A stretch of DNA of 64,000 nt from Microbulbifer aggregans (GTDB taxonomy: Bacteria; Pseudomonadota; Gammaproteobacteria; Pseudomonadales; Cellvibrionaceae), in the NCBI RefSeq assembly GCF_001750105.1, contig NZ_CP014143.1, positions 1,116,001 through 1,180,000 of the forward strand, given 5' to 3'. The stretch's first letter is position 1, and the number at the start of each line of letters is the position of its first letter. Of this stretch, positions 1 through 64,000 are shown piece after piece. The notes below the pieces were generated by a model. That model ran no database searches. It worked only from the letters and a program-made list of their open reading frames with translations, and had not been told where the DNA came from. A program made the position numbers and the translations under genes.

Positions 1-135
1 CTTGGAGAAGATTTCGAACGCCTGCTGGAGCTGCCCTTTGTCCACCTCCTCGGTGGCCACGGTAATTTCTGCCCGGATACCGCCCACGAAAAAGTGGAAC
101 TGGCGGTGCAGAAAAGTTTTCCGGGCCTGCACTGA
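1..135 (+). CDS. C-terminal end of an unidentified protein (5' truncated)
   Basis: An open frame runs from the first base to a TGA at 133-135 and gives the last 44 residues of a protein. The fragment contains LPFVHLLGGHG, which resembles the tail of metallo-beta-lactamase-fold hydrolases, where a late Gly-His lies near the active site. The piece is too short to decide the family. It is followed by 86 bp before the SLC13 permease and could be in the same transcription unit. Confidence 0.5.
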   Translation, partial: LGEDFERLLELPFVHLLGGHGNFCPDTAHEKVELAVQKSFPGLH

Positions 136-221
136 ACTGCGTCCTCGACAGTAATTTTCATCGCTGAGAACCGTCACTGAATTTGCTATCGTTGCGCCGA
201 TAAAAATAACCGGAGCGCGCT

Positions 222-1568
222 GTGCAGAACCTCTCACTGCCGATCAGGCTTGCTGTCATTCTCCTGTGGGTCGTTTTTGCGTTTTTTCTCGCGGCACTCC
301 TCGCAGCGGGCGCTGAGCAAAAGCTCGGCCTGTTTATTCTGATTGCCGCGGCCGGGCTATGGATGAGCGAAATTGTGCCGTTGCCAGTCACGGCCCTGCT
401 GGTGCCGGCCGCCGCCTACTTTTCCGGTTTGATGCCAGCGGCCGAGGCACTCGCGCCTTTCTCGAGCACCATTATTTTCCTGTTCATGGGTGGATTTACC
501 CTGGCGGCGGTATTGCAGGCTCACGGTATCGACCGGCGGCTCGCTGGAGCGGTATTGCGGCTGGGCGGCGGCCGTCTGTGGCCAACCCTGATCGGTTTCC
601 TGGCAACCGTCTCCTTCCTGTCCATGTGGATCAGCAACACGGCGACGACGGCAATGATGCTCCCAATCGCCTTGTCGATGGTCGACCGCGACAATCCCCG
701 CACCCGTGCTTTTGCGGTACTGGGCACCGCCTATGCGGCAAATATTGGCGGTCTCGCCACCATCGTCGGCAGCCCTCCCAATGCCATCGCTGCGCGGGCC
801 CTGGGAGCAGATTTCGTCAGCTGGCTACAGGTTGGCCTGCCGGTGACACTGACCATGTTCCCGCTGGTGCTCGCCGTCCTGTGGCTGGTGATGCGACCGG
901 ATCGGGAGCGCGCTGAAATCACGCCGCCGGAAGTGGGCAAGCGCGAATGGGATGTCGGCGCCCTTGGCGCACTTGCGCTGTTTGTCCTCGCCGTTTGCGC
1001 ATGGACATTTTCGACCCTGCTCACCCGCTGGCTGGGGCTCGGCGGCAGCTTTGATGCGGTGGTCGGGCTGACCATCACGGCGCTGGCACCACTGGTGGGG
1101 CTGGTCTCATGGCCGCAGCTGCAGAGCCAGATCAACTGGGGCATCCTGCTGCTGTTCGGGGGTGGCCTGTGCCTATCGGCGATCCTGCAGCAAACCGGGA
1201 CCTCGGTCTGGCTGGCCCAGTCGCTCCTTGGGGGCCTCGGTGATGCACCGGGGTGGCTACTGATCATGGCCTGCATCGCGTTGATGATTTTTCTCACCGA
1301 ACTGGCTTCGAACACAGGCAGCGCCGCAATCCTGGTGCCCGTCATTTACGCCCTGGCGCAACAACTGAATCCGGCGATTACCTACGCGCTGGTCTTCGGT
1401 GTGGGTATCGCGGCCACCTGCGCGTTTATGCTGCCGGTGGCCACGCCACCCAACGCCCTCGCCTATGGCACCGGTGTGGTCCTGCAGGGGCAGATGCTGC
1501 GCGCGGGTCTGTTGCTGAACGTGATCGCCATACCCTTGATTTGGATCATGGTAAGCTTGCTCGCCTGA
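222..1568 (+). CDS. SLC13/DASS-family sodium:anion symporter
   Basis: Predicted inner-membrane permease of the divalent anion:Na+ symporter (SLC13) family, which imports dicarboxylates or sulfate with sodium. The 448-residue protein is almost wholly hydrophobic, with about 11-12 membrane segments. It shows the family's paired signatures: SNTATT near residue 138 with GSPPNA near 183, and ASNTGSAA near 361 with TPPNALA near 408; these Ser-Asn-Thr and Pro-Pro-Asn loops bind Na+ and substrate in known members. The GTG start is chosen because CGGAG lies six bases upstream. The M28 peptidase begins 50 bp downstream on the same strand, so the two may be co-transcribed. The sequence does not reveal the substrate. 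Confidence 0.9.
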   Translation: MQNLSLPIRLAVILLWVVFAFFLAALLAAGAEQKLGLFILIAAAGLWMSEIVPLPVTALLVPAAAYFSGLMPAAEALAPFSSTIIFLFMGGFTLAAVLQAHGIDRRLAGAVLRLGGGRLWPTLIGFLATVSFLSMWISNTATTAMMLPIALSMVDRDNPRTRAFAVLGTAYAANIGGLATIVGSPPNAIAARALGADFVSWLQVGLPVTLTMFPLVLAVLWLVMRPDRERAEITPPEVGKREWDVGALGALALFVLAVCAWTFSTLLTRWLGLGGSFDAVVGLTITALAPLVGLVSWPQLQSQINWGILLLFGGGLCLSAILQQTGTSVWLAQSLLGGLGDAPGWLLIMACIALMIFLTELASNTGSAAILVPVIYALAQQLNPAITYALVFGVGIAATCAFMLPVATPPNALAYGTGVVLQGQMLRAGLLLNVIAIPLIWIMVSLLA

Positions 1569-1618
1569 TGTCAGCCGGGTCTGGCTGGCGCGGGGTAAGC
1601 AAGACAGAAAGATTTCCG

Positions 1619-3250
1619 ATGAAGATAACCACCCTGACAGGCGCTCTGTTTTTGGGCGTCCTCGTGGCCTGTGCCACCCTGCAACCGGCGCCGTTGCCGG
1701 TTCCGGATGCAGAGAACATGCGCCGACATGTCGAATACCTGGCCTCGGACGAGCTGGCCGGGCGGGAGACGGGTACCGAGGGTTACAACCTCGCCGCCGA
1801 GTATGTCGCCCAGCAATTTGAGGCCATGGGGCTGCAACCTGCCGGCAGCCAGGGCTTTATGCAACCGGTGCCGTTCCGGCGGGCCAGCTGGGGGGGACGC
1901 GAGCCCACCATGGTCCTGCGCGGCAATGATGGCGATATCACTTTCAAATTTGGGGAGGATTTCGTCGCTTCGCCGTCGACGGTGAGCGAGCACTCGAAGA
2001 CAACCGCACCCCTGGTCTTTGTAGGCTTTGGAATCGAGGCGCCAGAGTACGGTATTGATGACTATGCCGGCCTGGATGTGCACGGCAAAATTGTGGTCAT
2101 CCTGAGCGGGCGCCCCAAGACCATGCCCAGCGAGGTAGGCGCCCACTATGCGGCCACCCGCACCAAGCGTCAGGCGGCCGCGCGTCAAGGTGCTGTGGGT
2201 TACATTCTCCTGAACACACCGCAGCGGGAGCAGCGTTCCCCCTTTGCCCGCTCCGCCAAGCACGCCGGGGATGACAACTTCGACTGGATCGATGCGGACA
2301 ATGTGCCCGGCAATGCGATCACCGGTCTGCACCCCGGCATTTACCTGGACATGCCGCCGGCGCGCCAGCTGTTTATGGGTGCTGCGCGGAGTCTGGATAC
2401 TATCTTTACTGAAATTGAAAACGGCCTCACCCCGGCCGGGTTCCCACTGCCTTACAGCGCCTCTCTCACCAGCGGCGCCAGCCACGAGACCCTGCTGAGC
2501 CCGAACGTGGTGGCGATGCTGCCGGGCAGCGATCCTAAGTTGAAGGACGAGTACGTGGTTTTCACGGGCCACCTGGACCACACCGGCACGGATGACGGCG
2601 AGGGTGATCAGATCAATAACGGCGCCCAGGACAATGCTGCCGGTATTGCCGTGATGCTCGAGACAGCCCGCCTGTTCGTGGAATCCGGTCGCGCGCCGCG
2701 CCGCTCCCTGCTGTTCGTTGCTGTGACCGCGGAGGAGAAGGGTCTGTTGGGTTCCGATTATTTCGCCCAGCACCCGCCGGTGCCGCCGAGTTCCATGGTG
2801 GCCAATATCAACCTCGATATGCCCATGTTGCTGTACCCGTTCCGCGACATCATCGCCTTCGGCGCCGAACACTCCACCCTGGGTGAAACCACTGCCCGGG
2901 CCGCAGAGCGGGCGGGCCTGAAAATGAGTCCGGACCCGATGCCGGAGCAGGTGATCTTCGTGCGCAGTGACCACTACAGCTTCGTGCGCCAGGGTGTACC
3001 GGCCATTTATCTGATTACCGGCCGCGAGGCGCTGGATCGGGCCGTGCACGGCACGGCGATGCAGAACGCGTTCTTCAAGGAGCGTTACCACCAGCCCGCC
3101 GACGAGGCAGACGAGCAGGTCGACTACGTGGCAGCGGAACAGTTTGCCCAGGTCAATTACGCCATTGCCCGCGAAGTGGCCGATGCACGCCGCAAGCCCG
3201 CCTGGTACGAGGGCGATTTCTTCGGCGAGCTCTTCTCCGCTCCCCGCTAA
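1619..3250 (+). CDS. M28-family zinc peptidase lipoprotein with PA domain
   Basis: Predicted exported zinc aminopeptidase of 543 residues. The start is the ATG at 1619; the open frame extends upstream into the permease gene, but this ATG opens directly onto a signal sequence ending in a lipobox (LVAC, Cys about 18), so the mature protein should be lipid-anchored. A protease-associated (PA) domain spans roughly residues 120-260. The M28 domain follows, with the ligand pattern GHLDH (about 318), the NNGAQDNAAG metal Asp, a catalytic AEE pair (TAEEKG), a later Asp in NLDMP and a final His in RSDHYSF. This is the usual two-zinc set. It probably digests peptides in the periplasm or at the cell surface. 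Confidence 0.92.
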   Translation: MKITTLTGALFLGVLVACATLQPAPLPVPDAENMRRHVEYLASDELAGRETGTEGYNLAAEYVAQQFEAMGLQPAGSQGFMQPVPFRRASWGGREPTMVLRGNDGDITFKFGEDFVASPSTVSEHSKTTAPLVFVGFGIEAPEYGIDDYAGLDVHGKIVVILSGRPKTMPSEVGAHYAATRTKRQAAARQGAVGYILLNTPQREQRSPFARSAKHAGDDNFDWIDADNVPGNAITGLHPGIYLDMPPARQLFMGAARSLDTIFTEIENGLTPAGFPLPYSASLTSGASHETLLSPNVVAMLPGSDPKLKDEYVVFTGHLDHTGTDDGEGDQINNGAQDNAAGIAVMLETARLFVESGRAPRRSLLFVAVTAEEKGLLGSDYFAQHPPVPPSSMVANINLDMPMLLYPFRDIIAFGAEHSTLGETTARAAERAGLKMSPDPMPEQVIFVRSDHYSFVRQGVPAIYLITGREALDRAVHGTAMQNAFFKERYHQPADEADEQVDYVAAEQFAQVNYAIAREVADARRKPAWYEGDFFGELFSAPR

Positions 3251-3256
3251 TTGCGC

Positions 3257-4390
3257 TTACTGCGGCTTCTCCGCGCACCGCTTTCTTACCACGACGGCGG
3301 TGCGCAGCCTCTCCTTCCCGAATAACGACATCCTGGCGAAATCGTCGCGGGCAATGGGCAGGTACTGGTTCTCCAGAGGATCGAGACCGTCGTCGCTGTC
3401 CGGATCGTGCACATAGAGACAGCGTTCATCGATGCCACTCAACGTTACCCAGTGGGGCACGCGTTTGCCGTCGAGGCGATAGGTGCTGATCAGCAGTAGT
3501 GCCAGGGCTCCCTCCTGCAGTAGCTGCTGTAGTTGTTCCTGGGTGAAGTCCTCGCACAAAACCGGTATCCCGGCCCCATCTGCTGCGGTGCGGAAATCCG
3601 CATCCACCCGCCGCATTACCGCCTTTTTCTCCTCGGAACGCACCCCGTCGATAAACAGCGGTGTCGCCTGATTGAGGTAAACGGCACAGCTGTAGCCCCG
3701 CCGCTGCATGGCAAGCGCCAACCCCAACGGATGGCAGCCGCCGTGACCGGAGGTCATGAAAATCGTGGTGGCCTCCCGCCAGAGGGCCAGTTCCTCACTG
3801 ACCGACGGGCGGTAGTCCACACTCAGCGCCGCCATGGCCATCATCGCGGCGGCCGGGCCGCAGGTGAATTCGGTGGTCTGGCCATACCAGGGCACTGGCA
3901 GGCTGTGCAGGTCATCGGAGCGGTGGCGGATACGTTTCTGCATCCGCAGTGCGTCGCCGGCATCCTCGTAGTAACCGGGGTAGTGGCCGAAGGTCCGGTA
4001 GCCCAGCTGGTGGTAGAGCCCGATCGCGGCCGTATTACTCGCCGCCACTTCGAGACGCATGAACAGGCGGCCATTCTCGACGCTGGCCTGTTCGGCCGCT
4101 AATAGCAGAGCGCGGCCCAGGCCCCGGCCGCGACCAGCAGCGGCCACGGCGAGGGAATAGAGGCGGGCGAGACGGGTGCCGCGGCGCAGTAATACCAGCG
4201 CATAGCCGATCAGCTGGTCGCCCTGTTCCGCCACCAGAAAAACCCGGTTGTCGGCGGCCACCCAGTGGCGCAGCCGCCGGCGGCTGAGTCTGTCCGTATC
4301 GAAACAGCTCTGCTCGAGCGCATGAAGCGGTGCTATATCGCCTGTGCGGACGGGCCGGATAGAGAAGGAAAACTTGTCGGGAGAGGGCAT
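3257..4390 (-). CDS. GNAT acetyltransferase fused to C39-like cysteine peptidase
   Basis: A 377-residue two-domain protein. Residues about 9-155 are a GNAT acetyltransferase resembling RimI, with the acetyl-CoA loop RGRGLGRALL near 86-95. Residues about 160-370 are a papain/C39-like peptidase with a plausible triad: Cys177 in EFTCGPAA, His313 in VPHWVTL and Asp329 in VHDPDS. The gene lies head-to-head with a RimK-like ATP-grasp ligase. The same fusion is commonly found beside such ligases in gammaproteobacteria, so the pair probably acts on one peptide-tagging or peptide-modification pathway, with ligation, acetylation and cleavage. The target is unknown. It ends seven bases from the convergent M28 gene. 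Confidence 0.88.
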   Translation of the reverse strand: MPSPDKFSFSIRPVRTGDIAPLHALEQSCFDTDRLSRRRLRHWVAADNRVFLVAEQGDQLIGYALVLLRRGTRLARLYSLAVAAAGRGRGLGRALLLAAEQASVENGRLFMRLEVAASNTAAIGLYHQLGYRTFGHYPGYYEDAGDALRMQKRIRHRSDDLHSLPVPWYGQTTEFTCGPAAAMMAMAALSVDYRPSVSEELALWREATTIFMTSGHGGCHPLGLALAMQRRGYSCAVYLNQATPLFIDGVRSEEKKAVMRRVDADFRTAADGAGIPVLCEDFTQEQLQQLLQEGALALLLISTYRLDGKRVPHWVTLSGIDERCLYVHDPDSDDGLDPLENQYLPIARDDFARMSLFGKERLRTAVVVRKRCAEKPQ

Positions 4391-4462
4391 GGATATGACC
4401 GCCTCGGGCGGCGCAGAACACCGCGAAACTGCGGCCCGGCAACATTAGCAAAAGCGCGAAAA

Positions 4463-4497
4463 AAAGATAGGAGCCGGATGAGAATTCCTCTATCTTT
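4463..4497. promoter_or_regulatory. Inverted repeat in the divergent GNAT-C39/RimK promoter region
   Basis: A perfect 8-bp inverted repeat, AAAGATAG (4463-4470) and CTATCTTT (4490-4497), is separated by 19 bp and sits midway in the 151-bp gap between two divergent genes. The arms are about two helical turns apart, which fits a dimeric regulator or a hairpin. No regulator gene lies next to it, so the function is unproven. Confidence 0.35.
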
Positions 4498-4541
4498 CGC
4501 CGGTCCAGCCTGTCTCTTTTTCTGCCGAGGCAACCCGCCGA

Positions 4542-6023
4542 ATGTCCCAGGTTCTTATCGTCGTCGACCAGCCCAGTGACTGGGCGCCCTACTATCCCAG
4601 CGAGCGCGTCATCACCTTTTCTGACTATCTGCAGTTGTCTGCCCGCCCACAGCGGGTCCGGGTCATCAACCTGTGCGCAGATTACGACTACCGCGCCGAG
4701 GGTTACTACTGCTCGCTGCTCGCGGAGGCCAGGAACCACCGGGTGCTGCCGAGTGTCCGCACGCTCAATGACCTGTCCGTGCCGCAGCTGTACAAACTGC
4801 AGTTGAACCGGGTTGCGCCGGCACTGAACAAGTTGCGGCTGCCGGAAGGAGAGGAGACAGAACTGCGGGTGAAGTCCTATTTCGGTTTCTGCCCCGAGGG
4901 GGCCCTGCAGCCGCTGGCGCGGTTGTTGTTCGACCGCTTCCCCTGCCCGGTGCTGGAAATGCATCTCTCCTGTCGATCCGGCCATTGGGAAATCGTCGAT
5001 CTGCATATCTGCTCTCACCGTGGACTGAGCGATCCGGAGGAAACTGCCTTCGCAGGGGCCCTCGACCGGTTCAGCAATCAGGTCTGGCGGACGCCGAAGC
5101 GCAGTGAGAACAGCCGCTACGACCTGGCAATCCTGGTCGATCCGGAAGAGCGCCTGCCGCCTTCCGACGCCACCGCATTGAAAAAATTTGCCAGCGTGGC
5201 GCGGGAACTGGGTTTTGCCGTCGAGATGATCACCGCCGCCGATTACATGCGTCTGCCGGAATTCGATGCGCTGTTTATCCGCGAGACCACGGCGATTGAT
5301 CACCACACCTACCGTTTCGCCAAGAAGGCCGAGGCGGAAGGGCTGGTAGTACTGGATGATCCTTCCAGCATCCTGCGCTGCACCAACAAGATCTACCTCG
5401 CCGATCTTTTCGCTACCCACAAGGTGCCCGCGCCGCGGACACGGATCCTGCACCGCGGCGACGAGGAGGGCATCCGCACAGCGGTGGAGGAACTGGGTTT
5501 GCCGATGGTGATCAAGATTCCCGATGGTTCCTTTTCCCGGGGCATGGTCAAGGTGCAGGACGAGGGCGAGCTGCGGGAAAGTCTGAATGCACTGTTCGAG
5601 GAGTCGAGCCTGCTGCTGGCCCAGGAGTTCCTGTACACGGAGTTCGACTGGCGCATCGGTGTGCTCAACAACAAACCGTTGTATGCCTGCCGCTATTACA
5701 TGGTCAAGAACCACTGGCAGATCTATAACCACGGCGACGGTAAAACCAGCAGCGGCGGCTTTACCACCCTGCCGACTTTCGAGGTACCCAAAGCCGTATT
5801 GCAGGCAGCCCTCAAGGCGACCAAACCTATTGGCGATGGTTTCTACGGCGTCGACGTCAAGGAAGCCGGTGGCAAAGGCTATGTGATCGAGGTGAATGAC
5901 AACCCTTCCATCGACAGCGGTGTCGAGGACAAGTATCTGGGACGGGAGCTTTACCGGCTTATCCTGCAGGAGTTCCTGCGGCGTCTGGATGCGCGTCGGG
6001 AGGGGCGGTCCGTGCGGGCCTGA
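4542..6023 (+). CDS. RimK-family ATP-grasp ligase with RLAN-type N-terminal domain
   Basis: A 493-residue ATP-grasp ligase. The N-terminal ~190 residues form the extra domain found in this RimK-like subfamily (RLAN type); the ATP-grasp fold spans about 210-485. Visible ATP-grasp signatures are VIKIPDGSFSRG near 323, with an ATP-binding Lys and glycine-rich loop, and EVNDNPSID near 450, with the Mg2+-binding Glu/Asn. RimK-type enzymes join an amino acid or peptide to a carboxylate by an acyl-phosphate. The divergent GNAT-C39 gene is a known companion. At ~490 residues it is far longer than RimK itself (about 300), so it should not be named rimK. The substrate is unknown. Confidence 0.88.
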   Translation: MSQVLIVVDQPSDWAPYYPSERVITFSDYLQLSARPQRVRVINLCADYDYRAEGYYCSLLAEARNHRVLPSVRTLNDLSVPQLYKLQLNRVAPALNKLRLPEGEETELRVKSYFGFCPEGALQPLARLLFDRFPCPVLEMHLSCRSGHWEIVDLHICSHRGLSDPEETAFAGALDRFSNQVWRTPKRSENSRYDLAILVDPEERLPPSDATALKKFASVARELGFAVEMITAADYMRLPEFDALFIRETTAIDHHTYRFAKKAEAEGLVVLDDPSSILRCTNKIYLADLFATHKVPAPRTRILHRGDEEGIRTAVEELGLPMVIKIPDGSFSRGMVKVQDEGELRESLNALFEESSLLLAQEFLYTEFDWRIGVLNNKPLYACRYYMVKNHWQIYNHGDGKTSSGGFTTLPTFEVPKAVLQAALKATKPIGDGFYGVDVKEAGGKGYVIEVNDNPSIDSGVEDKYLGRELYRLILQEFLRRLDARREGRSVRA

Positions 6024-6152
6024 TACCGGGTGACGGCCTGTAATGCCGTGTAATGAAAAAAGTGCCAGATGTGAACCAGTTCATGCTAGTCTGCCGCCCG
6101 GCTGGCGCTTTATGCGACCAGCCGTTCGAAAAAAACAATTCTAGGAAAGAAC

Positions 6153-6647
6153 ATGTTCAAGAAAATTGCCTTGGGGGCCTCCATCGCCGCACTGACCCTG
6201 GCCAGTGGCTGTGCCAGCATCGTCAGCGACAGCAAGTATCCGGTAACCATCGCCAGCACCCCTTCCGGTGCCAACTTCTCTGTGGTTAACGAAGCCGGGC
6301 TGGACGTTCACTCCGGCGTCACTCCGGACACCATCACGCTGGATGCCTCCGATGGTTTCTTCTCTTCCTCCACTTACACCATCAAATACCAGATGGCCGG
6401 TTACAACGAGCAGAGCTTCCAGCTCAAGGCCGGCATTGATGGATGGTACTGGGGCAATATCCTGTTTGGCGGCATTGCTGGTATGTTGATCGTGGATCCT
6501 GCCACCGGTGCCATGTGGAAACTGCCGGAAACTGCGCATGTAAAAATGCACGCTCTTACTGCGGGAAATAGTGTCGACAGCCTGACCATTGCCTCCATCG
6601 ACCAGGTACCGGAAGAGCTGAAAGCCCAGCTGATCCCGGTCAAGTAA
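6153..6647 (+). CDS. Small PEGA-like lipoprotein
   Basis: A 164-residue lipoprotein. It begins with a signal peptide ending ASGC (Cys about 20), the site of lipidation. Next comes an extracytoplasmic stretch with a PEGA-like pattern (TPSGANFSV, then GVTPDTI), a carbohydrate- or surface-associated beta module. A glycine-rich hydrophobic segment near residues 95-115 could insert in or lie along a membrane. The ATG follows AGGAAAG at good spacing. A clear terminator follows 24 bp after the stop, so this is probably a single-gene unit. The precise role is unknown; it may be an outer-membrane or inner-face envelope lipoprotein. Confidence 0.8.
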   Translation: MFKKIALGASIAALTLASGCASIVSDSKYPVTIASTPSGANFSVVNEAGLDVHSGVTPDTITLDASDGFFSSSTYTIKYQMAGYNEQSFQLKAGIDGWYWGNILFGGIAGMLIVDPATGAMWKLPETAHVKMHALTAGNSVDSLTIASIDQVPEELKAQLIPVK

Positions 6648-6670
6648 GTCCCCGGAACCGGTGACTGCAG

Positions 6671-6701
6671 AAAAGCCAGCCCCCTCGGGGCTGGCTTTTT
6701 T
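6671..6701 (+). terminator. Rho-independent terminator, probably bidirectional
   Basis: A 9-bp perfect stem, GCCAGCCCC (6675-6683) pairing with GGGGCTGGC (6687-6695), has a 3-nt loop and is followed by six Ts. An A-run precedes the stem, so it can also end leftward transcripts of the LysR gene whose stop is at 6714. Confidence 0.92.
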
Positions 6702-6713
6702 ATTGGCCGACGA

Positions 6714-7595
6714 TCAACTGACCTGCCGACATAGCTCCAGCCAGCGCTCGATACCGGCACTGCGATATTTTTGTTTGTGCAGAACGAAATGGAACACTCT
6801 GCGGAAGTCCCGTTGCGGCACACGCAGTTCCACCAGTGAACCGCGGCGCAATGCATCCGACAGGGACACGCGGGACAGGCAGCTGATGCCCAGCCCGGCT
6901 TCCACCGCGCGCTTGATCGCCTCGGTGTGCTGCAGCTCCAGCAGGATATGCAGCTTGGGCAGCAACCCGGAGACGGCGCGCTCGAAGGTCTGGCGGGTGC
7001 CCGAACCGGGCTCGCGCAGGATCCAGGTGGCGCTGCAGAGATCGCGATCTGTCAGGCGCTCTTTTTCCGCGAGGGGATGCTCAGGCGCACAGAACACCAC
7101 CAGTTCGTCGTCCCGCCAGGGGATCATCTCCAGGTCCGGGTGGTTGAGTTCACCCTCGAGCAACCCCAGATCCAGTTCGAAGCCCAGCACCTTATCGGCA
7201 ATCGCGGCGGTATTGGCGACTTCCAGCTCTACACGGGTGCCCGGCTGCTCTGCCATGTAACGGGCCATCACTGCGGCGGCCAGGTAGTTGCCGATGGTCA
7301 GGGTGGCGCCGATCTTGAGCCGGCCCAGGTCGCCGTGGGCCGCGAGGGTCTGCTCCAGTTCGCGGGCCCGCTCCAGCAGCTCCTCCGCCCGAGGCCACAA
7401 CTGCCGACCCAGCTCGTTGAGGCGCAGGCGTTTGCCGGTGCGCTCGAACAGGCGCAGCTCGAACTGCTGTTCGAACTCCTTCAGCGCCGTGGAGGCGGCA
7501 GACTGGGACATGCTGAGGCTGGCCGCTGCACGGCTCACGTTCTCGTGGTGGGCGCAGGCGAGGAATACCTCGAGCTGGCGGAGGGTATAGCGCAT
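6714..7595 (-). CDS. finR: LysR-family regulator, FinR-like
   Basis: A 293-residue LysR-type transcription factor. It has an N-terminal winged helix-turn-helix (residues 1-60, with NVSRAAASLSMSQSAASTALKEFE) and a periplasmic-binding-like effector domain (about 90-290). It is divergent from fpr with a 124-bp shared control region. In pseudomonads the LysR regulator in this position, FinR, activates fpr under oxidative stress, and the sequence and context both match, so FinR is the best call. The effector residues were not checked. LysR proteins usually bind T-N11-A sites in such divergent regions. Confidence 0.82.
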   Translation of the reverse strand: MRYTLRQLEVFLACAHHENVSRAAASLSMSQSAASTALKEFEQQFELRLFERTGKRLRLNELGRQLWPRAEELLERARELEQTLAAHGDLGRLKIGATLTIGNYLAAAVMARYMAEQPGTRVELEVANTAAIADKVLGFELDLGLLEGELNHPDLEMIPWRDDELVVFCAPEHPLAEKERLTDRDLCSATWILREPGSGTRQTFERAVSGLLPKLHILLELQHTEAIKRAVEAGLGISCLSRVSLSDALRRGSLVELRVPQRDFRRVFHFVLHKQKYRSAGIERWLELCRQVS

Positions 7596-7650
7596 CAGTA
7601 GGGGTTTTCGTTATCGAAAAAGAATATAAGCAATATCGAAATATCCCATT

Positions 7651-7678
7651 TTGCCGATACTTGTTCCAGCGCTAGAAT
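7651..7678 (+). promoter_or_regulatory. Candidate sigma-70 promoter for fpr
   Basis: TTGCCG (7651-7656) and TAGAAT (7673-7678) are separated by 16 bp, about 40 bp before the fpr start. The AT-rich stretch to the left (7612-7650) carries the repeated word ATATCGAAA/TATCGAAAA and is the likely FinR-binding region. The fpr ribosome-binding site is weak. Confidence 0.5.
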
Positions 7679-7719
7679 TCAATTATTAAGAGATTTCAGG
7701 AATAAGTGGTTCTAAATCA

Positions 7720-8496
7720 ATGTCTAATTTGAATATAGAAAGGGTGCTTGAAGTTCATCATTGGAACGACACCCTGTTCAGTTTCAAGACCACCCGGGAT
7801 CCGGGCTTCCGCTTCGAAAACGGCCACTTTGTGATGATCGGCCTGCCGCAGGATAACGGCCGCCCACTGTTGCGGGCCTATTCCATCGCCAGCGCCAACT
7901 ATGAGGATGAGCTGGAGTTTTTCAGCATCAAGGTGCCGGATGGCCCGCTGACTTCGCGCCTGCAGAAGATTCAGCCGGGGGATGAGATCTTCGTCAGCCG
8001 CAAGCCCACCGGTACCCTGGTGGCAGACCACCTGCTGCCGGGCAAGCGCCTTTGGCTGCTGTCTACCGGTACCGGCCTGGCGCCGTTCCTGAGCATCATC
8101 AAGGACCCGGATGTCTACGAACGCTTCGACCAGGTGATCCTCACCCACGGTGTGCGTTACGTGTCGGAGCTGGCCTACCAGGACCACATCGAAGAAGAAC
8201 TGCCAAACCACGAGTATTTTGGTGAGATGGTGCGCGACCAGCTGCGCTACTACCCGACGGTGACCCGCGAGCCCTACAAGAACACCGGCCGCCTCACCGA
8301 CCTGATGCGTTCCGGCAAGCTGTTCGAGGACTTGGGGGTGCCCAAGCCAACTCTGGAGGATGACCGCTTCATGTTGTGCGGCAGTCCGGCGATGCTGAAG
8401 GAGCTGACCAGTATTCTGGACGACTGGGGCTTCCGCGAGACCCGCGCCGGCATCCCCCACGAATACGTGATCGAGCGCGCCTTTGTGGAAAAGTAA
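7720..8496 (+). CDS. fpr: Ferredoxin/flavodoxin-NADP+ reductase
   Basis: A 258-residue FAD flavoprotein that moves electrons between NADPH and ferredoxin or flavodoxin in the cytoplasm, which helps repair Fe-S clusters and counter oxidative stress. The FAD-binding motif RAYSIAS lies near residue 50, the NADP-binding STGTGLAPF near 112 and the CGSP motif near 222. The C-terminus AFVEK is typical of the bacterial subclass with Azotobacter and Pseudomonas Fpr. Length is normal. Its divergent LysR neighbour is the expected regulator, FinR. A hairpin terminator follows 57 bp after the stop. Confidence 0.95.
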   Translation: MSNLNIERVLEVHHWNDTLFSFKTTRDPGFRFENGHFVMIGLPQDNGRPLLRAYSIASANYEDELEFFSIKVPDGPLTSRLQKIQPGDEIFVSRKPTGTLVADHLLPGKRLWLLSTGTGLAPFLSIIKDPDVYERFDQVILTHGVRYVSELAYQDHIEEELPNHEYFGEMVRDQLRYYPTVTREPYKNTGRLTDLMRSGKLFEDLGVPKPTLEDDRFMLCGSPAMLKELTSILDDWGFRETRAGIPHEYVIERAFVEK

Positions 8497-8553
8497 TGCT
8501 CAATCAGCCTGAGGTGCCACGTTCGCTGGCGCTCAACTACACTGAGTGACGTG

Positions 8554-8577
8554 GAGGCCACCCTTGAGGGTGGCCTC
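8554..8577 (+). terminator. Terminator hairpin after fpr
   Basis: A perfect 10-bp stem, GAGGCCACCC (8554-8563) with GGGTGGCCTC (8568-8577), has a 4-nt loop. The following tract (TGCATTTGT) is only weakly T-rich, so termination may be partial and some reading into the lipocalin gene is possible. Confidence 0.65.
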
Positions 8578-8614
8578 TGCATTTGTGCCAGTTGTAAGAA
8601 GTAGGAGCCTTTCC

Positions 8615-9142
8615 ATGAAGAAGTGGCTGTTGCCCTTTTGCCTGTGGCTCGCGGCCTGCACCGGTTTGCCAGAGAATGTCGAGCCCGTGCAGGGGTTTGA
8701 GCTGAATCGCTATCTGGGGAAGTGGTACGAGATCGCGCGACTCGATCACTCCTTCGAGCGCGGGATGAGCCATGTCACCGCCCAGTACAGTCTCAATGAT
8801 GACGGCTCGGTAAAGGTGGTGAATCGGGGTTACTTGGTGGAAGACGGCAAGTGGAAGGAAGCCGTAGGCCGGGCGAAATTTGCCGGTGACCCGGGCACCG
8901 GCCACCTGGAGGTGTCTTTCTTCGGGCCCTTTTACGCTTCCTACGTGGTGGTGGCGCTGGATGAGAATTATCGCCACGCGATGGTGACTGGCTACAATCG
9001 CGACTACCTGTGGCTGCTGTCCCGCGAGCCAACAATTCCCGGGGCAGAACTCAAGCCGTTACTGCAAAAGGCGCGCGAGCTGGGTTACGACACTGACCGG
9101 CTGATCTTCGTTGATCACCGAGGCGAGCCGTCCGGAGATTAG
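8615..9142 (+). CDS. blc: Outer-membrane lipocalin (Blc-like)
   Basis: A 175-residue bacterial lipocalin. The ATG at 8615 is preceded by AGGAG and opens a signal peptide with lipobox LAAC (Cys about 15), so the protein is lipid-anchored, probably to the outer membrane. The lipocalin signature GKWYEIARLDHSFERG follows directly, with the conserved Gly-x-Trp near residue 37. The downstream strands include FFGPFYASYVVV and the YLWLLSR motif. Blc-type proteins bind fatty acids or lysophospholipids and are linked to envelope stress. It converges with the leftward block ending at 9188; no terminator is evident in the 45-bp gap. Confidence 0.93.
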   Translation: MKKWLLPFCLWLAACTGLPENVEPVQGFELNRYLGKWYEIARLDHSFERGMSHVTAQYSLNDDGSVKVVNRGYLVEDGKWKEAVGRAKFAGDPGTGHLEVSFFGPFYASYVVVALDENYRHAMVTGYNRDYLWLLSREPTIPGAELKPLLQKARELGYDTDRLIFVDHRGEPSGD

Positions 9143-9187
9143 GGTTCAGGCTATCCCCCGGCGGATTCAATGCGGCCGCTGTTGGCG

Positions 9188-10936
9188 TCAGCGTTTAAGT
9201 TTCCGCTCCCCCCACCAGCTGATTGCCAGCAGGCAGGTCAGTAGCAGCCCCAGCCAGTGGCGGGGCAGGGGCCGGGCCGGTGCGGGTGAGTCGGGGGAGG
9301 GCCCCAGCCTCGCGGTGGCCATCTGTTTTGTCGCTTCCGCTTTCAGCGAACGTTGCCAGGCTGGCCAGGCATCGGCCGCGAAGACATACAGGCTGAAAGG
9401 TGCCACGCCTTTCTCGTTTATCCCCTCAAGTCGGTACCAGCCATGCTCGCGTGGCCAGTAGGCGTAACAGCCTTGAGCGGCCGGCGTCCCCTCGAGACGG
9501 TGTTCGCCGTCGACCGCAGACAGTGTCGGAGCATTACTGGTGAACCCTCCACTACACAGGGTTACCCGGTAGCCCGCGCGGGGCATTGCCTCGCGTACTG
9601 CCACCGGCACCCCGCGCCCCAGATAGGCCAGTTGCGGCTCCAGTACCTCCTGCCAAAGGCGTGCAAACGCATCGTTGTAGCCGGCGGTAATCCAGCGATA
9701 GCTGTTGCGGAAAAATACAAACCCCAGCGCCCCATCGGTCTTCGCGCGGCCCCAGTAGAGCGCAAGCTGATCGGTACTGGCAGGGCCGATGTGGGTACCC
9801 CGCAGTAAGTGGTCAGCGGGCTGCAGTGCAGCGGGCCCGAAACCGGTGGTGCCCAGGGCCGGGGTCTCACGGTCAGCGGAGGGCACCCGCAATTCGGTGA
9901 CGGCGCCACGCTCGAGCAGCATGCCGTTTGCGCGGGCATAGTCGATGAAGCTGTCTGGTGTCTCGTCGCCCACCAGCCATAAGATCGATTCCCTTTGCTG
10001 CAATTGTTCTCGCTGGCGCGGTTTCAGTTGCGGCCACAGCTGGCTGTCGAGGATCAGCAGATCAAAATCATTGGCGGGGTCCAATGGGGCGCGACTGCCG
10101 CCGTCGAACCCGTTCAGATTCCGGGTGCGTTCGATCCCGGGAGCCAGTCGGGTCACGACCCTGGCCGGGACACCGGATTCCCGCAGCCAGCGGGACAGGG
10201 CGGCGGACTCGAAACCCGGCCGGGCCAGCCACAGCAATATCCTGGGTTGCTCGTGCCGATCCACCTGCACCGGCACAGGTTCACGCCATGCCGTCTGGCC
10301 CTCTCCCAGCTGCACCTGGTATTCCCAGCGCCCGGCCAGTCGTGGTGTATCTGCCAGTTTGATGCTTTTGACGCTACTGGCAGTGCCGGCGGTAGTCCCG
10401 ACAGTGGTTTCCGCTACCACGGTGTCGAAGGGATTGAGCAGCTTCACCGGGGTACCTGCGGGCAGTTCGGCGGGCAAGGACAGCTGCAGGGAAAGCTCCT
10501 GGCCCAGGGTTAACCGCTGTGACCAGCGCGGCAGCCAGCCATCGTCCGCGGCGACTGCGGGATCAGTGTTTTCCCTCGCCAGTCGCACCGGTGGAAGCGT
10601 TATGAGTTGTTCCCGGTACAAGCCAGTGCCACTCACCGCCAGTGCCGGCAGTGCGGCAAGTTCACCATCTACGAGCGCCGGTATGATCGCCTGGCGCGCG
10701 CCCCCCGTTGCCGGGGGCAAGTCATTGCTGGCAGCCAGGCGTTCACTATCCAGTACCGCGGCGCTGGGCGCGGGTAGGAGTTGCGGTGGCTCAACCAGCA
10801 GCCACGCGCTCAGCCAGATAGCGAGCTGCAGCAGTGCGGCAGCGGCGCGCCGGTGGGGCGAAGTACGACGTCGGGCGACCAGAATGAGTGATAACAGGGC
10901 GCCGGTGATACAGGTTGCGGTGATCCACCAGCTCAT
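9188..10936 (-). CDS. Large membrane protein, last gene of the MoxR/BatA-type block
   Basis: A 582-residue protein with two membrane helices at the N-terminus (residues 1-55), a long presumed extracytoplasmic part and a C-terminal helix near 560-578 followed by a basic tail. This layout is shared with the BatA-like protein upstream. The middle (about 230-420) resembles a degenerate GATase1/VWA-like region such as those in MoxR operons. No catalytic motif is visible. Its ATG overlaps the stop of the DUF4175 gene by 3 bp (ATGA), so translation is coupled. It probably belongs to the same envelope complex; the function is unknown. Confidence 0.75.
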   Translation of the reverse strand: MSWWITATCITGALLSLILVARRRTSPHRRAAAALLQLAIWLSAWLLVEPPQLLPAPSAAVLDSERLAASNDLPPATGGARQAIIPALVDGELAALPALAVSGTGLYREQLITLPPVRLARENTDPAVAADDGWLPRWSQRLTLGQELSLQLSLPAELPAGTPVKLLNPFDTVVAETTVGTTAGTASSVKSIKLADTPRLAGRWEYQVQLGEGQTAWREPVPVQVDRHEQPRILLWLARPGFESAALSRWLRESGVPARVVTRLAPGIERTRNLNGFDGGSRAPLDPANDFDLLILDSQLWPQLKPRQREQLQQRESILWLVGDETPDSFIDYARANGMLLERGAVTELRVPSADRETPALGTTGFGPAALQPADHLLRGTHIGPASTDQLALYWGRAKTDGALGFVFFRNSYRWITAGYNDAFARLWQEVLEPQLAYLGRGVPVAVREAMPRAGYRVTLCSGGFTSNAPTLSAVDGEHRLEGTPAAQGCYAYWPREHGWYRLEGINEKGVAPFSLYVFAADAWPAWQRSLKAEATKQMATARLGPSPDSPAPARPLPRHWLGLLLTCLLAISWWGERKLKR

Positions 10937-13260
10937 CGCATCTCCCCGCTTTGTCCCGCTTGTCCTTTGCGCGTGTTGGCGGCACGCATCCAGTCGGTAT
11001 AGCTGCCGTTGCTATCGCCAGTGACTGGCACAGACGGCGCCGCTGTCGGGGGCGGCAACAGTTGGTAGAGCTGGGCCTGCAGTTGCCGTCGGCACTGGAT
11101 ACACGCCGGGTCCTGACGGAACCGACGCAGGGCCTTACTGATTTCCAGATGTTCCCCTGGGAGTTGCGGAGCGGACTGCTGTGCAGCTTGTAGCAATGCC
11201 GGCAGGTCGGCGAGGTCTTCCTCGGTTGGGGTATCGCCGGCCAGCAGGCTGCGCAGGATGGATTCGAGCCTGGTGCGGTCAGGGGCGTCGAAACTGGCTG
11301 CAACCTGTGGTGGTGTTACCTCGTCGCGCTCGCCGGTCAGGCGGCGCTCTTCATCAATGGGCGGGGGCTCAAAACCGACGCGTTGCAGATAAATGCGCGA
11401 CGCCTGCTGTACTTCCTTGATATACCGCAGCGCGAGATGCTGGTGGGGTAATGACGCCTGTGGTTCCACGATCGACAGCTCGCGCCAGGAACTCCACATG
11501 GCATTGAGAGCGCTGCGCAGCAGTTCCTTCGTCTGCGGATCGAACAGGGTGGCATGCTCGGAATTGTCATGCTGGTGACCCGCCGAAGCGACAATACCGG
11601 CAGCGTCGCCAAAGCGTGCGCTTTCCTGCTGCGGACCGCTACTTTCACCGGCATGTCCGTCGCTCTTGCCGCCCCCGTGCTCGTCATGGCCTGGCCCGGC
11701 ATCAGCATGTCCTTCGTCATGTCCCGGTCCGTCGCGGTGCGCCATCCCGGAGTCATCCTGTTGCTCCATGGCCGAGTCCTCCTCGCCGAGGAACTTGCCA
11801 TAGCGCATACGCAGCAGGTTCTGTTCATAGGCCAGGGATTCGGCGCGCTTGCGGAATTCGTCCGGGGAGATTTCCGGCTTGTCCGCCAGCAGCGCTTCTG
11901 TGTCGATGATCAGCTGGCGCTGGCTGCGGAAATATTCCGGCATCACCTTGATCGCCATGCCCTCGGCATCACTCAGGCCGAAGATTTCTTCCTGCTGCCA
12001 ACGCAGGATAAAGCGCTGGCTTGAGGCGACGTTGGCAGTGGGAGCGCGGTTGTCGGAGGTTTCGAGGAACCAGTAGAGCTCATCGCCGGGCTCGATCGCG
12101 AACCGCTCCACCGGTACCTGGAATTCAAAGCGCTGTCGCGATCCATCGGCGGAGACTGGTTGCAGGAGAATGCGCTCGTTGCGAAAGCGCACGTTCTCAC
12201 CGTTGCCGCTGGCCAGGGTCACCACCAGCGCGGTGTCCCCGACATGGAAGTCGTCTTCCACTGTGGCGACCACCCGCAGCGACGCATCACCGGAAGCCAA
12301 CTCGCTGTTCACTAGCGTCAGGCTATCGCGAGGCAGGCTAAAGTCGAATTGCGGCGCCCGGTCCGGGGTCACCTCGATATTGTGGATTTCCGGCAACAGC
12401 ATCTCACGACCGTTGCGGGTTACCGCCAGCTGGTAGAAGTCACTCTCTGTGAGCTGGCGCTCCAGCACCCATTGGTTAGTAGGGACTTCTCCCTGTGGAT
12501 GAAAATCGAACTCCGCATCCGCGGCCTGCATCTGCAGTTCTTCCGCCGGGTCCGAAAGGATCACCAACCACTGCGCGCGGGCATTTTCTGGCGCGCTCAC
12601 CTGCAGTGCCTGTTGCCGCTGCGGCAGGCCGGTGTACACGGGTGGCGTTACTAGAACCTGTGCGCTGCGAATGCGGATGGTATCTGGCATGTCCGCTTCA
12701 TCCGTTTGTGCCGATGCGACTGTTTCGCCCTGTCCGTCACCCGGCTTATCCATCCACTGCGCAAATATCGAAACCATCACCGGGGCCAGCAGCACTGCGA
12801 GAGACAGGATCAGAGTGAGGCGAATGGCAGGTCGCCAGCCCTGCGGTTGGAAGTGTTGCAGTGCTCCACCGGCCATCAATTGCTCCAGCGCGGTGCAGGC
12901 GCGCTGCTGCTGCAGGCGGGCGAGCGGTGGCAGCGATTCCGGAGGTTCAAGCAGCAGGGCAGTGCTGTCCTGTAATTGAGGGTAGCGGGCGTCCAGCAGC
13001 GCACATAGGGCCCGGTCGCTGGGCTGCCAGCGGCGATCAAGCCAGGCGCCCAGGCCGGTAATCAGCGCGGCCCCGACGCCGCCCCACAGGGGCCAGCCCA
13101 GCAGGCTGTAGCTTCCCAGGCCCAGCAATACCATCAGCAACGCCAGCACGATATACGGAGTCAGGCCACGCGCGCGCCACCGGCGCCGCGCACAGTGCAG
13201 CGGGGCGGGCAGGGGTGCGGGTAAAGGTGCGGAAGGGCCGTGAGCCATCGGGTTACCCAT
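10933..13260 (-). CDS. DUF4175-type membrane protein
   Basis: A 775-residue protein. The ATG at 13260 is chosen over an upstream frame extension because it has GGAGG seven bases ahead, and it overlaps the BatA-like stop. Two hydrophobic segments lie near residues 32-75 and another near 145-165. The rest is extracytoplasmic, with beta-rich repeats, then an acidic, His- and Gly-rich low-complexity stretch (about 520-560), then helices. This matches the DUF4175 family, which occurs with MoxR and DUF58 genes in proteobacteria. The role is probably structural in an envelope complex. The His/Asp-rich run may bind metal, but that is speculation. Confidence 0.78.
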   Translation of the reverse strand: MGNPMAHGPSAPLPAPLPAPLHCARRRWRARGLTPYIVLALLMVLLGLGSYSLLGWPLWGGVGAALITGLGAWLDRRWQPSDRALCALLDARYPQLQDSTALLLEPPESLPPLARLQQQRACTALEQLMAGGALQHFQPQGWRPAIRLTLILSLAVLLAPVMVSIFAQWMDKPGDGQGETVASAQTDEADMPDTIRIRSAQVLVTPPVYTGLPQRQQALQVSAPENARAQWLVILSDPAEELQMQAADAEFDFHPQGEVPTNQWVLERQLTESDFYQLAVTRNGREMLLPEIHNIEVTPDRAPQFDFSLPRDSLTLVNSELASGDASLRVVATVEDDFHVGDTALVVTLASGNGENVRFRNERILLQPVSADGSRQRFEFQVPVERFAIEPGDELYWFLETSDNRAPTANVASSQRFILRWQQEEIFGLSDAEGMAIKVMPEYFRSQRQLIIDTEALLADKPEISPDEFRKRAESLAYEQNLLRMRYGKFLGEEDSAMEQQDDSGMAHRDGPGHDEGHADAGPGHDEHGGGKSDGHAGESSGPQQESARFGDAAGIVASAGHQHDNSEHATLFDPQTKELLRSALNAMWSSWRELSIVEPQASLPHQHLALRYIKEVQQASRIYLQRVGFEPPPIDEERRLTGERDEVTPPQVAASFDAPDRTRLESILRSLLAGDTPTEEDLADLPALLQAAQQSAPQLPGEHLEISKALRRFRQDPACIQCRRQLQAQLYQLLPPPTAAPSVPVTGDSNGSYTDWMRAANTRKGQAGQSGEMR

Positions 13261-14419
13261 GGGTCTGCCTCCGCGACAATGTGAGCGCTCGCTCCGCCAG
13301 CAGTACCAGCAACAGCGCCAGCAGCAGCGGCTGCTGCAGCGGCTCACGGGAAACAGGCGTCACCTCGCTGTCGGCTACGGGTAGGCCCCGTGGTTTGCCT
13401 GCCGGCCAGCGCGGTTGCTGCGCTGCCTGAAACGGCCAGTCCTGCTGCGACCACTGTAGCCATAGCTGCTCCGGTAGCCGGGTGCGGCGGAAGAAGGCCG
13501 CGTCCTGCCAGTTGCCCCGGTAGCGCAGCCAGCTGCCGCGCCCCAGCGCTACCGCCTCGCGAGAGGGTCCGCCATCATCGGCAAGAGGCACAAAGTTGAG
13601 TGTCTCTGGGTTTGTCACCGAGCTGTCGCTCAGCAGCAGTCCACCTGCGCGTACGAATGAGAGTGCTGCCTCCGGCAGTAGGCCCGGTCGGTTGTAGAGT
13701 AGCCAGTCGAATTTCTGCGGATCCAGTAATCCCGGGTCCGACAGTAACTGCGGTTCCAGCCGGGCGGTACCGCTCTCCCCTAGCTGCTGCAGGGCCGGCG
13801 CCAGCCAGGCAGGTGCATCGCCGATGATTGCGATGGAAGGCGTGGGGGTATGATCTTCAATCGAGTCACTGCCGGTAGAGGCGGTGGTATGCCATTGCCA
13901 GTGGGGGCTGTAGCGCAGGGCGCGGTAACCGGTGGCCGTACCCGGGTCGAGCAGAATGTGTGCGCGGCGATAGCGGGGCTCTGCCGCCAGTGTGGAGAGG
14001 CTGTGCCAGCTGTCGTGTACACGGCGATCGCTATCGGCGACCGGTGTTGGCTGCGCCTGCAGCCATAGTATTTGCGCGAATGGTCCTTTCGATTCGGTAA
14101 ATGCGCCCAGTTCGCTGAGCGTCACCGCCGGGTCTACCAGTAGCAGCGGGCCGGCCTCTTCCCGCTGCTCCAGCAATGGTGTCGCCAGCAGTACGACCAG
14201 CAGCGCCAGCAGCAGTAGCCGCAGGCACAACAGCCAGGTATCACGCAGCTGCAGGCGTTTCCAGCTCTGCGGCGGGCGGCGCTGTAGCCACTGGACGGCG
14301 GCGAAGGTGATTTCCCGCGGCGCACTGCGCTGCAGCAAGTGGATCAGCAGCGGGATCAGTAATACCAGCAGCAGCCACAGCCACTGCGGGGATTGCCAGC
14401 TCCAGGGTAACCACGACAT
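13253..14419 (-). CDS. BatA-like membrane protein
   Basis: A 388-residue protein with the BatA N-terminal signature. The first helix is WQSPQWLWLLLVLLIPLLIHLL, here described by its span (residues 8-29), followed by REITFAAVQWL and a second helix near 65-83. The middle is extracytoplasmic and the C-terminal helix lies near 360-378. Unlike classic BatA, no intact VWA metal site (DxSxS) is seen. It sits between DUF58 (18-bp gap) and DUF4175 (8-bp overlap). MoxR-DUF58-BatA proteins are thought to assemble or chaperone envelope complexes. Confidence 0.82.
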   Translation of the reverse strand: MSWLPWSWQSPQWLWLLLVLLIPLLIHLLQRSAPREITFAAVQWLQRRPPQSWKRLQLRDTWLLCLRLLLLALLVVLLATPLLEQREEAGPLLLVDPAVTLSELGAFTESKGPFAQILWLQAQPTPVADSDRRVHDSWHSLSTLAAEPRYRRAHILLDPGTATGYRALRYSPHWQWHTTASTGSDSIEDHTPTPSIAIIGDAPAWLAPALQQLGESGTARLEPQLLSDPGLLDPQKFDWLLYNRPGLLPEAALSFVRAGGLLLSDSSVTNPETLNFVPLADDGGPSREAVALGRGSWLRYRGNWQDAAFFRRTRLPEQLWLQWSQQDWPFQAAQQPRWPAGKPRGLPVADSEVTPVSREPLQQPLLLALLLVLLAERALTLSRRQTHG

Positions 14420-14436
14420 CTCAGCTGTTCCCCATA

Positions 14437-15339
14437 TCAGGCAATCCGCGAGTGCAGGTGGACGAAGCGTTGCAGGCCATCCGTCAGCGGGCGCTCGATC
14501 TGTACGCTGGTGAGCGGGCTCTGACGCCCGGCGAAGCCCGCTGCCAGGGACTGCTGTGCCCGGGTGAATGCCTCCAGGTACTGCGCTCGCTGGCTGTGCG
14601 CATCCACTTCCCGCAGCCGCGAACCGGCAGCGCCGGACTCAGGATCACGCACCCGCAATTCGCCGCTGAACGGGAAGGTTTCTTCCGCTTCCACCAGTAG
14701 CTGCAGGGGTAGGCAGGGGCGGCCGGCAGCATGCAGCCGCACGGCGAAATCACTGATTTCCTGTCCGCGCTCGAAAAAGTCGCTGACCAGCACCACCTGG
14801 CAGTTGGTGTCGAACTGGGACCAGAGTGGTTGCAGTTCAGCCGCACCCGGCCAGTGGCCCGCAGCCTGGCTGCGCTGCAGTTCCAGCGCGATACGGTGGT
14901 GGTGGGCCTCCCCCTGGCCGGCAGGAACGCGACGCAGGTCCACGTCGTTCAGTACCAGCAGGGAACAGCGATCGCCCTGGGCCTGCAACAACCAGCACAG
15001 GGTGGCGATCCAGCATTTCCCGAATTGCAGTTTGGTGAGTTCCGGCACGGCAAAACTGGGCTGGGCCATGGAGGCGCTGGCGTCGAGGACAAAGCAGACA
15101 TGCATCTGGCTTTCCTGCTCGGCCTCGCGCACATAGTAGCGGTCGGAGCGCGCGAAAAGCTTCCAGTCGATATGGTTGATGGCATCGCCGGGCTGGTAGC
15201 TGCGGTACTGCTGGAATTCCAGCCCGGCGCCGCGGCGCTGGCTGTGCTGCGCACCCAGCATGACGCCCGCGGCAAGATGCCGCGATAACCATGCCAGGTC
15301 GCGGGTGCGGGCGAGCGTCAGCGGGTCCAACAGCTCCAC
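14437..15339 (-). CDS. DUF58 protein
   Basis: A 300-residue soluble protein of the DUF58 family, the usual partner of MoxR AAA+ ATPases. The family hallmark YRSYQPGDAINHIDWKLFAR-type stretch lies near residues 46-65, followed by a VWA-like metal-binding DASASM motif near 91-96 (DxSxS intact). Such proteins are believed to connect the ATPase to its membrane partners. It begins 4 bp after the MoxR stop on the same strand, so the two are co-translated. Confidence 0.9.
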   Translation of the reverse strand: MELLDPLTLARTRDLAWLSRHLAAGVMLGAQHSQRRGAGLEFQQYRSYQPGDAINHIDWKLFARSDRYYVREAEQESQMHVCFVLDASASMAQPSFAVPELTKLQFGKCWIATLCWLLQAQGDRCSLLVLNDVDLRRVPAGQGEAHHHRIALELQRSQAAGHWPGAAELQPLWSQFDTNCQVVLVSDFFERGQEISDFAVRLHAAGRPCLPLQLLVEAEETFPFSGELRVRDPESGAAGSRLREVDAHSQRAQYLEAFTRAQQSLAAGFAGRQSPLTSVQIERPLTDGLQRFVHLHSRIA

Positions 15340-15343
15340 GGGT

Positions 15344-16366
15344 TCAGTCCTGCCCCGGCTCCGGGCAGGCCCGCAGCAGTTCGTCGATCACACGCTCAAT
15401 ACCGACACCTTCAGCCTGGGCGTGGAAGCTCAGCAGGATGCGGTGGCGCAGCACTGGCAGCAGCAATGCGCGAATATCCGCGCGGGTCACCGCCAGCCGC
15501 TGATTCAGGAGCGCGCGGGCCTTGGCCGCCAAGACCAGTGCCTGGCCGGCGCGGGGCCCGGCACCCCACTGGATCCACTGGCCCAGGGATGAGTCTTTAC
15601 CCCCCTTAGAACCCGTGACGGGGCGGGAGGTACGCACCAGCCGGGCAATATAACCGTAAAGGTCGTCGCTGATATGTACCTCGCGCACCAGTCGCTGCAT
15701 CTCGATGATGGCGTGGCCGTCGAGGCAGGGTGACGGCGTTTCCGCCTCACCGCCGGTGGTGCCGCGGAGGATGGCGATTTCGTCTTCCTCGCCCGGGTAA
15801 TCGATATGGATATTGAGCAGGAAACGGTCCAGCTGCGCTTCCGGCAGGGGGTAGGTACCCGCCTGCTCGATCGGGTTTTGTGTCGCCAGCACGAAATAGG
15901 GACGCGGTAGCGCCATGGTCTCCCCGGCCATGGTCACCGCGTATTCCTGCATCGATTCCAACAGGGCCGCCTGGGTTTTCGGCGGAGTGCGGTTAATCTC
16001 GTCCGCCAGCAGGATATTGGTAAAGATGGGGCCGCGCTGGAACTTGAAGAAGCGTTTGCCGGTGCCGTGATCCTCTTCCAGGATTTCGGTACCGAGGATA
16101 TCCCCTGGCATCAGGTCAGGGGTGAACTGCACCCGCTTGAAATCCAGCTCGGTGGCTTGTGCCAGGGTTTTTACCAGCAGCGTCTTGCCCAGACCGGGTA
16201 CGCCCTCCAGCAGCGCGTGGCCGCGGGCCAGTAGGCAGATCAGCAGTTGGTCCACCACCTCCCTCTGGCCGACGATGACACGACTGATTTCGTCCCGTAG
16301 CTGGTCTAATGCCGACAGGGTTTGCTCGACGCCGCTCTCGGTTGTGGTGCGGGTTTCAGTTTCCAT
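15344..16366 (-). CDS. MoxR-family AAA+ ATPase
   Basis: A 340-residue AAA+ ATPase of the MoxR family, a cytosolic chaperone-like enzyme that activates or assembles proteins, often with VWA partners. The Walker A motif GVPGLGKT lies near residues 56-63, the Walker B LADEINR near 120-126, sensor 1 in ATQNPIEQ, and the MoxR-typical PLPEAQLDRF follows. It is followed by DUF58 (4 bp) and preceded by DUF4159 (6 bp), so it is at the core of this operon. Confidence 0.94.
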   Translation of the reverse strand: METETRTTTESGVEQTLSALDQLRDEISRVIVGQREVVDQLLICLLARGHALLEGVPGLGKTLLVKTLAQATELDFKRVQFTPDLMPGDILGTEILEEDHGTGKRFFKFQRGPIFTNILLADEINRTPPKTQAALLESMQEYAVTMAGETMALPRPYFVLATQNPIEQAGTYPLPEAQLDRFLLNIHIDYPGEEDEIAILRGTTGGEAETPSPCLDGHAIIEMQRLVREVHISDDLYGYIARLVRTSRPVTGSKGGKDSSLGQWIQWGAGPRAGQALVLAAKARALLNQRLAVTRADIRALLLPVLRHRILLSFHAQAEGVGIERVIDELLRACPEPGQD

Positions 16367-16372
16367 GTTTGT

Positions 16373-17080
16373 TCACGTGGTTAATGCGTAGATAACGATA
16401 TTGACCGCGAATTTCGTATTGTCGATCGCAAGCCAGCGTTTGTTGCGGTAGTCATAGTCCCACTCACAGCCGAAATCCTTGTTGCTGTAAAGCACCGCGA
16501 TACGACCATCGATGACAATGGCTTTTAGATAGTCATGTACCAGGTCATCCCCCCAGCCATTCAGCTCGAAGCTGGTGACCGGCAGCTCGTCGAACTCGAA
16601 AAAGCAGCGATAGAGTTCGTGATCCTCAGGTAGTTTCTGCAGGCAGCCATCGCCGAACAGTTCCACCATTTGTGCTTCAAAGGACTTGGCAAACAGGCCA
16701 TCGATATCGTGGTTGCAGTCGTCCACGAAGACGAAGCCGCCCCGGTTGACATAATCGCGGAAGTTGCGCGCCTCTGCCGCAGTAAATTCCACCAGCTTGT
16801 GCCCGGCCAGATAACAGAACGGTGCCAGCAACATGGCAGAGTCTGCCAGCGGCACGATGCGTTCCCTGGGGTCGACTTTGAGGTTGGTATATTCGATCAG
16901 CGAGTTCAGCACATTGGACGGCATGCGCTGGTCCACGTCCCAGTCGCCGGATTCGTACATCAGGCGTGTGAAATAGAAATCGTAATATTCCCCAGGCTCC
17001 GCGCGTGCACCTGCTGGCAGCGCCAGGGCGCTGCAGCTGAGCAATAGTTGGTTTAAGAAGTGCCGACGGGAAAGGGACAC
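16373..17080 (-). CDS. DUF4159 protein with twin-arginine-like signal
   Basis: A 235-residue protein of the DUF4159 family, a GATase-like fold found beside MoxR-DUF58-BatA genes. I place the start at GTG 17080, giving MSLSRRHFLNQ and then a hydrophobic segment and ARA cleavage site: a twin-arginine signal. A longer frame reaches 17158, but that would run through the terminator hairpin at 17118-17154, so the short form is preferred. Visible motifs include RGGFVFVDDCNHD near 125-137. The upstream gap means this gene probably starts its own transcription unit. Its function is unknown. Confidence 0.82.
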   Translation of the reverse strand: MSLSRRHFLNQLLLSCSALALPAGARAEPGEYYDFYFTRLMYESGDWDVDQRMPSNVLNSLIEYTNLKVDPRERIVPLADSAMLLAPFCYLAGHKLVEFTAAEARNFRDYVNRGGFVFVDDCNHDIDGLFAKSFEAQMVELFGDGCLQKLPEDHELYRCFFEFDELPVTSFELNGWGDDLVHDYLKAIVIDGRIAVLYSNKDFGCEWDYDYRNKRWLAIDNTKFAVNIVIYALTT

Positions 17081-17110
17081 GCTTACTACTCTGGAACAGC
17101 TTGTAGAGAA

Positions 17111-17154
17111 AAAGTACCGGGCAGTAGAGGCCTGCATGCAGGCCCTACTGCCCG
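17111..17154 (-). terminator. Strong terminator after the TldD/PmbA genes
   Basis: Read leftward, a 10-bp stem (17154-17145 with 17127-17118) continues after one bulged base into a 16-bp perfect palindrome (GGCCTGCA/TGCAGGCC). The transcript then reads GTACTTTTTCTC. This is a very stable rho-independent terminator placed 10 bp after the tldD-like stop, and it separates the TldD/PmbA unit from the DUF4159-MoxR unit. Confidence 0.88.
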
Positions 17155-17163
17155 TCACTGGTG

Positions 17164-18795
17164 TTAACCGAGCTTGCGCTTGGTGTTGATCACATTAACG
17201 CCGTCAAAGCGCGTAGTGGAGCTACCGTGGGAGACAGTGCTTACCTGGCCCGGCTGGCCCTTGCCATCAAAGAAGGAGCCACCCAGGCGGTAGTCGCGCT
17301 TGTCACAGATCTGTGAACAGGAGTTCCAGAACTCCTGTGTATTGGACTGGTAGGCAACATCCTCCAACATGCCGGTGATCTTGCCATCCTCAATTTCGTA
17401 GAACAGCTGGCCGCCGAACTGGAAGTTATAGCGTTGCTGGTCGATGGAGAAAGAACCGGCACCGATGATGTAGATGCCCTTTTCCACATCCTTGATCATC
17501 TCGTCCAAGCTCAGCTCGTCTTTACCCGGCAGCAGCGAAACGTTCGGCATACGTTGGAATTGCACGCTGGACCAGTCATCGGCGTACGAACAGCCGTGGG
17601 ACTTTTCCTGTCCGAGCATGTGTACCTGGTCGCGGGTGGCCTGATAGTTCACCAGGATGCCATCCTTCACCAGATCCCACTGGCCGGTCTGAACGCCTTC
17701 GTCGTCATAGCCGACGGCACCCAAGGAGCCGGGTTGCACTTTGTCGGCAAAGAGATTGACCTTGTCACTGCCATACTGGAATTTGCCGCTGCGCCACTTG
17801 TCCAGAGTGGCGAACGAAGTGCCCGCGTAGTTGGCCTCGTAGCCGAGCACGCGATCCAGCTCCAGCGGGTGACCGACAGACTCATGGATGGTGAGCCACA
17901 GGTGGCTCGGATCGAGTACCAGGTCATACTTGCCGGGTTTCACCGACTTGGCGGTGAGCTTTTCCTGTGCCTGTTGTGCGGCCAGTTTCGCATCCTCGAT
18001 CATGTCGTAAGAATCGCGATAAAGCACTGTCTGTGACTGCACTTTGTCTTCGGCGCGGCCATCCAGGTACTCGAAGCCGCGGCCGACCGGTTGGCTCAGG
18101 CCGTTGCGGGTGCGGAAGCCGCCGCTTTTCTTGTCCACCGCAGTGACGGTCATCGGCGCCCACAGACGGTGTACATCCTGGTCGATATAGGAGCCGTCGG
18201 TGGAAGCGAAGTACTTCTGCTCGTTGACCAGGTAGAGACTGGAATTGATAAAACTGGCGCCCGCATCCAGGGCCGACTTGTTGACTTCCATCAGCAAGTC
18301 GATCTTTTCCGCCAGGGGTACTTGCATGGCGTTTTTCTGGATCGGGGTTTTCCAGCTTACTTCGCCAAAGCCTTTTTGCTCTGCCAGTTGCACCGGTTCA
18401 CTCTGGTGCTTCGAGTTGGCCTTGGCGGTGGCCACGGCCTTGCGGGTAGCCTTCGCGATACCGTCGACGGTCATGTCATTGGTGGCACTGAAACCCCAGG
18501 TGCCATTGGCAATCACCCGCACGCCCATGCCGATAGACTCGGTATTGACCACATTCTGCAACTGCAGCTCGCGGGTCAGCACGTACTGGTTCAGGTAACG
18601 GCCGATACGTACATCGGCATAGGTAGCCCCGAGTTTGGTGGCGGTGTTCAGAGCGGCATCGGCCAGCTCTTTCTTGACGGAAAGGTCAATGCCGTTGGTG
18701 GTCAGCTGGCTCTCGGCAATCAGGTTGCCGGAGAACGGCAGCATGGATATACCGGCGCCGGCGCCACTCAACTGGAGAAATTTTCTTCTGTCCAT
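17164..18795 (-). CDS. TldD-type metallopeptidase with twin-arginine signal (copy 1)
   Basis: A 543-residue TldD/PmbA family peptidase. It opens with MDRRKFLQLSGAGAG, a twin-arginine export signal, which the cytoplasmic TldD of E. coli lacks. The zinc-binding HESVGH motif is at residues 304-309, with the conserved GHPLELDRVLGYEANYAG context. Near the C-terminus are FWNSC and ICD cysteines that may supply the extra metal ligand. TldD proteins work with a PmbA/TldE partner as a proteolytic complex on unfolded peptides. It is highly similar over its whole length to the copy at 20209-21840. An AGGA site precedes the ATG. Confidence 0.9.
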   Translation of the reverse strand: MDRRKFLQLSGAGAGISMLPFSGNLIAESQLTTNGIDLSVKKELADAALNTATKLGATYADVRIGRYLNQYVLTRELQLQNVVNTESIGMGVRVIANGTWGFSATNDMTVDGIAKATRKAVATAKANSKHQSEPVQLAEQKGFGEVSWKTPIQKNAMQVPLAEKIDLLMEVNKSALDAGASFINSSLYLVNEQKYFASTDGSYIDQDVHRLWAPMTVTAVDKKSGGFRTRNGLSQPVGRGFEYLDGRAEDKVQSQTVLYRDSYDMIEDAKLAAQQAQEKLTAKSVKPGKYDLVLDPSHLWLTIHESVGHPLELDRVLGYEANYAGTSFATLDKWRSGKFQYGSDKVNLFADKVQPGSLGAVGYDDEGVQTGQWDLVKDGILVNYQATRDQVHMLGQEKSHGCSYADDWSSVQFQRMPNVSLLPGKDELSLDEMIKDVEKGIYIIGAGSFSIDQQRYNFQFGGQLFYEIEDGKITGMLEDVAYQSNTQEFWNSCSQICDKRDYRLGGSFFDGKGQPGQVSTVSHGSSTTRFDGVNVINTKRKLG

Positions 18796-18822
18796 GTCAG
18801 GTCCTCATGTTGGCTGGCGCTG

Positions 18823-20154
18823 TTAAACCGCGTCTGAAAGGCTGCTGAAGGTGAAATCGCGCACTTTCAGTGCCGGCACCATGGCGGAGAAGCCCCACAT
18901 GCCCACACGCTTGGCCTGGCCCATCTCCTCAATGTTGTTGAGCATGATTACCGGGCTCTCGTTGAAGCGGAAATTTTTCACCGGATACTTGATCTTGCCG
19001 TTCTCGATATAGAAAGTGCCATCGCGGGTCAGGCCGGTCAGCAGCAGGGATTGTGGATCCACCATGCGGATATACCAGGTGCGAGTCACCAGAATGCCGC
19101 GGCGGGTATTTTTGATCATTTCCTCGGTGCTCTTGTCTCCGCCGACCATGATCAGGTTGCCGGGAGTCGGGATCGCCTCTTCCTCATTCTTTTCGGCCCA
19201 ATACCGGCTGCGTGGCATATTGGTAGCTACACCATCCTTGACCCAGTCGATGCGCTGCAGGGCCATATGGTCTTCCTCGGACCATGGCGTAGCGGGCACA
19301 TTGGCGTCGGCGGGATCCGAGTAGATATGCACGCGCTTGTCGAACATTTTCTCACCGAGCCGGTTACCGCCGCCCTTCTTGCTCATAAAGCTGCGGCCCT
19401 CGTCGGCATTGCGGGCGTCATAGCTATACATCATGTAGCCCAGCAGTCCGGAGACGGCATTGGGTTCCAGGATCACGGTGTACTTACCGGGTTCGAGCGC
19501 ACGGGCTTCCTGTGACTGCACGGCCTTGTCGATGGCAATACCGGAAGTCATGGCGGTGCTCATATCATCAAAGTCGGTCACGTCGCTCTCGGCCCAACCG
19601 GAACCCAGCCCATTCTCTGTGCGCATGGTTACGGTGAAATTGGCAGAGGTGGCGACGTGATAGCCGAACAGCCCCTCGGTGTTGGCAACTGCGGCAAAGG
19701 AGCGGTCGTCTTCCAGATAGCCGGCTGCGACCACCTTGTCTTTCTTGGCGGCCATGATGGAATCGGCCGCGGCCTTGGCGCGCTGCTCCGGGGTGATGTT
19801 GGCAGTGCCTTTGGCAAAGGCTCTGACGTCCATGTATTTCTGTGGACCTAACAGTGGCATGGCTTCCGGGTTGTCTGGAGAAAGCTTCGCCAGCTCTTCA
19901 GCGCGTCGCATGACTTTTTCCAGGGCAGCATCGCTGAACTCATTGATGGTCGCGACACCGGACTTTTTGCCAAAGCGGGCCTCAACGGCCAGCTCGATAT
20001 TATCCACAATGCCACTGGTGGAAACGCTGTTGCGGGCGTAGCGGATGTTGCCAGTTTCGGCGCCGGTCAGCTGTGCACTGGCACCATCGGCGCGGCTGTA
20101 CTTCAGCACCTTGTCGAGAATGCCTTTCGCTTCACTTCTGGTCAGGATTGCCAT
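18823..20154 (-). CDS. PmbA/TldE-type peptidase partner
   Basis: A 443-residue TldD/PmbA family protein. It has no HExxxH motif and no signal peptide, which fits the PmbA/TldE role as the non-metal half of the peptidase complex. Family features include the N-terminal GNIRYARNSVSTSG stretch and LILEPNAVSG-like central part, with a GGDKSTEEMI turn. GGAG lies eight bases before the ATG. It lies between two tldD-like genes (27 and 54 bp gaps). The lack of a visible signal while both TldD partners have Tat signals raises the question of where the complex forms. Confidence 0.88.
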   Translation of the reverse strand: MAILTRSEAKGILDKVLKYSRADGASAQLTGAETGNIRYARNSVSTSGIVDNIELAVEARFGKKSGVATINEFSDAALEKVMRRAEELAKLSPDNPEAMPLLGPQKYMDVRAFAKGTANITPEQRAKAAADSIMAAKKDKVVAAGYLEDDRSFAAVANTEGLFGYHVATSANFTVTMRTENGLGSGWAESDVTDFDDMSTAMTSGIAIDKAVQSQEARALEPGKYTVILEPNAVSGLLGYMMYSYDARNADEGRSFMSKKGGGNRLGEKMFDKRVHIYSDPADANVPATPWSEEDHMALQRIDWVKDGVATNMPRSRYWAEKNEEEAIPTPGNLIMVGGDKSTEEMIKNTRRGILVTRTWYIRMVDPQSLLLTGLTRDGTFYIENGKIKYPVKNFRFNESPVIMLNNIEEMGQAKRVGMWGFSAMVPALKVRDFTFSSLSDAV

Positions 20155-20208
20155 TATTTTTTCTCCGGTTACTTATTCTTTTGACGGGGCAGTTGCCCGA
20201 ACAGTGTC

Positions 20209-21840
20209 CTACGAAATATTACGCTTGGTATTGATCACATTGATTTTGTCAAAGCGAGTGGTGGCGCAGCCGTGCGAGACTGCGCTCACCTGGCTGGGCT
20301 GGCCCTTGCCATCAAAGAAGGTGCCACCGAGGCGGTAATCACTCTCATCGCAGATAGCGGAACAGGAATTCCAGAATTCCTGGGTATTCGACTGGTAGGC
20401 GACATCTTCAACCTGGCCGACAATCTCCCCGTTCTTGATCTCGTAAAACAGCTGGCCGCCGAACTGGAAGTTGTAGCGCTGCTGGTCAATGGAGTAGGAG
20501 CCGCGCCCGAGAATGTAAATGCCTTTTTCGACATCGCGGATCATGTCGTCGACGGAGTACTTCTCCTTGCCCGGCGCCAGGGATACGTTGGGCATGCGTT
20601 GGAATTGCACACTGTCCCAGCTGTCGGCATAGGAACAACCGTGGGATTCGTCCTGGTCGATCATGTGGACCTGATCGCGTGTAGCCTGGTAGTTCACCAG
20701 GATGCCGTCCTTGACCAGGTCCCAGCGTTTGGCTTTTACCCCTTCATCGTCATAACCGACGGCACCCAGGGATCCGGGCTGGGTCCGATCGGCAAACAGG
20801 TTGACCTTGTCACTGCCGTACTGGAATTTACCACTGCGCCACTTGTCCAGTGTGGCGAAGGAGGTGCCTGCATAGTTGGCCTCATAGCCCAGTACCCGGT
20901 CCAGCTCCAGCGGATGGCCCACTGATTCGTGGATGGTAAGCCGCAGGTGCAGGGGTTCCAGCACCAGGTCGTATTTGCCAGGATCAATGGATTTCGCCGA
21001 GAGCTTGGCTTTGGCTTGATCGGCGGCGAGGATGGCATCCTCGGCCATATCATAGGAATTTTTATACAGGGTGGTCTGGCCGAGGATCTTGTCTTCCTCG
21101 CGGCCATCCAGGTACTCGTATCCCATTCCCACCGGAGTGCTCAGGCCGTCTCGGGTCTTGAACACGCCAGTGTCTTTGTCCACTGCGGTGACAGTCATCG
21201 GCGCCCAAAGGCGGTGTACGTCCTGGTCGATGTAGGAGCCGTCGCTAGAGGCGAAATACTTCTGCTCGTTGACCAGATAGAGGGAGGAGTTGATAAAGCT
21301 GGCACCCGCCTTGAGCGCACTGTTGTTGACCTCCATCAGGTAGTCTACCTTCTCGCCGACCGGCACCTCGAAGGCATTTTTTTCGATCGGGGTCTGCCAG
21401 GCTACCTCGCCCACACCCTTCACCGGTGCCAGCTGTACCGGCTCCACCTGGTACTTGGAATTGGCCTTGGCGATGGCTACCGCACGGCGCGCCGCCTGGG
21501 CGATGCCATCATCAGTCAGGTCGTTGGTGGCGGCAAAGCCCCAGGTCCCGTTGGCGATCACGCGGACACCGGCACCGAAGGACTCGGTGTTGACGATATT
21601 CTCGACACGGGTTTCACGGGTGATGACAAACTGGTTCAGGTAGCGGCCGATACGCACATCGGTATAGGTGGCGCCGGCCTTGCGCGCGGTATTCAGCACG
21701 ATATCCGCCAGCGTCTTCTTGCGCCGCACATCCATGCCATTTTGGGTCAGCTCCGCTGCGGTCACGCGGGCTCCGTACACGGGTAGCAGGATACCGCCGG
21801 CACCGACACCGGCCAGCCTCAGGAATTCTCGTCTCTGCAT
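20209..21840 (-). CDS. TldD-type metallopeptidase with twin-arginine signal (copy 2)
   Basis: A 543-residue paralogue of the gene at 17164-18795, of identical length and with very similar sequence. It starts MQRREFLRLAGVGAGG, a twin-arginine signal, and has the HESVGH zinc motif in the same position. The two copies differ near the C-terminus (VSHGC here, VSHGS in copy 1) and in scattered positions, so this is an old tandem duplication with a PmbA gene between the copies. GGGGAGG precedes the ATG. It is the first gene of the leftward unit. The two copies may form alternative complexes with one PmbA partner. Confidence 0.9.
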   Translation of the reverse strand: MQRREFLRLAGVGAGGILLPVYGARVTAAELTQNGMDVRRKKTLADIVLNTARKAGATYTDVRIGRYLNQFVITRETRVENIVNTESFGAGVRVIANGTWGFAATNDLTDDGIAQAARRAVAIAKANSKYQVEPVQLAPVKGVGEVAWQTPIEKNAFEVPVGEKVDYLMEVNNSALKAGASFINSSLYLVNEQKYFASSDGSYIDQDVHRLWAPMTVTAVDKDTGVFKTRDGLSTPVGMGYEYLDGREEDKILGQTTLYKNSYDMAEDAILAADQAKAKLSAKSIDPGKYDLVLEPLHLRLTIHESVGHPLELDRVLGYEANYAGTSFATLDKWRSGKFQYGSDKVNLFADRTQPGSLGAVGYDDEGVKAKRWDLVKDGILVNYQATRDQVHMIDQDESHGCSYADSWDSVQFQRMPNVSLAPGKEKYSVDDMIRDVEKGIYILGRGSYSIDQQRYNFQFGGQLFYEIKNGEIVGQVEDVAYQSNTQEFWNSCSAICDESDYRLGGTFFDGKGQPSQVSAVSHGCATTRFDKINVINTKRNIS

Positions 21841-22160
21841 GGTCCTCCCCAGCCCGGTACACCGCAGGGCGGTAGTGCCGGGAGTATTGGTTATTGTTCT
21901 CTGGTCGCCGGGTCAGTGTCCCAGCCGTGTATCCAACCTACCACAATGGTGGTGGCCGGTCAGCGCATCACGCGGCCACTGCCGGAGATACAAAATTTTG
22001 AGCAACACTCAGGTTCCTTCCGGGGAGAGTTGCCTGTAAAGCCGTCGTCGTTGAGCTGAAGCGAGGATCAGTTGAGTTGAGGTGGTTGCAGCCGATTTAG
22101 GGGGGGGAGCGGGAAAGTGGAATGAAAATGAAGAAGTGGTCAATATTGCGCCAACTATTG
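21841..22160. other. 320-bp non-coding gap between tldD-like and NAMPT genes
   Basis: No coding pattern is seen. It should contain the promoter of the leftward TldD/PmbA unit, but I find no convincing -35/-10 pair. A run of eight to nine Gs lies near 22099-22107. The right edge is the 3' end of the NAMPT gene, with no clear terminator. Confidence 0.5.
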
Positions 22161-23543
22161 TCAGATTTGCGCGCGTTGCCGAACTTCGTCGAAGCCGGTT
22201 TCCCGTAACAGGCGCCCGTCCCGGTATACCGGCTGTAACAGGTTGGTGCGCTGGTTCAGTGCTTCAAGCCGGATTGTCTCCAGCTTCCCGGTCTCCCCCC
22301 GGATCAGGGCCAGGCGGCCACGCTTGGATTTTTTCTCGGGCCCGGTCACGGGATCTTTCCATACGTCATGCCAGTTACCATCGATACAGATGGCGCTGGC
22401 CTTCATGGCAAAGCTCAGAGTGTCCCGATCAAGTTTCTGTAGCAGCTCACCACCCATGCCAAATGTGATGTTTTCGGCACTGATTCGCTGTTCCTTCATG
22501 GCCTCCAGTATCTTGGGGATGGAAAAGCGCGAGACGCCGTCGCCCTGAATCAGGCGAATGAAATCTGGCAGAACCCGGTAGCCCTTGCCGTTTTGCCGCG
22601 CACCGAAAATGCGCATCAGCCTCTCGAGGCTCTCGGTCACAATCGACACCGGGTCACCGGAATCCGGGCGCACCACCAGGGTACCGCCACTATTGATCAC
22701 CTGATCTTTGAGGGTGCCACCCCAGATATTCTCGATCGCATGCCAGAGGTCATAACTATCACTGACCACAGCCACAACCTGATCCGGGCCGATAAACTGT
22801 CGCAACATATTTGCGTAGGCCTGGTCTTCGCGATCCTTCCCCCACGCGGTCATGGTGCTGTGCTCTGCGGCGGGGATGGAGAAGGCCGGCATGTCAGCCC
22901 CATAAAATCGTCGCGCTGCGACCAGTGCGGAAACCGTATCGGTACCCTGGAAGTTCACCAGGTGTGACATGCCTCCAAGCATGGCGGACTCGAGGCTGCT
23001 GGCACCGCGGGCGCCGAAGTCATGGAGCTTGAACTCGAGACCGGCACGACTACCGGCAGTGTCATCGAGGTAATGGGCGAGGATCTTCTTGATCTCCCGG
23101 CTTTGAGTGGCGACGGTCACCGGATACCAGATAGCGCGTACCAGCGCCGTTTCGATGTAGCTGGTGAGCCAGAAACACGCGGGATCGGTATTGACCACCT
23201 GCAGCATGACGTTGTGCAGCGGTACCGGCGTCCCTTCCTGGACGGCACTGATTTCGAGTGGTAGCCGGCCATTGTGTCTGTGCAGGATGTGCTCCCAACC
23301 CTGTCGATGAAACGGAAGCCCATGGGCTGTGAGTACCGTTTCCGCCTTATCAATGTCGCCGGCGTGAATCGGCGTCAGAAGATATTCCTTGATGAATGCC
23401 TGCAGGCCAAAGAAGACCGGAGCAGCAAAGTCGCCACCGCGGCACTCGATATAGCTACTGATGTATTCCGCGCCCGGCGGATACTGCAAGAAGTGGCTCG
23501 CCTTGTAGCTGTCGACATTGAGTATCAGGTTATGCGCACTCAT
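22161..23543 (-). CDS. nadV: Nicotinamide phosphoribosyltransferase
   Basis: A 460-residue NAMPT/NadV-type enzyme that makes nicotinamide mononucleotide from nicotinamide and PRPP for NAD salvage. Recognisable family features are the N-terminal NVDSYKASHFLQYPPG, the KLHDFGARG segment near residues 188-196, SIPAAEHSTMTAWG near 237 with the active-site His, VVSDSYDLW near 274, VVRPDSGDP near 301 and GMGGELLQKLDRDT near 385. Length fits the NAMPT group and not the shorter nicotinate enzyme PncB. It stands alone; no nudix or adenylyltransferase gene of the NMN pathway is next to it. Confidence 0.93.
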   Translation of the reverse strand: MSAHNLILNVDSYKASHFLQYPPGAEYISSYIECRGGDFAAPVFFGLQAFIKEYLLTPIHAGDIDKAETVLTAHGLPFHRQGWEHILHRHNGRLPLEISAVQEGTPVPLHNVMLQVVNTDPACFWLTSYIETALVRAIWYPVTVATQSREIKKILAHYLDDTAGSRAGLEFKLHDFGARGASSLESAMLGGMSHLVNFQGTDTVSALVAARRFYGADMPAFSIPAAEHSTMTAWGKDREDQAYANMLRQFIGPDQVVAVVSDSYDLWHAIENIWGGTLKDQVINSGGTLVVRPDSGDPVSIVTESLERLMRIFGARQNGKGYRVLPDFIRLIQGDGVSRFSIPKILEAMKEQRISAENITFGMGGELLQKLDRDTLSFAMKASAICIDGNWHDVWKDPVTGPEKKSKRGRLALIRGETGKLETIRLEALNQRTNLLQPVYRDGRLLRETGFDEVRQRAQI

Positions 23544-23719
23544 GCGGATCTGATGGGTCGTCCGGTATGTTCATTACTTCCAGCAAAGCACAGAAGTGCC
23601 TGCGTCCTGCTTCATGCAATGACTCTCGGCACATAATCCTTCCGCATCTCAATGGCGGTGCGCGAAAAAAGAAAGCTGGAGCTTTTTCCCGCCAAAACGA
23701 ACCTTGTAATCAGTTGTAA

Positions 23720-23756
23720 TTGACCGCGCTACGGCTTGTGTGTACTTTTGTATACA
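23720..23756 (+). promoter_or_regulatory. Candidate promoter with overlapping inverted repeat before the RHH-pspA module
   Basis: TTGACC (23720-23725) and TACTTT (23743-23748) are 17 bp apart, a passable sigma-70 pair. Overlapping the -10 is an inverted repeat, TGTGTAC (23739-23745), TTTT, GTATACA (23750-23756), with six of seven pairs matched. The placement suits a repressor site; the RHH-like protein of the first gene is a candidate to bind it. Confidence 0.45.
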
Positions 23757-23832
23757 TCGGTCAGGGAACCTTAGCCTGACGAACTCCCAAATGCTGCCGG
23801 CGGTACCAGGCAACTGTTAACTGGTGACTGCC

Positions 23833-24288
23833 ATGCTCAATAAATCCCAGTCTATCTCCGCCCGGCTCTCCCCCGAAGATTACGCCTACCTGATGTCCAT
23901 TGACCGCAACGGCGCGGTTACCCAAAGCGAGAAGGTTCGCGAGCTGATTGCCATGGCGCGGGAATCCGTCGGCATGCAGAGTTTTTCCCGTGCTTACATT
24001 TCCTCATCTGAGGCCGTGCTGCCTATCAAGGCGCGCTACGCAGAGGGGAATCATCGCAGCCTGCTAGTAGAGGCTCTAATGGATCTGCTCGCCGAAGGCG
24101 CTGCGGCCGTGCAGAGCTGCGCTGAAGAAGAATTCATAACGCCGTTACTGGAGGAAAGGTCGCTGCCTGCAATCGAGGCGTTCCTCGAAAAAATTCTATT
24201 AGTGATGGTGCAGAAAAACCCGCGTACTGCCCATCCTGATTCGTCAGAAAGAATCAAGAAACAACTCGATAGTCTGTTGAATAAATAG
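23833..24288 (+). CDS. Hypothetical protein with RHH-like N-terminus, first gene of the pspA-flotillin unit
   Basis: A 151-residue protein. The N-terminal 45 residues (SISARLSPEDYAYLMSI, then QSEKVRELIAMA) look like a ribbon-helix-helix DNA-binding unit: a short strand, then two helices. The rest is helical and acidic with no known motif. I use the ATG at 23833; a GTG nine bases upstream is possible. It is followed after 29 bp by the PspA-like gene. A role as a local regulator is inferred from the fold and from the inverted repeat in its promoter. Confidence 0.65.
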   Translation: MLNKSQSISARLSPEDYAYLMSIDRNGAVTQSEKVRELIAMARESVGMQSFSRAYISSSEAVLPIKARYAEGNHRSLLVEALMDLLAEGAAAVQSCAEEEFITPLLEERSLPAIEAFLEKILLVMVQKNPRTAHPDSSERIKKQLDSLLNK

Positions 24289-24317
24289 TTAAATTCCGGA
24301 AAAGGAAGGAGAAAACA

Positions 24318-24980
24318 ATGAAAGAAGGATTGGTAAAACGTATATCCCGCCTGATATCTGCGTCCGCAAATGCTCTGGTGGATTCTGTCGAAAATGCGAC
24401 CCCGCAGCTGGTGATGGAGCAGGCCATTCGGGAAATCGACGACGCCATCGCCGAAGTCCGGGATCAGCTTGGCAAGGCAGAAGCGGCAAAATATTTAAGT
24501 AGTAAAACCCTCAACGACGAAAACAATCGTCACGCAGCACTGGCAGAACAAATCGATATCGCCGTCAGGGAAAGCCGTGATGATCTGGCCGAGATCGCGA
24601 TCGCAAAACAGATGGACATTGAAGCCCAGTTGCCGGTGCTGGAGAAAGCCATCGCGGATGCTGATGCCGAAATTCGGGAGCTGAATGCCTACATCAGTGC
24701 GCTTCAGGGCAAAAAGCGCGAAATGCGTGAGCAATTGCGAGAATTCGCCAAAGCCAGTGAGCACATCGCCAATGGTGTGAATGGTGAGCAGCGCGGCAGT
24801 AGCCGTAGCACCGCCGATAAGGTTGACCAGGCAGAGGGCGCATTCAATCGCGTGCTGGAATCGGCTGGTGTGCCAACGGTGCAGTCCAGTGCAGATGCCA
24901 GCAAGCTGGCGGAACTGGAAGAGCTGGCGCGCAACAACCGCATCAAGGAACGTCTGGCGAAAATCAAATCGGAGGCCTGA
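24318..24980 (+). CDS. PspA/IM30-family membrane-stress protein
   Basis: A 220-residue, mostly helical and coiled-coil protein of the PspA/IM30 (ESCRT-III-like) family. It has the typical beginning (KEGLVKRISRLISASANALVD), the amphipathic helix that senses damaged membrane, and a long charged coiled coil (about residues 30-165). PspA proteins polymerise on the inner membrane to keep the proton gradient. This one is the variant found with flotillin/NfeD genes and not the pspABC operon. GGAAGGAG precedes the ATG; its stop overlaps the next start by one base (TGATG). Confidence 0.9.
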   Translation: MKEGLVKRISRLISASANALVDSVENATPQLVMEQAIREIDDAIAEVRDQLGKAEAAKYLSSKTLNDENNRHAALAEQIDIAVRESRDDLAEIAIAKQMDIEAQLPVLEKAIADADAEIRELNAYISALQGKKREMREQLREFAKASEHIANGVNGEQRGSSRSTADKVDQAEGAFNRVLESAGVPTVQSSADASKLAELEELARNNRIKERLAKIKSEA

Positions 24981-25639
24981 TGGCGTTCCTACTTCAAGAC
25001 GGCAACCAGCTTTTTACCGGTGCACTGGTACTGATGCTGATGATTGCAATGCTCGAAGGGGTCATGATCCTCATCGGCGTCGGTCTCTCTGAGGTGCTCG
25101 ATAATCTATTGCCTGACATGGATATCGATCTTGATGCCCCAGACGCCGAGCCCGGTGGCGTCCTGACCAAGCTACTTGGTTGGCTGCGGTTCGGCGAAGT
25201 GCCGGCACTCATCTTGCTAGTGGCATTTCTGGTTGCTTTTGGCATCACCGGTTTACTGATCCAGATGGTCGTGGCTTCGTTCATTGGCTCCCTGTTGCCG
25301 TCGTGGTTGCTGGTGCTACCGGTACTGCTGCTGGCACTGCCGCAAGTGCGGTTCGTCGGTAACGTATTGCGGCGTTTCGCGGTTGGTGATGAAACTGAAG
25401 CCGTGGGAAGGAAGACCTTTATTGGTCGGGTGGCAACGATCACGATTGGGCAGGCGACGACCGGATCGCCAGCGGAAGCACGCTTTAGTGACGAATTTGG
25501 CACTACCCACTATGTGATGGTGGAGCCAGATGCACATGAGACTTTTGGCCAGGGAGAGCAGGTGCTGCTGGTTGAAGAGCGCGGAGCAAGCTTCCGTGTC
25601 ATCCGCCCGACCAGCAAACACCTGATGGAACAAAATTAA
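24980..25639 (+). CDS. YqiJ/NfeD-like membrane protein
   Basis: A 219-residue inner-membrane protein with helices near residues 12-36, 72-96 and 98-120, then a C-terminal OB-like beta domain (about 140-212) starting at GRKTFIGRVATITIG. This architecture matches YqiJ/NfeD-like proteins, which pair with flotillins. Translation is coupled to pspA upstream (1-bp overlap), and the flotillin gene begins 18 bp downstream. It likely anchors or modulates the flotillin scaffold. Confidence 0.85.
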   Translation: MAFLLQDGNQLFTGALVLMLMIAMLEGVMILIGVGLSEVLDNLLPDMDIDLDAPDAEPGGVLTKLLGWLRFGEVPALILLVAFLVAFGITGLLIQMVVASFIGSLLPSWLLVLPVLLLALPQVRFVGNVLRRFAVGDETEAVGRKTFIGRVATITIGQATTGSPAEARFSDEFGTTHYVMVEPDAHETFGQGEQVLLVEERGASFRVIRPTSKHLMEQN

Positions 25640-25657
25640 AACAAGGAATTACGAAAA

Positions 25658-27358
25658 GTGAACCAGATAGAAAATTTCTCCACGATCTTATTTATGGCCG
25701 GTGCAGTACTGGTTGGCCTGATTGTCATTGGCACCATCTTCGCCCGCCTGTATACACGGGCCTCCAAGGAGCGCTCTTTTGTGCGTACGGGTATGGGAGG
25801 ACAGAAGGTCATCATGAACGGTGGTGCGCTGGTCCTGCCGGTGCTGCATGAAATCATCCCGGTGAACATGAATACCCTGCGTCTGGCGGTATCACGCAAG
25901 GAACACCAGGCGCTGATTACCAAGGATCGCATGCGGGTGGATGTACTGGCTGAATTTTACCTGCGGGTAAAGCCGGATACTGATGCGATTGCCAATGCTG
26001 CGCAGACCCTCGGTGTTCGCACGCTGGATCCCGAAGCGTTAAAAGAGATGATCGAGGGTAAGTTCGTTGATGCCCTGCGTTCCGTTGCTGCAGAAATGGA
26101 AATGGCCGAGCTGCATGAGCAGCGCAGCCAGTTTGTACAGAAAGTGCAGCAGGTGGTCTCAGAAGACCTGTTGAAGAATGGCCTGGAGCTTGAGTCTGTC
26201 TCCCTGACCGGCCTCGATCAGACGCATAAAGAGTTCTTTAACCAGGATAACGTATTTGATGCGGAAGGCCTGGCCAGCATGACCCGCTCTATTGAGGCGC
26301 GGCGCAAAGAAGTCAACGATGTCGAGCAGGAAACCATGGTGCAGATCGAGACTAAAAATCTCGAAGCAGAGCGCCAGAAGCTGGAGATCGAGAAAGAAAA
26401 GCGCTACGCCTATCTGGAGCAGCAGCGTGAACTGGAAAATCGCGAGGCAGCGCAGAAAGCGGATATCGCTCGCGAGCAGGCGGCGCAGGAGCGTGCAGCT
26501 CGGCAGGCGGAGATTGAGGCTCAGCGGGAGGTGGATCAGTCCCGTATCGGTGCAGAGCAGGCCACTCGCCTGCTTGAGATCGAAAAAGAGAAGCGGCTGC
26601 AGGAACAGGAAATCGAGCGCGAGCGCATCCTCGATGAACAGCGTATCTCCAAGCAGAAATCCGTCGAGATCGCCGAGCAGGAACGTGCGATTGCTGTTGC
26701 CGAAAAATCCAAGGAGCAGTCGGTTGCCGATCAGCATGCCAATGTTGCGCTGGCCGAAGCGGTGAAGGCTGAGGAACAGGTGCGTACGGCCAAGGATGTG
26801 GAAGTGGCGGAGCGGGACAAGCGAATTGAAATCATCGAGGCGCAGAAGGAAGCGGAGCGCCAGGCTACTGCCATCAAGGTGGCTGCAGAGGCTGAGAAAT
26901 CCGCTGCCGAAGATAAGGCCGAAGCCCTGCGATTGCAGGCAGCTGCGGAGGCGGAAGCCGTAAGGATAAAAGTCGATGCTGACCGGGAAAAATACGCAGT
27001 GGATGCTGAAGGCCAGCGACTGATGAATGAAGCTCTGAACAGCCTGAGTGATGCACAGATCGCGCTGAAGCAGGTCCTCAGCCTGCACGACAAATTGCCG
27101 CATATCATCCGCGAAAGTGTCAAACCGCTGGAGAGTATCGAGGGTATGAAGATCATCTCTGTCGAAGGCCTCAATGGTGTCGATGGACGAGTAGGTGGTG
27201 GCATCCTGGATACGGACGGCGAATCCAGAAGCCAGAGCCTCCCAGAAGCCCTGGTAGGCAGCGCACTAAAACATCGGGCCATGGCGCCTCTGGTGGACTC
27301 ACTCTTAAAGGAAGCTGGTGTGGGCGAGTTGGGGAAAGTGGCTGAAACGGAAAGCTGA
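25658..27358 (+). CDS. yqiK: Flotillin, YqiK-type
   Basis: A 566-residue flotillin that forms membrane scaffolds in ordered lipid domains. It has an N-terminal membrane helix (residues 6-28), an SPFH/PHB domain (about 30-210), a long Glu/Ala/Arg-rich coiled coil (about 215-460, rich in EIEKEKR-like heptads) and a C-terminal tail. The GTG start has AAGGA ten bases ahead. The order pspA-like, yqiJ-like, yqiK is a recurring membrane-maintenance module. Confidence 0.92.
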   Translation: MNQIENFSTILFMAGAVLVGLIVIGTIFARLYTRASKERSFVRTGMGGQKVIMNGGALVLPVLHEIIPVNMNTLRLAVSRKEHQALITKDRMRVDVLAEFYLRVKPDTDAIANAAQTLGVRTLDPEALKEMIEGKFVDALRSVAAEMEMAELHEQRSQFVQKVQQVVSEDLLKNGLELESVSLTGLDQTHKEFFNQDNVFDAEGLASMTRSIEARRKEVNDVEQETMVQIETKNLEAERQKLEIEKEKRYAYLEQQRELENREAAQKADIAREQAAQERAARQAEIEAQREVDQSRIGAEQATRLLEIEKEKRLQEQEIERERILDEQRISKQKSVEIAEQERAIAVAEKSKEQSVADQHANVALAEAVKAEEQVRTAKDVEVAERDKRIEIIEAQKEAERQATAIKVAAEAEKSAAEDKAEALRLQAAAEAEAVRIKVDADREKYAVDAEGQRLMNEALNSLSDAQIALKQVLSLHDKLPHIIRESVKPLESIEGMKIISVEGLNGVDGRVGGGILDTDGESRSQSLPEALVGSALKHRAMAPLVDSLLKEAGVGELGKVAETES

Positions 27359-27434
27359 TCCGCATTGCGGACTCAGCAGAGGTCGCGTCAGTCGGTCTGG
27401 CGCTGCCGTCACATTTCTTAAAAGGGCGTCAATA

Positions 27435-27842
27435 ATGAAGGGAATCATCAGGAAACTGATATTGAGCAGTGTTCTGTGGTTGCCAGGCTTGTCTCTGGCT
27501 GAGACGAGTCCGGCACTGCAATCGGTCATGGCATGGTTTGAAGCCGTGGACAGTGGAGCCTACGCCCAAAGCTGGGAGGAGTCGGCGCCGCTGTTTCGCC
27601 AGCAGGTATCCAAGGAAGACTGGCAGAAAGCATTGAAGGGTGTTCGCGAACCGCTGGGCGAGGTTCTCTCCCGTGAGGTGGCGTCCCTGAGCGAGCACAA
27701 TTCCCTGCCGGGTGCGCCTGATGGTCAGTACGTTGTGGTAAGGCTGGCCAGCAGTTTCGAGCACAAGGCGCGGGCGACTGAGACCGTGACTTTTGCCAGG
27801 GTTCAGGGCGATTGGCGTGCTGTGGGCTACTTTATCAAGTAG
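27435..27842 (+). CDS. DUF4019 exported protein
   Basis: A 135-residue protein with a cleavable signal peptide (residues 1-22, ending SLAE) and the DUF4019 fold: ALQSVMAWFEAVDSGAYAQSWEESAPLFR followed by a beta sheet; here the first 12 residues of that stretch are the most typical. It resembles NTF2-like periplasmic proteins. It lies 76 bp after the flotillin gene on the same strand, so it may be the last gene of that unit. Function unknown. Confidence 0.8.
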   Translation: MKGIIRKLILSSVLWLPGLSLAETSPALQSVMAWFEAVDSGAYAQSWEESAPLFRQQVSKEDWQKALKGVREPLGEVLSREVASLSEHNSLPGAPDGQYVVVRLASSFEHKARATETVTFARVQGDWRAVGYFIK

Positions 27843-27946
27843 CTGGCCTCGGTAAATGTCGGCTGTTGCGAGGCAAGAAAATGCCTGGTTAGAGTAAGGT
27901 TCCGGGCATTACCGGTGCGGACCAATAGACACGGGGTGGGCATGCC

Positions 27947-28906
27947 ATGGAATACAAGGACTACTACCAGATCCTCGGCCTGGAGCGGGATGCCAAGCAG
28001 GATGAGATCAAGCGCGCTTATCGCAAACTGGCGCGCAAGTATCACCCGGATGTTAGCAAGGAAGAGGCGGCTGAGGATCGTTTCAAGGAGGTGAGTGAAG
28101 CCTACGAGGTGCTCAAGGATCCGGAAAAGCGTGCCGCTTATGATCAGCTGGGTGCCGGTTATCACTCCGGAGAGGATTTCCGGCCGCCACCCAACTGGGA
28201 TTCCGGCTTTGAATTTCACGGTGGCGGCTACACCGAGGCCGACCCCGGGGCATTCAGTGATTTCTTTGAAAGTCTATTCGGCCGTGCAGGCGGTTTCGGA
28301 CACGGGTTTGGCGCTGGTACCCAGCGCCGCCAGTTTCACGCCCAGGGTGAGAACACTTACGCCAAGATCACCATTGACTTGGAGGACAGCTATCGCGGTG
28401 GGACACGCCAGATAGCGCTGAAACATTCCGTGCTCGGAGCGGATGGCCGGCCGGAGCTCAAAGAGCGCAAGCTCAATGTCAAAATTCCCAAGGGCATTAC
28501 CGAAGGGCAGCAGATTCGGCTCGCCGGTCAGGGTGAGCCGGGAATCGGTGAGGGCAAGCCCGGCGACCTTTACCTCGAAATCACCTTTTCGCCCCACCGC
28601 CTGTACCAGGCCGAGGGCACCACGGTTTACCTGAATCTGCCGCTGGCCCCATGGGAGGCCGCGCTGGGAGCCAAAGTGCAGGCACCAACGCCCGATGGGC
28701 CTGTGAACCTGACGATACCCCCCAACAGCAAAGATGGCAGCAAGCTGCGACTCAAGGGTCGCGGTATCCCTGCCAGGGAACCCGGTGACCTCTTCGTGGT
28801 GTTGAACGTGGTCGCACCGCCAGCCAATACCGAGGCGGAGCAGGAAGCCTACCGCCAGTTCAGCCAGGCGTTCACATTTGATCCGCGCAGCGGCATGGGA
28901 GGTTAA
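27947..28906 (+). CDS. cbpA: DnaJ-class co-chaperone CbpA
   Basis: A 319-residue Hsp40 co-chaperone. The J domain (residues 3-70) keeps the HPD tripeptide that stimulates DnaK (KYHPDVSKEE), then comes a Gly/Phe-rich region (about 75-120) and the two C-terminal substrate-binding beta domains. There is no cysteine-rich zinc domain, which separates CbpA from DnaJ. The modulator CbpM follows 2 bp after the stop, which confirms the call. CbpA also binds curved DNA and works in stationary phase. Confidence 0.95.
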   Translation: MEYKDYYQILGLERDAKQDEIKRAYRKLARKYHPDVSKEEAAEDRFKEVSEAYEVLKDPEKRAAYDQLGAGYHSGEDFRPPPNWDSGFEFHGGGYTEADPGAFSDFFESLFGRAGGFGHGFGAGTQRRQFHAQGENTYAKITIDLEDSYRGGTRQIALKHSVLGADGRPELKERKLNVKIPKGITEGQQIRLAGQGEPGIGEGKPGDLYLEITFSPHRLYQAEGTTVYLNLPLAPWEAALGAKVQAPTPDGPVNLTIPPNSKDGSKLRLKGRGIPAREPGDLFVVLNVVAPPANTEAEQEAYRQFSQAFTFDPRSGMGG

Positions 28907-28908
28907 GA

Positions 28909-29226
28909 ATGGCGAACAACAATCAGCGCGAGATCACGGGTCCCATCCTCGATGAAGAGAGTGAACTCACCCTGGCAGAGCTGTGCCGGGCCTGTGGCAT
29001 GCCGGCGGAGCAGGTCATTGCTTTGGTCGAGGAAGGTATCATCGAGCCTCGCGGCAGCCGCACGCGCTGGCGTTTCAGTGGTATTTGCGTGCGGCGTGTG
29101 CGCAAGGTGTACACGCTGGAACGGGATCTGGGTGTCAACCTGGCCGGTGCCGCCCTGGCCCTGGATTTATTGGAAGAAATCGAGCAGCTGCGCGCTCGCC
29201 TGCAGCGGCTCGAGCGGAAGCGCTGA
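28909..29226 (+). CDS. cbpM: Chaperone modulator CbpM
   Basis: A 105-residue MerR-like protein that binds the J domain of CbpA and blocks its co-chaperone and DNA-binding activities. The N-terminal part (LTLAELCRACGMPAEQVIALVEEGI) resembles the MerR helix-turn-helix without DNA-binding use; RWRFSGICVRRVRKV follows, then a C-terminal coiled coil. It starts 2 bp after cbpA, so the two are translated together. Confidence 0.93.
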   Translation: MANNNQREITGPILDEESELTLAELCRACGMPAEQVIALVEEGIIEPRGSRTRWRFSGICVRRVRKVYTLERDLGVNLAGAALALDLLEEIEQLRARLQRLERKR

Positions 29227-29257
29227 ACTCCCGCCCGCGCCGGCGATCTTCGTGCCT

Positions 29258-30247
29258 TCAGTTCGCTGCCGCGGCGCCGGTGATCTCGTGAATCAGGTAG
29301 GCGTTGTAGGCGACATAGGCCAGCAGTAATGCGGCGCCCTCGAAGCGGTTGATGCGTCCCTGGCGCCCGCGGAAACCGTAGGCAAATACAAACAGCGCGA
29401 TCGTGAGTCCAACCACCATCGGCCAGTCGCGGGTGATGACTTCTGTCGGCACATCGGACATGGGGGCGATGGCACCGGCGATTCCCACCACCGCCAGCAG
29501 GTTGAACATATTGGAGCCGACCACGTTGCCGATGGCGATATCGTGCTCTCCCTTCCTCGCGGCAATCACCGTCGCTGCGAGCTCTGGCAGGGAAGTCCCC
29601 AGGGCGACGATGGTCAGGCCGATGATCAGGTCGCTGACGCCCAGCGCTTCCGCCACATTCACCGCACCCCAGACCAGTAGTCGTGAACTCACCAGCAGCA
29701 GGGCCAGGCCGGCGACCAGCCAGAAGAGGGCGCGCCCGAGCGGCATGGCGTGTGCCTCGAGCTCGCTCTCAATCTCAGACTCGGCCACGTCGCCCTTGCC
29801 CCGCAGGGCGGAAATGATGGTCCAGACAATCAGCGCGAAAAAGCCGCCCAGCAGGACCAGCGACTCCCAGCGCGCCAGCTCGAAATTCCACAGAAAGGCC
29901 CCGGTCAGGCAGCTGATGGCCAGCAACAGGGGCAGCTCCTTGCGGACGATCTTCGAGTGGACGGCCATGGGCACGAAGACCGCGGTCAGGCCGAGAATCA
30001 GGCCAGTATTGGCGATATTGGAGCCATAGGCGTTGCCGATCGCGAGCCCCGGGCTGCCATCCAGTGCCGCAATGGCGGACACCACCATCTCCGGCGCCGA
30101 AGTGCCAAACCCGACGATCACCATGCCGATCAGCAGCGGCGGCATGCCCGCATGGTTGGCCGTGGCCGCCGCACCCTCCACAAAGCGATCGGCACTCCAG
30201 ACCAGCAGGGCAAAGCCGACGATGATGGCGGCAAGGGATAACAGCAT
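29258..30247 (-). CDS. Calcium/sodium exchanger, YrbG/CaxA-type
   Basis: A 329-residue inner-membrane exchanger of the Ca2+:cation antiporter superfamily. The start at ATG 30247 is chosen for its AAGGA six bases upstream; the frame extends further but only with non-hydrophobic residues. Two inverted halves are visible, each with the alpha-repeat motif: GFGTSAPEMVVS near residue 45 and ALGTSLPELAATV near 220, both with the key acidic residue. About ten membrane segments, with an acidic loop (VAESEIESELEAH) between the halves. It probably exports Ca2+ for Na+. It converges with cbpM. Confidence 0.92.
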   Translation of the reverse strand: MLLSLAAIIVGFALLVWSADRFVEGAAATANHAGMPPLLIGMVIVGFGTSAPEMVVSAIAALDGSPGLAIGNAYGSNIANTGLILGLTAVFVPMAVHSKIVRKELPLLLAISCLTGAFLWNFELARWESLVLLGGFFALIVWTIISALRGKGDVAESEIESELEAHAMPLGRALFWLVAGLALLLVSSRLLVWGAVNVAEALGVSDLIIGLTIVALGTSLPELAATVIAARKGEHDIAIGNVVGSNMFNLLAVVGIAGAIAPMSDVPTEVITRDWPMVVGLTIALFVFAYGFRGRQGRINRFEGAALLLAYVAYNAYLIHEITGAAAAN

Positions 30248-30467
30248 GAGAAGTCCTTGTTTGTTCTGGCGGTGGCTTGTGCCTGATGCAGGTGGGCTAT
30301 GTACGGGCATTCTAGCGGCTGCGGACAAAGGCCGGTACAGCCGGGGCTGGGATTGTACGGATTGTTAGCCCCCGCGGAAGCACCGGAGGCATGGAAGCGG
30401 GTAAATCCGGAATGGTTGGTCGCTGTTCTACAGTTTCAAGAGTCACGCCACTCGCCAGGGAGTAACC

Positions 30468-31319
30468 ATGAACAAGAAGCTGCTGCTCGGCGCCCTGATC
30501 GGCGCCGGAATTTCCATGTTAAACAAGAAAAAGCGCCAGCAGGCGAATCCGAGACTGGATACGCCACCACCGGATTTTTCCCGTGTTCCACCACCGAATC
30601 AGCGCGGTACGCAGGCTGACAGTGCCAGCCTCGACGACATTTTCGGCAAACTGCAGCCGGGTGGTGCGGCTGCTGCGCCTTCCGGAGGCGGTATGGGCGG
30701 TGCTGTACCCGGGGGAGCGATTGCCGCCGGCGGTATGGGTGTTTTTGCGGAAATCGCCCGACGGATCTTTGAGCAGATGCAGCAGTCCGGTGGACAAGCA
30801 CCGGGGGGCGCCCAGCCGGGTGGGCAGTCCGGCGGTGTCCTGGCCGATATCCTCGGCCAGATCTTCGCCCGTAACAACGGTAAATTCGCCCAGCCGGGCG
30901 GCGGTGCCAAGGCGCCGGAACCCTCTGGCCAGTGGGGTGCGGGTCTGTTCCAGTTTGCCGAGGCTGGTGATCAGGGTGATGAGCAGGCCGACCTGATGGT
31001 GCTGGCCATGGTTGCTGCCGCCCAGGCGGATGGCCTTATCGATGAGCGGGAACAGCAGAATATCGTCGCCGCTTTGCAGGACGAGCTCGACCCTTCAGAC
31101 CTCGATGAGCTGCGCCAGCTGCTGGTCCGGCCCGTGGATATGGAGTCAATCGTCAGCCGGGTCAACGACCCCGCCACTGCCTTCAATCTCTACCTGGTCT
31201 CTGCCATGACCATCAATGAGGACAACCCCGCCGAGAAGCAGTACATGGACACCCTGGCAGCCAAGCTGGGGATTTCCGAGCAGGCTGCCGAAATCATCGA
31301 GCGGCAGCTCCCTCACTAA
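30468..31319 (+). CDS. DUF533/TerB-like protein, YebE type
   Basis: A 283-residue protein with a short hydrophobic N-terminus (LLLGALIGAGISML, residues 4-18), a Gly/Pro/Gln-rich low-complexity middle (about 25-150) and a helical TerB-like C-terminal domain (about 165-280) typical of DUF533/YebE. In E. coli yebE belongs to the envelope-stress regulon; the biochemical role is not known. The C-terminal region has EDNPAEKQYMDTLAAKLGI. The gene is divergent from the exchanger and 249 bp before the CheR-like gene. Confidence 0.85.
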   Translation: MNKKLLLGALIGAGISMLNKKKRQQANPRLDTPPPDFSRVPPPNQRGTQADSASLDDIFGKLQPGGAAAAPSGGGMGGAVPGGAIAAGGMGVFAEIARRIFEQMQQSGGQAPGGAQPGGQSGGVLADILGQIFARNNGKFAQPGGGAKAPEPSGQWGAGLFQFAEAGDQGDEQADLMVLAMVAAAQADGLIDEREQQNIVAALQDELDPSDLDELRQLLVRPVDMESIVSRVNDPATAFNLYLVSAMTINEDNPAEKQYMDTLAAKLGISEQAAEIIERQLPH

Positions 31320-31568
31320 ATAATTGTCCGGCATTTCATTCAGCCAACCGGAAGAAATGCCGTCAGCGCCTATAATTTTTTGCGCTGTGGTAGGCGTGAG
31401 AACTGCGGCACCAGTCTGGCCCCGATTCCCGGAGTGCAACGCTCCGGGGCGGGAAGGTTGGCGTTGTAGGCGATTTCCAGAGAGGGAGATCGGGCAGAAC
31501 TTGCCGTCCATGCCCACCCGGTCCAAATAAGACGGATATTTCTCTTTTAATAACCTCGCGGAAGTTTC
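31320..31568 (+). promoter_or_regulatory. Intergenic leader before the methyltransferase-NRPS operon
   Basis: A perfect TATAAT (31371-31376) lacks a good -35 partner. About 50 bp further on, a 7-bp stem (CCCGGAG ... CTCCGGG, about 31428-31448) would lie in the leader. A 9-bp inverted repeat CGGCATTTC/GAAATGCCG near 31329-31362 with a long loop might end the DUF533 transcript but has no T-run directly after it. Overall this looks like the control region for the operon that starts at 31569. Confidence 0.4.
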
Positions 31569-32378
31569 ATGGAAGAGCCATCGCGCATCAAGACGTTCCT
31601 GCGTCACGTAAAGCACTGGTGGGTACTCAAGACCTCACCACGTCAAAACCGGGTTTACACCCAGTTCTACCGGTTCCCCAATCAGTACCGGGCACTGATC
31701 GACAAGATTGTGCCGCGCATCAGGTCTCAACGCGATGGGCCATTGCAGGTACTTGTTTTTGGCTGTTGCAGTGGTGCCGAGCCTATTTCCCTCGCGTCGA
31801 TATTGAAAAAACACTTTCCGGATCTGGATTTCCAGATTCGAGCGTTCGATATCGTTCCCGAGGTGATCGAGCGGGCCCGCAGCCCCCTCTATTCCGCCGA
31901 GGAGGTTTACCAGGGCCCCTTTGTCACAGATGAATTCGTCGCCGATACCTTCGACAAAACGGAGGAGGGTTATCGGGTCAAACCATCCCTGATGTCGCAT
32001 ATGACATTCGCCGTCGGCGACATGCTCGACAGGGTTTTTATCGAGAGCCTCGGCAAGGTTGACCTGGTCTTTGCACAGAATGTGCTGTTTCACCTGCCTC
32101 CCGCCAGCGCGCGGCGCGCGTTTGCCAACCTGAACCTGGCTCTGCGCCCCGGCTCCGCCCTGTTTATCAACGGCATGGATGTGGATATGCGGGTCAAGCT
32201 CACCAAGAAATTCTATCTCGACCCGCTGGAATACCTGATCGAGGAAATCCACAACGATGCCAGGGTTGACCGGGGTAACAGCTGGGCCGCGGCCTACTGG
32301 GGACGCAAACCCTTTAGTACCCGCTCCAGGGAGTGGATCAGAGAACACTGCACGATTTATAGCAAGGCACGAGTATGA
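31569..32378 (+). CDS. CheR-like SAM-dependent methyltransferase
   Basis: A 269-residue class I methyltransferase of the CheR type. The SAM-binding motif VLVFGCCSGAEPISLA lies near residues 62-77, the acidic loop is FDIVPEVIERAR with SPLYSAEEV (the CheR-like pattern after motif II), and the catalytic-region LVFAQNVLFHLPP lies near 166. CheR makes carboxyl methyl esters on chemoreceptor glutamates, but there is no chemotaxis gene here. Its stop overlaps the NRPS start (ATGA), so it is co-translated with the NRPS. It may methylate a carboxylate or hydroxyl of the NRPS product or of the polysaccharide; this is inference. Confidence 0.8.
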   Translation: MEEPSRIKTFLRHVKHWWVLKTSPRQNRVYTQFYRFPNQYRALIDKIVPRIRSQRDGPLQVLVFGCCSGAEPISLASILKKHFPDLDFQIRAFDIVPEVIERARSPLYSAEEVYQGPFVTDEFVADTFDKTEEGYRVKPSLMSHMTFAVGDMLDRVFIESLGKVDLVFAQNVLFHLPPASARRAFANLNLALRPGSALFINGMDVDMRVKLTKKFYLDPLEYLIEEIHNDARVDRGNSWAAAYWGRKPFSTRSREWIREHCTIYSKARV

Positions 32379-35300
32379 ATATCGTCGAGCATCTCTCCGC
32401 CAATTTTTCCCGTTTCACGTTGGGGGAAACGGAGCAGTCGATCGCGGAACGCTTTGAAAAGATTGCCCTGCTATATGGCGGGCGTTTGGCAATTACTGAT
32501 GCCAATTCATCCATTACTTATGGTGCGCTGAACCAGCTCGCCAATCGAATGGCGAGAAATATCCTTTCCGTAGCGCCGGCCGAAGAGCCGGTACGCATCG
32601 CGGTTTTCATGGAAAAGGGCATCCAGAATATTGCCGCCATTCTCGCCGTGCTGAAGTGCGGCCATGCTTACGTCCCCATCGACCCCGAGTTTCCGGAAGA
32701 GCGGAACCGTCATATCTACCGGGAGTCCGGGGCTGCCCTGCTGGTAACCAATACCAATAGCCGCGCAGCGGCAGCCAAACTGGCCGGGGACACTGCCCGC
32801 ATCCTGGATCTGGATGGGATCCCGGAGAGCACCAACAGCGATAACCTCGATGTCGATATCTCGCCGGATGCCCTTGCGTACATCATCTATACCTCCGGCT
32901 CCACTGGCAGACCCAAGGGGGTGGTGCAGAACCAGCGCAATGTGCTCCATGGCTGCATGCGTCGCACTAATCTGCAGAAGGTGATTCCCCAGGACCGGAT
33001 GACGCTTTTCTATTCCTGCAGTGTCATCGCCTCGGTGTACTGCATTTTTGGTGCGCTGCTGAACGGTGCATCTCTATTTCCCTATGATTTCCGCACCGAT
33101 GGGGTGGAGAAGCTCGCGAATTGGCTCCGCTCGCGCCGGATTACCATCTACCACTCGGTGGCCTCGGTCTTTCGTGAGTTTGCACGCTCATACCAGGGCG
33201 CGGATGATGTGTTTGATGTCCGCCTGGTGATCTTTGGTGGCGAGCGCGTGCTGACCAGCGATGTGGAATTAGCGCGCAAGGTCTTCTCCCGAAAAATCGC
33301 CTTTTACACGGGTCTCGGCTCTACCGAGACCGGCACCATGCGCTATTTCCCGATTGACGAAGATACGGAGATCGATGAGGAAGTGGTGCCGATCGGATAC
33401 CCGGTCGAAGGTATCGACGTGCTGCTCCTGGATGAAGAGGGCAATGAAGTAGCGGCGGGCGAGGTGGGCGAGATTGCTGTCCGCAGTCGCTATGTCGCCC
33501 TCGGCTACTGGAAAAATTCCGAGGCGAGCGAGAAGGCGTTCTACTCCGATCCCAAAGATCCCGACGTCCGTATCTACCGCACCGGCGACCTGGGCCAGAT
33601 GGAACAAGACGGCTTGCTGCGCCACCGCGGCCGCAAGGACTTCCAAGTAAAGATTCGCGGCTTCCGGGTTGAGGTGAGTGAGGTAGAGGCCAACCTGATC
33701 GATCATCCGGCGATCTCCGAGGCCGTGGTGGTGGCGCGTGACCTCCGTGGCGAGACCCAGCTGGTGGCGTACATTGTGCCCGCGGAAGGAGAGCTGGTAA
33801 CGGTACAGGGGCTTCGCAATTATCTTGCCGATCGGCTCACCTACTACATGATCCCCACAGTGGTGGTGTGTCTCGATCAGTTGCCCAAAACGCCGAATAA
33901 CAAGGTCGACCGCAACGCGCTACCCGAGCCGGACGAGAAAAATATCCTTGCAACCGAGACACGGGTGCCCCCCCAGGGGGCGACGGAATCGCAACTGGTG
34001 GAATTTGCTCGTGAAGTGCTGGACCGGGAAGATATCGGCACCAACCAGAACTTCTTTGACCTCGGCGGCCACTCTCTGCGTGCCATGCAGTTACTTGCCC
34101 GTATCCGCGAGCATTTTGCTGCGGACCTGTCGGTGCGGGCAATTTTTGAAGCGCGGGACTTCAAGGACCTGGCAACAGCGATTGATGCGGCACCACCACT
34201 GAGTGAGGATTCTCAGCCGGAATTCATTCATGCGCCGGAAACGGCTCGCCTGCCATTGTCATCGGCGCAAACCAGAATGTGGCTGGCAGACCAGCTTTAC
34301 GGCGGTGGAGCGGCTTACAACATCTCCAATACCGTTTACCTGGAGGGCGAGCTGAACCTGCCGGCACTGGAAGAGGCCATTGGCCAAATCGTGTCGCGGC
34401 ACAGTATTCTGCGCACCCGGTTCCCAAGCGATGAGGCGGGACCCCGCCAGGAAATTTTGCCCGCAGACGCATTCGAGCTGAACGTGATCGATCTGCGCGC
34501 GATGGCAAAAGCGGAGCGCGCAAAACGTGCGATGCAGATCTGTCGCCGTCTCCTGGAGGCGCGTCAGGATCTGGCTGATGGGCCACTATTCTGCAGTACT
34601 CTGGTACGAGTGGGCGAGCGGGCGGCCGTATTGGCGCTCGTTTTCAACCATATCATTTACGACAATATCTGGTCTTCGGCGATCTTCTTCAGAGAGTTGG
34701 CCCACCTCTACGGTGCGCTGAGCCAGGGCCATGCGGCCTCGCTGCCGCCGCTGGAATTCCAGTTTGTCGATTATGCCTATTGGGAGCAGAGCCAGGCGCA
34801 AAGCCCGAGTCAGGCAAAGCAGTTGGCATTCTGGCGCGATCAGCTGTCGGGCGCTCCGGAGACCCTGGACCTGCCGGCGGACCATCCCCCGCAGGGCAAA
34901 CCCGACTTCAGCGGCGGTATCGTACGCTTCAAGTTGCCGACTGCTCCTTGGGCTGCGGCCAGGACAGTGGCAAAGCAGGAGTCAGTCACCGGCTTCATGG
35001 TATTGCTTGCCGTCTGGCAGTTGCTACTGCATCGCTACTCCGGCCAGGACGACATCCTTGTCGGCACACCTACTGGTCGCCGTCCGCTGACCCAGACCGA
35101 GGACATGATCGGCCTGTTCATCAACACCCTGGTACTGCGCACCGACTTTTCCTCAGCGCCAGGCTTCCGTGAATTACTGGCGCAGGTGCGTGCGACCACC
35201 ATCGACGCCTTCTCCAATGACCAGGTTCCCTTCGAACGCGTAGTGGCAGATTTGAACCCGGATCGTCGCGGGGGAACAGCGCCGTTGTTCCAGCACCTGT

Positions 35301-38300
35301 TCATACACCGCCAGATGGAGGGGGATCAGTGGCAGCTGCCGGGACTGCAGGTCAAGCCACTGGAAATTCACAGTGGCGGATCCAAGTTCGATCTGACACT
35401 TTCTGTGCTTGAAAAAGCAGATGAAGTCGCTTGCACAATCGAATATCGCCGCGCGCGGTTCGAACGGCAGACTATTGAGCGGATGAGCCAGCATTTCACC
35501 CAGCTCCTCGAGGGTGCCGTCACTGCACCGGACTGCCCCGTCGGTGAGCTGCCAATGATCGGCGCGGCGGAGCGCTGCAAGCTGCGGGAACAGGTGCAAC
35601 GCACGGCGCGCACACTGCCGGTGCAAGAGACAACCGCGCAACTGTTCGAGCGTGTAGCCACATTGCGCTCCGAAGAGATTGCCGTGATTGCCGGCACCGA
35701 GCAGTTAACCTATAGCGCGCTGAACCGAGCAGCCAATGCACTGGCTCGCGATCTTATCGATCGTGGTCTCAAGCCTGGACAGCTGGTGGCCGTATGCATT
35801 GACCGGGAAATCTCCATGGTCAGCGCATTGCTGGCGGTCTGGAAGGCCGGGGGCGCATATGTGCCGCTGGATCCCCACTTCCCGGCAGAGCGGCTGTCCT
35901 ACATGCTCGAAGATTCCGGCGCGGGCTTCCTGATTACAGCAGCGGCACTGCGGGACCGTTTTTCAGACTTTTCCGGAGAGGTGCTACAGCCGCCCGAGCC
36001 AGACGAAGTGCTGGCACGGGATCGCTGTCGGAATCTGCAGCCCCTGGCCGGCGGCAATGACCTCGCCTATGTCATTTATACCTCCGGCTCTACCGGCCGA
36101 CCGAAAGGGGTGGAGATTACCCACCGCAGCCTGGTGAACTTCCTCTGCGCCATGCAGAAAGAGCCTAGTTTCAGCGCGGATGACCGGCTGCTGGCAGTAA
36201 CCACACTCTGCTTCGATATCGCCATGCTGGAGATTTTCCTGCCGTTGATCAGTGGTGGCAGCGTCGTGATCCAGGATCGCCGTGGATGCATGGATCCGCA
36301 GAAAATCCGCGAGGCGATCGAAAAACACAACATCAGCGTCATGCAGGCGACTCCAGCGACCTGGCGTATGTTGCTTGATTTTGGCTGGCAGGGTGAACCG
36401 AGTGTCCGCGTATTCTGTGGTGGCGAAGCCATGGGCGAGGATCTTGCGGCGAGCCTGTTGGAACGCGGGCTGGAAGTCTGGAATCTCTACGGCCCCACCG
36501 AGACCACGATCTGGTCGGCTGCGGGCAGAATTCGCGCGCCTGCTGAGGCCCGTTTCGTCGGGGCCCCGATTGCGAACACGCGACTGTATGTCCTCAACAG
36601 CGCCGGCGCGTCACAGCCCGCCGGTGTGCCGGGCGAGTTGTGTATTGGTGGTGCGGGACTGGCGCGGGGCTATCGCAACCGGGAAGAACTGACCCGGGAA
36701 AAATTCTTCTCTTCAGAACTCGACCCGCACGGACGCCTTTACCGCACTGGGGACCTGGTCGTACAGCGGCTGGATGGCAGGCTCGAGTTCCTCGGCCGTA
36801 TCGATCATCAGGTCAAAATCCGTGGTTTCCGGGTCGAGCTGGGCGAGATCGAGAGCGCCCTGCTTGGCGATGATATCCGGCGAGCGGTGGTGATCGCTCA
36901 CAATGATGATTTCGGCAGTCAGTATCTGGCGGCTTACCTGATCCCGGTGGATGGAGCGAAGATCGATATTACCGCATTGCGAACCCGGCTGCGACAGACG
37001 CTGCCGGAATATATGGTACCGGCACACTTTGTCACCCTGGATGCCTTCCCGATGACAGCCAATGGCAAAGTGGATCGCAAGGCTTTCCCGCCGCCGTCCG
37101 ACAACGCCGCCGCCGGCCAGGATCCGCAACCGCAAACTCAGACACCGCCGGACTCAGAGCCAGCCGGGCCTGCACCAATCAAAGTGAAAGTGCAGCAGCC
37201 ACGGAAAGCTCCTGCTCCGGAACACAGCAAGTCAACTGTGACACCGTCCAAGGAGCAGCCCAAAAAAACAGTTCTGCGCGAACCTGAGGCTGAAGTTGAG
37301 CCCCCACAGCAGACCGCGGTCAAGCAGACCCGGGAAATTGTCGGTGTCGACGCTGTACCGAATAATCCACCTGGCAAAGCAACACCGTCTCCGGTGGAAG
37401 ATGTGGTGCGCGCAGTGTTCCGCGACGTACTGAAAGTGCCGATTGAATCGGATGAGGCCAGCTTCTTTGACCTTGGCGGTCACTCACTGGCTGCCATCCA
37501 TGCCATCGCACGGCTCAATCAGCATTTCGGTTTGAGCCTGCCGCCGACGTTGCTGTTTGATTTTGCCAGCATACGCCAGTTGAGCAGTGCGATTACCGCC
37601 TTCCGTGAGGGACAGTCTGAACAAGAGGTCATGGAACAGGCCTCACTGGATGAGGCTACCAGTCGCCAGGTGGATGCCATTCTGGAAGCAGTGAAGGAGA
37701 AGAAAGACGCACTGGACATGCCGGACTTCCCCCACGGGATGAAGATGCGGGAATCACCATTTGCCAGAAAATGGCTGGCCCCACTATTTGCGATCAGAAG
37801 CGGTTTCCTGCGTATCCTGTTGCAGAAGTTGATCCTGAAGCTGGAAGGCGGTTCTACGTTCAGTGTCACGATGCGCAAGCTCTATCGCCAGCACTACGAC
37901 ATCCATGTGGCTGATTTTTCCAGCGTGCCGTTTGAGCCGACTCGTCTGAAAAGAACAACCAGGATCGGCAAATACTGCACGATCTACCGCACAGTGAATT
38001 TCCAGAATGCCGATCACCCGCGGAATACACTGTCGACCCATGGTCTGTTCTACTCCAGGGGGCTGGGCTTCAGTACGGGCTATGAATTGGATCGAGTCAC
38101 TATTGAGGTGGGCAATGATGTCTGGATCGGTGACGGAGCCAAGATACTCTATCCCACTAGAAAGATTGGTGACGGTGCCGTGATCGCCGCTGGCGCAGTG
38201 GTGGTGGAGGATGTACCGCCATATGCGATTGTGGCCGGTTATCCAGCCCAGGTGGTGCGCTATCGCTTTTCAAGGGAGACCATTGCCAAACTGGAATCCC

Positions 38301-38386
38301 TGAAGTGGTGGGAAATGTCCGACCGCAATCTCTTCCATGCCCGGGGTGAGTTTCTACGACCATTGGAAGGTGATCGGGTGCACTGA
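32375..38386 (+). CDS. Two-module NRPS ending in a hexapeptide acyltransferase (A-PCP-C-A-PCP-LbH)
   Basis: A 2003-residue non-ribosomal peptide synthetase. Order: A1 (about 25-520), PCP1 with Ser567 in DLGGHS, C domain (about 625-1075; NHIIYDN at 758-764, catalytic His759), A2 (about 1085-1570), a Pro/Gln/Lys-rich linker (about 1572-1670), PCP2 with Ser1704 in DLGGHS, and a left-handed beta-helix acyltransferase (about 1785-2003; likely catalytic His1881 in NADHPRN, hexapeptide coils 1908-1960). There is no thioesterase or reductase. The A2 pocket reads DILQFGLIW plus Lys1565, one change from the known glycine code. A1 has Ile218 where amino-acid-activating domains have Asp. Predicted product: an acyl-glycyl thioester on PCP2 that the LbH domain hands to a hydroxyl or amine. 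The polysaccharide genes around it suggest a sugar acceptor. Confidence 0.9.
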   Translation: MNIVEHLSANFSRFTLGETEQSIAERFEKIALLYGGRLAITDANSSITYGALNQLANRMARNILSVAPAEEPVRIAVFMEKGIQNIAAILAVLKCGHAYVPIDPEFPEERNRHIYRESGAALLVTNTNSRAAAAKLAGDTARILDLDGIPESTNSDNLDVDISPDALAYIIYTSGSTGRPKGVVQNQRNVLHGCMRRTNLQKVIPQDRMTLFYSCSVIASVYCIFGALLNGASLFPYDFRTDGVEKLANWLRSRRITIYHSVASVFREFARSYQGADDVFDVRLVIFGGERVLTSDVELARKVFSRKIAFYTGLGSTETGTMRYFPIDEDTEIDEEVVPIGYPVEGIDVLLLDEEGNEVAAGEVGEIAVRSRYVALGYWKNSEASEKAFYSDPKDPDVRIYRTGDLGQMEQDGLLRHRGRKDFQVKIRGFRVEVSEVEANLIDHPAISEAVVVARDLRGETQLVAYIVPAEGELVTVQGLRNYLADRLTYYMIPTVVVCLDQLPKTPNNKVDRNALPEPDEKNILATETRVPPQGATESQLVEFAREVLDREDIGTNQNFFDLGGHSLRAMQLLARIREHFAADLSVRAIFEARDFKDLATAIDAAPPLSEDSQPEFIHAPETARLPLSSAQTRMWLADQLYGGGAAYNISNTVYLEGELNLPALEEAIGQIVSRHSILRTRFPSDEAGPRQEILPADAFELNVIDLRAMAKAERAKRAMQICRRLLEARQDLADGPLFCSTLVRVGERAAVLALVFNHIIYDNIWSSAIFFRELAHLYGALSQGHAASLPPLEFQFVDYAYWEQSQAQSPSQAKQLAFWRDQLSGAPETLDLPADHPPQGKPDFSGGIVRFKLPTAPWAAARTVAKQESVTGFMVLLAVWQLLLHRYSGQDDILVGTPTGRRPLTQTEDMIGLFINTLVLRTDFSSAPGFRELLAQVRATTIDAFSNDQVPFERVVADLNPDRRGGTAPLFQHLFIHRQMEGDQWQLPGLQVKPLEIHSGGSKFDLTLSVLEKADEVACTIEYRRARFERQTIERMSQHFTQLLEGAVTAPDCPVGELPMIGAAERCKLREQVQRTARTLPVQETTAQLFERVATLRSEEIAVIAGTEQLTYSALNRAANALARDLIDRGLKPGQLVAVCIDREISMVSALLAVWKAGGAYVPLDPHFPAERLSYMLEDSGAGFLITAAALRDRFSDFSGEVLQPPEPDEVLARDRCRNLQPLAGGNDLAYVIYTSGSTGRPKGVEITHRSLVNFLCAMQKEPSFSADDRLLAVTTLCFDIAMLEIFLPLISGGSVVIQDRRGCMDPQKIREAIEKHNISVMQATPATWRMLLDFGWQGEPSVRVFCGGEAMGEDLAASLLERGLEVWNLYGPTETTIWSAAGRIRAPAEARFVGAPIANTRLYVLNSAGASQPAGVPGELCIGGAGLARGYRNREELTREKFFSSELDPHGRLYRTGDLVVQRLDGRLEFLGRIDHQVKIRGFRVELGEIESALLGDDIRRAVVIAHNDDFGSQYLAAYLIPVDGAKIDITALRTRLRQTLPEYMVPAHFVTLDAFPMTANGKVDRKAFPPPSDNAAAGQDPQPQTQTPPDSEPAGPAPIKVKVQQPRKAPAPEHSKSTVTPSKEQPKKTVLREPEAEVEPPQQTAVKQTREIVGVDAVPNNPPGKATPSPVEDVVRAVFRDVLKVPIESDEASFFDLGGHSLAAIHAIARLNQHFGLSLPPTLLFDFASIRQLSSAITAFREGQSEQEVMEQASLDEATSRQVDAILEAVKEKKDALDMPDFPHGMKMRESPFARKWLAPLFAIRSGFLRILLQKLILKLEGGSTFSVTMRKLYRQHYDIHVADFSSVPFEPTRLKRTTRIGKYCTIYRTVNFQNADHPRNTLSTHGLFYSRGLGFSTGYELDRVTIEVGNDVWIGDGAKILYPTRKIGDGAVIAAGAVVVEDVPPYAIVAGYPAQVVRYRFSRETIAKLESLKWWEMSDRNLFHARGEFLRPLEGDRVH

Positions 38387-38540
38387 CCAAGCCCCGGTGC
38401 CACTCACAGGGAGCTGGCGCCGGGTTTCCACAGCTGTACATTCGACTCAGAGGGCGAGGGTAAGAACAGATAGTCGATTCAGCCGGCCTAAAAAATTTGA
38501 AGGGGCAGTTGACGCCCAGATTATCCAAGTCCTGATTGGA

Positions 38541-39383
38541 CTACGCTGAATGTCGCGAGGTTTCGTCACGGAGCCAGTGAGAGCGACCTCGCTTACCCAT
38601 CAGTCGGTGTGCATTGATCAAGGCGAACAGGTTTACCCCACCGTAGACCAGTCTTTCCATCAGTGGCGGCCGCTGCAGAAAACGCTGGCTGAACTCTGGG
38701 CCGTCACCGATCTTTGTTTCACTGTTCTTGATTTCCAGGCTGCCGAGCTTGCTGCGGGTCTTGATACGGATCAGCCCGGCGAAATCCCGTGGCGACTTGA
38801 CCAGGCTCTTGGCCGACTCGACCACGTGAATATTGTCGTAATTCAGTATCTGCCGTACAAAGCCGTCATCAGAGATCAGGTTGGGGAAGCGATCAAATTT
38901 TTCTCTGGCTGCTCGATTCAGTGCATAGACTCCCGAACCAAAGCCGTGCAATTGGAAGAAGATGGTCTTCTGCCACGCTTGGTAGTAGGTCCGTACTAGC
39001 CACTCACAGCCTTCTGTTTTGGGTACAGCGCGGGGGGCTACCACGGCCGGTCGGTCAGTATTCCGGCAGGCTTCAATCAGGGCTTCGACCGCGCTACTAC
39101 TGATCACGACATCGGCATCGATATAGACCCGCGGATAACCAAGATCCGCATTTTCGGCCGCATTGAGCGCTGCCACCTTTGAGGCCTGCTCGAGCTCGAT
39201 ACAGCAAACTTCCGGAAAGTGGTAGCGGACAATTTCCGCAGTGCGATCAGAGCAGCCGTTGCATGCCACTGTGATTGTATAACCCTTTTTCTGAACACCA
39301 GGCATCAGAGCCCGGAGTAGCGTCGCGATCGATAACTCCTCGTTGTGCGCGGGAATGATCACTGCGGGAAGAATGTCCGACAT
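38541..39383 (-). CDS. Family 2 glycosyltransferase
   Basis: A 280-residue GT-A fold transferase. The start is ATG 39383, the first codons of MSDILPAVIIPAHNEE; the frame extends upstream only into the preceding gene. VIIPAHNEE near residue 8 and the DxD-like VYIDADV near 88 bind the nucleotide sugar. A hydrophobic segment near the C-terminus may touch the membrane. It begins 1 bp after the stop of the next transferase, so translation is coupled. It is the last gene of the leftward part of the polysaccharide locus. The sugar is unknown. Confidence 0.85.
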   Translation of the reverse strand: MSDILPAVIIPAHNEELSIATLLRALMPGVQKKGYTITVACNGCSDRTAEIVRYHFPEVCCIELEQASKVAALNAAENADLGYPRVYIDADVVISSSAVEALIEACRNTDRPAVVAPRAVPKTEGCEWLVRTYYQAWQKTIFFQLHGFGSGVYALNRAAREKFDRFPNLISDDGFVRQILNYDNIHVVESAKSLVKSPRDFAGLIRIKTRSKLGSLEIKNSETKIGDGPEFSQRFLQRPPLMERLVYGGVNLFALINAHRLMGKRGRSHWLRDETSRHSA

Positions 39384-39384
39384 A

Positions 39385-40317
39385 TCAGAATTTCCAGCTG
39401 AGCTGTTGCTTGAAGAAGTTCCACCAGGCTTTACGCCGGTGATTGAAATCTCGGCGTAGTGGCGCCAGTAGAGAGAGCGCTGAGAGCCGCAGAAGCGTGC
39501 CAGCATTCAGCATCATGCGTGCGATTCGAAATGGCAGCGGTCGCCAGTGCTTGCGAAAATAAAGCAGCTTGGAATAGTAGAGGTGGCGAAGTTTTTTCTC
39601 GCTGGTCAGCGTAACACTACCTGCATGCGTGACGCGCGCAGCAGGAACAATCCGCGGCCTCGCACCGAGCAATCGCCCCCGGCGACATAAATCAATTTCT
39701 TCCGAGTAAAGAAAAAAGCGTTCATCAAAACCGCTGAGTCGGTGAAAGAGCGCACTGTCGATGAGAAAGAAGCAGCCGGAGACGGCATCGACCTGTGAAC
39801 CATGCAGTAGTTTGCGCCGAGAATAGGACTCAAAGCCGGCAAAGCCGAATGGTCGCAGCGCGGCATCAAAAAAGAAGCTCCAGGCCGCGAGTCCCAGCAG
39901 AGAGGGCTCGCGCCATGCACTTTTGTCATCGGGGCTGCCATCCGGTCCATAGGTGATACCACCCCAGATTCCGCTCAGTGGGTATTTGCGGGTACCGGAG
40001 ACCAATTCGGTCAGGCTGTCCGGATACAGGCGGACATCCGGATTGAGAAAAAGGATGAGATCGTCACCCTCGAGATGCCGAACACCGAGGTTACAGCCGG
40101 CTCCGAAGCCCAGATTACGACCCGATTCAATCAGCACATGCCGGACACCCTGGATACCGCGCAGCAACTCGACTGAATCATCAGCCGACGCATTATCGAC
40201 AATGGTGAGGCTGAGTTTCTGCAGCGGATAATTACCAGCACGAATATCCCCAACCAGCTTCAGGATGTCGCGCCCGCAGTTGTAGCAGACGATAACGATA
40301 TTGATCGGTGGCAGCAT
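39385..40317 (-). CDS. Family 2 glycosyltransferase, rhamnosyltransferase-like
   Basis: A 310-residue GT2 enzyme resembling WbbL-type rhamnosyltransferases. INIVIVCYNCGRD at the N-terminus, NLGFGAGCNLGVRH near 80 and LFLNPDVRLYPDSL near 100 (metal/nucleotide site) are visible, with FFLYSEEIDLCRRGRLLG-like acceptor region near 205. The ATG at 40317 has GGGAGG five bases ahead and is preferred to ATG 40338 or TTG 40341. It overlaps no gene from this start and follows the polymerase gene by 20 bp. Confidence 0.86.
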   Translation of the reverse strand: MLPPINIVIVCYNCGRDILKLVGDIRAGNYPLQKLSLTIVDNASADDSVELLRGIQGVRHVLIESGRNLGFGAGCNLGVRHLEGDDLILFLNPDVRLYPDSLTELVSGTRKYPLSGIWGGITYGPDGSPDDKSAWREPSLLGLAAWSFFFDAALRPFGFAGFESYSRRKLLHGSQVDAVSGCFFLIDSALFHRLSGFDERFFLYSEEIDLCRRGRLLGARPRIVPAARVTHAGSVTLTSEKKLRHLYYSKLLYFRKHWRPLPFRIARMMLNAGTLLRLSALSLLAPLRRDFNHRRKAWWNFFKQQLSWKF

Positions 40318-40337
40318 GGCTGCCTCCCTGCTTTCCA

Positions 40338-41699
40338 TCAACCCGGGCTCCCGATGGGACCAGCCTGGTGTGGCATGGCAGGTGCTTGCCGTATGGCTGT
40401 GCGGCGCTTGGTTTCGGAAACAGCGACAGCACTACCCAGGAAAATAAAGAACAGGCACACCAGCTGGCCGAAATAAGAAACGGCCAGGAAGCTCATACAG
40501 TGTACAAACAGGGTGACGCCGACGCCCCATAGCAGCCAGTAGGCGGCCCGACTTCTGGTCTGCCGTAATTTGCGTCCGAGGCGCAGGAAGATACAGGTCA
40601 GCAAAGCAATGAATAGCAGCATTTGTAATAGGCCGCCGCTGACCCCTTCGAGTATGTACTGGTTAGTGATGTCCTGCAGGCCCCAACCCCAGTGCCCGGT
40701 GGACTCGGTCCCGAACGCCCACCACTCATTGAAGTGGTTGATCGATTGCTGGATGAGGTTGTAACGATGCCAACCGGTGGAACCATTGGAGAGATCGATT
40801 CTGGCGATCAAATGCCAGATTGGCATTTCCATAACCATGTGCAGACCGAGCATGGCGGCAAAGACGCCGGTGACCAATACTCGCAGATAATGGCGGAGCG
40901 GAAATAGGGCCATGCCGAAGATGCCGAACAACACCGCCATGATAGGGGTACTGGATGCCGTATTGACGACGATCAGGCCCATACAGAGGATGGAAAGCAC
41001 CAGCGCGGGACGGCTGCCGGCGCGAGCAATCCAGAGTGCGCCGATACAGGGCAATAGGCTTGCCCAGAAGACACCGGCCATGATCGGGTGGGAGAAAGGT
41101 CCCTGTGCACGCATTCGACCATTTCGGATGATGGTTTCTTCTGGCACGCCGCCGAAAAAGCCAAACACATTGCGACCGGTGAATTGCTCCACCAGGAAGA
41201 AAGCCAGCATTGGGATTGCAATGAACGACAACCAAAGAAGGTAACGACGCAGGTCGGCCAATGAGCGGATATAAGTGCGGCCGATAAGATAAGCGCCAAA
41301 GGTGCCGATGGCATGGCCTGCTGCACCAATAATTCCACTTGAATCTCCGCTCAAGATTCCGCCTGCAATAATACCCCAGCATACCCACAGTCCGATCAGG
41401 AAATCTGGCATCCCAAAGCGCAGACCCCGTGTGTGCCCTCTAAAGGCCGCCAGAGCCAGAGTGGCAAGTATCACAATACGGATGAAAGTGAAGTCCAGGG
41501 TCAGTACGGCGATGCGCTGGGCACCCGGGAGTGCTACGGCAATGAAGATCAGCGGTAGCATTGCGTAGCGCCGCGGCAACAGAAAAAGCGCTACGAGGGC
41601 TGCAATCAAAGCCGCAATACCCAGTGGGTGCGCCATGGTCTGATCGGCCCAGAGGGCGCCGCCGAAGTGATCCGGCATCTGGCGTTCAAACATGGACAT
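40338..41699 (-). CDS. O-antigen ligase/Wzy-like polymerase
   Basis: A 453-residue polytopic membrane protein, with about 11-12 helices and one large periplasmic loop (about residues 285-345) containing RIDLSNGSTGWHRYNLI, a feature of the Wzy_C/O-antigen ligase family in which an Arg in such loops handles undecaprenyl-linked repeat units. It is the likely polymerase of the Wzx/Wzy pathway. AGGAGG is eight bases upstream of the ATG, and the start overlaps the FrhB-like gene by 14 bp. Confidence 0.82.
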   Translation of the reverse strand: MSMFERQMPDHFGGALWADQTMAHPLGIAALIAALVALFLLPRRYAMLPLIFIAVALPGAQRIAVLTLDFTFIRIVILATLALAAFRGHTRGLRFGMPDFLIGLWVCWGIIAGGILSGDSSGIIGAAGHAIGTFGAYLIGRTYIRSLADLRRYLLWLSFIAIPMLAFFLVEQFTGRNVFGFFGGVPEETIIRNGRMRAQGPFSHPIMAGVFWASLLPCIGALWIARAGSRPALVLSILCMGLIVVNTASSTPIMAVLFGIFGMALFPLRHYLRVLVTGVFAAMLGLHMVMEMPIWHLIARIDLSNGSTGWHRYNLIQQSINHFNEWWAFGTESTGHWGWGLQDITNQYILEGVSGGLLQMLLFIALLTCIFLRLGRKLRQTRSRAAYWLLWGVGVTLFVHCMSFLAVSYFGQLVCLFFIFLGSAVAVSETKRRTAIRQAPAMPHQAGPIGSPG

Positions 41700-43026
41700 C
41701 GACCTCCTGTTTCGATTGGTCGCTCTGGCGGAGCTGAACCGGTGTCGAAACCCGTTGTGGTGTTATTTGGGGATGCGCTGTTGTTGGAGCAGGGTGTAAC
41801 AGGCGTTTGCGGAAAATCCGCTTCACGGTCCCAAGTAGGGAATGCAACTTTTCGGCAATGCTCAGTTCGCTAAGCCAGAATCGCAGCAGGGCGAATCCTG
41901 AGTAGTTGGGTGTGCACGCCCCGAATAGTCGCAGCACGCTCAGGCGGGCCCAGAGGTTCCCACGGGCGCCGATCAGGTTTGGCTGGGAGCGGGGTAAGAG
42001 GCTCGGATCATCCCTGACTTCTTCCAGATAACCGGCATCGACTGCGGCCTGCAGCAGTTCGAGTCCACGCCGCGTGCGTGCCACGATCAGGGAGCTACCC
42101 ATCTCGCCGGCCTCGATCTCACGATGCCATGGATCACCCACGGCGATATCGGCAAACTCACCGGTATGATCCGCACAGACATAGCAGCGCCACTGACGGT
42201 GCTTTTGCAGGAAATGCCAGGACTCGGCATAGGTCGTGCGGCTTGACTGTCTGTTGTTATGCTCATCGTCATAGCCGAGAGTCCATTGCCCCGGCCAGCC
42301 GTTGCCACGGTAACGAAGAGACTTGATGTGGGCGGCGCTGGGTGCGCCCTGGCGTTTTGCCAGTGCGAGCGTGGCCGCAGTGCTGGGCACGCCGGCACAA
42401 AAGAAGGCGATGGAGAGACCAATGTTGTCGCGCAGAGGGGGGGAGTTTTTCTGCGCACGTCGCAGCGCCGCCACATCACAGGGCTTGCCGATAAAGACAC
42501 AGGGGCCGTCGGCAGCGAGGACCTGGTCCAGGCTGTCGCAGGGGCTCGATGGGGCATAGCGGGAACCGGTGGCAGCCAATAGCCCGGAGCGGTCACGGCT
42601 GAAGACCGTACGGTTTAGATAGGGATGCTCAGGGTCTGCCGCCGTGTGCAGAACGCCATGCATGGCACGTTGCTCCAGGCAGAAGAGGGCGAGTGCAGTG
42701 GCCGCACCGCCACTGGAGCCTGCGAAGCGAACAGCTGGATCCCCGGCGTGGCCCTCGATTACCCGGTATACCGGCCCCCAGGCCGGGCCCAAATCGGACA
42801 GGAGCTCCGTGTCCGTGACATCGTAGTCATGTTGCAGGCCCACCCCGGGGCAAGCTGCCATGGCAAGCCCCGTCTCTGGCGGTGCATTGGTCTGCACCAC
42901 GGGGCGCCGGCCTTCCTCGATGAAATCAACCATTTTGAATCGCTGGGGCTCAAGCGAGGCACAGACACCACAGCCAGTACAGAGATGGCTGCGCCGCACT
43001 TCCTCAATGGTCTTTATCTTGCGCAT
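41686..43026 (-). CDS. FrhB-like Fe-S protein of polysaccharide loci
   Basis: A 446-residue protein of the coenzyme F420 hydrogenase/dehydrogenase beta-subunit family. CTGCGVC near residue 17 can hold a 4Fe-4S cluster, and further cysteines (MAACPG near 58, YVCADH near 280) fit a second cluster site. The FAD/F420-binding-like domain lies in the middle. Genes of this type recur beside polysaccharide pyruvyl transferases; F420 is not expected here, so the redox partner is unknown. It may oxidise or reduce a sugar or its pyruvyl substituent. Confidence 0.78.
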   Translation of the reverse strand: MRKIKTIEEVRRSHLCTGCGVCASLEPQRFKMVDFIEEGRRPVVQTNAPPETGLAMAACPGVGLQHDYDVTDTELLSDLGPAWGPVYRVIEGHAGDPAVRFAGSSGGAATALALFCLEQRAMHGVLHTAADPEHPYLNRTVFSRDRSGLLAATGSRYAPSSPCDSLDQVLAADGPCVFIGKPCDVAALRRAQKNSPPLRDNIGLSIAFFCAGVPSTAATLALAKRQGAPSAAHIKSLRYRGNGWPGQWTLGYDDEHNNRQSSRTTYAESWHFLQKHRQWRCYVCADHTGEFADIAVGDPWHREIEAGEMGSSLIVARTRRGLELLQAAVDAGYLEEVRDDPSLLPRSQPNLIGARGNLWARLSVLRLFGACTPNYSGFALLRFWLSELSIAEKLHSLLGTVKRIFRKRLLHPAPTTAHPQITPQRVSTPVQLRQSDQSKQEVDVHV

Positions 43027-43182
43027 TGGCGGCGGTCTACTCCGGCTGGGACATATTCGATCGATCTAAAAACGTGCAAAAAATTTTAGAGCGCTTGTAA
43101 AAAAACGTGACTGAATAGGTGAAGGGTGCAGGCGATCAGACGCCAAAATTTTCTGCTGCTGCAGGATGAAAGCCCACATTCG

Positions 43183-44448
43183 CTATTCCGACACACAGCA
43201 CTGGGCGATTTCATCCATTTGCCTCGATGCCTTGTCGAGCACCTTCGGCAAGTGGTCATTAAGCGATTGGCGAACACTATCGCGGCGCTGAAAGGCGTCA
43301 AAAACCCGCTCAGATAGTTCGACGCTGTCGAGCTGTCGCGGATCGAAAACCTCTGCCCGCTGGCCACAGCTTTCGAAGACACCGATGGCTTTGTCACTAT
43401 AGGAAATCGTGGTGGTGGGCACACCGCTGGACAGGGAAGCGATGGTGGCATGCATACGGGTGCCACAGAACCAGTCCATCTGTGAAATCACCCATTTGAT
43501 GCCGGATTCATCGAGGTGATCCTCGAGCAAATAAACCCGCTCACGTTCAGCTGGTCTCAGGGTTGTTACCAGGTGCCGGCATGCATCCAGATCCGACTCG
43601 GGATGGCCGAACGGAGCGTGTACGTGTGGTACGAGCAGAATCCCAGCATCGGTCTCCCGCAGGAAGCGTTTTAACAATACCTGCACTGCGGCACGGTAGT
43701 CGGCCTTCAGGCCATAGCGCTGACTGGCTTCCCGGGGACTGTTATAGATCAGTCCACTGATATTGAGGCCAACCAGCTCGAAAGGGGACTCGGTCAGCCA
43801 GGAGCAGAACCCCGCGTTCAATCCTGCCGGTCGCCTGCTGGGTAGTAGGAAAGCGACGTCAACGCCGCATTTGTGTCGCGCCGGATCGAGGTCGCTGCCG
43901 AGCAATTCGGCCATGCGCTGGAAGCTATCCCGATCCCTTGCCCACGCACAGTGGCTCCGACGCAGAATGTCCTCTGCAATCTTACGCCGTGACCGAGAGC
44001 GAAATGGTCCATAAGTTTGGGGAAGCAGAATCAGTCGTCCCTTTTTCTCCAGCACCAGCTGCTTCGGGCGTGTGATCAGCGAAAACCGCTTTGCACCATA
44101 GAGGTCAGTAAAACTGTCACCACCGCTGATATCCAAAACGGCCTTCGAAGTGCTGAGTAACTCCATGCCGGGATTGGAAAGCCCGGGTAACAGCGTCGAC
44201 AGCCGCATATGGGCCAAGCTCTCGGGTCGGTAAAAACGCCGGCTGTTGCTCAGGCCGCACAAATTGTAAGGCACTGTGTCGTGGCCAGCCTGATAAGATG
44301 CCTGTCTGAGTCCGCGTCCATTGTCAAAGATGCAGATTTCCGCTTCAGGAATCCGCTTGGCGATGCCCAGCATAGTTGAACGTGACAGGGCGTTTACGCC
44401 CAGATTGCCGGTATCTGGGGCGGCTCCGAGCAGGGAGATTCTCGTCAT
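43183..44448 (-). CDS. Polysaccharide pyruvyl transferase family protein
   Basis: A 421-residue protein of the WcaK/CsaB pyruvyl transferase family, which adds ketal-linked pyruvate from PEP to a sugar. N-terminal ISLLGAAPDTGNLGVNAL (near residue 4) matches the conserved GN-G-D/N entry, LDISGGDSFTDLYG near 104 is the family core, RLILLPQTYGPF near 135 and the C-terminal GTRMHATIASLSSGVP (near 343) are typical. ATG 44448 is used; a TTG nine bases earlier is possible. A 156-bp AT-rich gap with no ORF separates it from the FrhB-like gene. Confidence 0.88.
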   Translation of the reverse strand: MTRISLLGAAPDTGNLGVNALSRSTMLGIAKRIPEAEICIFDNGRGLRQASYQAGHDTVPYNLCGLSNSRRFYRPESLAHMRLSTLLPGLSNPGMELLSTSKAVLDISGGDSFTDLYGAKRFSLITRPKQLVLEKKGRLILLPQTYGPFRSRSRRKIAEDILRRSHCAWARDRDSFQRMAELLGSDLDPARHKCGVDVAFLLPSRRPAGLNAGFCSWLTESPFELVGLNISGLIYNSPREASQRYGLKADYRAAVQVLLKRFLRETDAGILLVPHVHAPFGHPESDLDACRHLVTTLRPAERERVYLLEDHLDESGIKWVISQMDWFCGTRMHATIASLSSGVPTTTISYSDKAIGVFESCGQRAEVFDPRQLDSVELSERVFDAFQRRDSVRQSLNDHLPKVLDKASRQMDEIAQCCVSE

Positions 44449-44513
44449 GTGGTGCAAACTCGTACCTATTCATCTGGCGGATATCGAAATCTCGGAAAAC
44501 CTGTCGCGATGCA

Positions 44514-45026
44514 CTAGCTCTCGAGCGGCTCCGGCTCATGGTGCTGTTCAATAAAGTCCGTTACGAATTGCGCCAGCTCAAGCTGGCGGGTGTTTTTTTG
44601 TGGCTTTTCGGGCGCTATCAGGCTGTGATGGGTATCAAGTCGCCGAATGAGTTCGGCGGCGTTGTGGGCGATATAAATTCCTGGTAGGCAGGCCATGCGC
44701 CGTGCGGTGCCGAATTGGTGATCACTGATGCACTCCCCCAACTGTTGATCACGTGGCATCATCAGCAGCGGCTTGCCGTACTCGAGTGCAGAGAGAACAC
44801 TGCCCATACCCGCGTGAGACAGAATCAATGTGCAATCCCTGGCCAGAGCCCGATACTCGCTGCTGTCGAGGAATGGCTTTGCCTCGATGTGTCGCGGCCG
44901 ATAGCGCCCTCTGCCGATCTGACCGACGATTCGTGCATTGGCGTTTTTCCCCGCCCAGTCATCCACAATCCTGACAAACCGATCAAACGGCGCCCGGGTG
45001 CCGGTGGTGAGCAAAATCAGGCTCAT
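44514..45026 (-). CDS. Alg13-like glycosyltransferase subunit
   Basis: A 170-residue GT28 C-terminal-domain protein. SLILLTTGTRAPFDRFV opens the fold; SHAGMGSVLSALEYGKPLLMMPR near residues 76-98 is the UDP-sugar-binding signature of MurG/Alg13. It lacks the membrane half, which is supplied by the Alg14-like gene upstream; its ATG overlaps that stop by 4 bp (ATGA). Such split transferases (for example PssE/PssD and CpsG/CpsF) add an early sugar to the lipid carrier. Confidence 0.85.
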   Translation of the reverse strand: MSLILLTTGTRAPFDRFVRIVDDWAGKNANARIVGQIGRGRYRPRHIEAKPFLDSSEYRALARDCTLILSHAGMGSVLSALEYGKPLLMMPRDQQLGECISDHQFGTARRMACLPGIYIAHNAAELIRRLDTHHSLIAPEKPQKNTRQLELAQFVTDFIEQHHEPEPLES

Positions 45027-45472
45027 AGGATGGCGCCCCGGTATTCCACCCCGGATGCACGACCAATTTCTGGCCACTGTGACAGAGTTTTTGTCGCAAC
45101 ATGCCGCGCGAGTCGCCCACTCAGGGACAGGCGGTCGGTATTGGCGATACTATCGATCCACAGGGAACGCGCGCCCAGAAACCGTCCCCAAATTATGCAG
45201 GCGAGGCCGGGCAGGGAGCCTGTGGAGATGATCACTTCCGGACGCAGGCGAACAACTAGCCATGCAGAGGCGAGAAAGAGCCAGATAATATGAAGCGGGG
45301 CGCGGCGGTTTGCTGCGGGCAGGAAGTGATAATGATAGGGCTCGCCGATGCCGGGGTTTTCCCTGGTTGTGGAGGCAAAACTGGCCTGACAGCTCTGGAA
45401 CGCGGGCGCCAACGTCGTTAATTGTTTCCAGTGTCCCCCTTGGGATGCCACAGCCAAGACTCTTCTGTCCAT
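45023..45472 (-). CDS. Alg14-like glycosyltransferase membrane subunit
   Basis: A 149-residue partner of the downstream Alg13-like protein. RRVLAVASQGGHWKQL at the start is the Gly-Gly-His motif of PssD/CpsF/Alg14, followed by a hydrophobic anchor near 60-76 (HIIWLFLASAWLVV), then STGSLPGLACIIWGRFLG. Alg14-type proteins recruit the catalytic partner to the inner membrane. It is the first gene of the leftward group; the upstream 255 bp are shared with the divergent flippase gene. Confidence 0.85.
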   Translation of the reverse strand: MDRRVLAVASQGGHWKQLTTLAPAFQSCQASFASTTRENPGIGEPYHYHFLPAANRRAPLHIIWLFLASAWLVVRLRPEVIISTGSLPGLACIIWGRFLGARSLWIDSIANTDRLSLSGRLARHVATKTLSQWPEIGRASGVEYRGAIL

Positions 45473-45727
45473 TTCATTCCCACCCTGAGAGTTATAGGAA
45501 GTTTTTCATTCTCTCTTGCGCCATCAAACCAATCGATCCGCGAAGCCACGAAACTATAGCTAAACTCTCTGTGCCGGGCGGAAACTCTGTCAGGTAATGC
45601 GTCGTTATTTTTCATTTCAAAACCAGTGGTAACAAGCCATCCCTTCACGATAACAATAGCGGGGCAATGTTCGCCCTGATTGCACGCCCCAATGGCGAAC
45701 CCCACTGTCAGTACCATGGAGTAACCG
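45473..45727. other. Divergent control region between the two polysaccharide gene groups
   Basis: A 255-bp AT-richer region between the Alg14-like gene (left) and the flippase gene (right). It should hold both promoters, but I see no confident -35/-10 pair. An open leftward frame of 99 codons spans 45418-45717; it overlaps the Alg14-like start out of frame and matches nothing I know. Confidence 0.45.
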
Positions 45728-47224
45728 TTGTCTCTACGGCTCAGTCTATTAAAGGGTGCGTCCGTGCTGACGTTGAGTCAGGCACTGGTGGCAGCCTGTA
45801 CACTTTTGCGCAATATCATCATCGCCAGGCATATTGGTCTCGAAAATTTTGGTATCGCTACTACCTTCGCGCTCACCATTTCTCTCGTAGAAATGACCAG
45901 TAACCTGGCCCTGGACCGGGTCCTGGTGCAGGACCACGATGGCGCCAGCGATGATATGCTCGGCTCCGCACACTTTTTGCAATTTTTGAAGGGTTTGCTG
46001 ATCTCCATCATATTGTTGGCGCTTGCCTACCCGATCGCACATCTATTTGGCGCGCAAGACAAGGTGTGGGCGTTCCAGTTATTGGCGATCGTGCCGGTGC
46101 TGCACGGGATGATGAATTTTGACTATGTCGTGCGACAGCGGAATCTTGAGTTTGTGCCAACGGCACTTTTCGACACCATACCGCAGCTGCTGACTCTCAT
46201 CGTCGCCTTTGGTGCCTCGCTGATGTTCGAAGATTATCGAGTGATGCTGGCCGTGATTCTGCTGCAGGCAGTCATGCAAGTTATGCTGTCTCACCTGCTG
46301 GCACGTCGGCCTTATCGCTGGGTCCTGCGCTGGCCGCTGGCGAAGAGAAAGTTGACCTTCGGCTGGCCGCTACTGGCTAACGGTTTTCTGATGTTTGGAA
46401 TTTTTCAGGGTGATCGCGCCATCATCGGCAGCCTGTACAACATGGAGACCCTGGCCTGGTACAGTGTTGCATTCTCGCTGTGCATGCTGCCCACCCTGAT
46501 ATTTGCAAAATTAAGTGCCTACCTATTGATGCCGGTGCTTTCCCGAAGTCGCGATGATGCCGCGCTCTTTTACCGCTGCTCGGAATTCGCGTTGATCGGC
46601 TGTTTCGGATTTGCTGTGCTGGTGGTGGTCTTCTTCGGTGTGGGCGGGCACGGACTGATCCGCCTCAGTTTTGGAGAGCAGTACCTACAGGCTGTGAGTG
46701 TTATCACCTGGCTGGCTGTCATGCAGGCATTGCGTGTTATACGCATTGCCCCCTCGATCATTGCCAATAGCCAGGCGCATACAAAAAACGCGATGATTGC
46801 AAATATCTTCCGCTGTATCAGTCTCGGTTTCGCTGTGATGTTTGGTCTCAACGGCGCCCCGGTAACATGGATTGCAGCGACCGGAATCGGCGGGGAAATG
46901 ATCGCCCTTGCTGTATCGGTTTATCTCGTGCAAATCGGTAGCGGCAAGGCACGGTTTGTACGTGCTCTGGCCCAGTTAATGATGTTGAGTGGCGTGCTGT
47001 GTTATGCCTTTGTCGCCCTAATCCCCAATCTGCTCCCTCATCCTGACAGCACTGTCGTATTTGGACTATTACAGATCGCAGTGGCCGGCTTCGCCGCACT
47101 GCTTGCCGCTATGCTATTGGCAGTTGCCCAGTCATCCGTGCGCAAGGAAATAGTGACACTCATACGCAGTCGCAGGAAGGGCGGTAGCTTCACCAATGGC
47201 CTCGGGAGTAGACAAGGAACCTAG
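45728..47224 (+). CDS. Polysaccharide flippase, Wzx-like
   Basis: A 498-residue membrane protein of the MOP/Wzx flippase group with about 12-14 helices. It begins at TTG 45728, with GGAG six bases upstream. LSQALVAACTLLRNIIIARHIGLENFGIAT near residues 16-45 is the usual N-terminal entry of Wzx proteins (only its first part is quoted as a motif: ALVAACTLLRNIIIARHIG). It moves lipid-linked repeat units across the inner membrane for polymerisation by the Wzy-like protein. Confidence 0.9.
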   Translation: MSLRLSLLKGASVLTLSQALVAACTLLRNIIIARHIGLENFGIATTFALTISLVEMTSNLALDRVLVQDHDGASDDMLGSAHFLQFLKGLLISIILLALAYPIAHLFGAQDKVWAFQLLAIVPVLHGMMNFDYVVRQRNLEFVPTALFDTIPQLLTLIVAFGASLMFEDYRVMLAVILLQAVMQVMLSHLLARRPYRWVLRWPLAKRKLTFGWPLLANGFLMFGIFQGDRAIIGSLYNMETLAWYSVAFSLCMLPTLIFAKLSAYLLMPVLSRSRDDAALFYRCSEFALIGCFGFAVLVVVFFGVGGHGLIRLSFGEQYLQAVSVITWLAVMQALRVIRIAPSIIANSQAHTKNAMIANIFRCISLGFAVMFGLNGAPVTWIAATGIGGEMIALAVSVYLVQIGSGKARFVRALAQLMMLSGVLCYAFVALIPNLLPHPDSTVVFGLLQIAVAGFAALLAAMLLAVAQSSVRKEIVTLIRSRRKGGSFTNGLGSRQGT

Positions 47225-47262
47225 TTCCCAATACTCATGGAAACCAAAAAAAGGTGATTTCC

Positions 47263-48759
47263 ATGGACTATCCAAAACAATTTGCGCTGGCATCACGTCC
47301 GTTGAATCAGTTGCCGGGCTGGAAGCATTGCCAGCTCCGAGACTGGTGGCTTTCCGTTGCTCGCGATGTTCCCATATTGAAAGTCTTTAACGAGCGCGGC
47401 GCGCTGATCAGCATGATTATTGGCTGGGCGATTTTCCGTGGCCGATTGTTGCACGACGGCGATTCGATCACATCGCAGCTGACCAGACACGGAGCCCCGG
47501 ACATCTTTGATGAACTGTGTGGACGGTTTGTCTGTTTCAGTATTCTCGGAGAAGAAGTTCTGGTCCGGCCCGATCCAGCGGCCATGATGGGCGTGGTTTA
47601 TAACGCTGGTCAGCAGTTACTCGCTTCTTCACCAACCATTTTGTCACTCTTCGATGAGCAGGAGCCAGACCCAGAAGTCCGGCGGGCACTGTCCGGAGGT
47701 AAAGGTGAAGTCTGGTTTCCAATGGGCCTGACTCCCTATCTGGGGGTCAAGAGACTCTTGCCCAACCATACGCTGCCATTGAACAGCTGGGCGGCAAAGC
47801 GAGTATTTCCTCTGCCTGGTGGTGAAGGCCGTCACGGCAACAAGAAAGTAAACCCTGAAGAGGCAGTTGCCCGTCTGGGGGACATCATCCGCCGTAACAT
47901 CAAGGCACTGCTGGACGATGGGCACTGCATTGCCCAGCTCACCGGCGGTCGCGATTCCAGAATCGTCCTAGCCGCGTGTCGGGATTGGCACCAGCAGATG
48001 CAGTTTCAAACCGTGGTGCTTGATCAATATTCCTGTCGCCTCGATTGTCATATCGCTGCAGATATTGCTGATCATTTTGACCTGAACTATCGGCAGTTGC
48101 CATTCATCAAGCCATCAAAAGAGGAGCTGGGAGCCTGGCTCCACCGGGTTGGGTATTGTGTTGAGGATACCGTGGCTGCCATGTGCGCCACTGCCCGTAT
48201 CCACGACAGTCACAGTCATGAGCTGACAGGCACTTGCGGTGAAGCTCTGCGCGCACCCTACTGGTACTCAAGGGATGCAAAACTTGATGTCTTATCTGCC
48301 GAGGGTTTACTGGAGCGGATGGGAATCGTTGCTAACCCCTATACGGTCTCCCTGGCGGAGAAGTGGCTCGCGAGCTTTCCTGCGGGTATGAGCGTTGGCA
48401 ATATCCTAGAGTTCGCTTACGCAGAGATCCGCGCGGCAGGCTGGGCCGGACCGACGCTATACGGGCATGAACTCTCCCTGCCGTCTATCAGCCCGTTCAA
48501 TAGTGGAGAGTACTATCGTGAGATCCTCGCAATTTGCGAAGGCTACCGCGGTGCCAAGAAAGTGATTCCAGCCTTGATGGATTACCTGTGGCCTGAGCTC
48601 CGGGAAATTCCTTTTAACCGCGCCCGGGGGCTTGGGAAATTTCGTTTTCTGCGGCAAGAAATTCGTCTAAGCATGCCAATCCATGTTCGCGACAGGATCA
48701 AACGGCTGATTCAGCCAATTGGCTTGTACAAAAACCCGCTGCGTCGATACCTTACCTAA
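47263..48759 (+). CDS. Asparagine-synthase-like amidotransferase lacking the glutaminase cysteine
   Basis: A 498-residue protein with an asparagine synthase-like C-terminal domain. The ATP pyrophosphatase motif QLTGGRDSRIVLAA near residue 225 (SGGxDS-like) is clear. The N-terminal part has the shape of a class II glutaminase domain (GRFVCFSILGEEVLVRPDP near 85-105) but there is no Cys-2, with either the ATG 47263 or the GTG nine bases upstream. It may use ammonia or another amine to form an amide or ester by an adenylate, as beta-lactam synthetase does. It follows the flippase by 38 bp. Role in the locus: possible amidation of a sugar acid or of the peptidyl group. Confidence 0.82.
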   Translation: MDYPKQFALASRPLNQLPGWKHCQLRDWWLSVARDVPILKVFNERGALISMIIGWAIFRGRLLHDGDSITSQLTRHGAPDIFDELCGRFVCFSILGEEVLVRPDPAAMMGVVYNAGQQLLASSPTILSLFDEQEPDPEVRRALSGGKGEVWFPMGLTPYLGVKRLLPNHTLPLNSWAAKRVFPLPGGEGRHGNKKVNPEEAVARLGDIIRRNIKALLDDGHCIAQLTGGRDSRIVLAACRDWHQQMQFQTVVLDQYSCRLDCHIAADIADHFDLNYRQLPFIKPSKEELGAWLHRVGYCVEDTVAAMCATARIHDSHSHELTGTCGEALRAPYWYSRDAKLDVLSAEGLLERMGIVANPYTVSLAEKWLASFPAGMSVGNILEFAYAEIRAAGWAGPTLYGHELSLPSISPFNSGEYYREILAICEGYRGAKKVIPALMDYLWPELREIPFNRARGLGKFRFLRQEIRLSMPIHVRDRIKRLIQPIGLYKNPLRRYLT

Positions 48760-49037
48760 TGCCATAAAGACAGAGTGTTTCTGGCGATGATAGTATCCTA
48801 ACTGCATTGGTTTTCTTATCGTTTTATAAACGGCATTTCTCGACTTCTCTGCCTGGGGAACACGAAAAGTATCACTATCTATTTCCGTATAATCGGTCGT
48901 CTGAGGAAACCATATTTACTCACCGTACCGGTGAAAACTGGTGCTAGAAGCGGAAGATTGTTCAGTCTCTGTTAGCTGCCGGGGAGGGAGCCTCGCTCAT
49001 GGGGCATTAACAGAGCGTCTGCTACACCAATTCATTA
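48760..49037. other. Non-coding gap between AsnB-like and PPTase genes
   Basis: 278 bp that are AT-richer than the neighbours. No coding signal. A stretch at 48963-48993 resembles the JUMPstart leader of enteric polysaccharide operons (CAGT, CTCTG, TAGCTG, GGGG, GG, AGC in order), but no rightward gene follows at once, so the match is noted and not called. No terminator is obvious. Confidence 0.4.
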
Positions 49038-49793
49038 TCATCTGTCAATTTCTCTATTTCTATGCCGCGGCGCAGTCACGAGATAGCAACTCAATGCAGT
49101 CTCCGAAAAAGGCTTGCAGTCAATGTGCTGGAGAGTGGTGCCCTCGATCAATGGGCGGGTGAAACCGCAGGGACGATCGCCTGCCAGTAGCAGTTCAACT
49201 TCGGTGGGTGGCAGGGATAAGCCCAGACCAGTCAGCTTCATCATTGCTTCTTTAGCGGTCCAGAAGTCGTAAAACCTCCTGCGTCGTTCCATGCCACTGC
49301 TTTCATCTAGGTGGCAGCGCTCGGTCTCTGTAAAGACCATGGATAACAGTGAGCCAAAACAGAAGGCCTCCTGATGCACCTCCAGATCGATACCTACCGA
49401 GCGCGAGTGCGAGAGCGCACAGACCGCCAGGCCTTCGGAATGGGAAATGTTGAACGAGAGGCTGCTACCAGCCAGATAGGGTCTACCGTGGGAGCCAAAG
49501 GAGAACTCGAGCTGCCCGGGTTCGCGATTTAGTTGCAGGGCCAGAATCCGGCGAAGACAGCCGCGTCCGCGTATATAACGCTCGCGATCCCGCTCACAAA
49601 CAAAGGCGCGCGCCCGCTCGCGCTCCTCTTTACAGAGGTAGCTTCTCGCCTCAGCAAGGGTGATGTCGGAGTCATCATCCAGGTGAAAACAGAACAGCCT
49701 GACTGGCCGATTTATGTCTTCTTCAACCGCTGGAGCCTGCTTTATTGGCAGGCTGGATGCTGCACGGGGGCGCAACAGTGCAGGGCTTTCCAT
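49038..49793 (-). CDS. Sfp-type 4'-phosphopantetheinyl transferase
   Basis: A 251-residue PPTase that attaches phosphopantetheine from CoA to the serine of carrier domains. The start is ATG 49793, with GGAGG five bases upstream; a frame extension to 49832 lacks such a site. Family motifs are present: GRPYL with FNISHSEG near residues 120-140, VGIDLE near 158, and FWTAKEAMMKLTGLGL near 200. Length fits the Sfp/EntD group, which serves NRPS and PKS carriers. It is the only PPTase in the window and lies in the same locus as the NRPS, so it very probably activates Ser567 and Ser1704. It is alone on the minus strand here. Confidence 0.93.
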   Translation of the reverse strand: MESPALLRPRAASSLPIKQAPAVEEDINRPVRLFCFHLDDDSDITLAEARSYLCKEERERARAFVCERDRERYIRGRGCLRRILALQLNREPGQLEFSFGSHGRPYLAGSSLSFNISHSEGLAVCALSHSRSVGIDLEVHQEAFCFGSLLSMVFTETERCHLDESSGMERRRRFYDFWTAKEAMMKLTGLGLSLPPTEVELLLAGDRPCGFTRPLIEGTTLQHIDCKPFSETALSCYLVTAPRHRNREIDR

Positions 49794-49997
49794 GAGAACC
49801 TCCGCAAGATGGCGCCGGATTGCCGGGCCCATTTACGCGATGATGAAAAGGAGCACCGGTTACAGACTGAAAACACCGGCTTCAGGGACTGGGAGCAAGG
49901 ATAGTCGGCTATGCTGGAACTACACTGAGTAAACGGGGGATTTTCCGCCGAGTGCTGTAGTGTTTTCTATCGGGGGTGTTCTATTCAACTTCCAAGC

Positions 49998-50342
49998 TTG
50001 TGGCTCTGGCGCCTGCTACTACTTGCCGCCTTTGCTCTTAGTTTTGGCTTTGGTTTGCGTGGTCGGCCTCTTCCTCTGCTGTTTCCGCATTTTGATTTAC
50101 TACTGCATTTTGCAGCTTTCTACACGCTTGGCGTGCTGGCGATACTTGCCCTTCGGGTTCGCAGTTGGCTTAAGATCGTGCGCATTCTTTTATTACTGTT
50201 TTTTTTTGCGGCACTCATAGAGTGGCTACAGGCTTTGTGGCTGCCGCAGCGCACCCCATCTTTAATCGACCTTGTTGCCGGTGTATTGGGCGCCCTCGCT
50301 GCCTGCTTAACGGTCGTTCTGTGGTGCCGGCTGTCACGATAA
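49998..50342 (+). CDS. VanZ-like small membrane protein
   Basis: A 114-residue protein with four predicted membrane helices, related to the VanZ family: EWLQALWLPQRTPSLIDLVAGVLGA near residues 72-97 is the characteristic ending (quoted in part: EWLQALWLPQRTPSLID). TTG 49998 is the start in the open frame, but its ribosome-binding site is poor; an in-frame ATT at 49983 with GGGGGTG upstream is an alternative. VanZ-like proteins are common in polysaccharide clusters. Function unknown. Confidence 0.75.
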   Translation: MWLWRLLLLAAFALSFGFGLRGRPLPLLFPHFDLLLHFAAFYTLGVLAILALRVRSWLKIVRILLLLFFFAALIEWLQALWLPQRTPSLIDLVAGVLGALAACLTVVLWCRLSR

Positions 50343-50510
50343 ACAGAACTGGAGCAGAATTGTGACAGAGTTAACAAGGTAGTCTTGAGATCCCTCATTC
50401 CTGTGCCATTCTCTGTGCGCAAAAGATGTGCAGCCTGATTGTTCTTTGAGCGCGGGCGACTCTGATGCATCAGCAGTGGAGGTAGGGAGTAGCCCAGGGA
50501 GGTCGGGGCG

Positions 50511-51926
50511 TTGCAACAGGGATGGATACGTTCGCACCAGAGTGATCTGGCAGCGGTTTACCGTTTGATTGACGGTGTCTTGATTCTCGCGGTACTGGGC
50601 ATCTGCCTTGCAGTGGCAGGTGAGCCAATCAGTGGAAACTGGGCAGCAGCGGGGTTGTTGGCAGTGATGGCATTTGTTGTCATGGCTGAGCCAGCAGAGC
50701 TTTACAGGTCATGGCGGATCGACAGTTTTCGCGCGATGCTGACCACGACGGCTCTCGCCTGGGTTTCTGTCTGCGTGCTGCTATTACTGGTTGGTTATTT
50801 TTCACGGCTCGGGCATGAATACTCGCGGCTGGTTGTCGGCTCCTGGTTCCTGGCGACGTTGGTACTTTTGGGAAGCTGGCGTTTTGCGATGCGACGGGTA
50901 CTGCAGTACCTCCGTGTCCACGATCGCAATACCCGCTCCGCGGCCATTCTTGGTATCACGCCTACCGGGCTCCAACTGGCCCGTGATCTGGAGCAGCATC
51001 CGGAACTGGGTCTTCGCCTGCAGGGCTTCTACCGCATCCCCGGTATCGCCTCAGTAGAAACGTCGCTTGCCGGGGCGGCCTCGCTGATGACAGGGCCTGC
51101 GGGAGACCTGGAGGACGCGCTGGCGGCCGCGCGGTCTGGTGAGCTGGATCTGGTCTACATTGCCCTGCCCATCAGCGAGGCCAAGCGGATCGATGAGTTG
51201 CTGGCAGCCTTCGGCGATACGACCGCGACCGTACACTTACTGCCGGATATTTTCGGCGCAAACCTCCTGCAATCCCGTTGGCACAGGATCGGTAGTAGTG
51301 CCGTGCTCAGTATCTACGACACGCCGATCCAGGGTATTAACGGGTGGCTCAAACGGCTGGAGGACGTAATCATCGCCTCGCTGGCGCTGGTCATGCTCTC
51401 ACCGCTGATGCTCCTGATTGCCATCGGCGTCAAGCTTTCTTCGAAAGGTCCGATCATTTTCCGCCAGCGGCGGTATGGCTTCTGTGGCAATACCATCGAG
51501 GTATGGAAATTCCGCTCCATGACGACGCAGGAAAACGGCGCGGAAGTCGTTCAGGCTACCCGTAACGATCCCAGAGTCACTCGATTCGGCGCTTTCCTGC
51601 GCCGCACATCGCTGGATGAATTGCCACAATTCATCAACGTTCTTCGGGGAGAAATGTCCATCGTTGGTCCGCGGCCCCACGCTGTTGCACACAACGAGCA
51701 GTACCGGAGTCTGGTCAGTGGTTACATGTTGCGACACAAAGTCAAGCCTGGGATTACTGGCTGGGCACAAGTGAACGGATGGCGTGGTGAGACGGATACA
51801 CTGGAAAAAATGAGCAAGCGGGTGGAATACGATCTCGACTATATCCGTCGCTGGTCGCTGTTCTTTGATTGCTACATCGTTTTGATGACAGTGTTTAAAG
51901 GTTTTACTTCGAAGAACGCCTACTGA
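50511..51926 (+). CDS. Undecaprenyl-phosphate glycosylphosphotransferase (initiating enzyme)
   Basis: A 471-residue WcaJ-type polyprenyl glycosylphosphotransferase that starts the repeat unit by moving a sugar-1-phosphate to undecaprenyl phosphate. Four N-terminal helices (about 18-125), a Rossmann-like central domain (about 140-270, ILGITPTGLQLARD), then the catalytic domain after a helix near 285 with WKFRSM, RRTSLDELPQFINVLRGEMSIVGPRP in the expected places (partly quoted: RRTSLDELPQ) and GITGWAQVNGWRGET near 417. The TTG start has GGGAGG eight bases ahead. It is the first gene of the export half of the locus. Confidence 0.93.
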   Translation: MQQGWIRSHQSDLAAVYRLIDGVLILAVLGICLAVAGEPISGNWAAAGLLAVMAFVVMAEPAELYRSWRIDSFRAMLTTTALAWVSVCVLLLLVGYFSRLGHEYSRLVVGSWFLATLVLLGSWRFAMRRVLQYLRVHDRNTRSAAILGITPTGLQLARDLEQHPELGLRLQGFYRIPGIASVETSLAGAASLMTGPAGDLEDALAAARSGELDLVYIALPISEAKRIDELLAAFGDTTATVHLLPDIFGANLLQSRWHRIGSSAVLSIYDTPIQGINGWLKRLEDVIIASLALVMLSPLMLLIAIGVKLSSKGPIIFRQRRYGFCGNTIEVWKFRSMTTQENGAEVVQATRNDPRVTRFGAFLRRTSLDELPQFINVLRGEMSIVGPRPHAVAHNEQYRSLVSGYMLRHKVKPGITGWAQVNGWRGETDTLEKMSKRVEYDLDYIRRWSLFFDCYIVLMTVFKGFTSKNAY

Positions 51927-52053
51927 GTTTGCCGCCAAAAAATTAAAACTTTTCACTAAATCCAACAGCAGAAATTCAGCAGCCACCTAGACTTAGGGCT
52001 CCCAGAAAAATGGTACGGGCGTAAAAGCTTGTCGAGAAATTCGGTACTCGGTC

Positions 52054-53259
52054 ATGGGTAGTCAGATAATTTTCTTTCCGGTTAAACAACCGGTAAATTC
52101 CTTGCCGCTGCTTTTTACTCTGACGGCGGCATTGGCGATAGCACCGTTCGCCAATGCCCAGCCGATCAACTTGCCAGCCGGTATTGCCTTTACTCCCTCG
52201 ATCGGAGTCGACCTGCGTTACGACGACAATATCGATAGCTCTCCGGTCAATGAGGTAGAGAGTTGGCTGATGGTGGCCACTCCCCGTTTTCTGCTCGAGG
52301 CGGAAACGGGTATATCCACGTACAGCGTCCAGTACAGCCTGTCTCGCGGGGATTATCTGGACGCAGACCGGGATAGCTATACCGACCAGGAATTGCTGGC
52401 CGACGCAAGCTGGGACCTGCATCCACGTCACGGTGTGGAGGTAAACCTGGTCTTCCGGGATATCCAGGAAGAATTCAATGACCGCGTGGCGCCGGATCTG
52501 GAAAGTCTGATCTTCGAGCGCGACCGCTATATCGAAAAGGACTTCAGCGCTACCTACACTTTTGGTGCTGAGGGCGCGCGGGCCGGACTTGAGCTGACAG
52601 CCGGCCACAACGACCGCAACTATATAGACGAAATCCGCGCCCAGGATCGCAGGGGTACCTACGGTTCGGGTCTGTTCAGTTTCAATATCGCTGGTGCGAC
52701 CAACCTGCTGGCGAGGCTAGATGCTCGCGATATCGACTTTCGCCGCTTGCCAGAGCTGCCGGACCTGGACAGTCGAGAGGTGAACTATCTCGTCGGTGCG
52801 GAGCGTGAGACAGCTGTACTTACCCTGAGCCTGCTGGCCGGGCTCGGTACTCGCACTTTCAGTGACCCGACTGTGGAGGACTTCTCCCGTCCACGCTGGG
52901 AATTTTTCGGCGCATGGCGGCCACTGGAAATCACCGAGCTGACGTTCACTGCCGACCGCGTGGCATTGGAGTCGCGTGGTCTGGCTACTTTGATTGATGC
53001 GCGCAGCGCATCGATCGGCTGGACTCATGACTGGACCGAAACCATTTCCACACAGCTATCGTTCCGCTACACCGATGCGGATTTCGAGGGCACGGACCTC
53101 ACCGAAAACATTCGCCGCGGCTTCGGCACAGTCAATTATCAGTTTCTCGAATGGCTGACGTTGCGTGCCGGTGTCAATGCACTGGATCAGAGTGCCACTG
53201 ACCCGGTCTTCGCCTTTGACCGCAATCAGGCATTTATTGGATTTGAGGCTTCCCTGTAG
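52054..53259 (+). CDS. Outer-membrane beta-barrel of polysaccharide loci
   Basis: A 401-residue protein with a signal peptide (cleavage near ANA, residue 36) followed by a beta-barrel pattern of alternating hydrophobic strands with aromatic ends, finishing in ...AFIGFEASL, a typical outer-membrane C-terminus. It fits the EpsL/BBP2-type porin found next to Wza-like genes. No confident ribosome-binding site precedes the ATG. It lies just before a short Wza-like protein that has no transmembrane domain of its own, so it probably supplies the outer-membrane pore. Confidence 0.82.
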   Translation: MGSQIIFFPVKQPVNSLPLLFTLTAALAIAPFANAQPINLPAGIAFTPSIGVDLRYDDNIDSSPVNEVESWLMVATPRFLLEAETGISTYSVQYSLSRGDYLDADRDSYTDQELLADASWDLHPRHGVEVNLVFRDIQEEFNDRVAPDLESLIFERDRYIEKDFSATYTFGAEGARAGLELTAGHNDRNYIDEIRAQDRRGTYGSGLFSFNIAGATNLLARLDARDIDFRRLPELPDLDSREVNYLVGAERETAVLTLSLLAGLGTRTFSDPTVEDFSRPRWEFFGAWRPLEITELTFTADRVALESRGLATLIDARSASIGWTHDWTETISTQLSFRYTDADFEGTDLTENIRRGFGTVNYQFLEWLTLRAGVNALDQSATDPVFAFDRNQAFIGFEASL

Positions 53260-53294
53260 TAGGCCGCGTACTACCTATTGGAGTGTTACCCACC

Positions 53295-53870
53295 ATGAAG
53301 CGATCTGAGTTACAGCTACCTAACCCCCGTTACCTGCTCCTCGCAGCAGCACTGTGCCTGGCGCCATTGCCCTTAATGGCGGAAACGGACAGTAAAGCCC
53401 CGCTGAAAATCGCCAATTACCAGCTGGACTCCGGGGACCGTATCGCCATCCGTGTTTTTGGCGAGGAAGATCTATCCATGGAGATGTATCTCGGTGACAG
53501 CGGCGTAATCAATTACCCCTTTATTGGCGAGATAGACGTCACCGGGCTCAATACCTCGGAGCTGGAAAGAAAGATCGTAGCCGGGTTGCGGGGCGACTAC
53601 CTGATCAATCCCAGTGTGGAAGTCACCATCGTCGAATATCGACCCTTCTTTATCAACGGGGAAGTGACTAGCCCGGGGAGCTATACCTTCCATCCCGGGT
53701 TGACAATCAACAAGGCCGTGGCGATGGCGAGCGGGTTCACCCCTCGCGCCTCGGAACAGAAGATCACGGTCGAACGGGGCCAGGGTGAGAAAAAACGTAC
53801 GTTCAAGGCAGAGCTGGATACGCGACTGCTTCCTGGCGATATCGTGACTGTTGAACAAGGAATTTTCTGA
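53295..53870 (+). CDS. Short polysaccharide export protein (OPX/Wza-like)
   Basis: A 191-residue periplasmic protein of the polysaccharide export family. A signal peptide ends near residue 30 (PLMAE); there is no lipobox cysteine at that site. The PES domain (about 40-115, YQLDSGDRIAIRVFGE) is followed by one SLBB domain (about 118-190, FINGEVTSPGSYTFHPG). Full-length Wza has extra SLBB domains and a C-terminal helix that makes the pore; this short type lacks them. The ATG at 53295 is used instead of GTG 53283. The Wzc gene starts 10 bp after its stop. Confidence 0.88.
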   Translation: MKRSELQLPNPRYLLLAAALCLAPLPLMAETDSKAPLKIANYQLDSGDRIAIRVFGEEDLSMEMYLGDSGVINYPFIGEIDVTGLNTSELERKIVAGLRGDYLINPSVEVTIVEYRPFFINGEVTSPGSYTFHPGLTINKAVAMASGFTPRASEQKITVERGQGEKKRTFKAELDTRLLPGDIVTVEQGIF

Positions 53871-53880
53871 GGGCGCAAGG

Positions 53881-56145
53881 ATGAACAAGAAAAACCCATT
53901 CGAAGGTGAAGATCTGATGGACGAGGGTGGGCTGGATCTGCGCCGCTACTGGCAGGCGATATTGTCCCGCAAGTGGATGATCCTGGGCCTCACTGCGACG
54001 ATTACTGTCGTTGCGATGCTGGTCGTTGCCGGCATGCCCTCCCGCTACCAGGCCACTGCCACGCTGATGTTTGAGCTGGACCAGGGAAACCTGGTCTCGG
54101 TGGAGGAGCTCTACGATACGGGCACTCAACGTCGGGAGTACATTCTTACCCAGACGGAAATGCTTCAGTCGAGAGATCTTGCGGAGCGGGTGATCCGCAA
54201 GCTCGATCTGTTGAACAACGAAGAATTTGATCCGAGCCTGCGGGAAGTGAGTTCCGGCATTTGGGGCTGGTTACCCTTCGTTGGTAAAAACCAAAGCGTC
54301 GATAGTGTCGAGCGCTCCCGCATAGAGCAGGTCACCAGTGCCTTCCTCAAGCGCCTGAGTGTGGCACCCAAGCGGAGCACACATCTGGTGGATATCAGTT
54401 TCACTGCCCGCTCCCCAGAGCTGGCTGCGGATATTGCCAACGCTGTCGGCGCCGAGTATATCGCCAGCCAGTCAGAGGCCCGTGCTCAGTTCACCAACCG
54501 CGCCAGTTCCTGGCTGAATGAGCGCTTAGACACGCTGCGGGTGAAGCTGGAGCAATCCGAGGCCGAGTTGCTGGCCTTCCGTGAACAGGAAGACCTGGTG
54601 GATATCAGTGGTGTACTCAGTCTCGCTGAACAAGATCTCAATGAGGCCACCACTCAGTTGCAGGAAATGCGCCGTGAATTGCGCCAGGTGGGAAGCATTC
54701 ACGAGCAGGTGGAAGCCCTAGAGGGCAATGAGCTGGCACTGGCCAACCTGCCTGACGTACTGAACAACCCAATGATCCAGGAGATCAAGCGCAACGAGGC
54801 ACAGGCCAGTCGTAATGTGGCCGAGGTATCGCGCCGTTACGGACCCAAGCACCCGATCATGATCGCGGCGAATAATGAGCTGACCATGGTTCGTGACCAG
54901 CTGCGCAGCGAAGTGCGCAACCTCGCCGATGCGATCGACAGCCGCTATCAGACGGCCCAGGCCCGTGTGCGTGCCCAGGAGCAGGAGGTCGCTCGGGCGA
55001 AAGAAAACTATCAGCAGGTATCCCGTAAAGCGGTACGTCATGGAGAGCTTCAGCAGCAGGCCGAAATTAATCGCCAGCTCTTCAATACCTTCCTGACCCG
55101 GGTGAACGAAACTCGCGAGGCCTCTGGCTTCGATATGGCGCCGGCCCGGCTAGCGGATCCCGCCGTGGCACCGAACGAGCCATCCGAGCCCAACAAGCGG
55201 GTGATCGTGTCTGCAGTGCTGGCACTGGCGCTGATGCTGTCCGTTGGTCTCGCTTTTGTACTGGATTTCCTGCGCGTTGGTGTGCGCAACCCGGAAGATG
55301 TCGAGGTCTATTTGCACCAGCGGCTGATGGGTCTGCTGCCTGATGTACAGAAAGTCAGTGGCCAGCGTCTTGATCTGCGTGCCTTCTTCGATCCGGATCA
55401 GTACACCTTCGCCGAATCCGTGCGCACCCTGCGCACCGGTATTGTACTGTCGCAATTCGGGGGCAAAGAAGGCAAGGACTCCAAAGGACAGGTACTCGCA
55501 GTGACCTCGTCGGTACCAGGCGAGGGCAAGACAACGGTTGCGGAGAATTTGGCCTTCGCGCTCGGTCAGGTGGAAAAAGTCCTTCTGGTCGATGCCGACC
55601 TGCGCAAACCAGTGGTGGGAATCGACTTCGGTGTCGATCGGGAGCAACCCGGCCTCACGGATATGATCGAGGGCACCGCTGCCATCGACGACTGCATTCA
55701 TCGGGACGAGAACGGCGGTATCGATATCATCCCCGCCGGCCGCCTGTGTGATGACCCACAGAAGCTACTGGTCTCACCGCGGTTCGACGAGATGATCAAG
55801 GTCCTCGCCCGCAGCTACGATCGCGTCATTATCGATACGCCGCCGGTGCAGGCGGTGAGCGACGCGCTCATCATCGCCCGCTCCGCCAGTTCGGTACTGT
55901 TCGTGGTCAAGCACGATGACGTCAACAAGCGGGTTGTGATCAAGGGCCTGTCGCGTCTGGAGCAGACCGGTGCGCCGGTGGCCGGTGTGGTATTGAACCA
56001 CGTGGATACCAGCAAGAATGCCGCCTACGCGGAGGAGTACTACGGCTACGACTATGGCCGCCAGCCCGGTGGCAAGAGCGAAGCCCGCCGGGCGCCCAGC
56101 GTAGAACTGGAACAGGTCGTGGAGTCCAGCGAGGAGAAAACCTAG
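53881..56145 (+). CDS. Wzc-like polysaccharide co-polymerase and tyrosine kinase
   Basis: A 754-residue BY-kinase. N-terminal Wzz domain with helix near 35-55, a long periplasmic coiled coil (about 195-410), a second helix near 440-462 and a cytosolic kinase domain: Walker A SSVPGEGKTT near 548, Walker A' LLVDADLRKP near 572 and Walker B RVIIDTPP near 655. The tyrosine cluster is YAEEYYGYDYG (about 717-727). The start is ATG 53881 with GAGG eight bases upstream. It controls chain length and couples synthesis to export; phosphorylation is reversed by the downstream PHP protein. Confidence 0.93.
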   Translation: MNKKNPFEGEDLMDEGGLDLRRYWQAILSRKWMILGLTATITVVAMLVVAGMPSRYQATATLMFELDQGNLVSVEELYDTGTQRREYILTQTEMLQSRDLAERVIRKLDLLNNEEFDPSLREVSSGIWGWLPFVGKNQSVDSVERSRIEQVTSAFLKRLSVAPKRSTHLVDISFTARSPELAADIANAVGAEYIASQSEARAQFTNRASSWLNERLDTLRVKLEQSEAELLAFREQEDLVDISGVLSLAEQDLNEATTQLQEMRRELRQVGSIHEQVEALEGNELALANLPDVLNNPMIQEIKRNEAQASRNVAEVSRRYGPKHPIMIAANNELTMVRDQLRSEVRNLADAIDSRYQTAQARVRAQEQEVARAKENYQQVSRKAVRHGELQQQAEINRQLFNTFLTRVNETREASGFDMAPARLADPAVAPNEPSEPNKRVIVSAVLALALMLSVGLAFVLDFLRVGVRNPEDVEVYLHQRLMGLLPDVQKVSGQRLDLRAFFDPDQYTFAESVRTLRTGIVLSQFGGKEGKDSKGQVLAVTSSVPGEGKTTVAENLAFALGQVEKVLLVDADLRKPVVGIDFGVDREQPGLTDMIEGTAAIDDCIHRDENGGIDIIPAGRLCDDPQKLLVSPRFDEMIKVLARSYDRVIIDTPPVQAVSDALIIARSASSVLFVVKHDDVNKRVVIKGLSRLEQTGAPVAGVVLNHVDTSKNAAYAEEYYGYDYGRQPGGKSEARRAPSVELEQVVESSEEKT

Positions 56146-56147
56146 GC

Positions 56148-56909
56148 GTGTTCGACCTGCACTGCCATCTACTGCCCGATGTCGATGATGGTGCCGATAC
56201 CGAGGCGACGGCGCTGGCGCTCGCGCGTGCCGCCGTCGCCGACGGTATTACCCACGCAGTGCTTACACCCCATATACACCCGGGCCGCTACGAAAATTCC
56301 CTGGCCAGCCTTGCCCCCGCATTTGATCAATTCAGAGCTTCGCTGGAGCGTGAGTTCAGCGATCAAGAACAATCTCTTAAGATCGCTCTCGGCGCCGAGG
56401 TTCGCCTCACCGACGAGTTGCCGGCACTGCTGGAGCAAGGGGCGATCCCCTTTATCGGTGAGTGGCAGGGAGACCGGGTCATCTTGCTGGAGCTACCTCA
56501 CAGCCATGTGCCGCCGGGTACGGATCAGCTGGTCCAGTGGCTTGGTAAACAGGGCATTCGCCCCCTCATCGCCCATCCCGAACGTAATCGTGATGTGCTG
56601 CGCAACCTCGCGCGGCTGGGGCCGTTGGTGCAGGCGGGCTGCCTGTTCCAGGTGACCGCGGGTGCGGTGGCAGGGGATTTTGGCCCGGGGGCCGAAACCC
56701 GCGCGCGTCAAATGCTTGAGAAGGATCTGGTCACTGTACTGGCCACCGACGCCCATCATATGGAGCGCCGGCCGCCGGTGATGTCCCGCGGTCGCGATGC
56801 CGCTGCGGCGATCGTTGGCGAGGGACGGGCCTGGGAGCTGGTAGTGGATAACCCGCGGAGTCTGAGCGCTCCCAATTTTATCGAGCGCGCTGTCGACAAC
56901 CCGGCCTGA
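56148..56909 (+). CDS. PHP-type protein-tyrosine phosphatase (CpsB/YwqE-like)
   Basis: A 253-residue metal-dependent phosphatase of the PHP family. MFDLHCHLLPDVDDGA at the N-terminus carries the first metal ligands (His5, His7), TPHIHPGRY near residue 40, ELPHSHVPP near 117, LIAHPERNRD near 141 and VLATDAHH near 197 complete the site. It starts at GTG 56148, 2 bp after the wzc stop. CpsB-type enzymes dephosphorylate Wzc-like kinases; here it takes the place of the low-molecular-weight Wzb found in enteric loci. Confidence 0.92.
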   Translation: MFDLHCHLLPDVDDGADTEATALALARAAVADGITHAVLTPHIHPGRYENSLASLAPAFDQFRASLEREFSDQEQSLKIALGAEVRLTDELPALLEQGAIPFIGEWQGDRVILLELPHSHVPPGTDQLVQWLGKQGIRPLIAHPERNRDVLRNLARLGPLVQAGCLFQVTAGAVAGDFGPGAETRARQMLEKDLVTVLATDAHHMERRPPVMSRGRDAAAAIVGEGRAWELVVDNPRSLSAPNFIERAVDNPA

Positions 56910-56915
56910 AGCCGA

Positions 56916-58301
56916 TCAGCGGCCGCTCAACTTTTCGTTTCCCGCCGCCGGCAGCAACTCGGCGAAATTCTCTCCCACTGGATAACTCCCCGATGACCAA
57001 CCCAGCCGCACGATGACGGTGTTGGTGGAAGGGGAAATCATCACGACCTGCTTGCGGTTGCCCTGCATAAAGTAAGTGTCCGCCGGCAGTTCCGGATAGC
57101 GCAGCGCGTCGCTGCCACTGTTCAGCCAGAACTGGTAACCGTAACGGGGCTCGTTATCGCTCGCGTTGGGCGTGGCGGCGCGCTGTACCCACTCTTCGGT
57201 CAGCAGCCGCTGGCCATTCAGCTCACCACGGTTCAGCATCAGCTGGCCCAGGCGCGCCCAGTCACGCGCGGAGGCATAGATGTAGGAGCTGCCCACAAAT
57301 ACACCGCTCGGGTCCACCTCGAAGACGGTATGTGCCATGCCCAGTGGCTGCAGCAATTCCCGCTGGAAGAAATCGACACTGGCCTGCACGTCACCGCCAA
57401 GCTGTTCATGCAGCCAGCGGGCAATCAGGTTGGTGGTGCCGGAGGAGTAAGAGAAGTGGCTGCCCGGGGTGTGCGCCGCCGGGCTGACCAGCGCGACGTC
57501 AGAGGCGCTGTGCGCGCTGAACAGCATATGCGTGGCATCGCTGCCGGGTGCATAGGTCTCGTCGAAGGCGAGGCCCGAAGACATCTGCAACAGTTGCTCC
57601 AGGGTGATGTCCCGGCGGGCGTCCTCCCGCCACTCGGGGAACAGCGTCGTCGACGTACGGTCACCCTGGCCGAGGGCCTCCAGTCGCCCCTGCATCATCG
57701 CGGTCAGGCTCTTGCCCATGGACCAGCCCAGCAGCGGCGTCTGCGGGTGAATACCCTCGGCATAGGCTTCGGCCTCCAGTGCCCCGTCCTGCACGACCAG
57801 CAGGGCGCGGGTCTCGAGTCCGGCGGCATTGTCCCTGGCCAGCATGGCACCCAGCTGTTGTTGCAGGTCAGGGTCAATGGCGGGAGTACCGGTGCCTTTC
57901 GGCCAGGGCGCGTCAGAGGTTTTGATTGTCTCCATGGTCACCCCGTCCAGGGGCGCGGTGTCGCCGATTTCCAGCGCGCAGCCGAGACCCTCGCGATAGC
58001 GGGCACTCACTTCACCGAGCCCCACCAGGTCCGCCGTCACCCGGCGCGCGTCGTCGTCATACTGCAGGTCCAGCAGGCGGTTCGCCGGAGAGTAGGAGGC
58101 CAGGTCCTCGACGATCAGGTTCGGTGCAAATCCGGACACATAGCGCCCGGAACACGCCAGTTTGGCCCCCATGCCGGTCGCCACCCGCACGGCACTGCCG
58201 AGCTGGGTGACGGAGAAGCCCAGCAGGGAGGGCGCCATCAGTGTTACCGCCAGCGCCAGGGCAGCAACCGTGCCGAGTAGGATCTTGATTGTGGTTTTCA
58301 T
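56916..58301 (-). CDS. Serine hydrolase of the beta-lactamase/NylB fold
   Basis: A 461-residue protein with an N-terminal signal or membrane anchor (residues 7-30) and a beta-lactamase-like domain (about 165-440). The nucleophile motif is SMGKS (SxxK) near 196, the Tyr motif is YSSGT near 290, and a YGYQFWL stretch lies near 400. It is longer than AmpC and resembles NylB-type or esterase EstB-like hydrolases, so a non-beta-lactam ester or amide substrate is likely. It converges with the PHP phosphatase gene. Confidence 0.87.
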   Translation of the reverse strand: MKTTIKILLGTVAALALAVTLMAPSLLGFSVTQLGSAVRVATGMGAKLACSGRYVSGFAPNLIVEDLASYSPANRLLDLQYDDDARRVTADLVGLGEVSARYREGLGCALEIGDTAPLDGVTMETIKTSDAPWPKGTGTPAIDPDLQQQLGAMLARDNAAGLETRALLVVQDGALEAEAYAEGIHPQTPLLGWSMGKSLTAMMQGRLEALGQGDRTSTTLFPEWREDARRDITLEQLLQMSSGLAFDETYAPGSDATHMLFSAHSASDVALVSPAAHTPGSHFSYSSGTTNLIARWLHEQLGGDVQASVDFFQRELLQPLGMAHTVFEVDPSGVFVGSSYIYASARDWARLGQLMLNRGELNGQRLLTEEWVQRAATPNASDNEPRYGYQFWLNSGSDALRYPELPADTYFMQGNRKQVVMISPSTNTVIVRLGWSSGSYPVGENFAELLPAAGNEKLSGR

Positions 58302-58439
58302 GGTTGAACACTCGTTCTCTGGCCCGCGCTGTTAGGTGGCGGATATTTATTATCCAGTGGATTCTATCGGCTGGCGGGGAACGGCGCTGGTCTCTTTGGG
58401 CCATGCGACGGGCAGGGGCAGCAACGGGGGAGCGGGCGA

Positions 58440-59600
58440 TTAGCTGGCCGGGATTGCGAAAACAGTAATAAAGGCGAGTACGGCCGCCACGAGACTGAAG
58501 AAGAGCTGCTGTCCCCTCGAGTGGCTGACACTAATGGCGACCAGGCATTGCAGCAGGTAATAGAAAGCAAAGGCTCGGGACGCGAGTGCGACGATCTCCA
58601 GGGTATTGGCCATCCAGGCCAGTGCGATCGCGCCTCCACCCACCAGCACGGTACCAAAGCGGAGCTTTAACTGGTGATGGGTCACTTCCTCGAGATTGCC
58701 GGTAGCGGCGAGGGTATCGGCGACTGCGGCGGAGAACTGGCTCAGCGCGGCGGCGATGACCAGCGGTGCTACCAGGAGCCCTGAAGCCGCTGCGGCCAGA
58801 TGAATCAGGCTGTTGTCATTGAAGTGGCCGTTGAGGGTGTGGATCAATGGCAGCGCGGCTGTCACGAAGACCAGGTATACAGCGGTAGAGAGCCATTGAG
58901 ACAGACGCGACGCCTGTACACGCGCTTTGGCAGTGAACTCGTCGCCGAGATAACGGGTTGTTTCGAAGCCCTGCACCACGATCAGGGTCCCGGCGACAAT
59001 CGTCGCTACCTCCCATGGTGTATGTTCGGCGGCCTTGAACAGGGTAATGCCCCGGGAAGATTGCCACGCCTGCAGGTCGTACAAGCCGAAGCCCACGATC
59101 AGCATTACGATAATGACCAGCGTGACGCCGAGCGCCCAGCCCTCCAGCATCGATAGTGCACCGAGCCCCCTGGTGAGGCCTATGGCCATAATCACCACAA
59201 TGACCGCTGTCGTCAGCAGGCTTTCGTTAAAGTCGGTGTCCAGATGGACGCTGCCAAGCACGAAGGCGGAGAGGATGTGCAGGTAGAGGCAGACAGAGAT
59301 CACGTAAGCCATGACCAGCGCCAGGTCGGAACAGCGTTCAAACGCCAGGGTCGATTCCTTTGGCTTCCCGGCTAGCGCTGGTTCCGCCGTGCGGATATTA
59401 AAGCGGATGACCGCTCCAACACAGAAAGCCACGGCGCAGACAATCGCCATCGCAATCGGGGCATATGGGCCTACCGCACCGGCCAGAATCGGCACTATAA
59501 CCAGGAAACCGCTGCCGAAGATGGAGGCCAGCGGCGTCACCGTCGCCCGGAACAGTGCCTCCGGGTCACCGCTGCTGTGAACCGTAGGTCTTCGCTTCAC
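58440..59600 (-). CDS. APC-like amino acid/amine permease
   Basis: A 386-residue inner-membrane protein with about 11 helices, similar in outline to APC-superfamily transporters: the first helix SIFGSGFLVIVPILAG has the glycine-rich unwound pattern, and VVQGFETTRYLGDEF near residue 205 matches the family's loop after helix 6. I choose GTG 59600, because residues encoded further upstream are hydrophilic and the -35/-10 region of the divergent HPPD operon begins at 59724. Substrate unknown; a tyrosine or aromatic amino acid role would suit the neighbour. Confidence 0.78.
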   Translation of the reverse strand: MKRRPTVHSSGDPEALFRATVTPLASIFGSGFLVIVPILAGAVGPYAPIAMAIVCAVAFCVGAVIRFNIRTAEPALAGKPKESTLAFERCSDLALVMAYVISVCLYLHILSAFVLGSVHLDTDFNESLLTTAVIVVIMAIGLTRGLGALSMLEGWALGVTLVIIVMLIVGFGLYDLQAWQSSRGITLFKAAEHTPWEVATIVAGTLIVVQGFETTRYLGDEFTAKARVQASRLSQWLSTAVYLVFVTAALPLIHTLNGHFNDNSLIHLAAAASGLLVAPLVIAAALSQFSAAVADTLAATGNLEEVTHHQLKLRFGTVLVGGGAIALAWMANTLEIVALASRAFAFYYLLQCLVAISVSHSRGQQLFFSLVAAVLAFITVFAIPAS

Positions 59601-59723
59601 TGGTCGATATCCCGAATTGAGGGACTGATTACTTAAGCATTGTCCAATGCCTGAAAGCCCGCAAACTGGGCACTGGCCGTCATCAAATGTGACTGGATGG
59701 TGCAAGATCGTCCGCTGCACCGG

Positions 59724-59770
59724 TTGACATTAGTTGCACGTGTAACTAAGTTCGTTGCACCTGAAACTAA
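59724..59770 (+). promoter_or_regulatory. Promoter with tandem operator-like repeats before hppD
   Basis: TTGACA (59724-59729) is followed 17 bp later by TAAGTT (59747-59752). Two direct copies of a 17-bp word, GTTGCACGTGTAACTAA (59733-59749) and GTTGCACCTGAAACTAA (59754-59770), start 21 bp apart, two helical turns. The first copy is itself a near-palindrome (GTTGCACGTGTAAC). They overlap the spacer, the -10 and the likely start site, which favours a repressor that responds to an aromatic metabolite. Confidence 0.6.
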
Positions 59771-59821
59771 CTGGCTGCCCCAAGCAGGCGGTCTATAGAA
59801 AGAAATACAACGGAGGATCAC

Positions 59822-60922
59822 ATGGCCGATTTGTTTGAGAACCCGATGGGCCTCAACGGCTTTGAATTCGTAGAGTTCACCGCACCGGAGAAGGGCATCC
59901 TGGAACATGTCTTCGACGCCATGGGCTTCACCAAGGTGGCCCGTCACCGCTCCAAGGATGTTGAGCTGTGGCGTCAGGGTGATATCAACTTCATCACCAA
60001 CTACGAGCCCAAGAGCCACGCCGACTACTACGCGCAGGAGCATGGCCCCTCTGCCTGTGGCCTGGCCTTCCGCGTAAAAGATGCCAAGTTCGCCTACGAA
60101 GAGGCGCTGAAGAAGGGCGCGCAGCCGGTAGATGTGCACACCGGCCCGATGGAACTGCGCCTGCCGGCCATCAAGGGTATCGGCGGTGCCACCCTGTACC
60201 TGATCGACCGTTACGAAGACGGTAGCTCCATCTACGACATCGACTTCGAGTGGATCGAGGGCGTTGACCGCCACCCCGAAGGCTGCGGCTTCCACACCCT
60301 GGACCACCTGACCCACAACGTTTATCGCGGCCGCATGGACTACTGGGCCAAGTACTACGAAGACCTGTTCAACTTCCGCGAGATTCGCTATTTCGACATC
60401 AAGGGCGAGTACACCGGCCTGCTGTCCAAGGCCATGACTGCGCCGGATGGCAAGATCCGCATCCCGCTGAACGAAGAGGCAGCCGGTGGCGGCGGCCAGA
60501 TCGAAGAATTCCTGATGAAGTACAACGGCGAGGGTATCCAGCATATCGCCTTTGCCTGTGACGACCTGCTCAAGTGCTGGGATCGTCTGAAAGAGCGCGG
60601 TATGGAGTTCATGACCGCTCCGCCGGAAACCTACTACGAAATGCTGGAAGAGCGTCTGCCGGGCCACGGTGAGCCCACCGGTGAGCTGAAGTCCCGCGGC
60701 ATCCTCCTGGACGGCAACACCGAGGGCGGCCAGCCGCGCCTGCTGCTGCAGATTTTCTCCGCCAACATGCTCGGCCCGGTGTTCTTCGAGTTCATCCAGC
60801 GCAAAGAAGATGAAGGCTTCGGCGAGGGCAACTTCAAGGCGCTGTTCGAGTCCATCGAGCGCGACCAGCTGAAGCGTGGCGTGATCGGTGACAAAGGCAA
60901 AGAAGAGAAGCCGGAGGCCTGA
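59822..60922 (+). CDS. hppD: 4-hydroxyphenylpyruvate dioxygenase
   Basis: A 366-residue non-heme Fe(II) dioxygenase that converts 4-hydroxyphenylpyruvate to homogentisate in tyrosine breakdown. The three iron ligands are in place: His in LDHLTHNVY near residue 162, His in GIQHIAFAC near 241, and Glu in PVFFEFIQR near 322. Two VOC modules are seen, as in the family. Length is normal. The VOC protein gene starts 2 bp after the stop. Homogentisate also gives melanin-like pigments if the next step is missing. Confidence 0.96.
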
Positions 60923-60923
60923 T

Positions 60924-61472
60924 ATGGGCATCAAGCGCATTCATCACGTGGCCTACCGCTGCCGCGATGCCAAGGAGACCGTGGAGTTTTACCGCGATCT
61001 CCTCGGCATGGATTTCCAGCTGGCTATTGCCGAAGACAAGGTGCCCTCCACCGGGGCGCCGGATCCGTACATGCACGTGTTTCTCGATGCGGGGCAGGGC
61101 AATGTGCTGGCCTTTTTCGAGCTGCCCAACTCCCCGGACATGGGCCGCGATGAGAACACGCCGCAGTGGGTGCAGCATATTGCCCTCGAAGTCGAGAGCA
61201 TGGATGAGCTGATGGCCATGAAGCAGAAGCTCGAGGACGCGGGTATTGATGTGCTCGGTCCCACCAACCACACGATCTTCAAGTCCATCTACTTCTTCGA
61301 CCCCAACGGGCATCGTATCGAGCTGGCGGCCAATACCGCCGAGCCCGGTATGCACAAGGAGTTGAAGCGGGTGGCGGAAGACATGCTGGAAGAGTGGTCC
61401 CGCACCAAGAAGGCACCGCGTCATGCTGCCTGGATGCACGGTGAAGAAGAGTTCAAAGCTCTAGACCCCTAA
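60924..61472 (+). CDS. VOC-superfamily protein (glyoxalase/dioxygenase-like)
   Basis: A 182-residue single-domain VOC protein. Potential metal ligands are in RIHHVAYRC near residue 7, WVQHIALEV near 77 and GHRIELAAN near 130, the usual His/Glu positions. It is in the place where homogentisate dioxygenase often lies in tyrosine operons, but its fold is unrelated to HmgA. It may act on an aromatic ring-cleavage product or be a glyoxalase-like detoxification enzyme. The ATG at 60924 is 2 bp after hppD. Confidence 0.82.
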   Translation: MGIKRIHHVAYRCRDAKETVEFYRDLLGMDFQLAIAEDKVPSTGAPDPYMHVFLDAGQGNVLAFFELPNSPDMGRDENTPQWVQHIALEVESMDELMAMKQKLEDAGIDVLGPTNHTIFKSIYFFDPNGHRIELAANTAEPGMHKELKRVAEDMLEEWSRTKKAPRHAAWMHGEEEFKALDP

Positions 61473-61503
61473 ACCCAAAGATTGAAAGCGAGAGGAAGGC
61501 ACA

Positions 61504-62511
61504 GTGAAGTTAGCCAGCCTTAAATCCGGCCGCGACGGCCAACTGGTGGTGGTCAGCGACGACCTCACCCGAATGGCGTCCGCAGCCGACATTGCCCCGA
61601 CCCTGCAGAATGCACTGGATAACTGGGCCGAAGTTTCCAGCAAGCTGGAAGCCCTGCATGCAAAGTTGCAGAGAGGCGAAATCGAAGGCGAAGCCTTCGA
61701 CCAGGCCAATTGTCACAGCCCGCTGCCCCGTGCCTACCACTGGGCAGATGGCAGTGCTTATGTGAATCACGTGGAGCTGGTGCGCAAAGCACGCAACGCC
61801 GAAATGCCGGAAACTTTCTGGACCGACCCGCTGATGTACCAGGGTGGCTCCGATACTTTCCTGGCGCCGCGTGAGCCGGTAAAAATGCCGCAGAGCGAAG
61901 GTTTCGGTATCGACTTCGAGGCCGAAATTGCCGTCATCACCGACGACGTGCCCATGGGGGTGTCCCCGGAGGAAGCCCTCAAGCACATCAAGCTGATCAT
62001 GCTGGTGAACGATGTGTCCCTGCGTGGCCTGATCCCCGGTGAGCTGGCCAAAGGCTTCGGCTTCTATCAGTCCAAGCCGTCCAGCGCGTTCTCGCCGGTC
62101 TGTGTCACACCGGAACAGCTGGGTGATAGCTGGAAGGAAGGCAAGCTGCACCTGCCACTGACCTCCGAGTTGAACGGCAAGACCTTTGGCAAGCCGAACG
62201 CCGGCGTGGACATGACTTTCCACTTCGGCCAGCTGGTGGCCCACGCGGCCAAGACCCGTCCCCTGGGAGCGGGCACTATCATCGGCTCCGGCACGGTGTC
62301 CAACAAATTGGATGGTGGCCCAGGCAAGCCAGTGGATGACGGCGGTGTCGGCTACAGCTGTATCGCCGAGATCCGCATGATCGAAACCATCCAGAACGGC
62401 AAGCCGAGCACCTCCTTTATGGACTTCGGTGATCGTATCGCCATCGAGATGTACGATGACGAGGGCAAGTCGATCTTCGGTCGCATCGAGCAGGTTGTCG
62501 AAAAATCATAA
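61504..62511 (+). CDS. Fumarylacetoacetate hydrolase family protein
   Basis: A 335-residue FAH-family hydrolase. The metal site is in GFGIDFEAEIAVITDDV near residue 136-152 (Asp, Glu) and VNDVSLR near 171; the later GSGTVSNK near 255 lies at the active site. The bacterial FAH group of this length splits fumarylacetoacetate into fumarate and acetoacetate, the last step of tyrosine breakdown, which fits the hppD context. GTG 61504 with GAGGAAGG seven bases upstream. It ends the operon, followed by a strong terminator. Confidence 0.88.
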   Translation: MKLASLKSGRDGQLVVVSDDLTRMASAADIAPTLQNALDNWAEVSSKLEALHAKLQRGEIEGEAFDQANCHSPLPRAYHWADGSAYVNHVELVRKARNAEMPETFWTDPLMYQGGSDTFLAPREPVKMPQSEGFGIDFEAEIAVITDDVPMGVSPEEALKHIKLIMLVNDVSLRGLIPGELAKGFGFYQSKPSSAFSPVCVTPEQLGDSWKEGKLHLPLTSELNGKTFGKPNAGVDMTFHFGQLVAHAAKTRPLGAGTIIGSGTVSNKLDGGPGKPVDDGGVGYSCIAEIRMIETIQNGKPSTSFMDFGDRIAIEMYDDEGKSIFGRIEQVVEKS

Positions 62512-62529
62512 AAATCACTCGATAAGAAG

Positions 62530-62557
62530 AAGGCCACCCAAGCGGGTGGCCTTTTTT
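62530..62557 (+). terminator. Rho-independent terminator of the hppD operon
   Basis: A 9-bp stem, AGGCCACCC (62531-62539) with GGGTGGCCT (62544-62552), a 4-nt loop and a run of six Ts. It begins 19 bp after the FAH stop. The A/T flanks extend the stem by one or two pairs. Confidence 0.93.
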
Positions 62558-62815
62558 GTTTCACTACTCCTCTTCTACACCCGCGACCTTCGCCGGTTGT
62601 TATCTCTTTACCTGCTGCCGGCGCCTTTCCTGACTAATCACCCACTTTCCACTTCCTTCGGCAGGAGCTGAATATCACGCCGGAGGTCCGGAGGCTCAGT
62701 GCTCCAGTGCTTCTGTGGGCTAGAGTTAGCGGAGAAGTGCGCTTCGATTAGCCTGCCCTGGTAGCGAGCGGGCGTACGTTTCTCCGTAATCTGGTAATGC
62801 AAAGGAATAGCTGTC
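62558..62815. other. Non-coding gap before the sulfatase
   Basis: About 258 bp between the terminator and the sulfatase start. It must contain the sulfatase promoter. I see no clear -35/-10 pair; AAGGA lies nine bases before the GTG. Confidence 0.4.
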
Positions 62816-64000
62816 GTGAAAAGTACCTGCTTCGCCTTGATGGCCGCTCTGCTTCTGTTCGCCTGCTCAGAGAAACAGGATACGGATTCGACGGCCACGG
62901 GCGATTCGGCACAGAAAACAGTGAGCTCTGCAGTCACTGAGCACCGGGAAGCCGAAACCGAGCAGATCATTGCCTCAAGCAAGAGAGAGTCGGCGGAGCA
63001 GAATAGCAATTCCGCCCAAGACAAAAAGCCGGCCAATCGCCAATCAGGCGGCAAGCCCAACATACTGGTGATCTGGGGTGACGATGTCGGCATGTGGAAC
63101 ATTAGCGCCTATCACCGAGGCATGATGGGAGGGAGTACCCCAAATATCGATCGTATTGCCAAAGACGGCATGATGTTTATGGATCACTATGCCCAGGCAT
63201 CATGCACCGCGGGGCGGGCCGCATTTATCACCGGCCAGTATCCCATCCGCACCGGCTTGAGCACCGTTGGCCTGCCGGGCGCGAAAGAGGGAATCATGAA
63301 GAAAGATCCTACCCTCGCGGAGATGCTCAAAGCCAAGGGTTATGTCACCGGCCAGTTTGGCAAAAATCATCTTGGTGACCGGGATGAACATTTACCAACC
63401 AATCACGGTTTTGACGAGTTCTTCGGGATTCTCTATCACCTGAATGCGGGCGAATATCCGGAGCAGTATGACTTCCCCAAAGATGAAGCCATACAGGAAA
63501 AGCTAAAACTGAAAATGCGCGGTGTCATTCACTCCCGGGCAATGCCAGATGGGTCGCAGAAGATTGAAGATCTCGGACCTTGGGGGCGGGAGCGGCAGCG
63601 TAACCTTGATCAGGAAGTGCTCGAACAGTCCAAGCGTTTTATCAGTGACGCGGTTAAATCTGGCAAACCCTTCTTCGTCTGGCACAACACCACACGCATG
63701 CACTATCGCACTAACCTGAATGAGGAATATGCCGGTAAAAGTGGTTATGGGATCTATGCAGACGGAATGATGGAGCTGGATGATGACGTTGGCGAGCTAC
63801 TGGACCTCCTCGACGAGCTTGGTGTTGCCGACAATACCATCGTCATGTTTTCAACCGATAATGGTGCAGCCTCCAATTCTTGGCCAGATGGCGGCAACCA
63901 TCCGTTCCATGGTGAAAAGGGTGTTGGCGGCTGGGAGGGCGGATTCCGGGTCCCCATGCTGGTGAAGTGGCCTGGGCATATTCCCGAGGGGGCCTATACC
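62816..64000 (+). CDS. Lipoprotein sulfatase (3' truncated by window end)
   Basis: The first 395 codons of a type I sulfatase, open to the edge of the window. A signal peptide ends in lipobox LFAC (Cys about 17), then a Ser/Thr/Glu-rich spacer (about 20-75) leads to the catalytic domain. NILVIWGDDVG near residues 82-92 gives two metal Asps (89, 90). SCTAGRAAFITGQ has Cys130, the residue that a formylglycine-generating enzyme oxidises (CxAxR form). GKNHLGD near 183 fits the active-site Lys/His. It is probably surface-exposed and acts on sulfated polysaccharides, common in marine bacteria. Confidence 0.93.
   Translation, partial: MKSTCFALMAALLLFACSEKQDTDSTATGDSAQKTVSSAVTEHREAETEQIIASSKRESAEQNSNSAQDKKPANRQSGGKPNILVIWGDDVGMWNISAYHRGMMGGSTPNIDRIAKDGMMFMDHYAQASCTAGRAAFITGQYPIRTGLSTVGLPGAKEGIMKKDPTLAEMLKAKGYVTGQFGKNHLGDRDEHLPTNHGFDEFFGILYHLNAGEYPEQYDFPKDEAIQEKLKLKMRGVIHSRAMPDGSQKIEDLGPWGRERQRNLDQEVLEQSKRFISDAVKSGKPFFVWHNTTRMHYRTNLNEEYAGKSGYGIYADGMMELDDDVGELLDLLDELGVADNTIVMFSTDNGAASNSWPDGGNHPFHGEKGVGGWEGGFRVPMLVKWPGHIPEGAYT

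Follow-up and report, generated by a model that had tools for sequence, protein, structure and literature searches.

What does an NRPS do among genes for an exported polysaccharide? This question is raised by a locus in the complete, Microbulbifer-type genome of the marine bacterium Microbulbifer aggregans, within a stretch of 64,000 nucleotides analysed here as the window (NZ_CP014143.1, positions 1,116,001 to 1,180,000). Its product is probably an exopolysaccharide of the Wzx/Wzy type that bears an acyl-glycine built by the NRPS and transferred, on this reading, by an LbH acyltransferase domain fused to the synthetase itself. The synthetase and the gene upstream of it are composed as follows, in window coordinates.

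31569..32378, + strand: CheR-like class I methyltransferase, 269 aa (Pfam CheR, E 5.2e-25)
32375..38386, + strand: NRPS of the order A1-PCP1-C-A2-PCP2-LbH, without thioesterase, 2003 aa (Pfam and motifs)
32444..33928, + strand: A1, predicted starter adenylation domain, pocket code IAYHIGGTMK, position 235 without Asp (aligned to solved adenylation domains)
33992..34183, + strand: PCP1, LGGHS (Pfam PP-binding, own-genome search, motif)
34250..35584, + strand: Condensation domain, motif NHIIYDN (Pfam, residues 626-1070)
35645..37096, + strand: A2, glycine-type adenylation domain, pocket code DILQFGLIWK
37100-37402, + strand: Pro-rich linker before PCP2
37403..37594, + strand: PCP2, LGGHS (Pfam, residues 1677-1740; own-genome search, motif)
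37745..38383, + strand: LbH acyltransferase domain, residues 1791-2003, His1881 at the catalytic position (profile and model)

Both open reading frames lie on the + strand and share 4 bases (ATGA), which bears out the overlap of methyltransferase and synthetase claimed in an earlier sequence-only reading of this DNA. The domain order given there also held, being recovered by Pfam (two AMP-binding, two PP-binding and one Condensation match, the last at E 5.9e-103, plus AMP-binding_C), by an LbH profile and by a structure model. A, PCP and C domains thus stand in one module chain, with the carrier serines and the C-domain His in place. The condensation motif reads NHIIYDN against the HHxxxDG pattern; among 25 full-length homologues, HHIIYDN was found in 10 and an HH start in 13. 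No thioesterase or reductase release domain was found among the Pfam matches of the NRPS, and the LbH domain occupies that place. Across the complete genome, this protein is the sole one with a Condensation domain, its PCP1 and PCP2 account for two of the four carrier-domain matches, and the two phosphopantetheinyl transferase matches are the Sfp-type enzyme of the locus and one of AcpS size.

The specificity of the two modules was read from the adenylation pockets, under the code rules by which the A2 code denotes glycine and an Asp at position 235 of A1 would be expected for an alpha-amino acid. The glycine-type code of A2 recurs in 25/25 full-length homologues, and A1 lacks the Asp in 22 of them; the remaining three (P0023, P0025 and P0027) carry a differing, DILQ-type starter code, perhaps reflecting another domain order or a misalignment. 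The pocket therefore supports A1 as a predicted starter domain of non-amino-acid type, although no solved or named relative supplied a substrate for it. Since the A2 code is that of glycine and A1 is without Asp, acyl-Gly-S-PCP is the predicted product. For both A1 and A2 the best solved match was linear gramicidin synthetase A (for A2, its second A domain). LgrA has the order A-PCP-C-A-PCP with glycine in the second module, and starts with valine. Unlike LgrA, which passes its chain on, the window NRPS has a predicted non-amino-acid starter and a chain that ends in the LbH domain.

The genes downstream of the synthetase include those of polysaccharide assembly and export.

38541..39506, - strand: GT2 glycosyltransferase (Pfam PF00535)
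39385..40341, - strand: GT2 glycosyltransferase (Pfam PF00535)
40338..41699, - strand: putative Wzy-type membrane polymerase (place of wzy; homologue in 12/12 genus loci)
41686..43026, - strand: FrhB/FdhB-type protein adjoining the pyruvyltransferase (Pfam PF04422, PF04432)
43183..44457, - strand: polysaccharide pyruvyltransferase (Pfam PF04230, E 6.5e-23)
44514..45077, - strand: PssE/Cps14G-like glycosyltransferase subunit (NCBIfam PssE, E 1.6e-21, under cut-off)
45023..45472, - strand: PssD/Cps14F-like glycosyltransferase subunit (NCBIfam PssD, E 2.5e-18, under cut-off)
45728..47224, + strand: Wzx-type flippase (Pfam PF13440)
47254..48759, + strand: 501-aa protein with a conserved LTGGxDSR motif (alignment of 5 sequences)
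49038..49832, - strand: Sfp-type phosphopantetheinyl transferase (Pfam ACPS; HetI-like below cut-off)
50511..51926, + strand: WcaJ, undecaprenyl-phosphate glucose phosphotransferase (TIGR03023, 538.6 bits, cut-off 410.75)
52054..53259, + strand: outer-membrane beta-barrel (BBP2_2), EpsL-like (EpsL below cut-off)
53283..53870, + strand: Wza/EpsE-like export protein (Pfam Poly_export and SLBB)
53851..56145, + strand: Wzc-like copolymerase/tyrosine autokinase (Pfam/NCBIfam)
56148..56909, + strand: CpsB/CapC-type phosphatase (Pfam PF19567, E 6.9e-46)

An initiating phosphoglycosyltransferase, a flippase and Wza/Wzc-type export are present together, as in a Wzx/Wzy-dependent locus, and Pfam and NCBIfam agree with the previous assignment of wzx, wza-like, wzc, glycosyltransferase and phosphopantetheinyl transferase genes to the neighbourhood of the NRPS. 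The putative polymerase at 40338-41699 matches no Pfam or NCBIfam family; a Ketobacter protein of 412 aa that shares 22% identity with it reaches 30.3 bits with Wzy_C, just under the cut-off of 31.7. Likewise, the 501-aa protein gave no Pfam or NCBIfam match, and its LTGGxDSR motif is presumably PP-loop-like.

With genes, domain order, motifs and linkage read directly from the sequence, loading, donor, acceptor and product would be as follows. The phosphopantetheinyl transferase of the locus would prime PCP1 and PCP2; A1 would adenylate a carboxylic acid that has no alpha-amino group, loading it onto PCP1, and A2 would place glycine on PCP2. The CheR-like methyltransferase, whose best solved matches by sequence are chemotaxis CheR enzymes, may methylate the starter acid or a tethered intermediate. 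The C domain would then join starter and glycine to give acyl-Gly-S-PCP2, and the LbH domain, in place of a thioesterase, would use His1881 to move the acyl-glycyl group off the PCP2 phosphopantetheine arm and onto an acceptor. This acceptor may be a nucleotide sugar or a lipid-linked repeat unit, acylated at an amino or hydroxyl group before flipping by Wzx. The proposal that carrier-bound acyl-glycine is passed to a sugar, already made by the sequence-only reading, is thereby supported in its pieces, namely that the polysaccharide locus has an NRPS of its own, that the starter domain is of non-amino-acid type and the second module of glycine type, and that an LbH domain with its His takes the place of a thioesterase; the transfer itself stays a prediction. 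No polysaccharide structure of M. aggregans was found in the literature.

NRPSs commonly make free peptides, and the polysaccharide neighbourhood could be no more than a genomic home for one whose product is a small acyl-glycine or lipopeptide, free or cell-associated, which the LbH domain acetylates or releases. The distribution of the locus argues against this explanation. Across 48 genomes of the genus, fused LbH, locus wzx and pyruvyltransferase share one distribution, being present in an identical set of 12, whose members, belonging to one genus, are not independent of each other. A contig of M. flavimaris, a culturable marine species, carries the fused LbH. The block has been preserved at two sites of the chromosome within the genus, in 5 and in 7 genomes, and it recurs, rearranged, in the Ketobacter type. 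Homologues of the same domain order away from polysaccharide genes were looked for, and in all 14 loci read (12 Microbulbifer-type and 2 Ketobacter-type) the NRPS sits inside a polysaccharide block with the methyltransferase upstream of it. Of the 47 top proteins of the fused family, 35, besides the window's own, bear neither genus name, and the reading of loci took in their neighbourhoods where they coincide with a genome analysed. In addition, neither a peptide exporter nor a thioesterase was found among the Pfam matches of the scanned block genes.

Searches further afield gave few relatives. Across 398 genomes of the phylum, with up to seven candidates scored per genome, matches at E <= 1e-45 were obtained in two, namely the genome itself and one with a 209-aa open frame, which is thus free-standing. 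Nothing was found at that threshold in 372 genomes from the order of one Opitutales genome, a search run without a positive control, and viral contigs held no relative of the LbH region.

What favours a free product is a set of sisters that share the A1-PCP-C-A2 core. One of them, P0274, stops after PCP2; the other 10 looked at finish with a thioesterase. These thioesterase-ended sisters are 59-61%, 50-54% and 50-53% identical to the window protein in A1, C and A2, respectively; for the LbH-ended Ketobacter protein P0020 the values are 57, 49 and 51%. Since the thioesterase-ended sisters are as similar as P0020, the core has exchanged one release domain for another, and is therefore no predictor, by itself, of transfer to sugar. 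For instance, P0292 (Tsuneonella mangrovi) and P0295 (a Spongiibacteraceae MAG) have A1 codes MGYHVGGTIK and MGYHIGGTIK, an A1 60-61% identical to that of the window and, like the window protein, a glycine-type A2, but carry a thioesterase (precomputed PF00975) where the window NRPS has its LbH domain. A search across the order with P0295, covering 390 genomes at E <= 1e-200 with two candidates scored in each, returned the LbH-ended family (G267, G207, G000, G033) as well as NRPSs of 34-44% identity; no sister locus was among the matches listed. No relative of P0292 was found in viral contigs, and its matches in a plasmid collection (517 records) were all below 60% identity. The sisters suggest that acyl-glycine can be released free; for the LbH-ended protein of the window, such an outcome is considered unlikely.

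The LbH domain itself bears on a second alternative, that it O-acetylates the polysaccharide as an ordinary CoA-dependent enzyme would, and is fused by chance to an NRPS whose product is used elsewhere. Hexapep is sub-threshold in the NRPS (23.6 bits against a Pfam cut-off of 27), and a profile of the LbH part with its relatives matches solved CatB/Vat/ApmA enzymes (best E 4.4e-31), a class that uses acetyl-CoA according to structure entry titles. The structure model (mean pLDDT 89) has the CatB/Vat class as its top structural matches, and the domain shares with these acetyltransferases both the fold and the catalytic-position His, conserved in 47/47 fused LbHs. Moreover, four of five free-standing LbH loci read (L045, L046, L047 and L049) adjoin wzx, pyruvyltransferase and/or FrhB genes, with L048 as the exception.

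The fused domain nevertheless departs from CatB/Vat/ApmA enzymes in standing behind a carrier: it follows PCP2, in the position expected of a release domain, and PKS fusions likewise have the LbH after the carrier. It also differs at two positions. Position 1945, the basic residue of the T-K-D loop that we take to contact the CoA phosphate, is Lys in both solved enzymes aligned and Glu in the window; K, R or Q stands there in 91 of 106 free-standing relatives (P0122-P0227, assigned by length and score) versus 1 of 47 fused LbHs (Q). At 1956, the Asn of the free-standing LbHs is replaced in the fused clade. Loss of the basic residue is as expected if the donor is carrier-bound. In a phylogenetic tree all fused LbHs, those of PKS proteins among them, fall into one clade (support 100/98), and the change at 1945, lying on one clade, may thus count as one event. 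The fused part of the tree comprised 34 of the 47 proteins listed, from a long-protein search, plus one PKS; the free-standing part comprised 17 rows from a DNA-pattern scan, four of them on long branches. Fourteen short matches above the score gap (P0108-P0121, among the best 120 of 423) belong to neither group in the 1945 comparison, and none has K or R there. Six of these (P0110, P0112-P0116) are probably cut pieces, because they start inside the carrier or linker, seven others start at or within the LbH, and P0118 may be a real separate protein within the fused clade. Taken with the placement behind a carrier, these differences make a chance fusion of a CoA-dependent enzyme quite improbable.

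The Dlt transferase is an MBOAT protein, and neither an MBOAT transferase nor an LPLAT-type glycyltransferase was found among 30 window proteins scanned with Pfam. Against the DltA equivalog TIGR01734 the NRPS scores 504.1 bits, below the cut-off of 559.85, and against the subfamily model PRK04813 it scores 522, above the cut-off of 476, both scores being summed over the whole protein with its two A domains. Resemblance to the proposed transfer lies in the logic of the Dlt (D-alanylation) and Alm (lipid A glycylation) systems, in which an adenylation enzyme charges a carrier and an acyltransferase delivers to a surface polymer or glycolipid; their parts are separate and move amino acids, unlike the NRPS-built acyl-glycine and fused LbH transferase here, and the Alm transferase is an LPLAT (PMC3783018; PMC4790380). 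That the acceptor is instead a lipid or protein partner of export, e.g., an undecaprenyl-linked lipid or an outer-membrane protein, has a precedent in the carrier-borne glycine that Alm-type systems place on lipid A (same sources), but is very improbable given that solved LbH relatives act on small acceptors including aminoglycosides (entry titles) and that polysaccharide genes surround four of the five free-standing relatives read.

The polysaccharide acyl-glycine reading was also compared with published work. The literature search, with most subscription journals outside its reach, returned no polysaccharide locus whose NRPS releases its product through an LbH domain and, in the text it covered, no NRPS reported for N-acyl-aminoacyl sugars of O-antigens. 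Such sugars, e.g., N-acetylglycyl amino sugars, carry the chemistry of the predicted product, and we know of no NRPS for them. Neither a review of Microbulbifer (PMC11285056) nor a survey of its clusters (PMC12538549) uses the words exopolysaccharide or capsul- in its main text; the survey does name NRPS clusters that have no known product.

The arrangement may extend beyond this product. In the Ketobacter genome G267, contig 33 carries a polysaccharide block with its own CheR-NRPS-LbH, followed by a C-A-PCP NRPS and a KS-AT-carrier-LbH PKS. Furthermore, in 18 shorter family members the A domain before the LbH is of glycine type in 9, threonine type in 4 and valine type in 4, judged by the pocket codes. 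It is conceivable, at somewhat short of even chances, that the carrier-LbH unit is a general release module by which NRPS and PKS lines acylate exported polysaccharides.

Altogether, the proposed transfer, if true, would join two fields that have been kept apart, modular assembly lines and cell-surface polysaccharides, and would show a new way in which NRPS and PKS lines release their products. The polymers would bear acyl-glycyl side groups, and in relatives acyl-threonyl, acyl-valyl or polyketide groups; should the general reading also be true, assembly-line chemistry would decorate polymers systematically, by a route that has had no name so far. Small NRPSs in genome-mining lists may then build part of a polymer and be missed in small-molecule extracts.

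The nonribosomal peptide synthetase (NRPS) with a C-terminal LbH acyltransferase domain, noticed within a polysaccharide locus by the sequence-only reading, was confirmed. Its best explanation is an NRPS-decorated polysaccharide: an acyl-glycine, the predicted product of the NRPS, is probably moved by the LbH domain onto a sugar of a Wzx/Wzy-type exopolysaccharide. Around the NRPS (32375-38386, + strand), the polysaccharide block, with families assigned by Pfam or profile matches, comprises:

two GT2 proteins, by family match
a protein without known family, occupying the place of Wzy
41686-44457, an FrhB/FdhB protein and a pyruvyltransferase
a PssE/PssD-like pair
Wzx
47254-48759, a 501-residue protein without any family match
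a PPTase
WcaJ, scoring above the family cut-off
a beta-barrel protein, then Wza/EpsE-like, Wzc-like and CpsB proteins, the block extending to 56909

The 501-residue protein carries a conserved LTGGxDSR motif, which we take to resemble the PP-loop of asparagine-synthetase-type enzymes, and its gene is present as two tandem copies in genome G015. Just beyond the block, two overlapping reverse-strand ORFs of 426 and 435 residues (58440-60940) matched no Pfam family.

Within the genus, the fused LbH was found in 12 of 48 genomes, in open frames of 1934-2060 residues. At the thresholds used, the wzx of this locus and the pyruvyltransferase occurred in exactly these 12 and in none besides; because genomes of one genus share kinship, these are not 12 independent observations. 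Genes for CheR, the NRPS, two GT2 proteins, the putative Wzy, pyruvyltransferase, Wzx and WcaJ were present in all 12 blocks, and wza and wzc in all 11 whose fetched stretch extends that far. The 501-residue gene was detected in 11 of the 12 loci (undetected in G002), and FrhB was undetected in two (G002 and G028). The block adjoins dnaJ/merR/Na-Ca-exchanger genes in five genomes and uvrA in seven, and has therefore been kept together at two chromosomal places. Furthermore, the two Ketobacter-type genomes, G267 and G207 (one other genus label), carry CheR-NRPS-LbH amid genes for a glycosyltransferase, a Wzc-like protein, a pyruvyltransferase, FrhB and Wzx, here arranged in another order. As evidence of linkage, the second chromosomal place and the Ketobacter-type genomes carry more weight than the count of 12 in 48. 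Long fused frames were found only in the organism's own genome, G033, G267 and G207 among 390 genomes sampled across the order, in each of which up to eight candidates were scored. In the uvrA-side loci (G002, G020, G015, G033, G008, G419 and G424), a GNAT-type gene was detected after the NRPS in 7/7 cases (e.g., L033:909-2174; PF13480 in G020) against 0/5 elsewhere, and the locus PPTase in 0/7 against 5/5.

In the LbH domain, His1881 is invariant in 47/47 fused and 106/106 free-standing relatives, and two solved chloramphenicol acetyltransferases have a His at the aligned position. Position 1945 is mostly Lys in the free-standing proteins (K 58, Q 20 and R 13 of 106), as in both solved enzymes; the 47 fused domains have E 30, F 6, G 5, D 3, and A, Q and S once each. 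Position 1956 is N in 85, H in 13 and Y in 6 of the 106 free-standing proteins, and Y in 43/47 fused domains, while R or K occupies position 1959 in 106/106 free-standing versus 24/47 fused. If the T-K-D loop (1945) contacts the CoA phosphate, as we assume, we infer from this one clade that the fused domains would have abandoned free CoA, a loss that fits a carrier-tethered donor. A tree built from 35 fused and 17 free-standing rows placed the fused LbHs, from NRPSs and PKSs alike, in a single group (support 100/98). Five loci with a free-standing relative were read (L045-L049): four contain wzx, pyruvyltransferase and/or FrhB genes nearby and L048 contains none of these, which suggests that the fused LbH was recruited from an ordinary polysaccharide acyltransferase. 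FrhB/FdhB-type and pyruvyltransferase genes recur as a pair in unrelated bacteria (window 41686-44457, L046, L047 and L049).

Adenylation codes were read by alignment to solved A domains. The A2 code, DILQFGLIWK, belongs to the pattern DILQ(L/F)G(L/M/V)IWK present at A2 in 25/25 full-length homologues, which we take to mean glycine. A domains that activate alpha-amino acids have Asp at a position where the A1 code (IAYHIGGTMK) differs; I or M stands there in 22/25 full-length homologues, the remaining three having a DILQ-type code. The starter is therefore likely a carboxylic acid that lacks an alpha-amino group; the CheR-like enzyme, whose gene lies upstream of the NRPS in 14/14 loci, may methylate it. 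Among 18 shorter LbH-ended relatives, nine codes are, by our reading, glycine-type, four threonine-type (e.g., DFWNIGMVHK), four valine-type (DAFWLGGTFK) and one unreadable.

The homologue search listed 107 proteins, the first 47 of which align to the LbH part at no less than 45% identity; four of these are PKSs. On G267 contig 33, CheR-NRPS-LbH and polysaccharide genes lie at about 2.9-27 kb, followed by:

32996-36181 (L139:12996-16181), a C-A-PCP NRPS of 1062 residues
36995-40693 (L139:16995-20000, on into L140), a KS-AT-carrier PKS of 1233 residues ending in LbH

The corresponding PKS of G207 is on a separate contig, C21, whose first 20 kb gave no clear match to any window polysaccharide gene. 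Thioesterase-ended sisters count against a simple story for the family. Among 13 proteins examined from the best 120 of 5998 matches, 11 carry the PF00975 thioesterase family, ten of them (P0281, P0287, P0291, P0292, P0295, P0305, P0312, P0318, P0319 and P0323) with A1 and A2 codes of the window type. P0274 has such codes but terminates after PCP2, and P0299 and P0271 have unlike codes. The A1 domains of these ten are 59-61% identical to that of the window, against 57% for the LbH-ended Ketobacter P0020, which argues that the NRPS core has been combined with different release domains; the thioesterase-ended sisters may release acyl-glycine or pass it to something else.

The literature listings searched revealed no published example of such a system, nor did passages of two Microbulbifer papers (PMC11285056; PMC12538549). 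In Dlt and Alm systems, an amino acid loaded on a carrier is transferred to a polymer or glycolipid of the cell surface (PMC3783018; PMC4790380); the NRPS locus would resemble them in this way of working but belongs to neither. The nearest relatives bearing a name are Microbulbifer. The complete 3.86-Mb genome has one Condensation-domain match, two PPTase matches (one in a 132-residue, AcpS-sized frame, and the block's own) and four carrier-domain matches, two of which are the PCPs of the window NRPS. By these matches, the whole NRPS apparatus of the organism appears confined to one polysaccharide locus.
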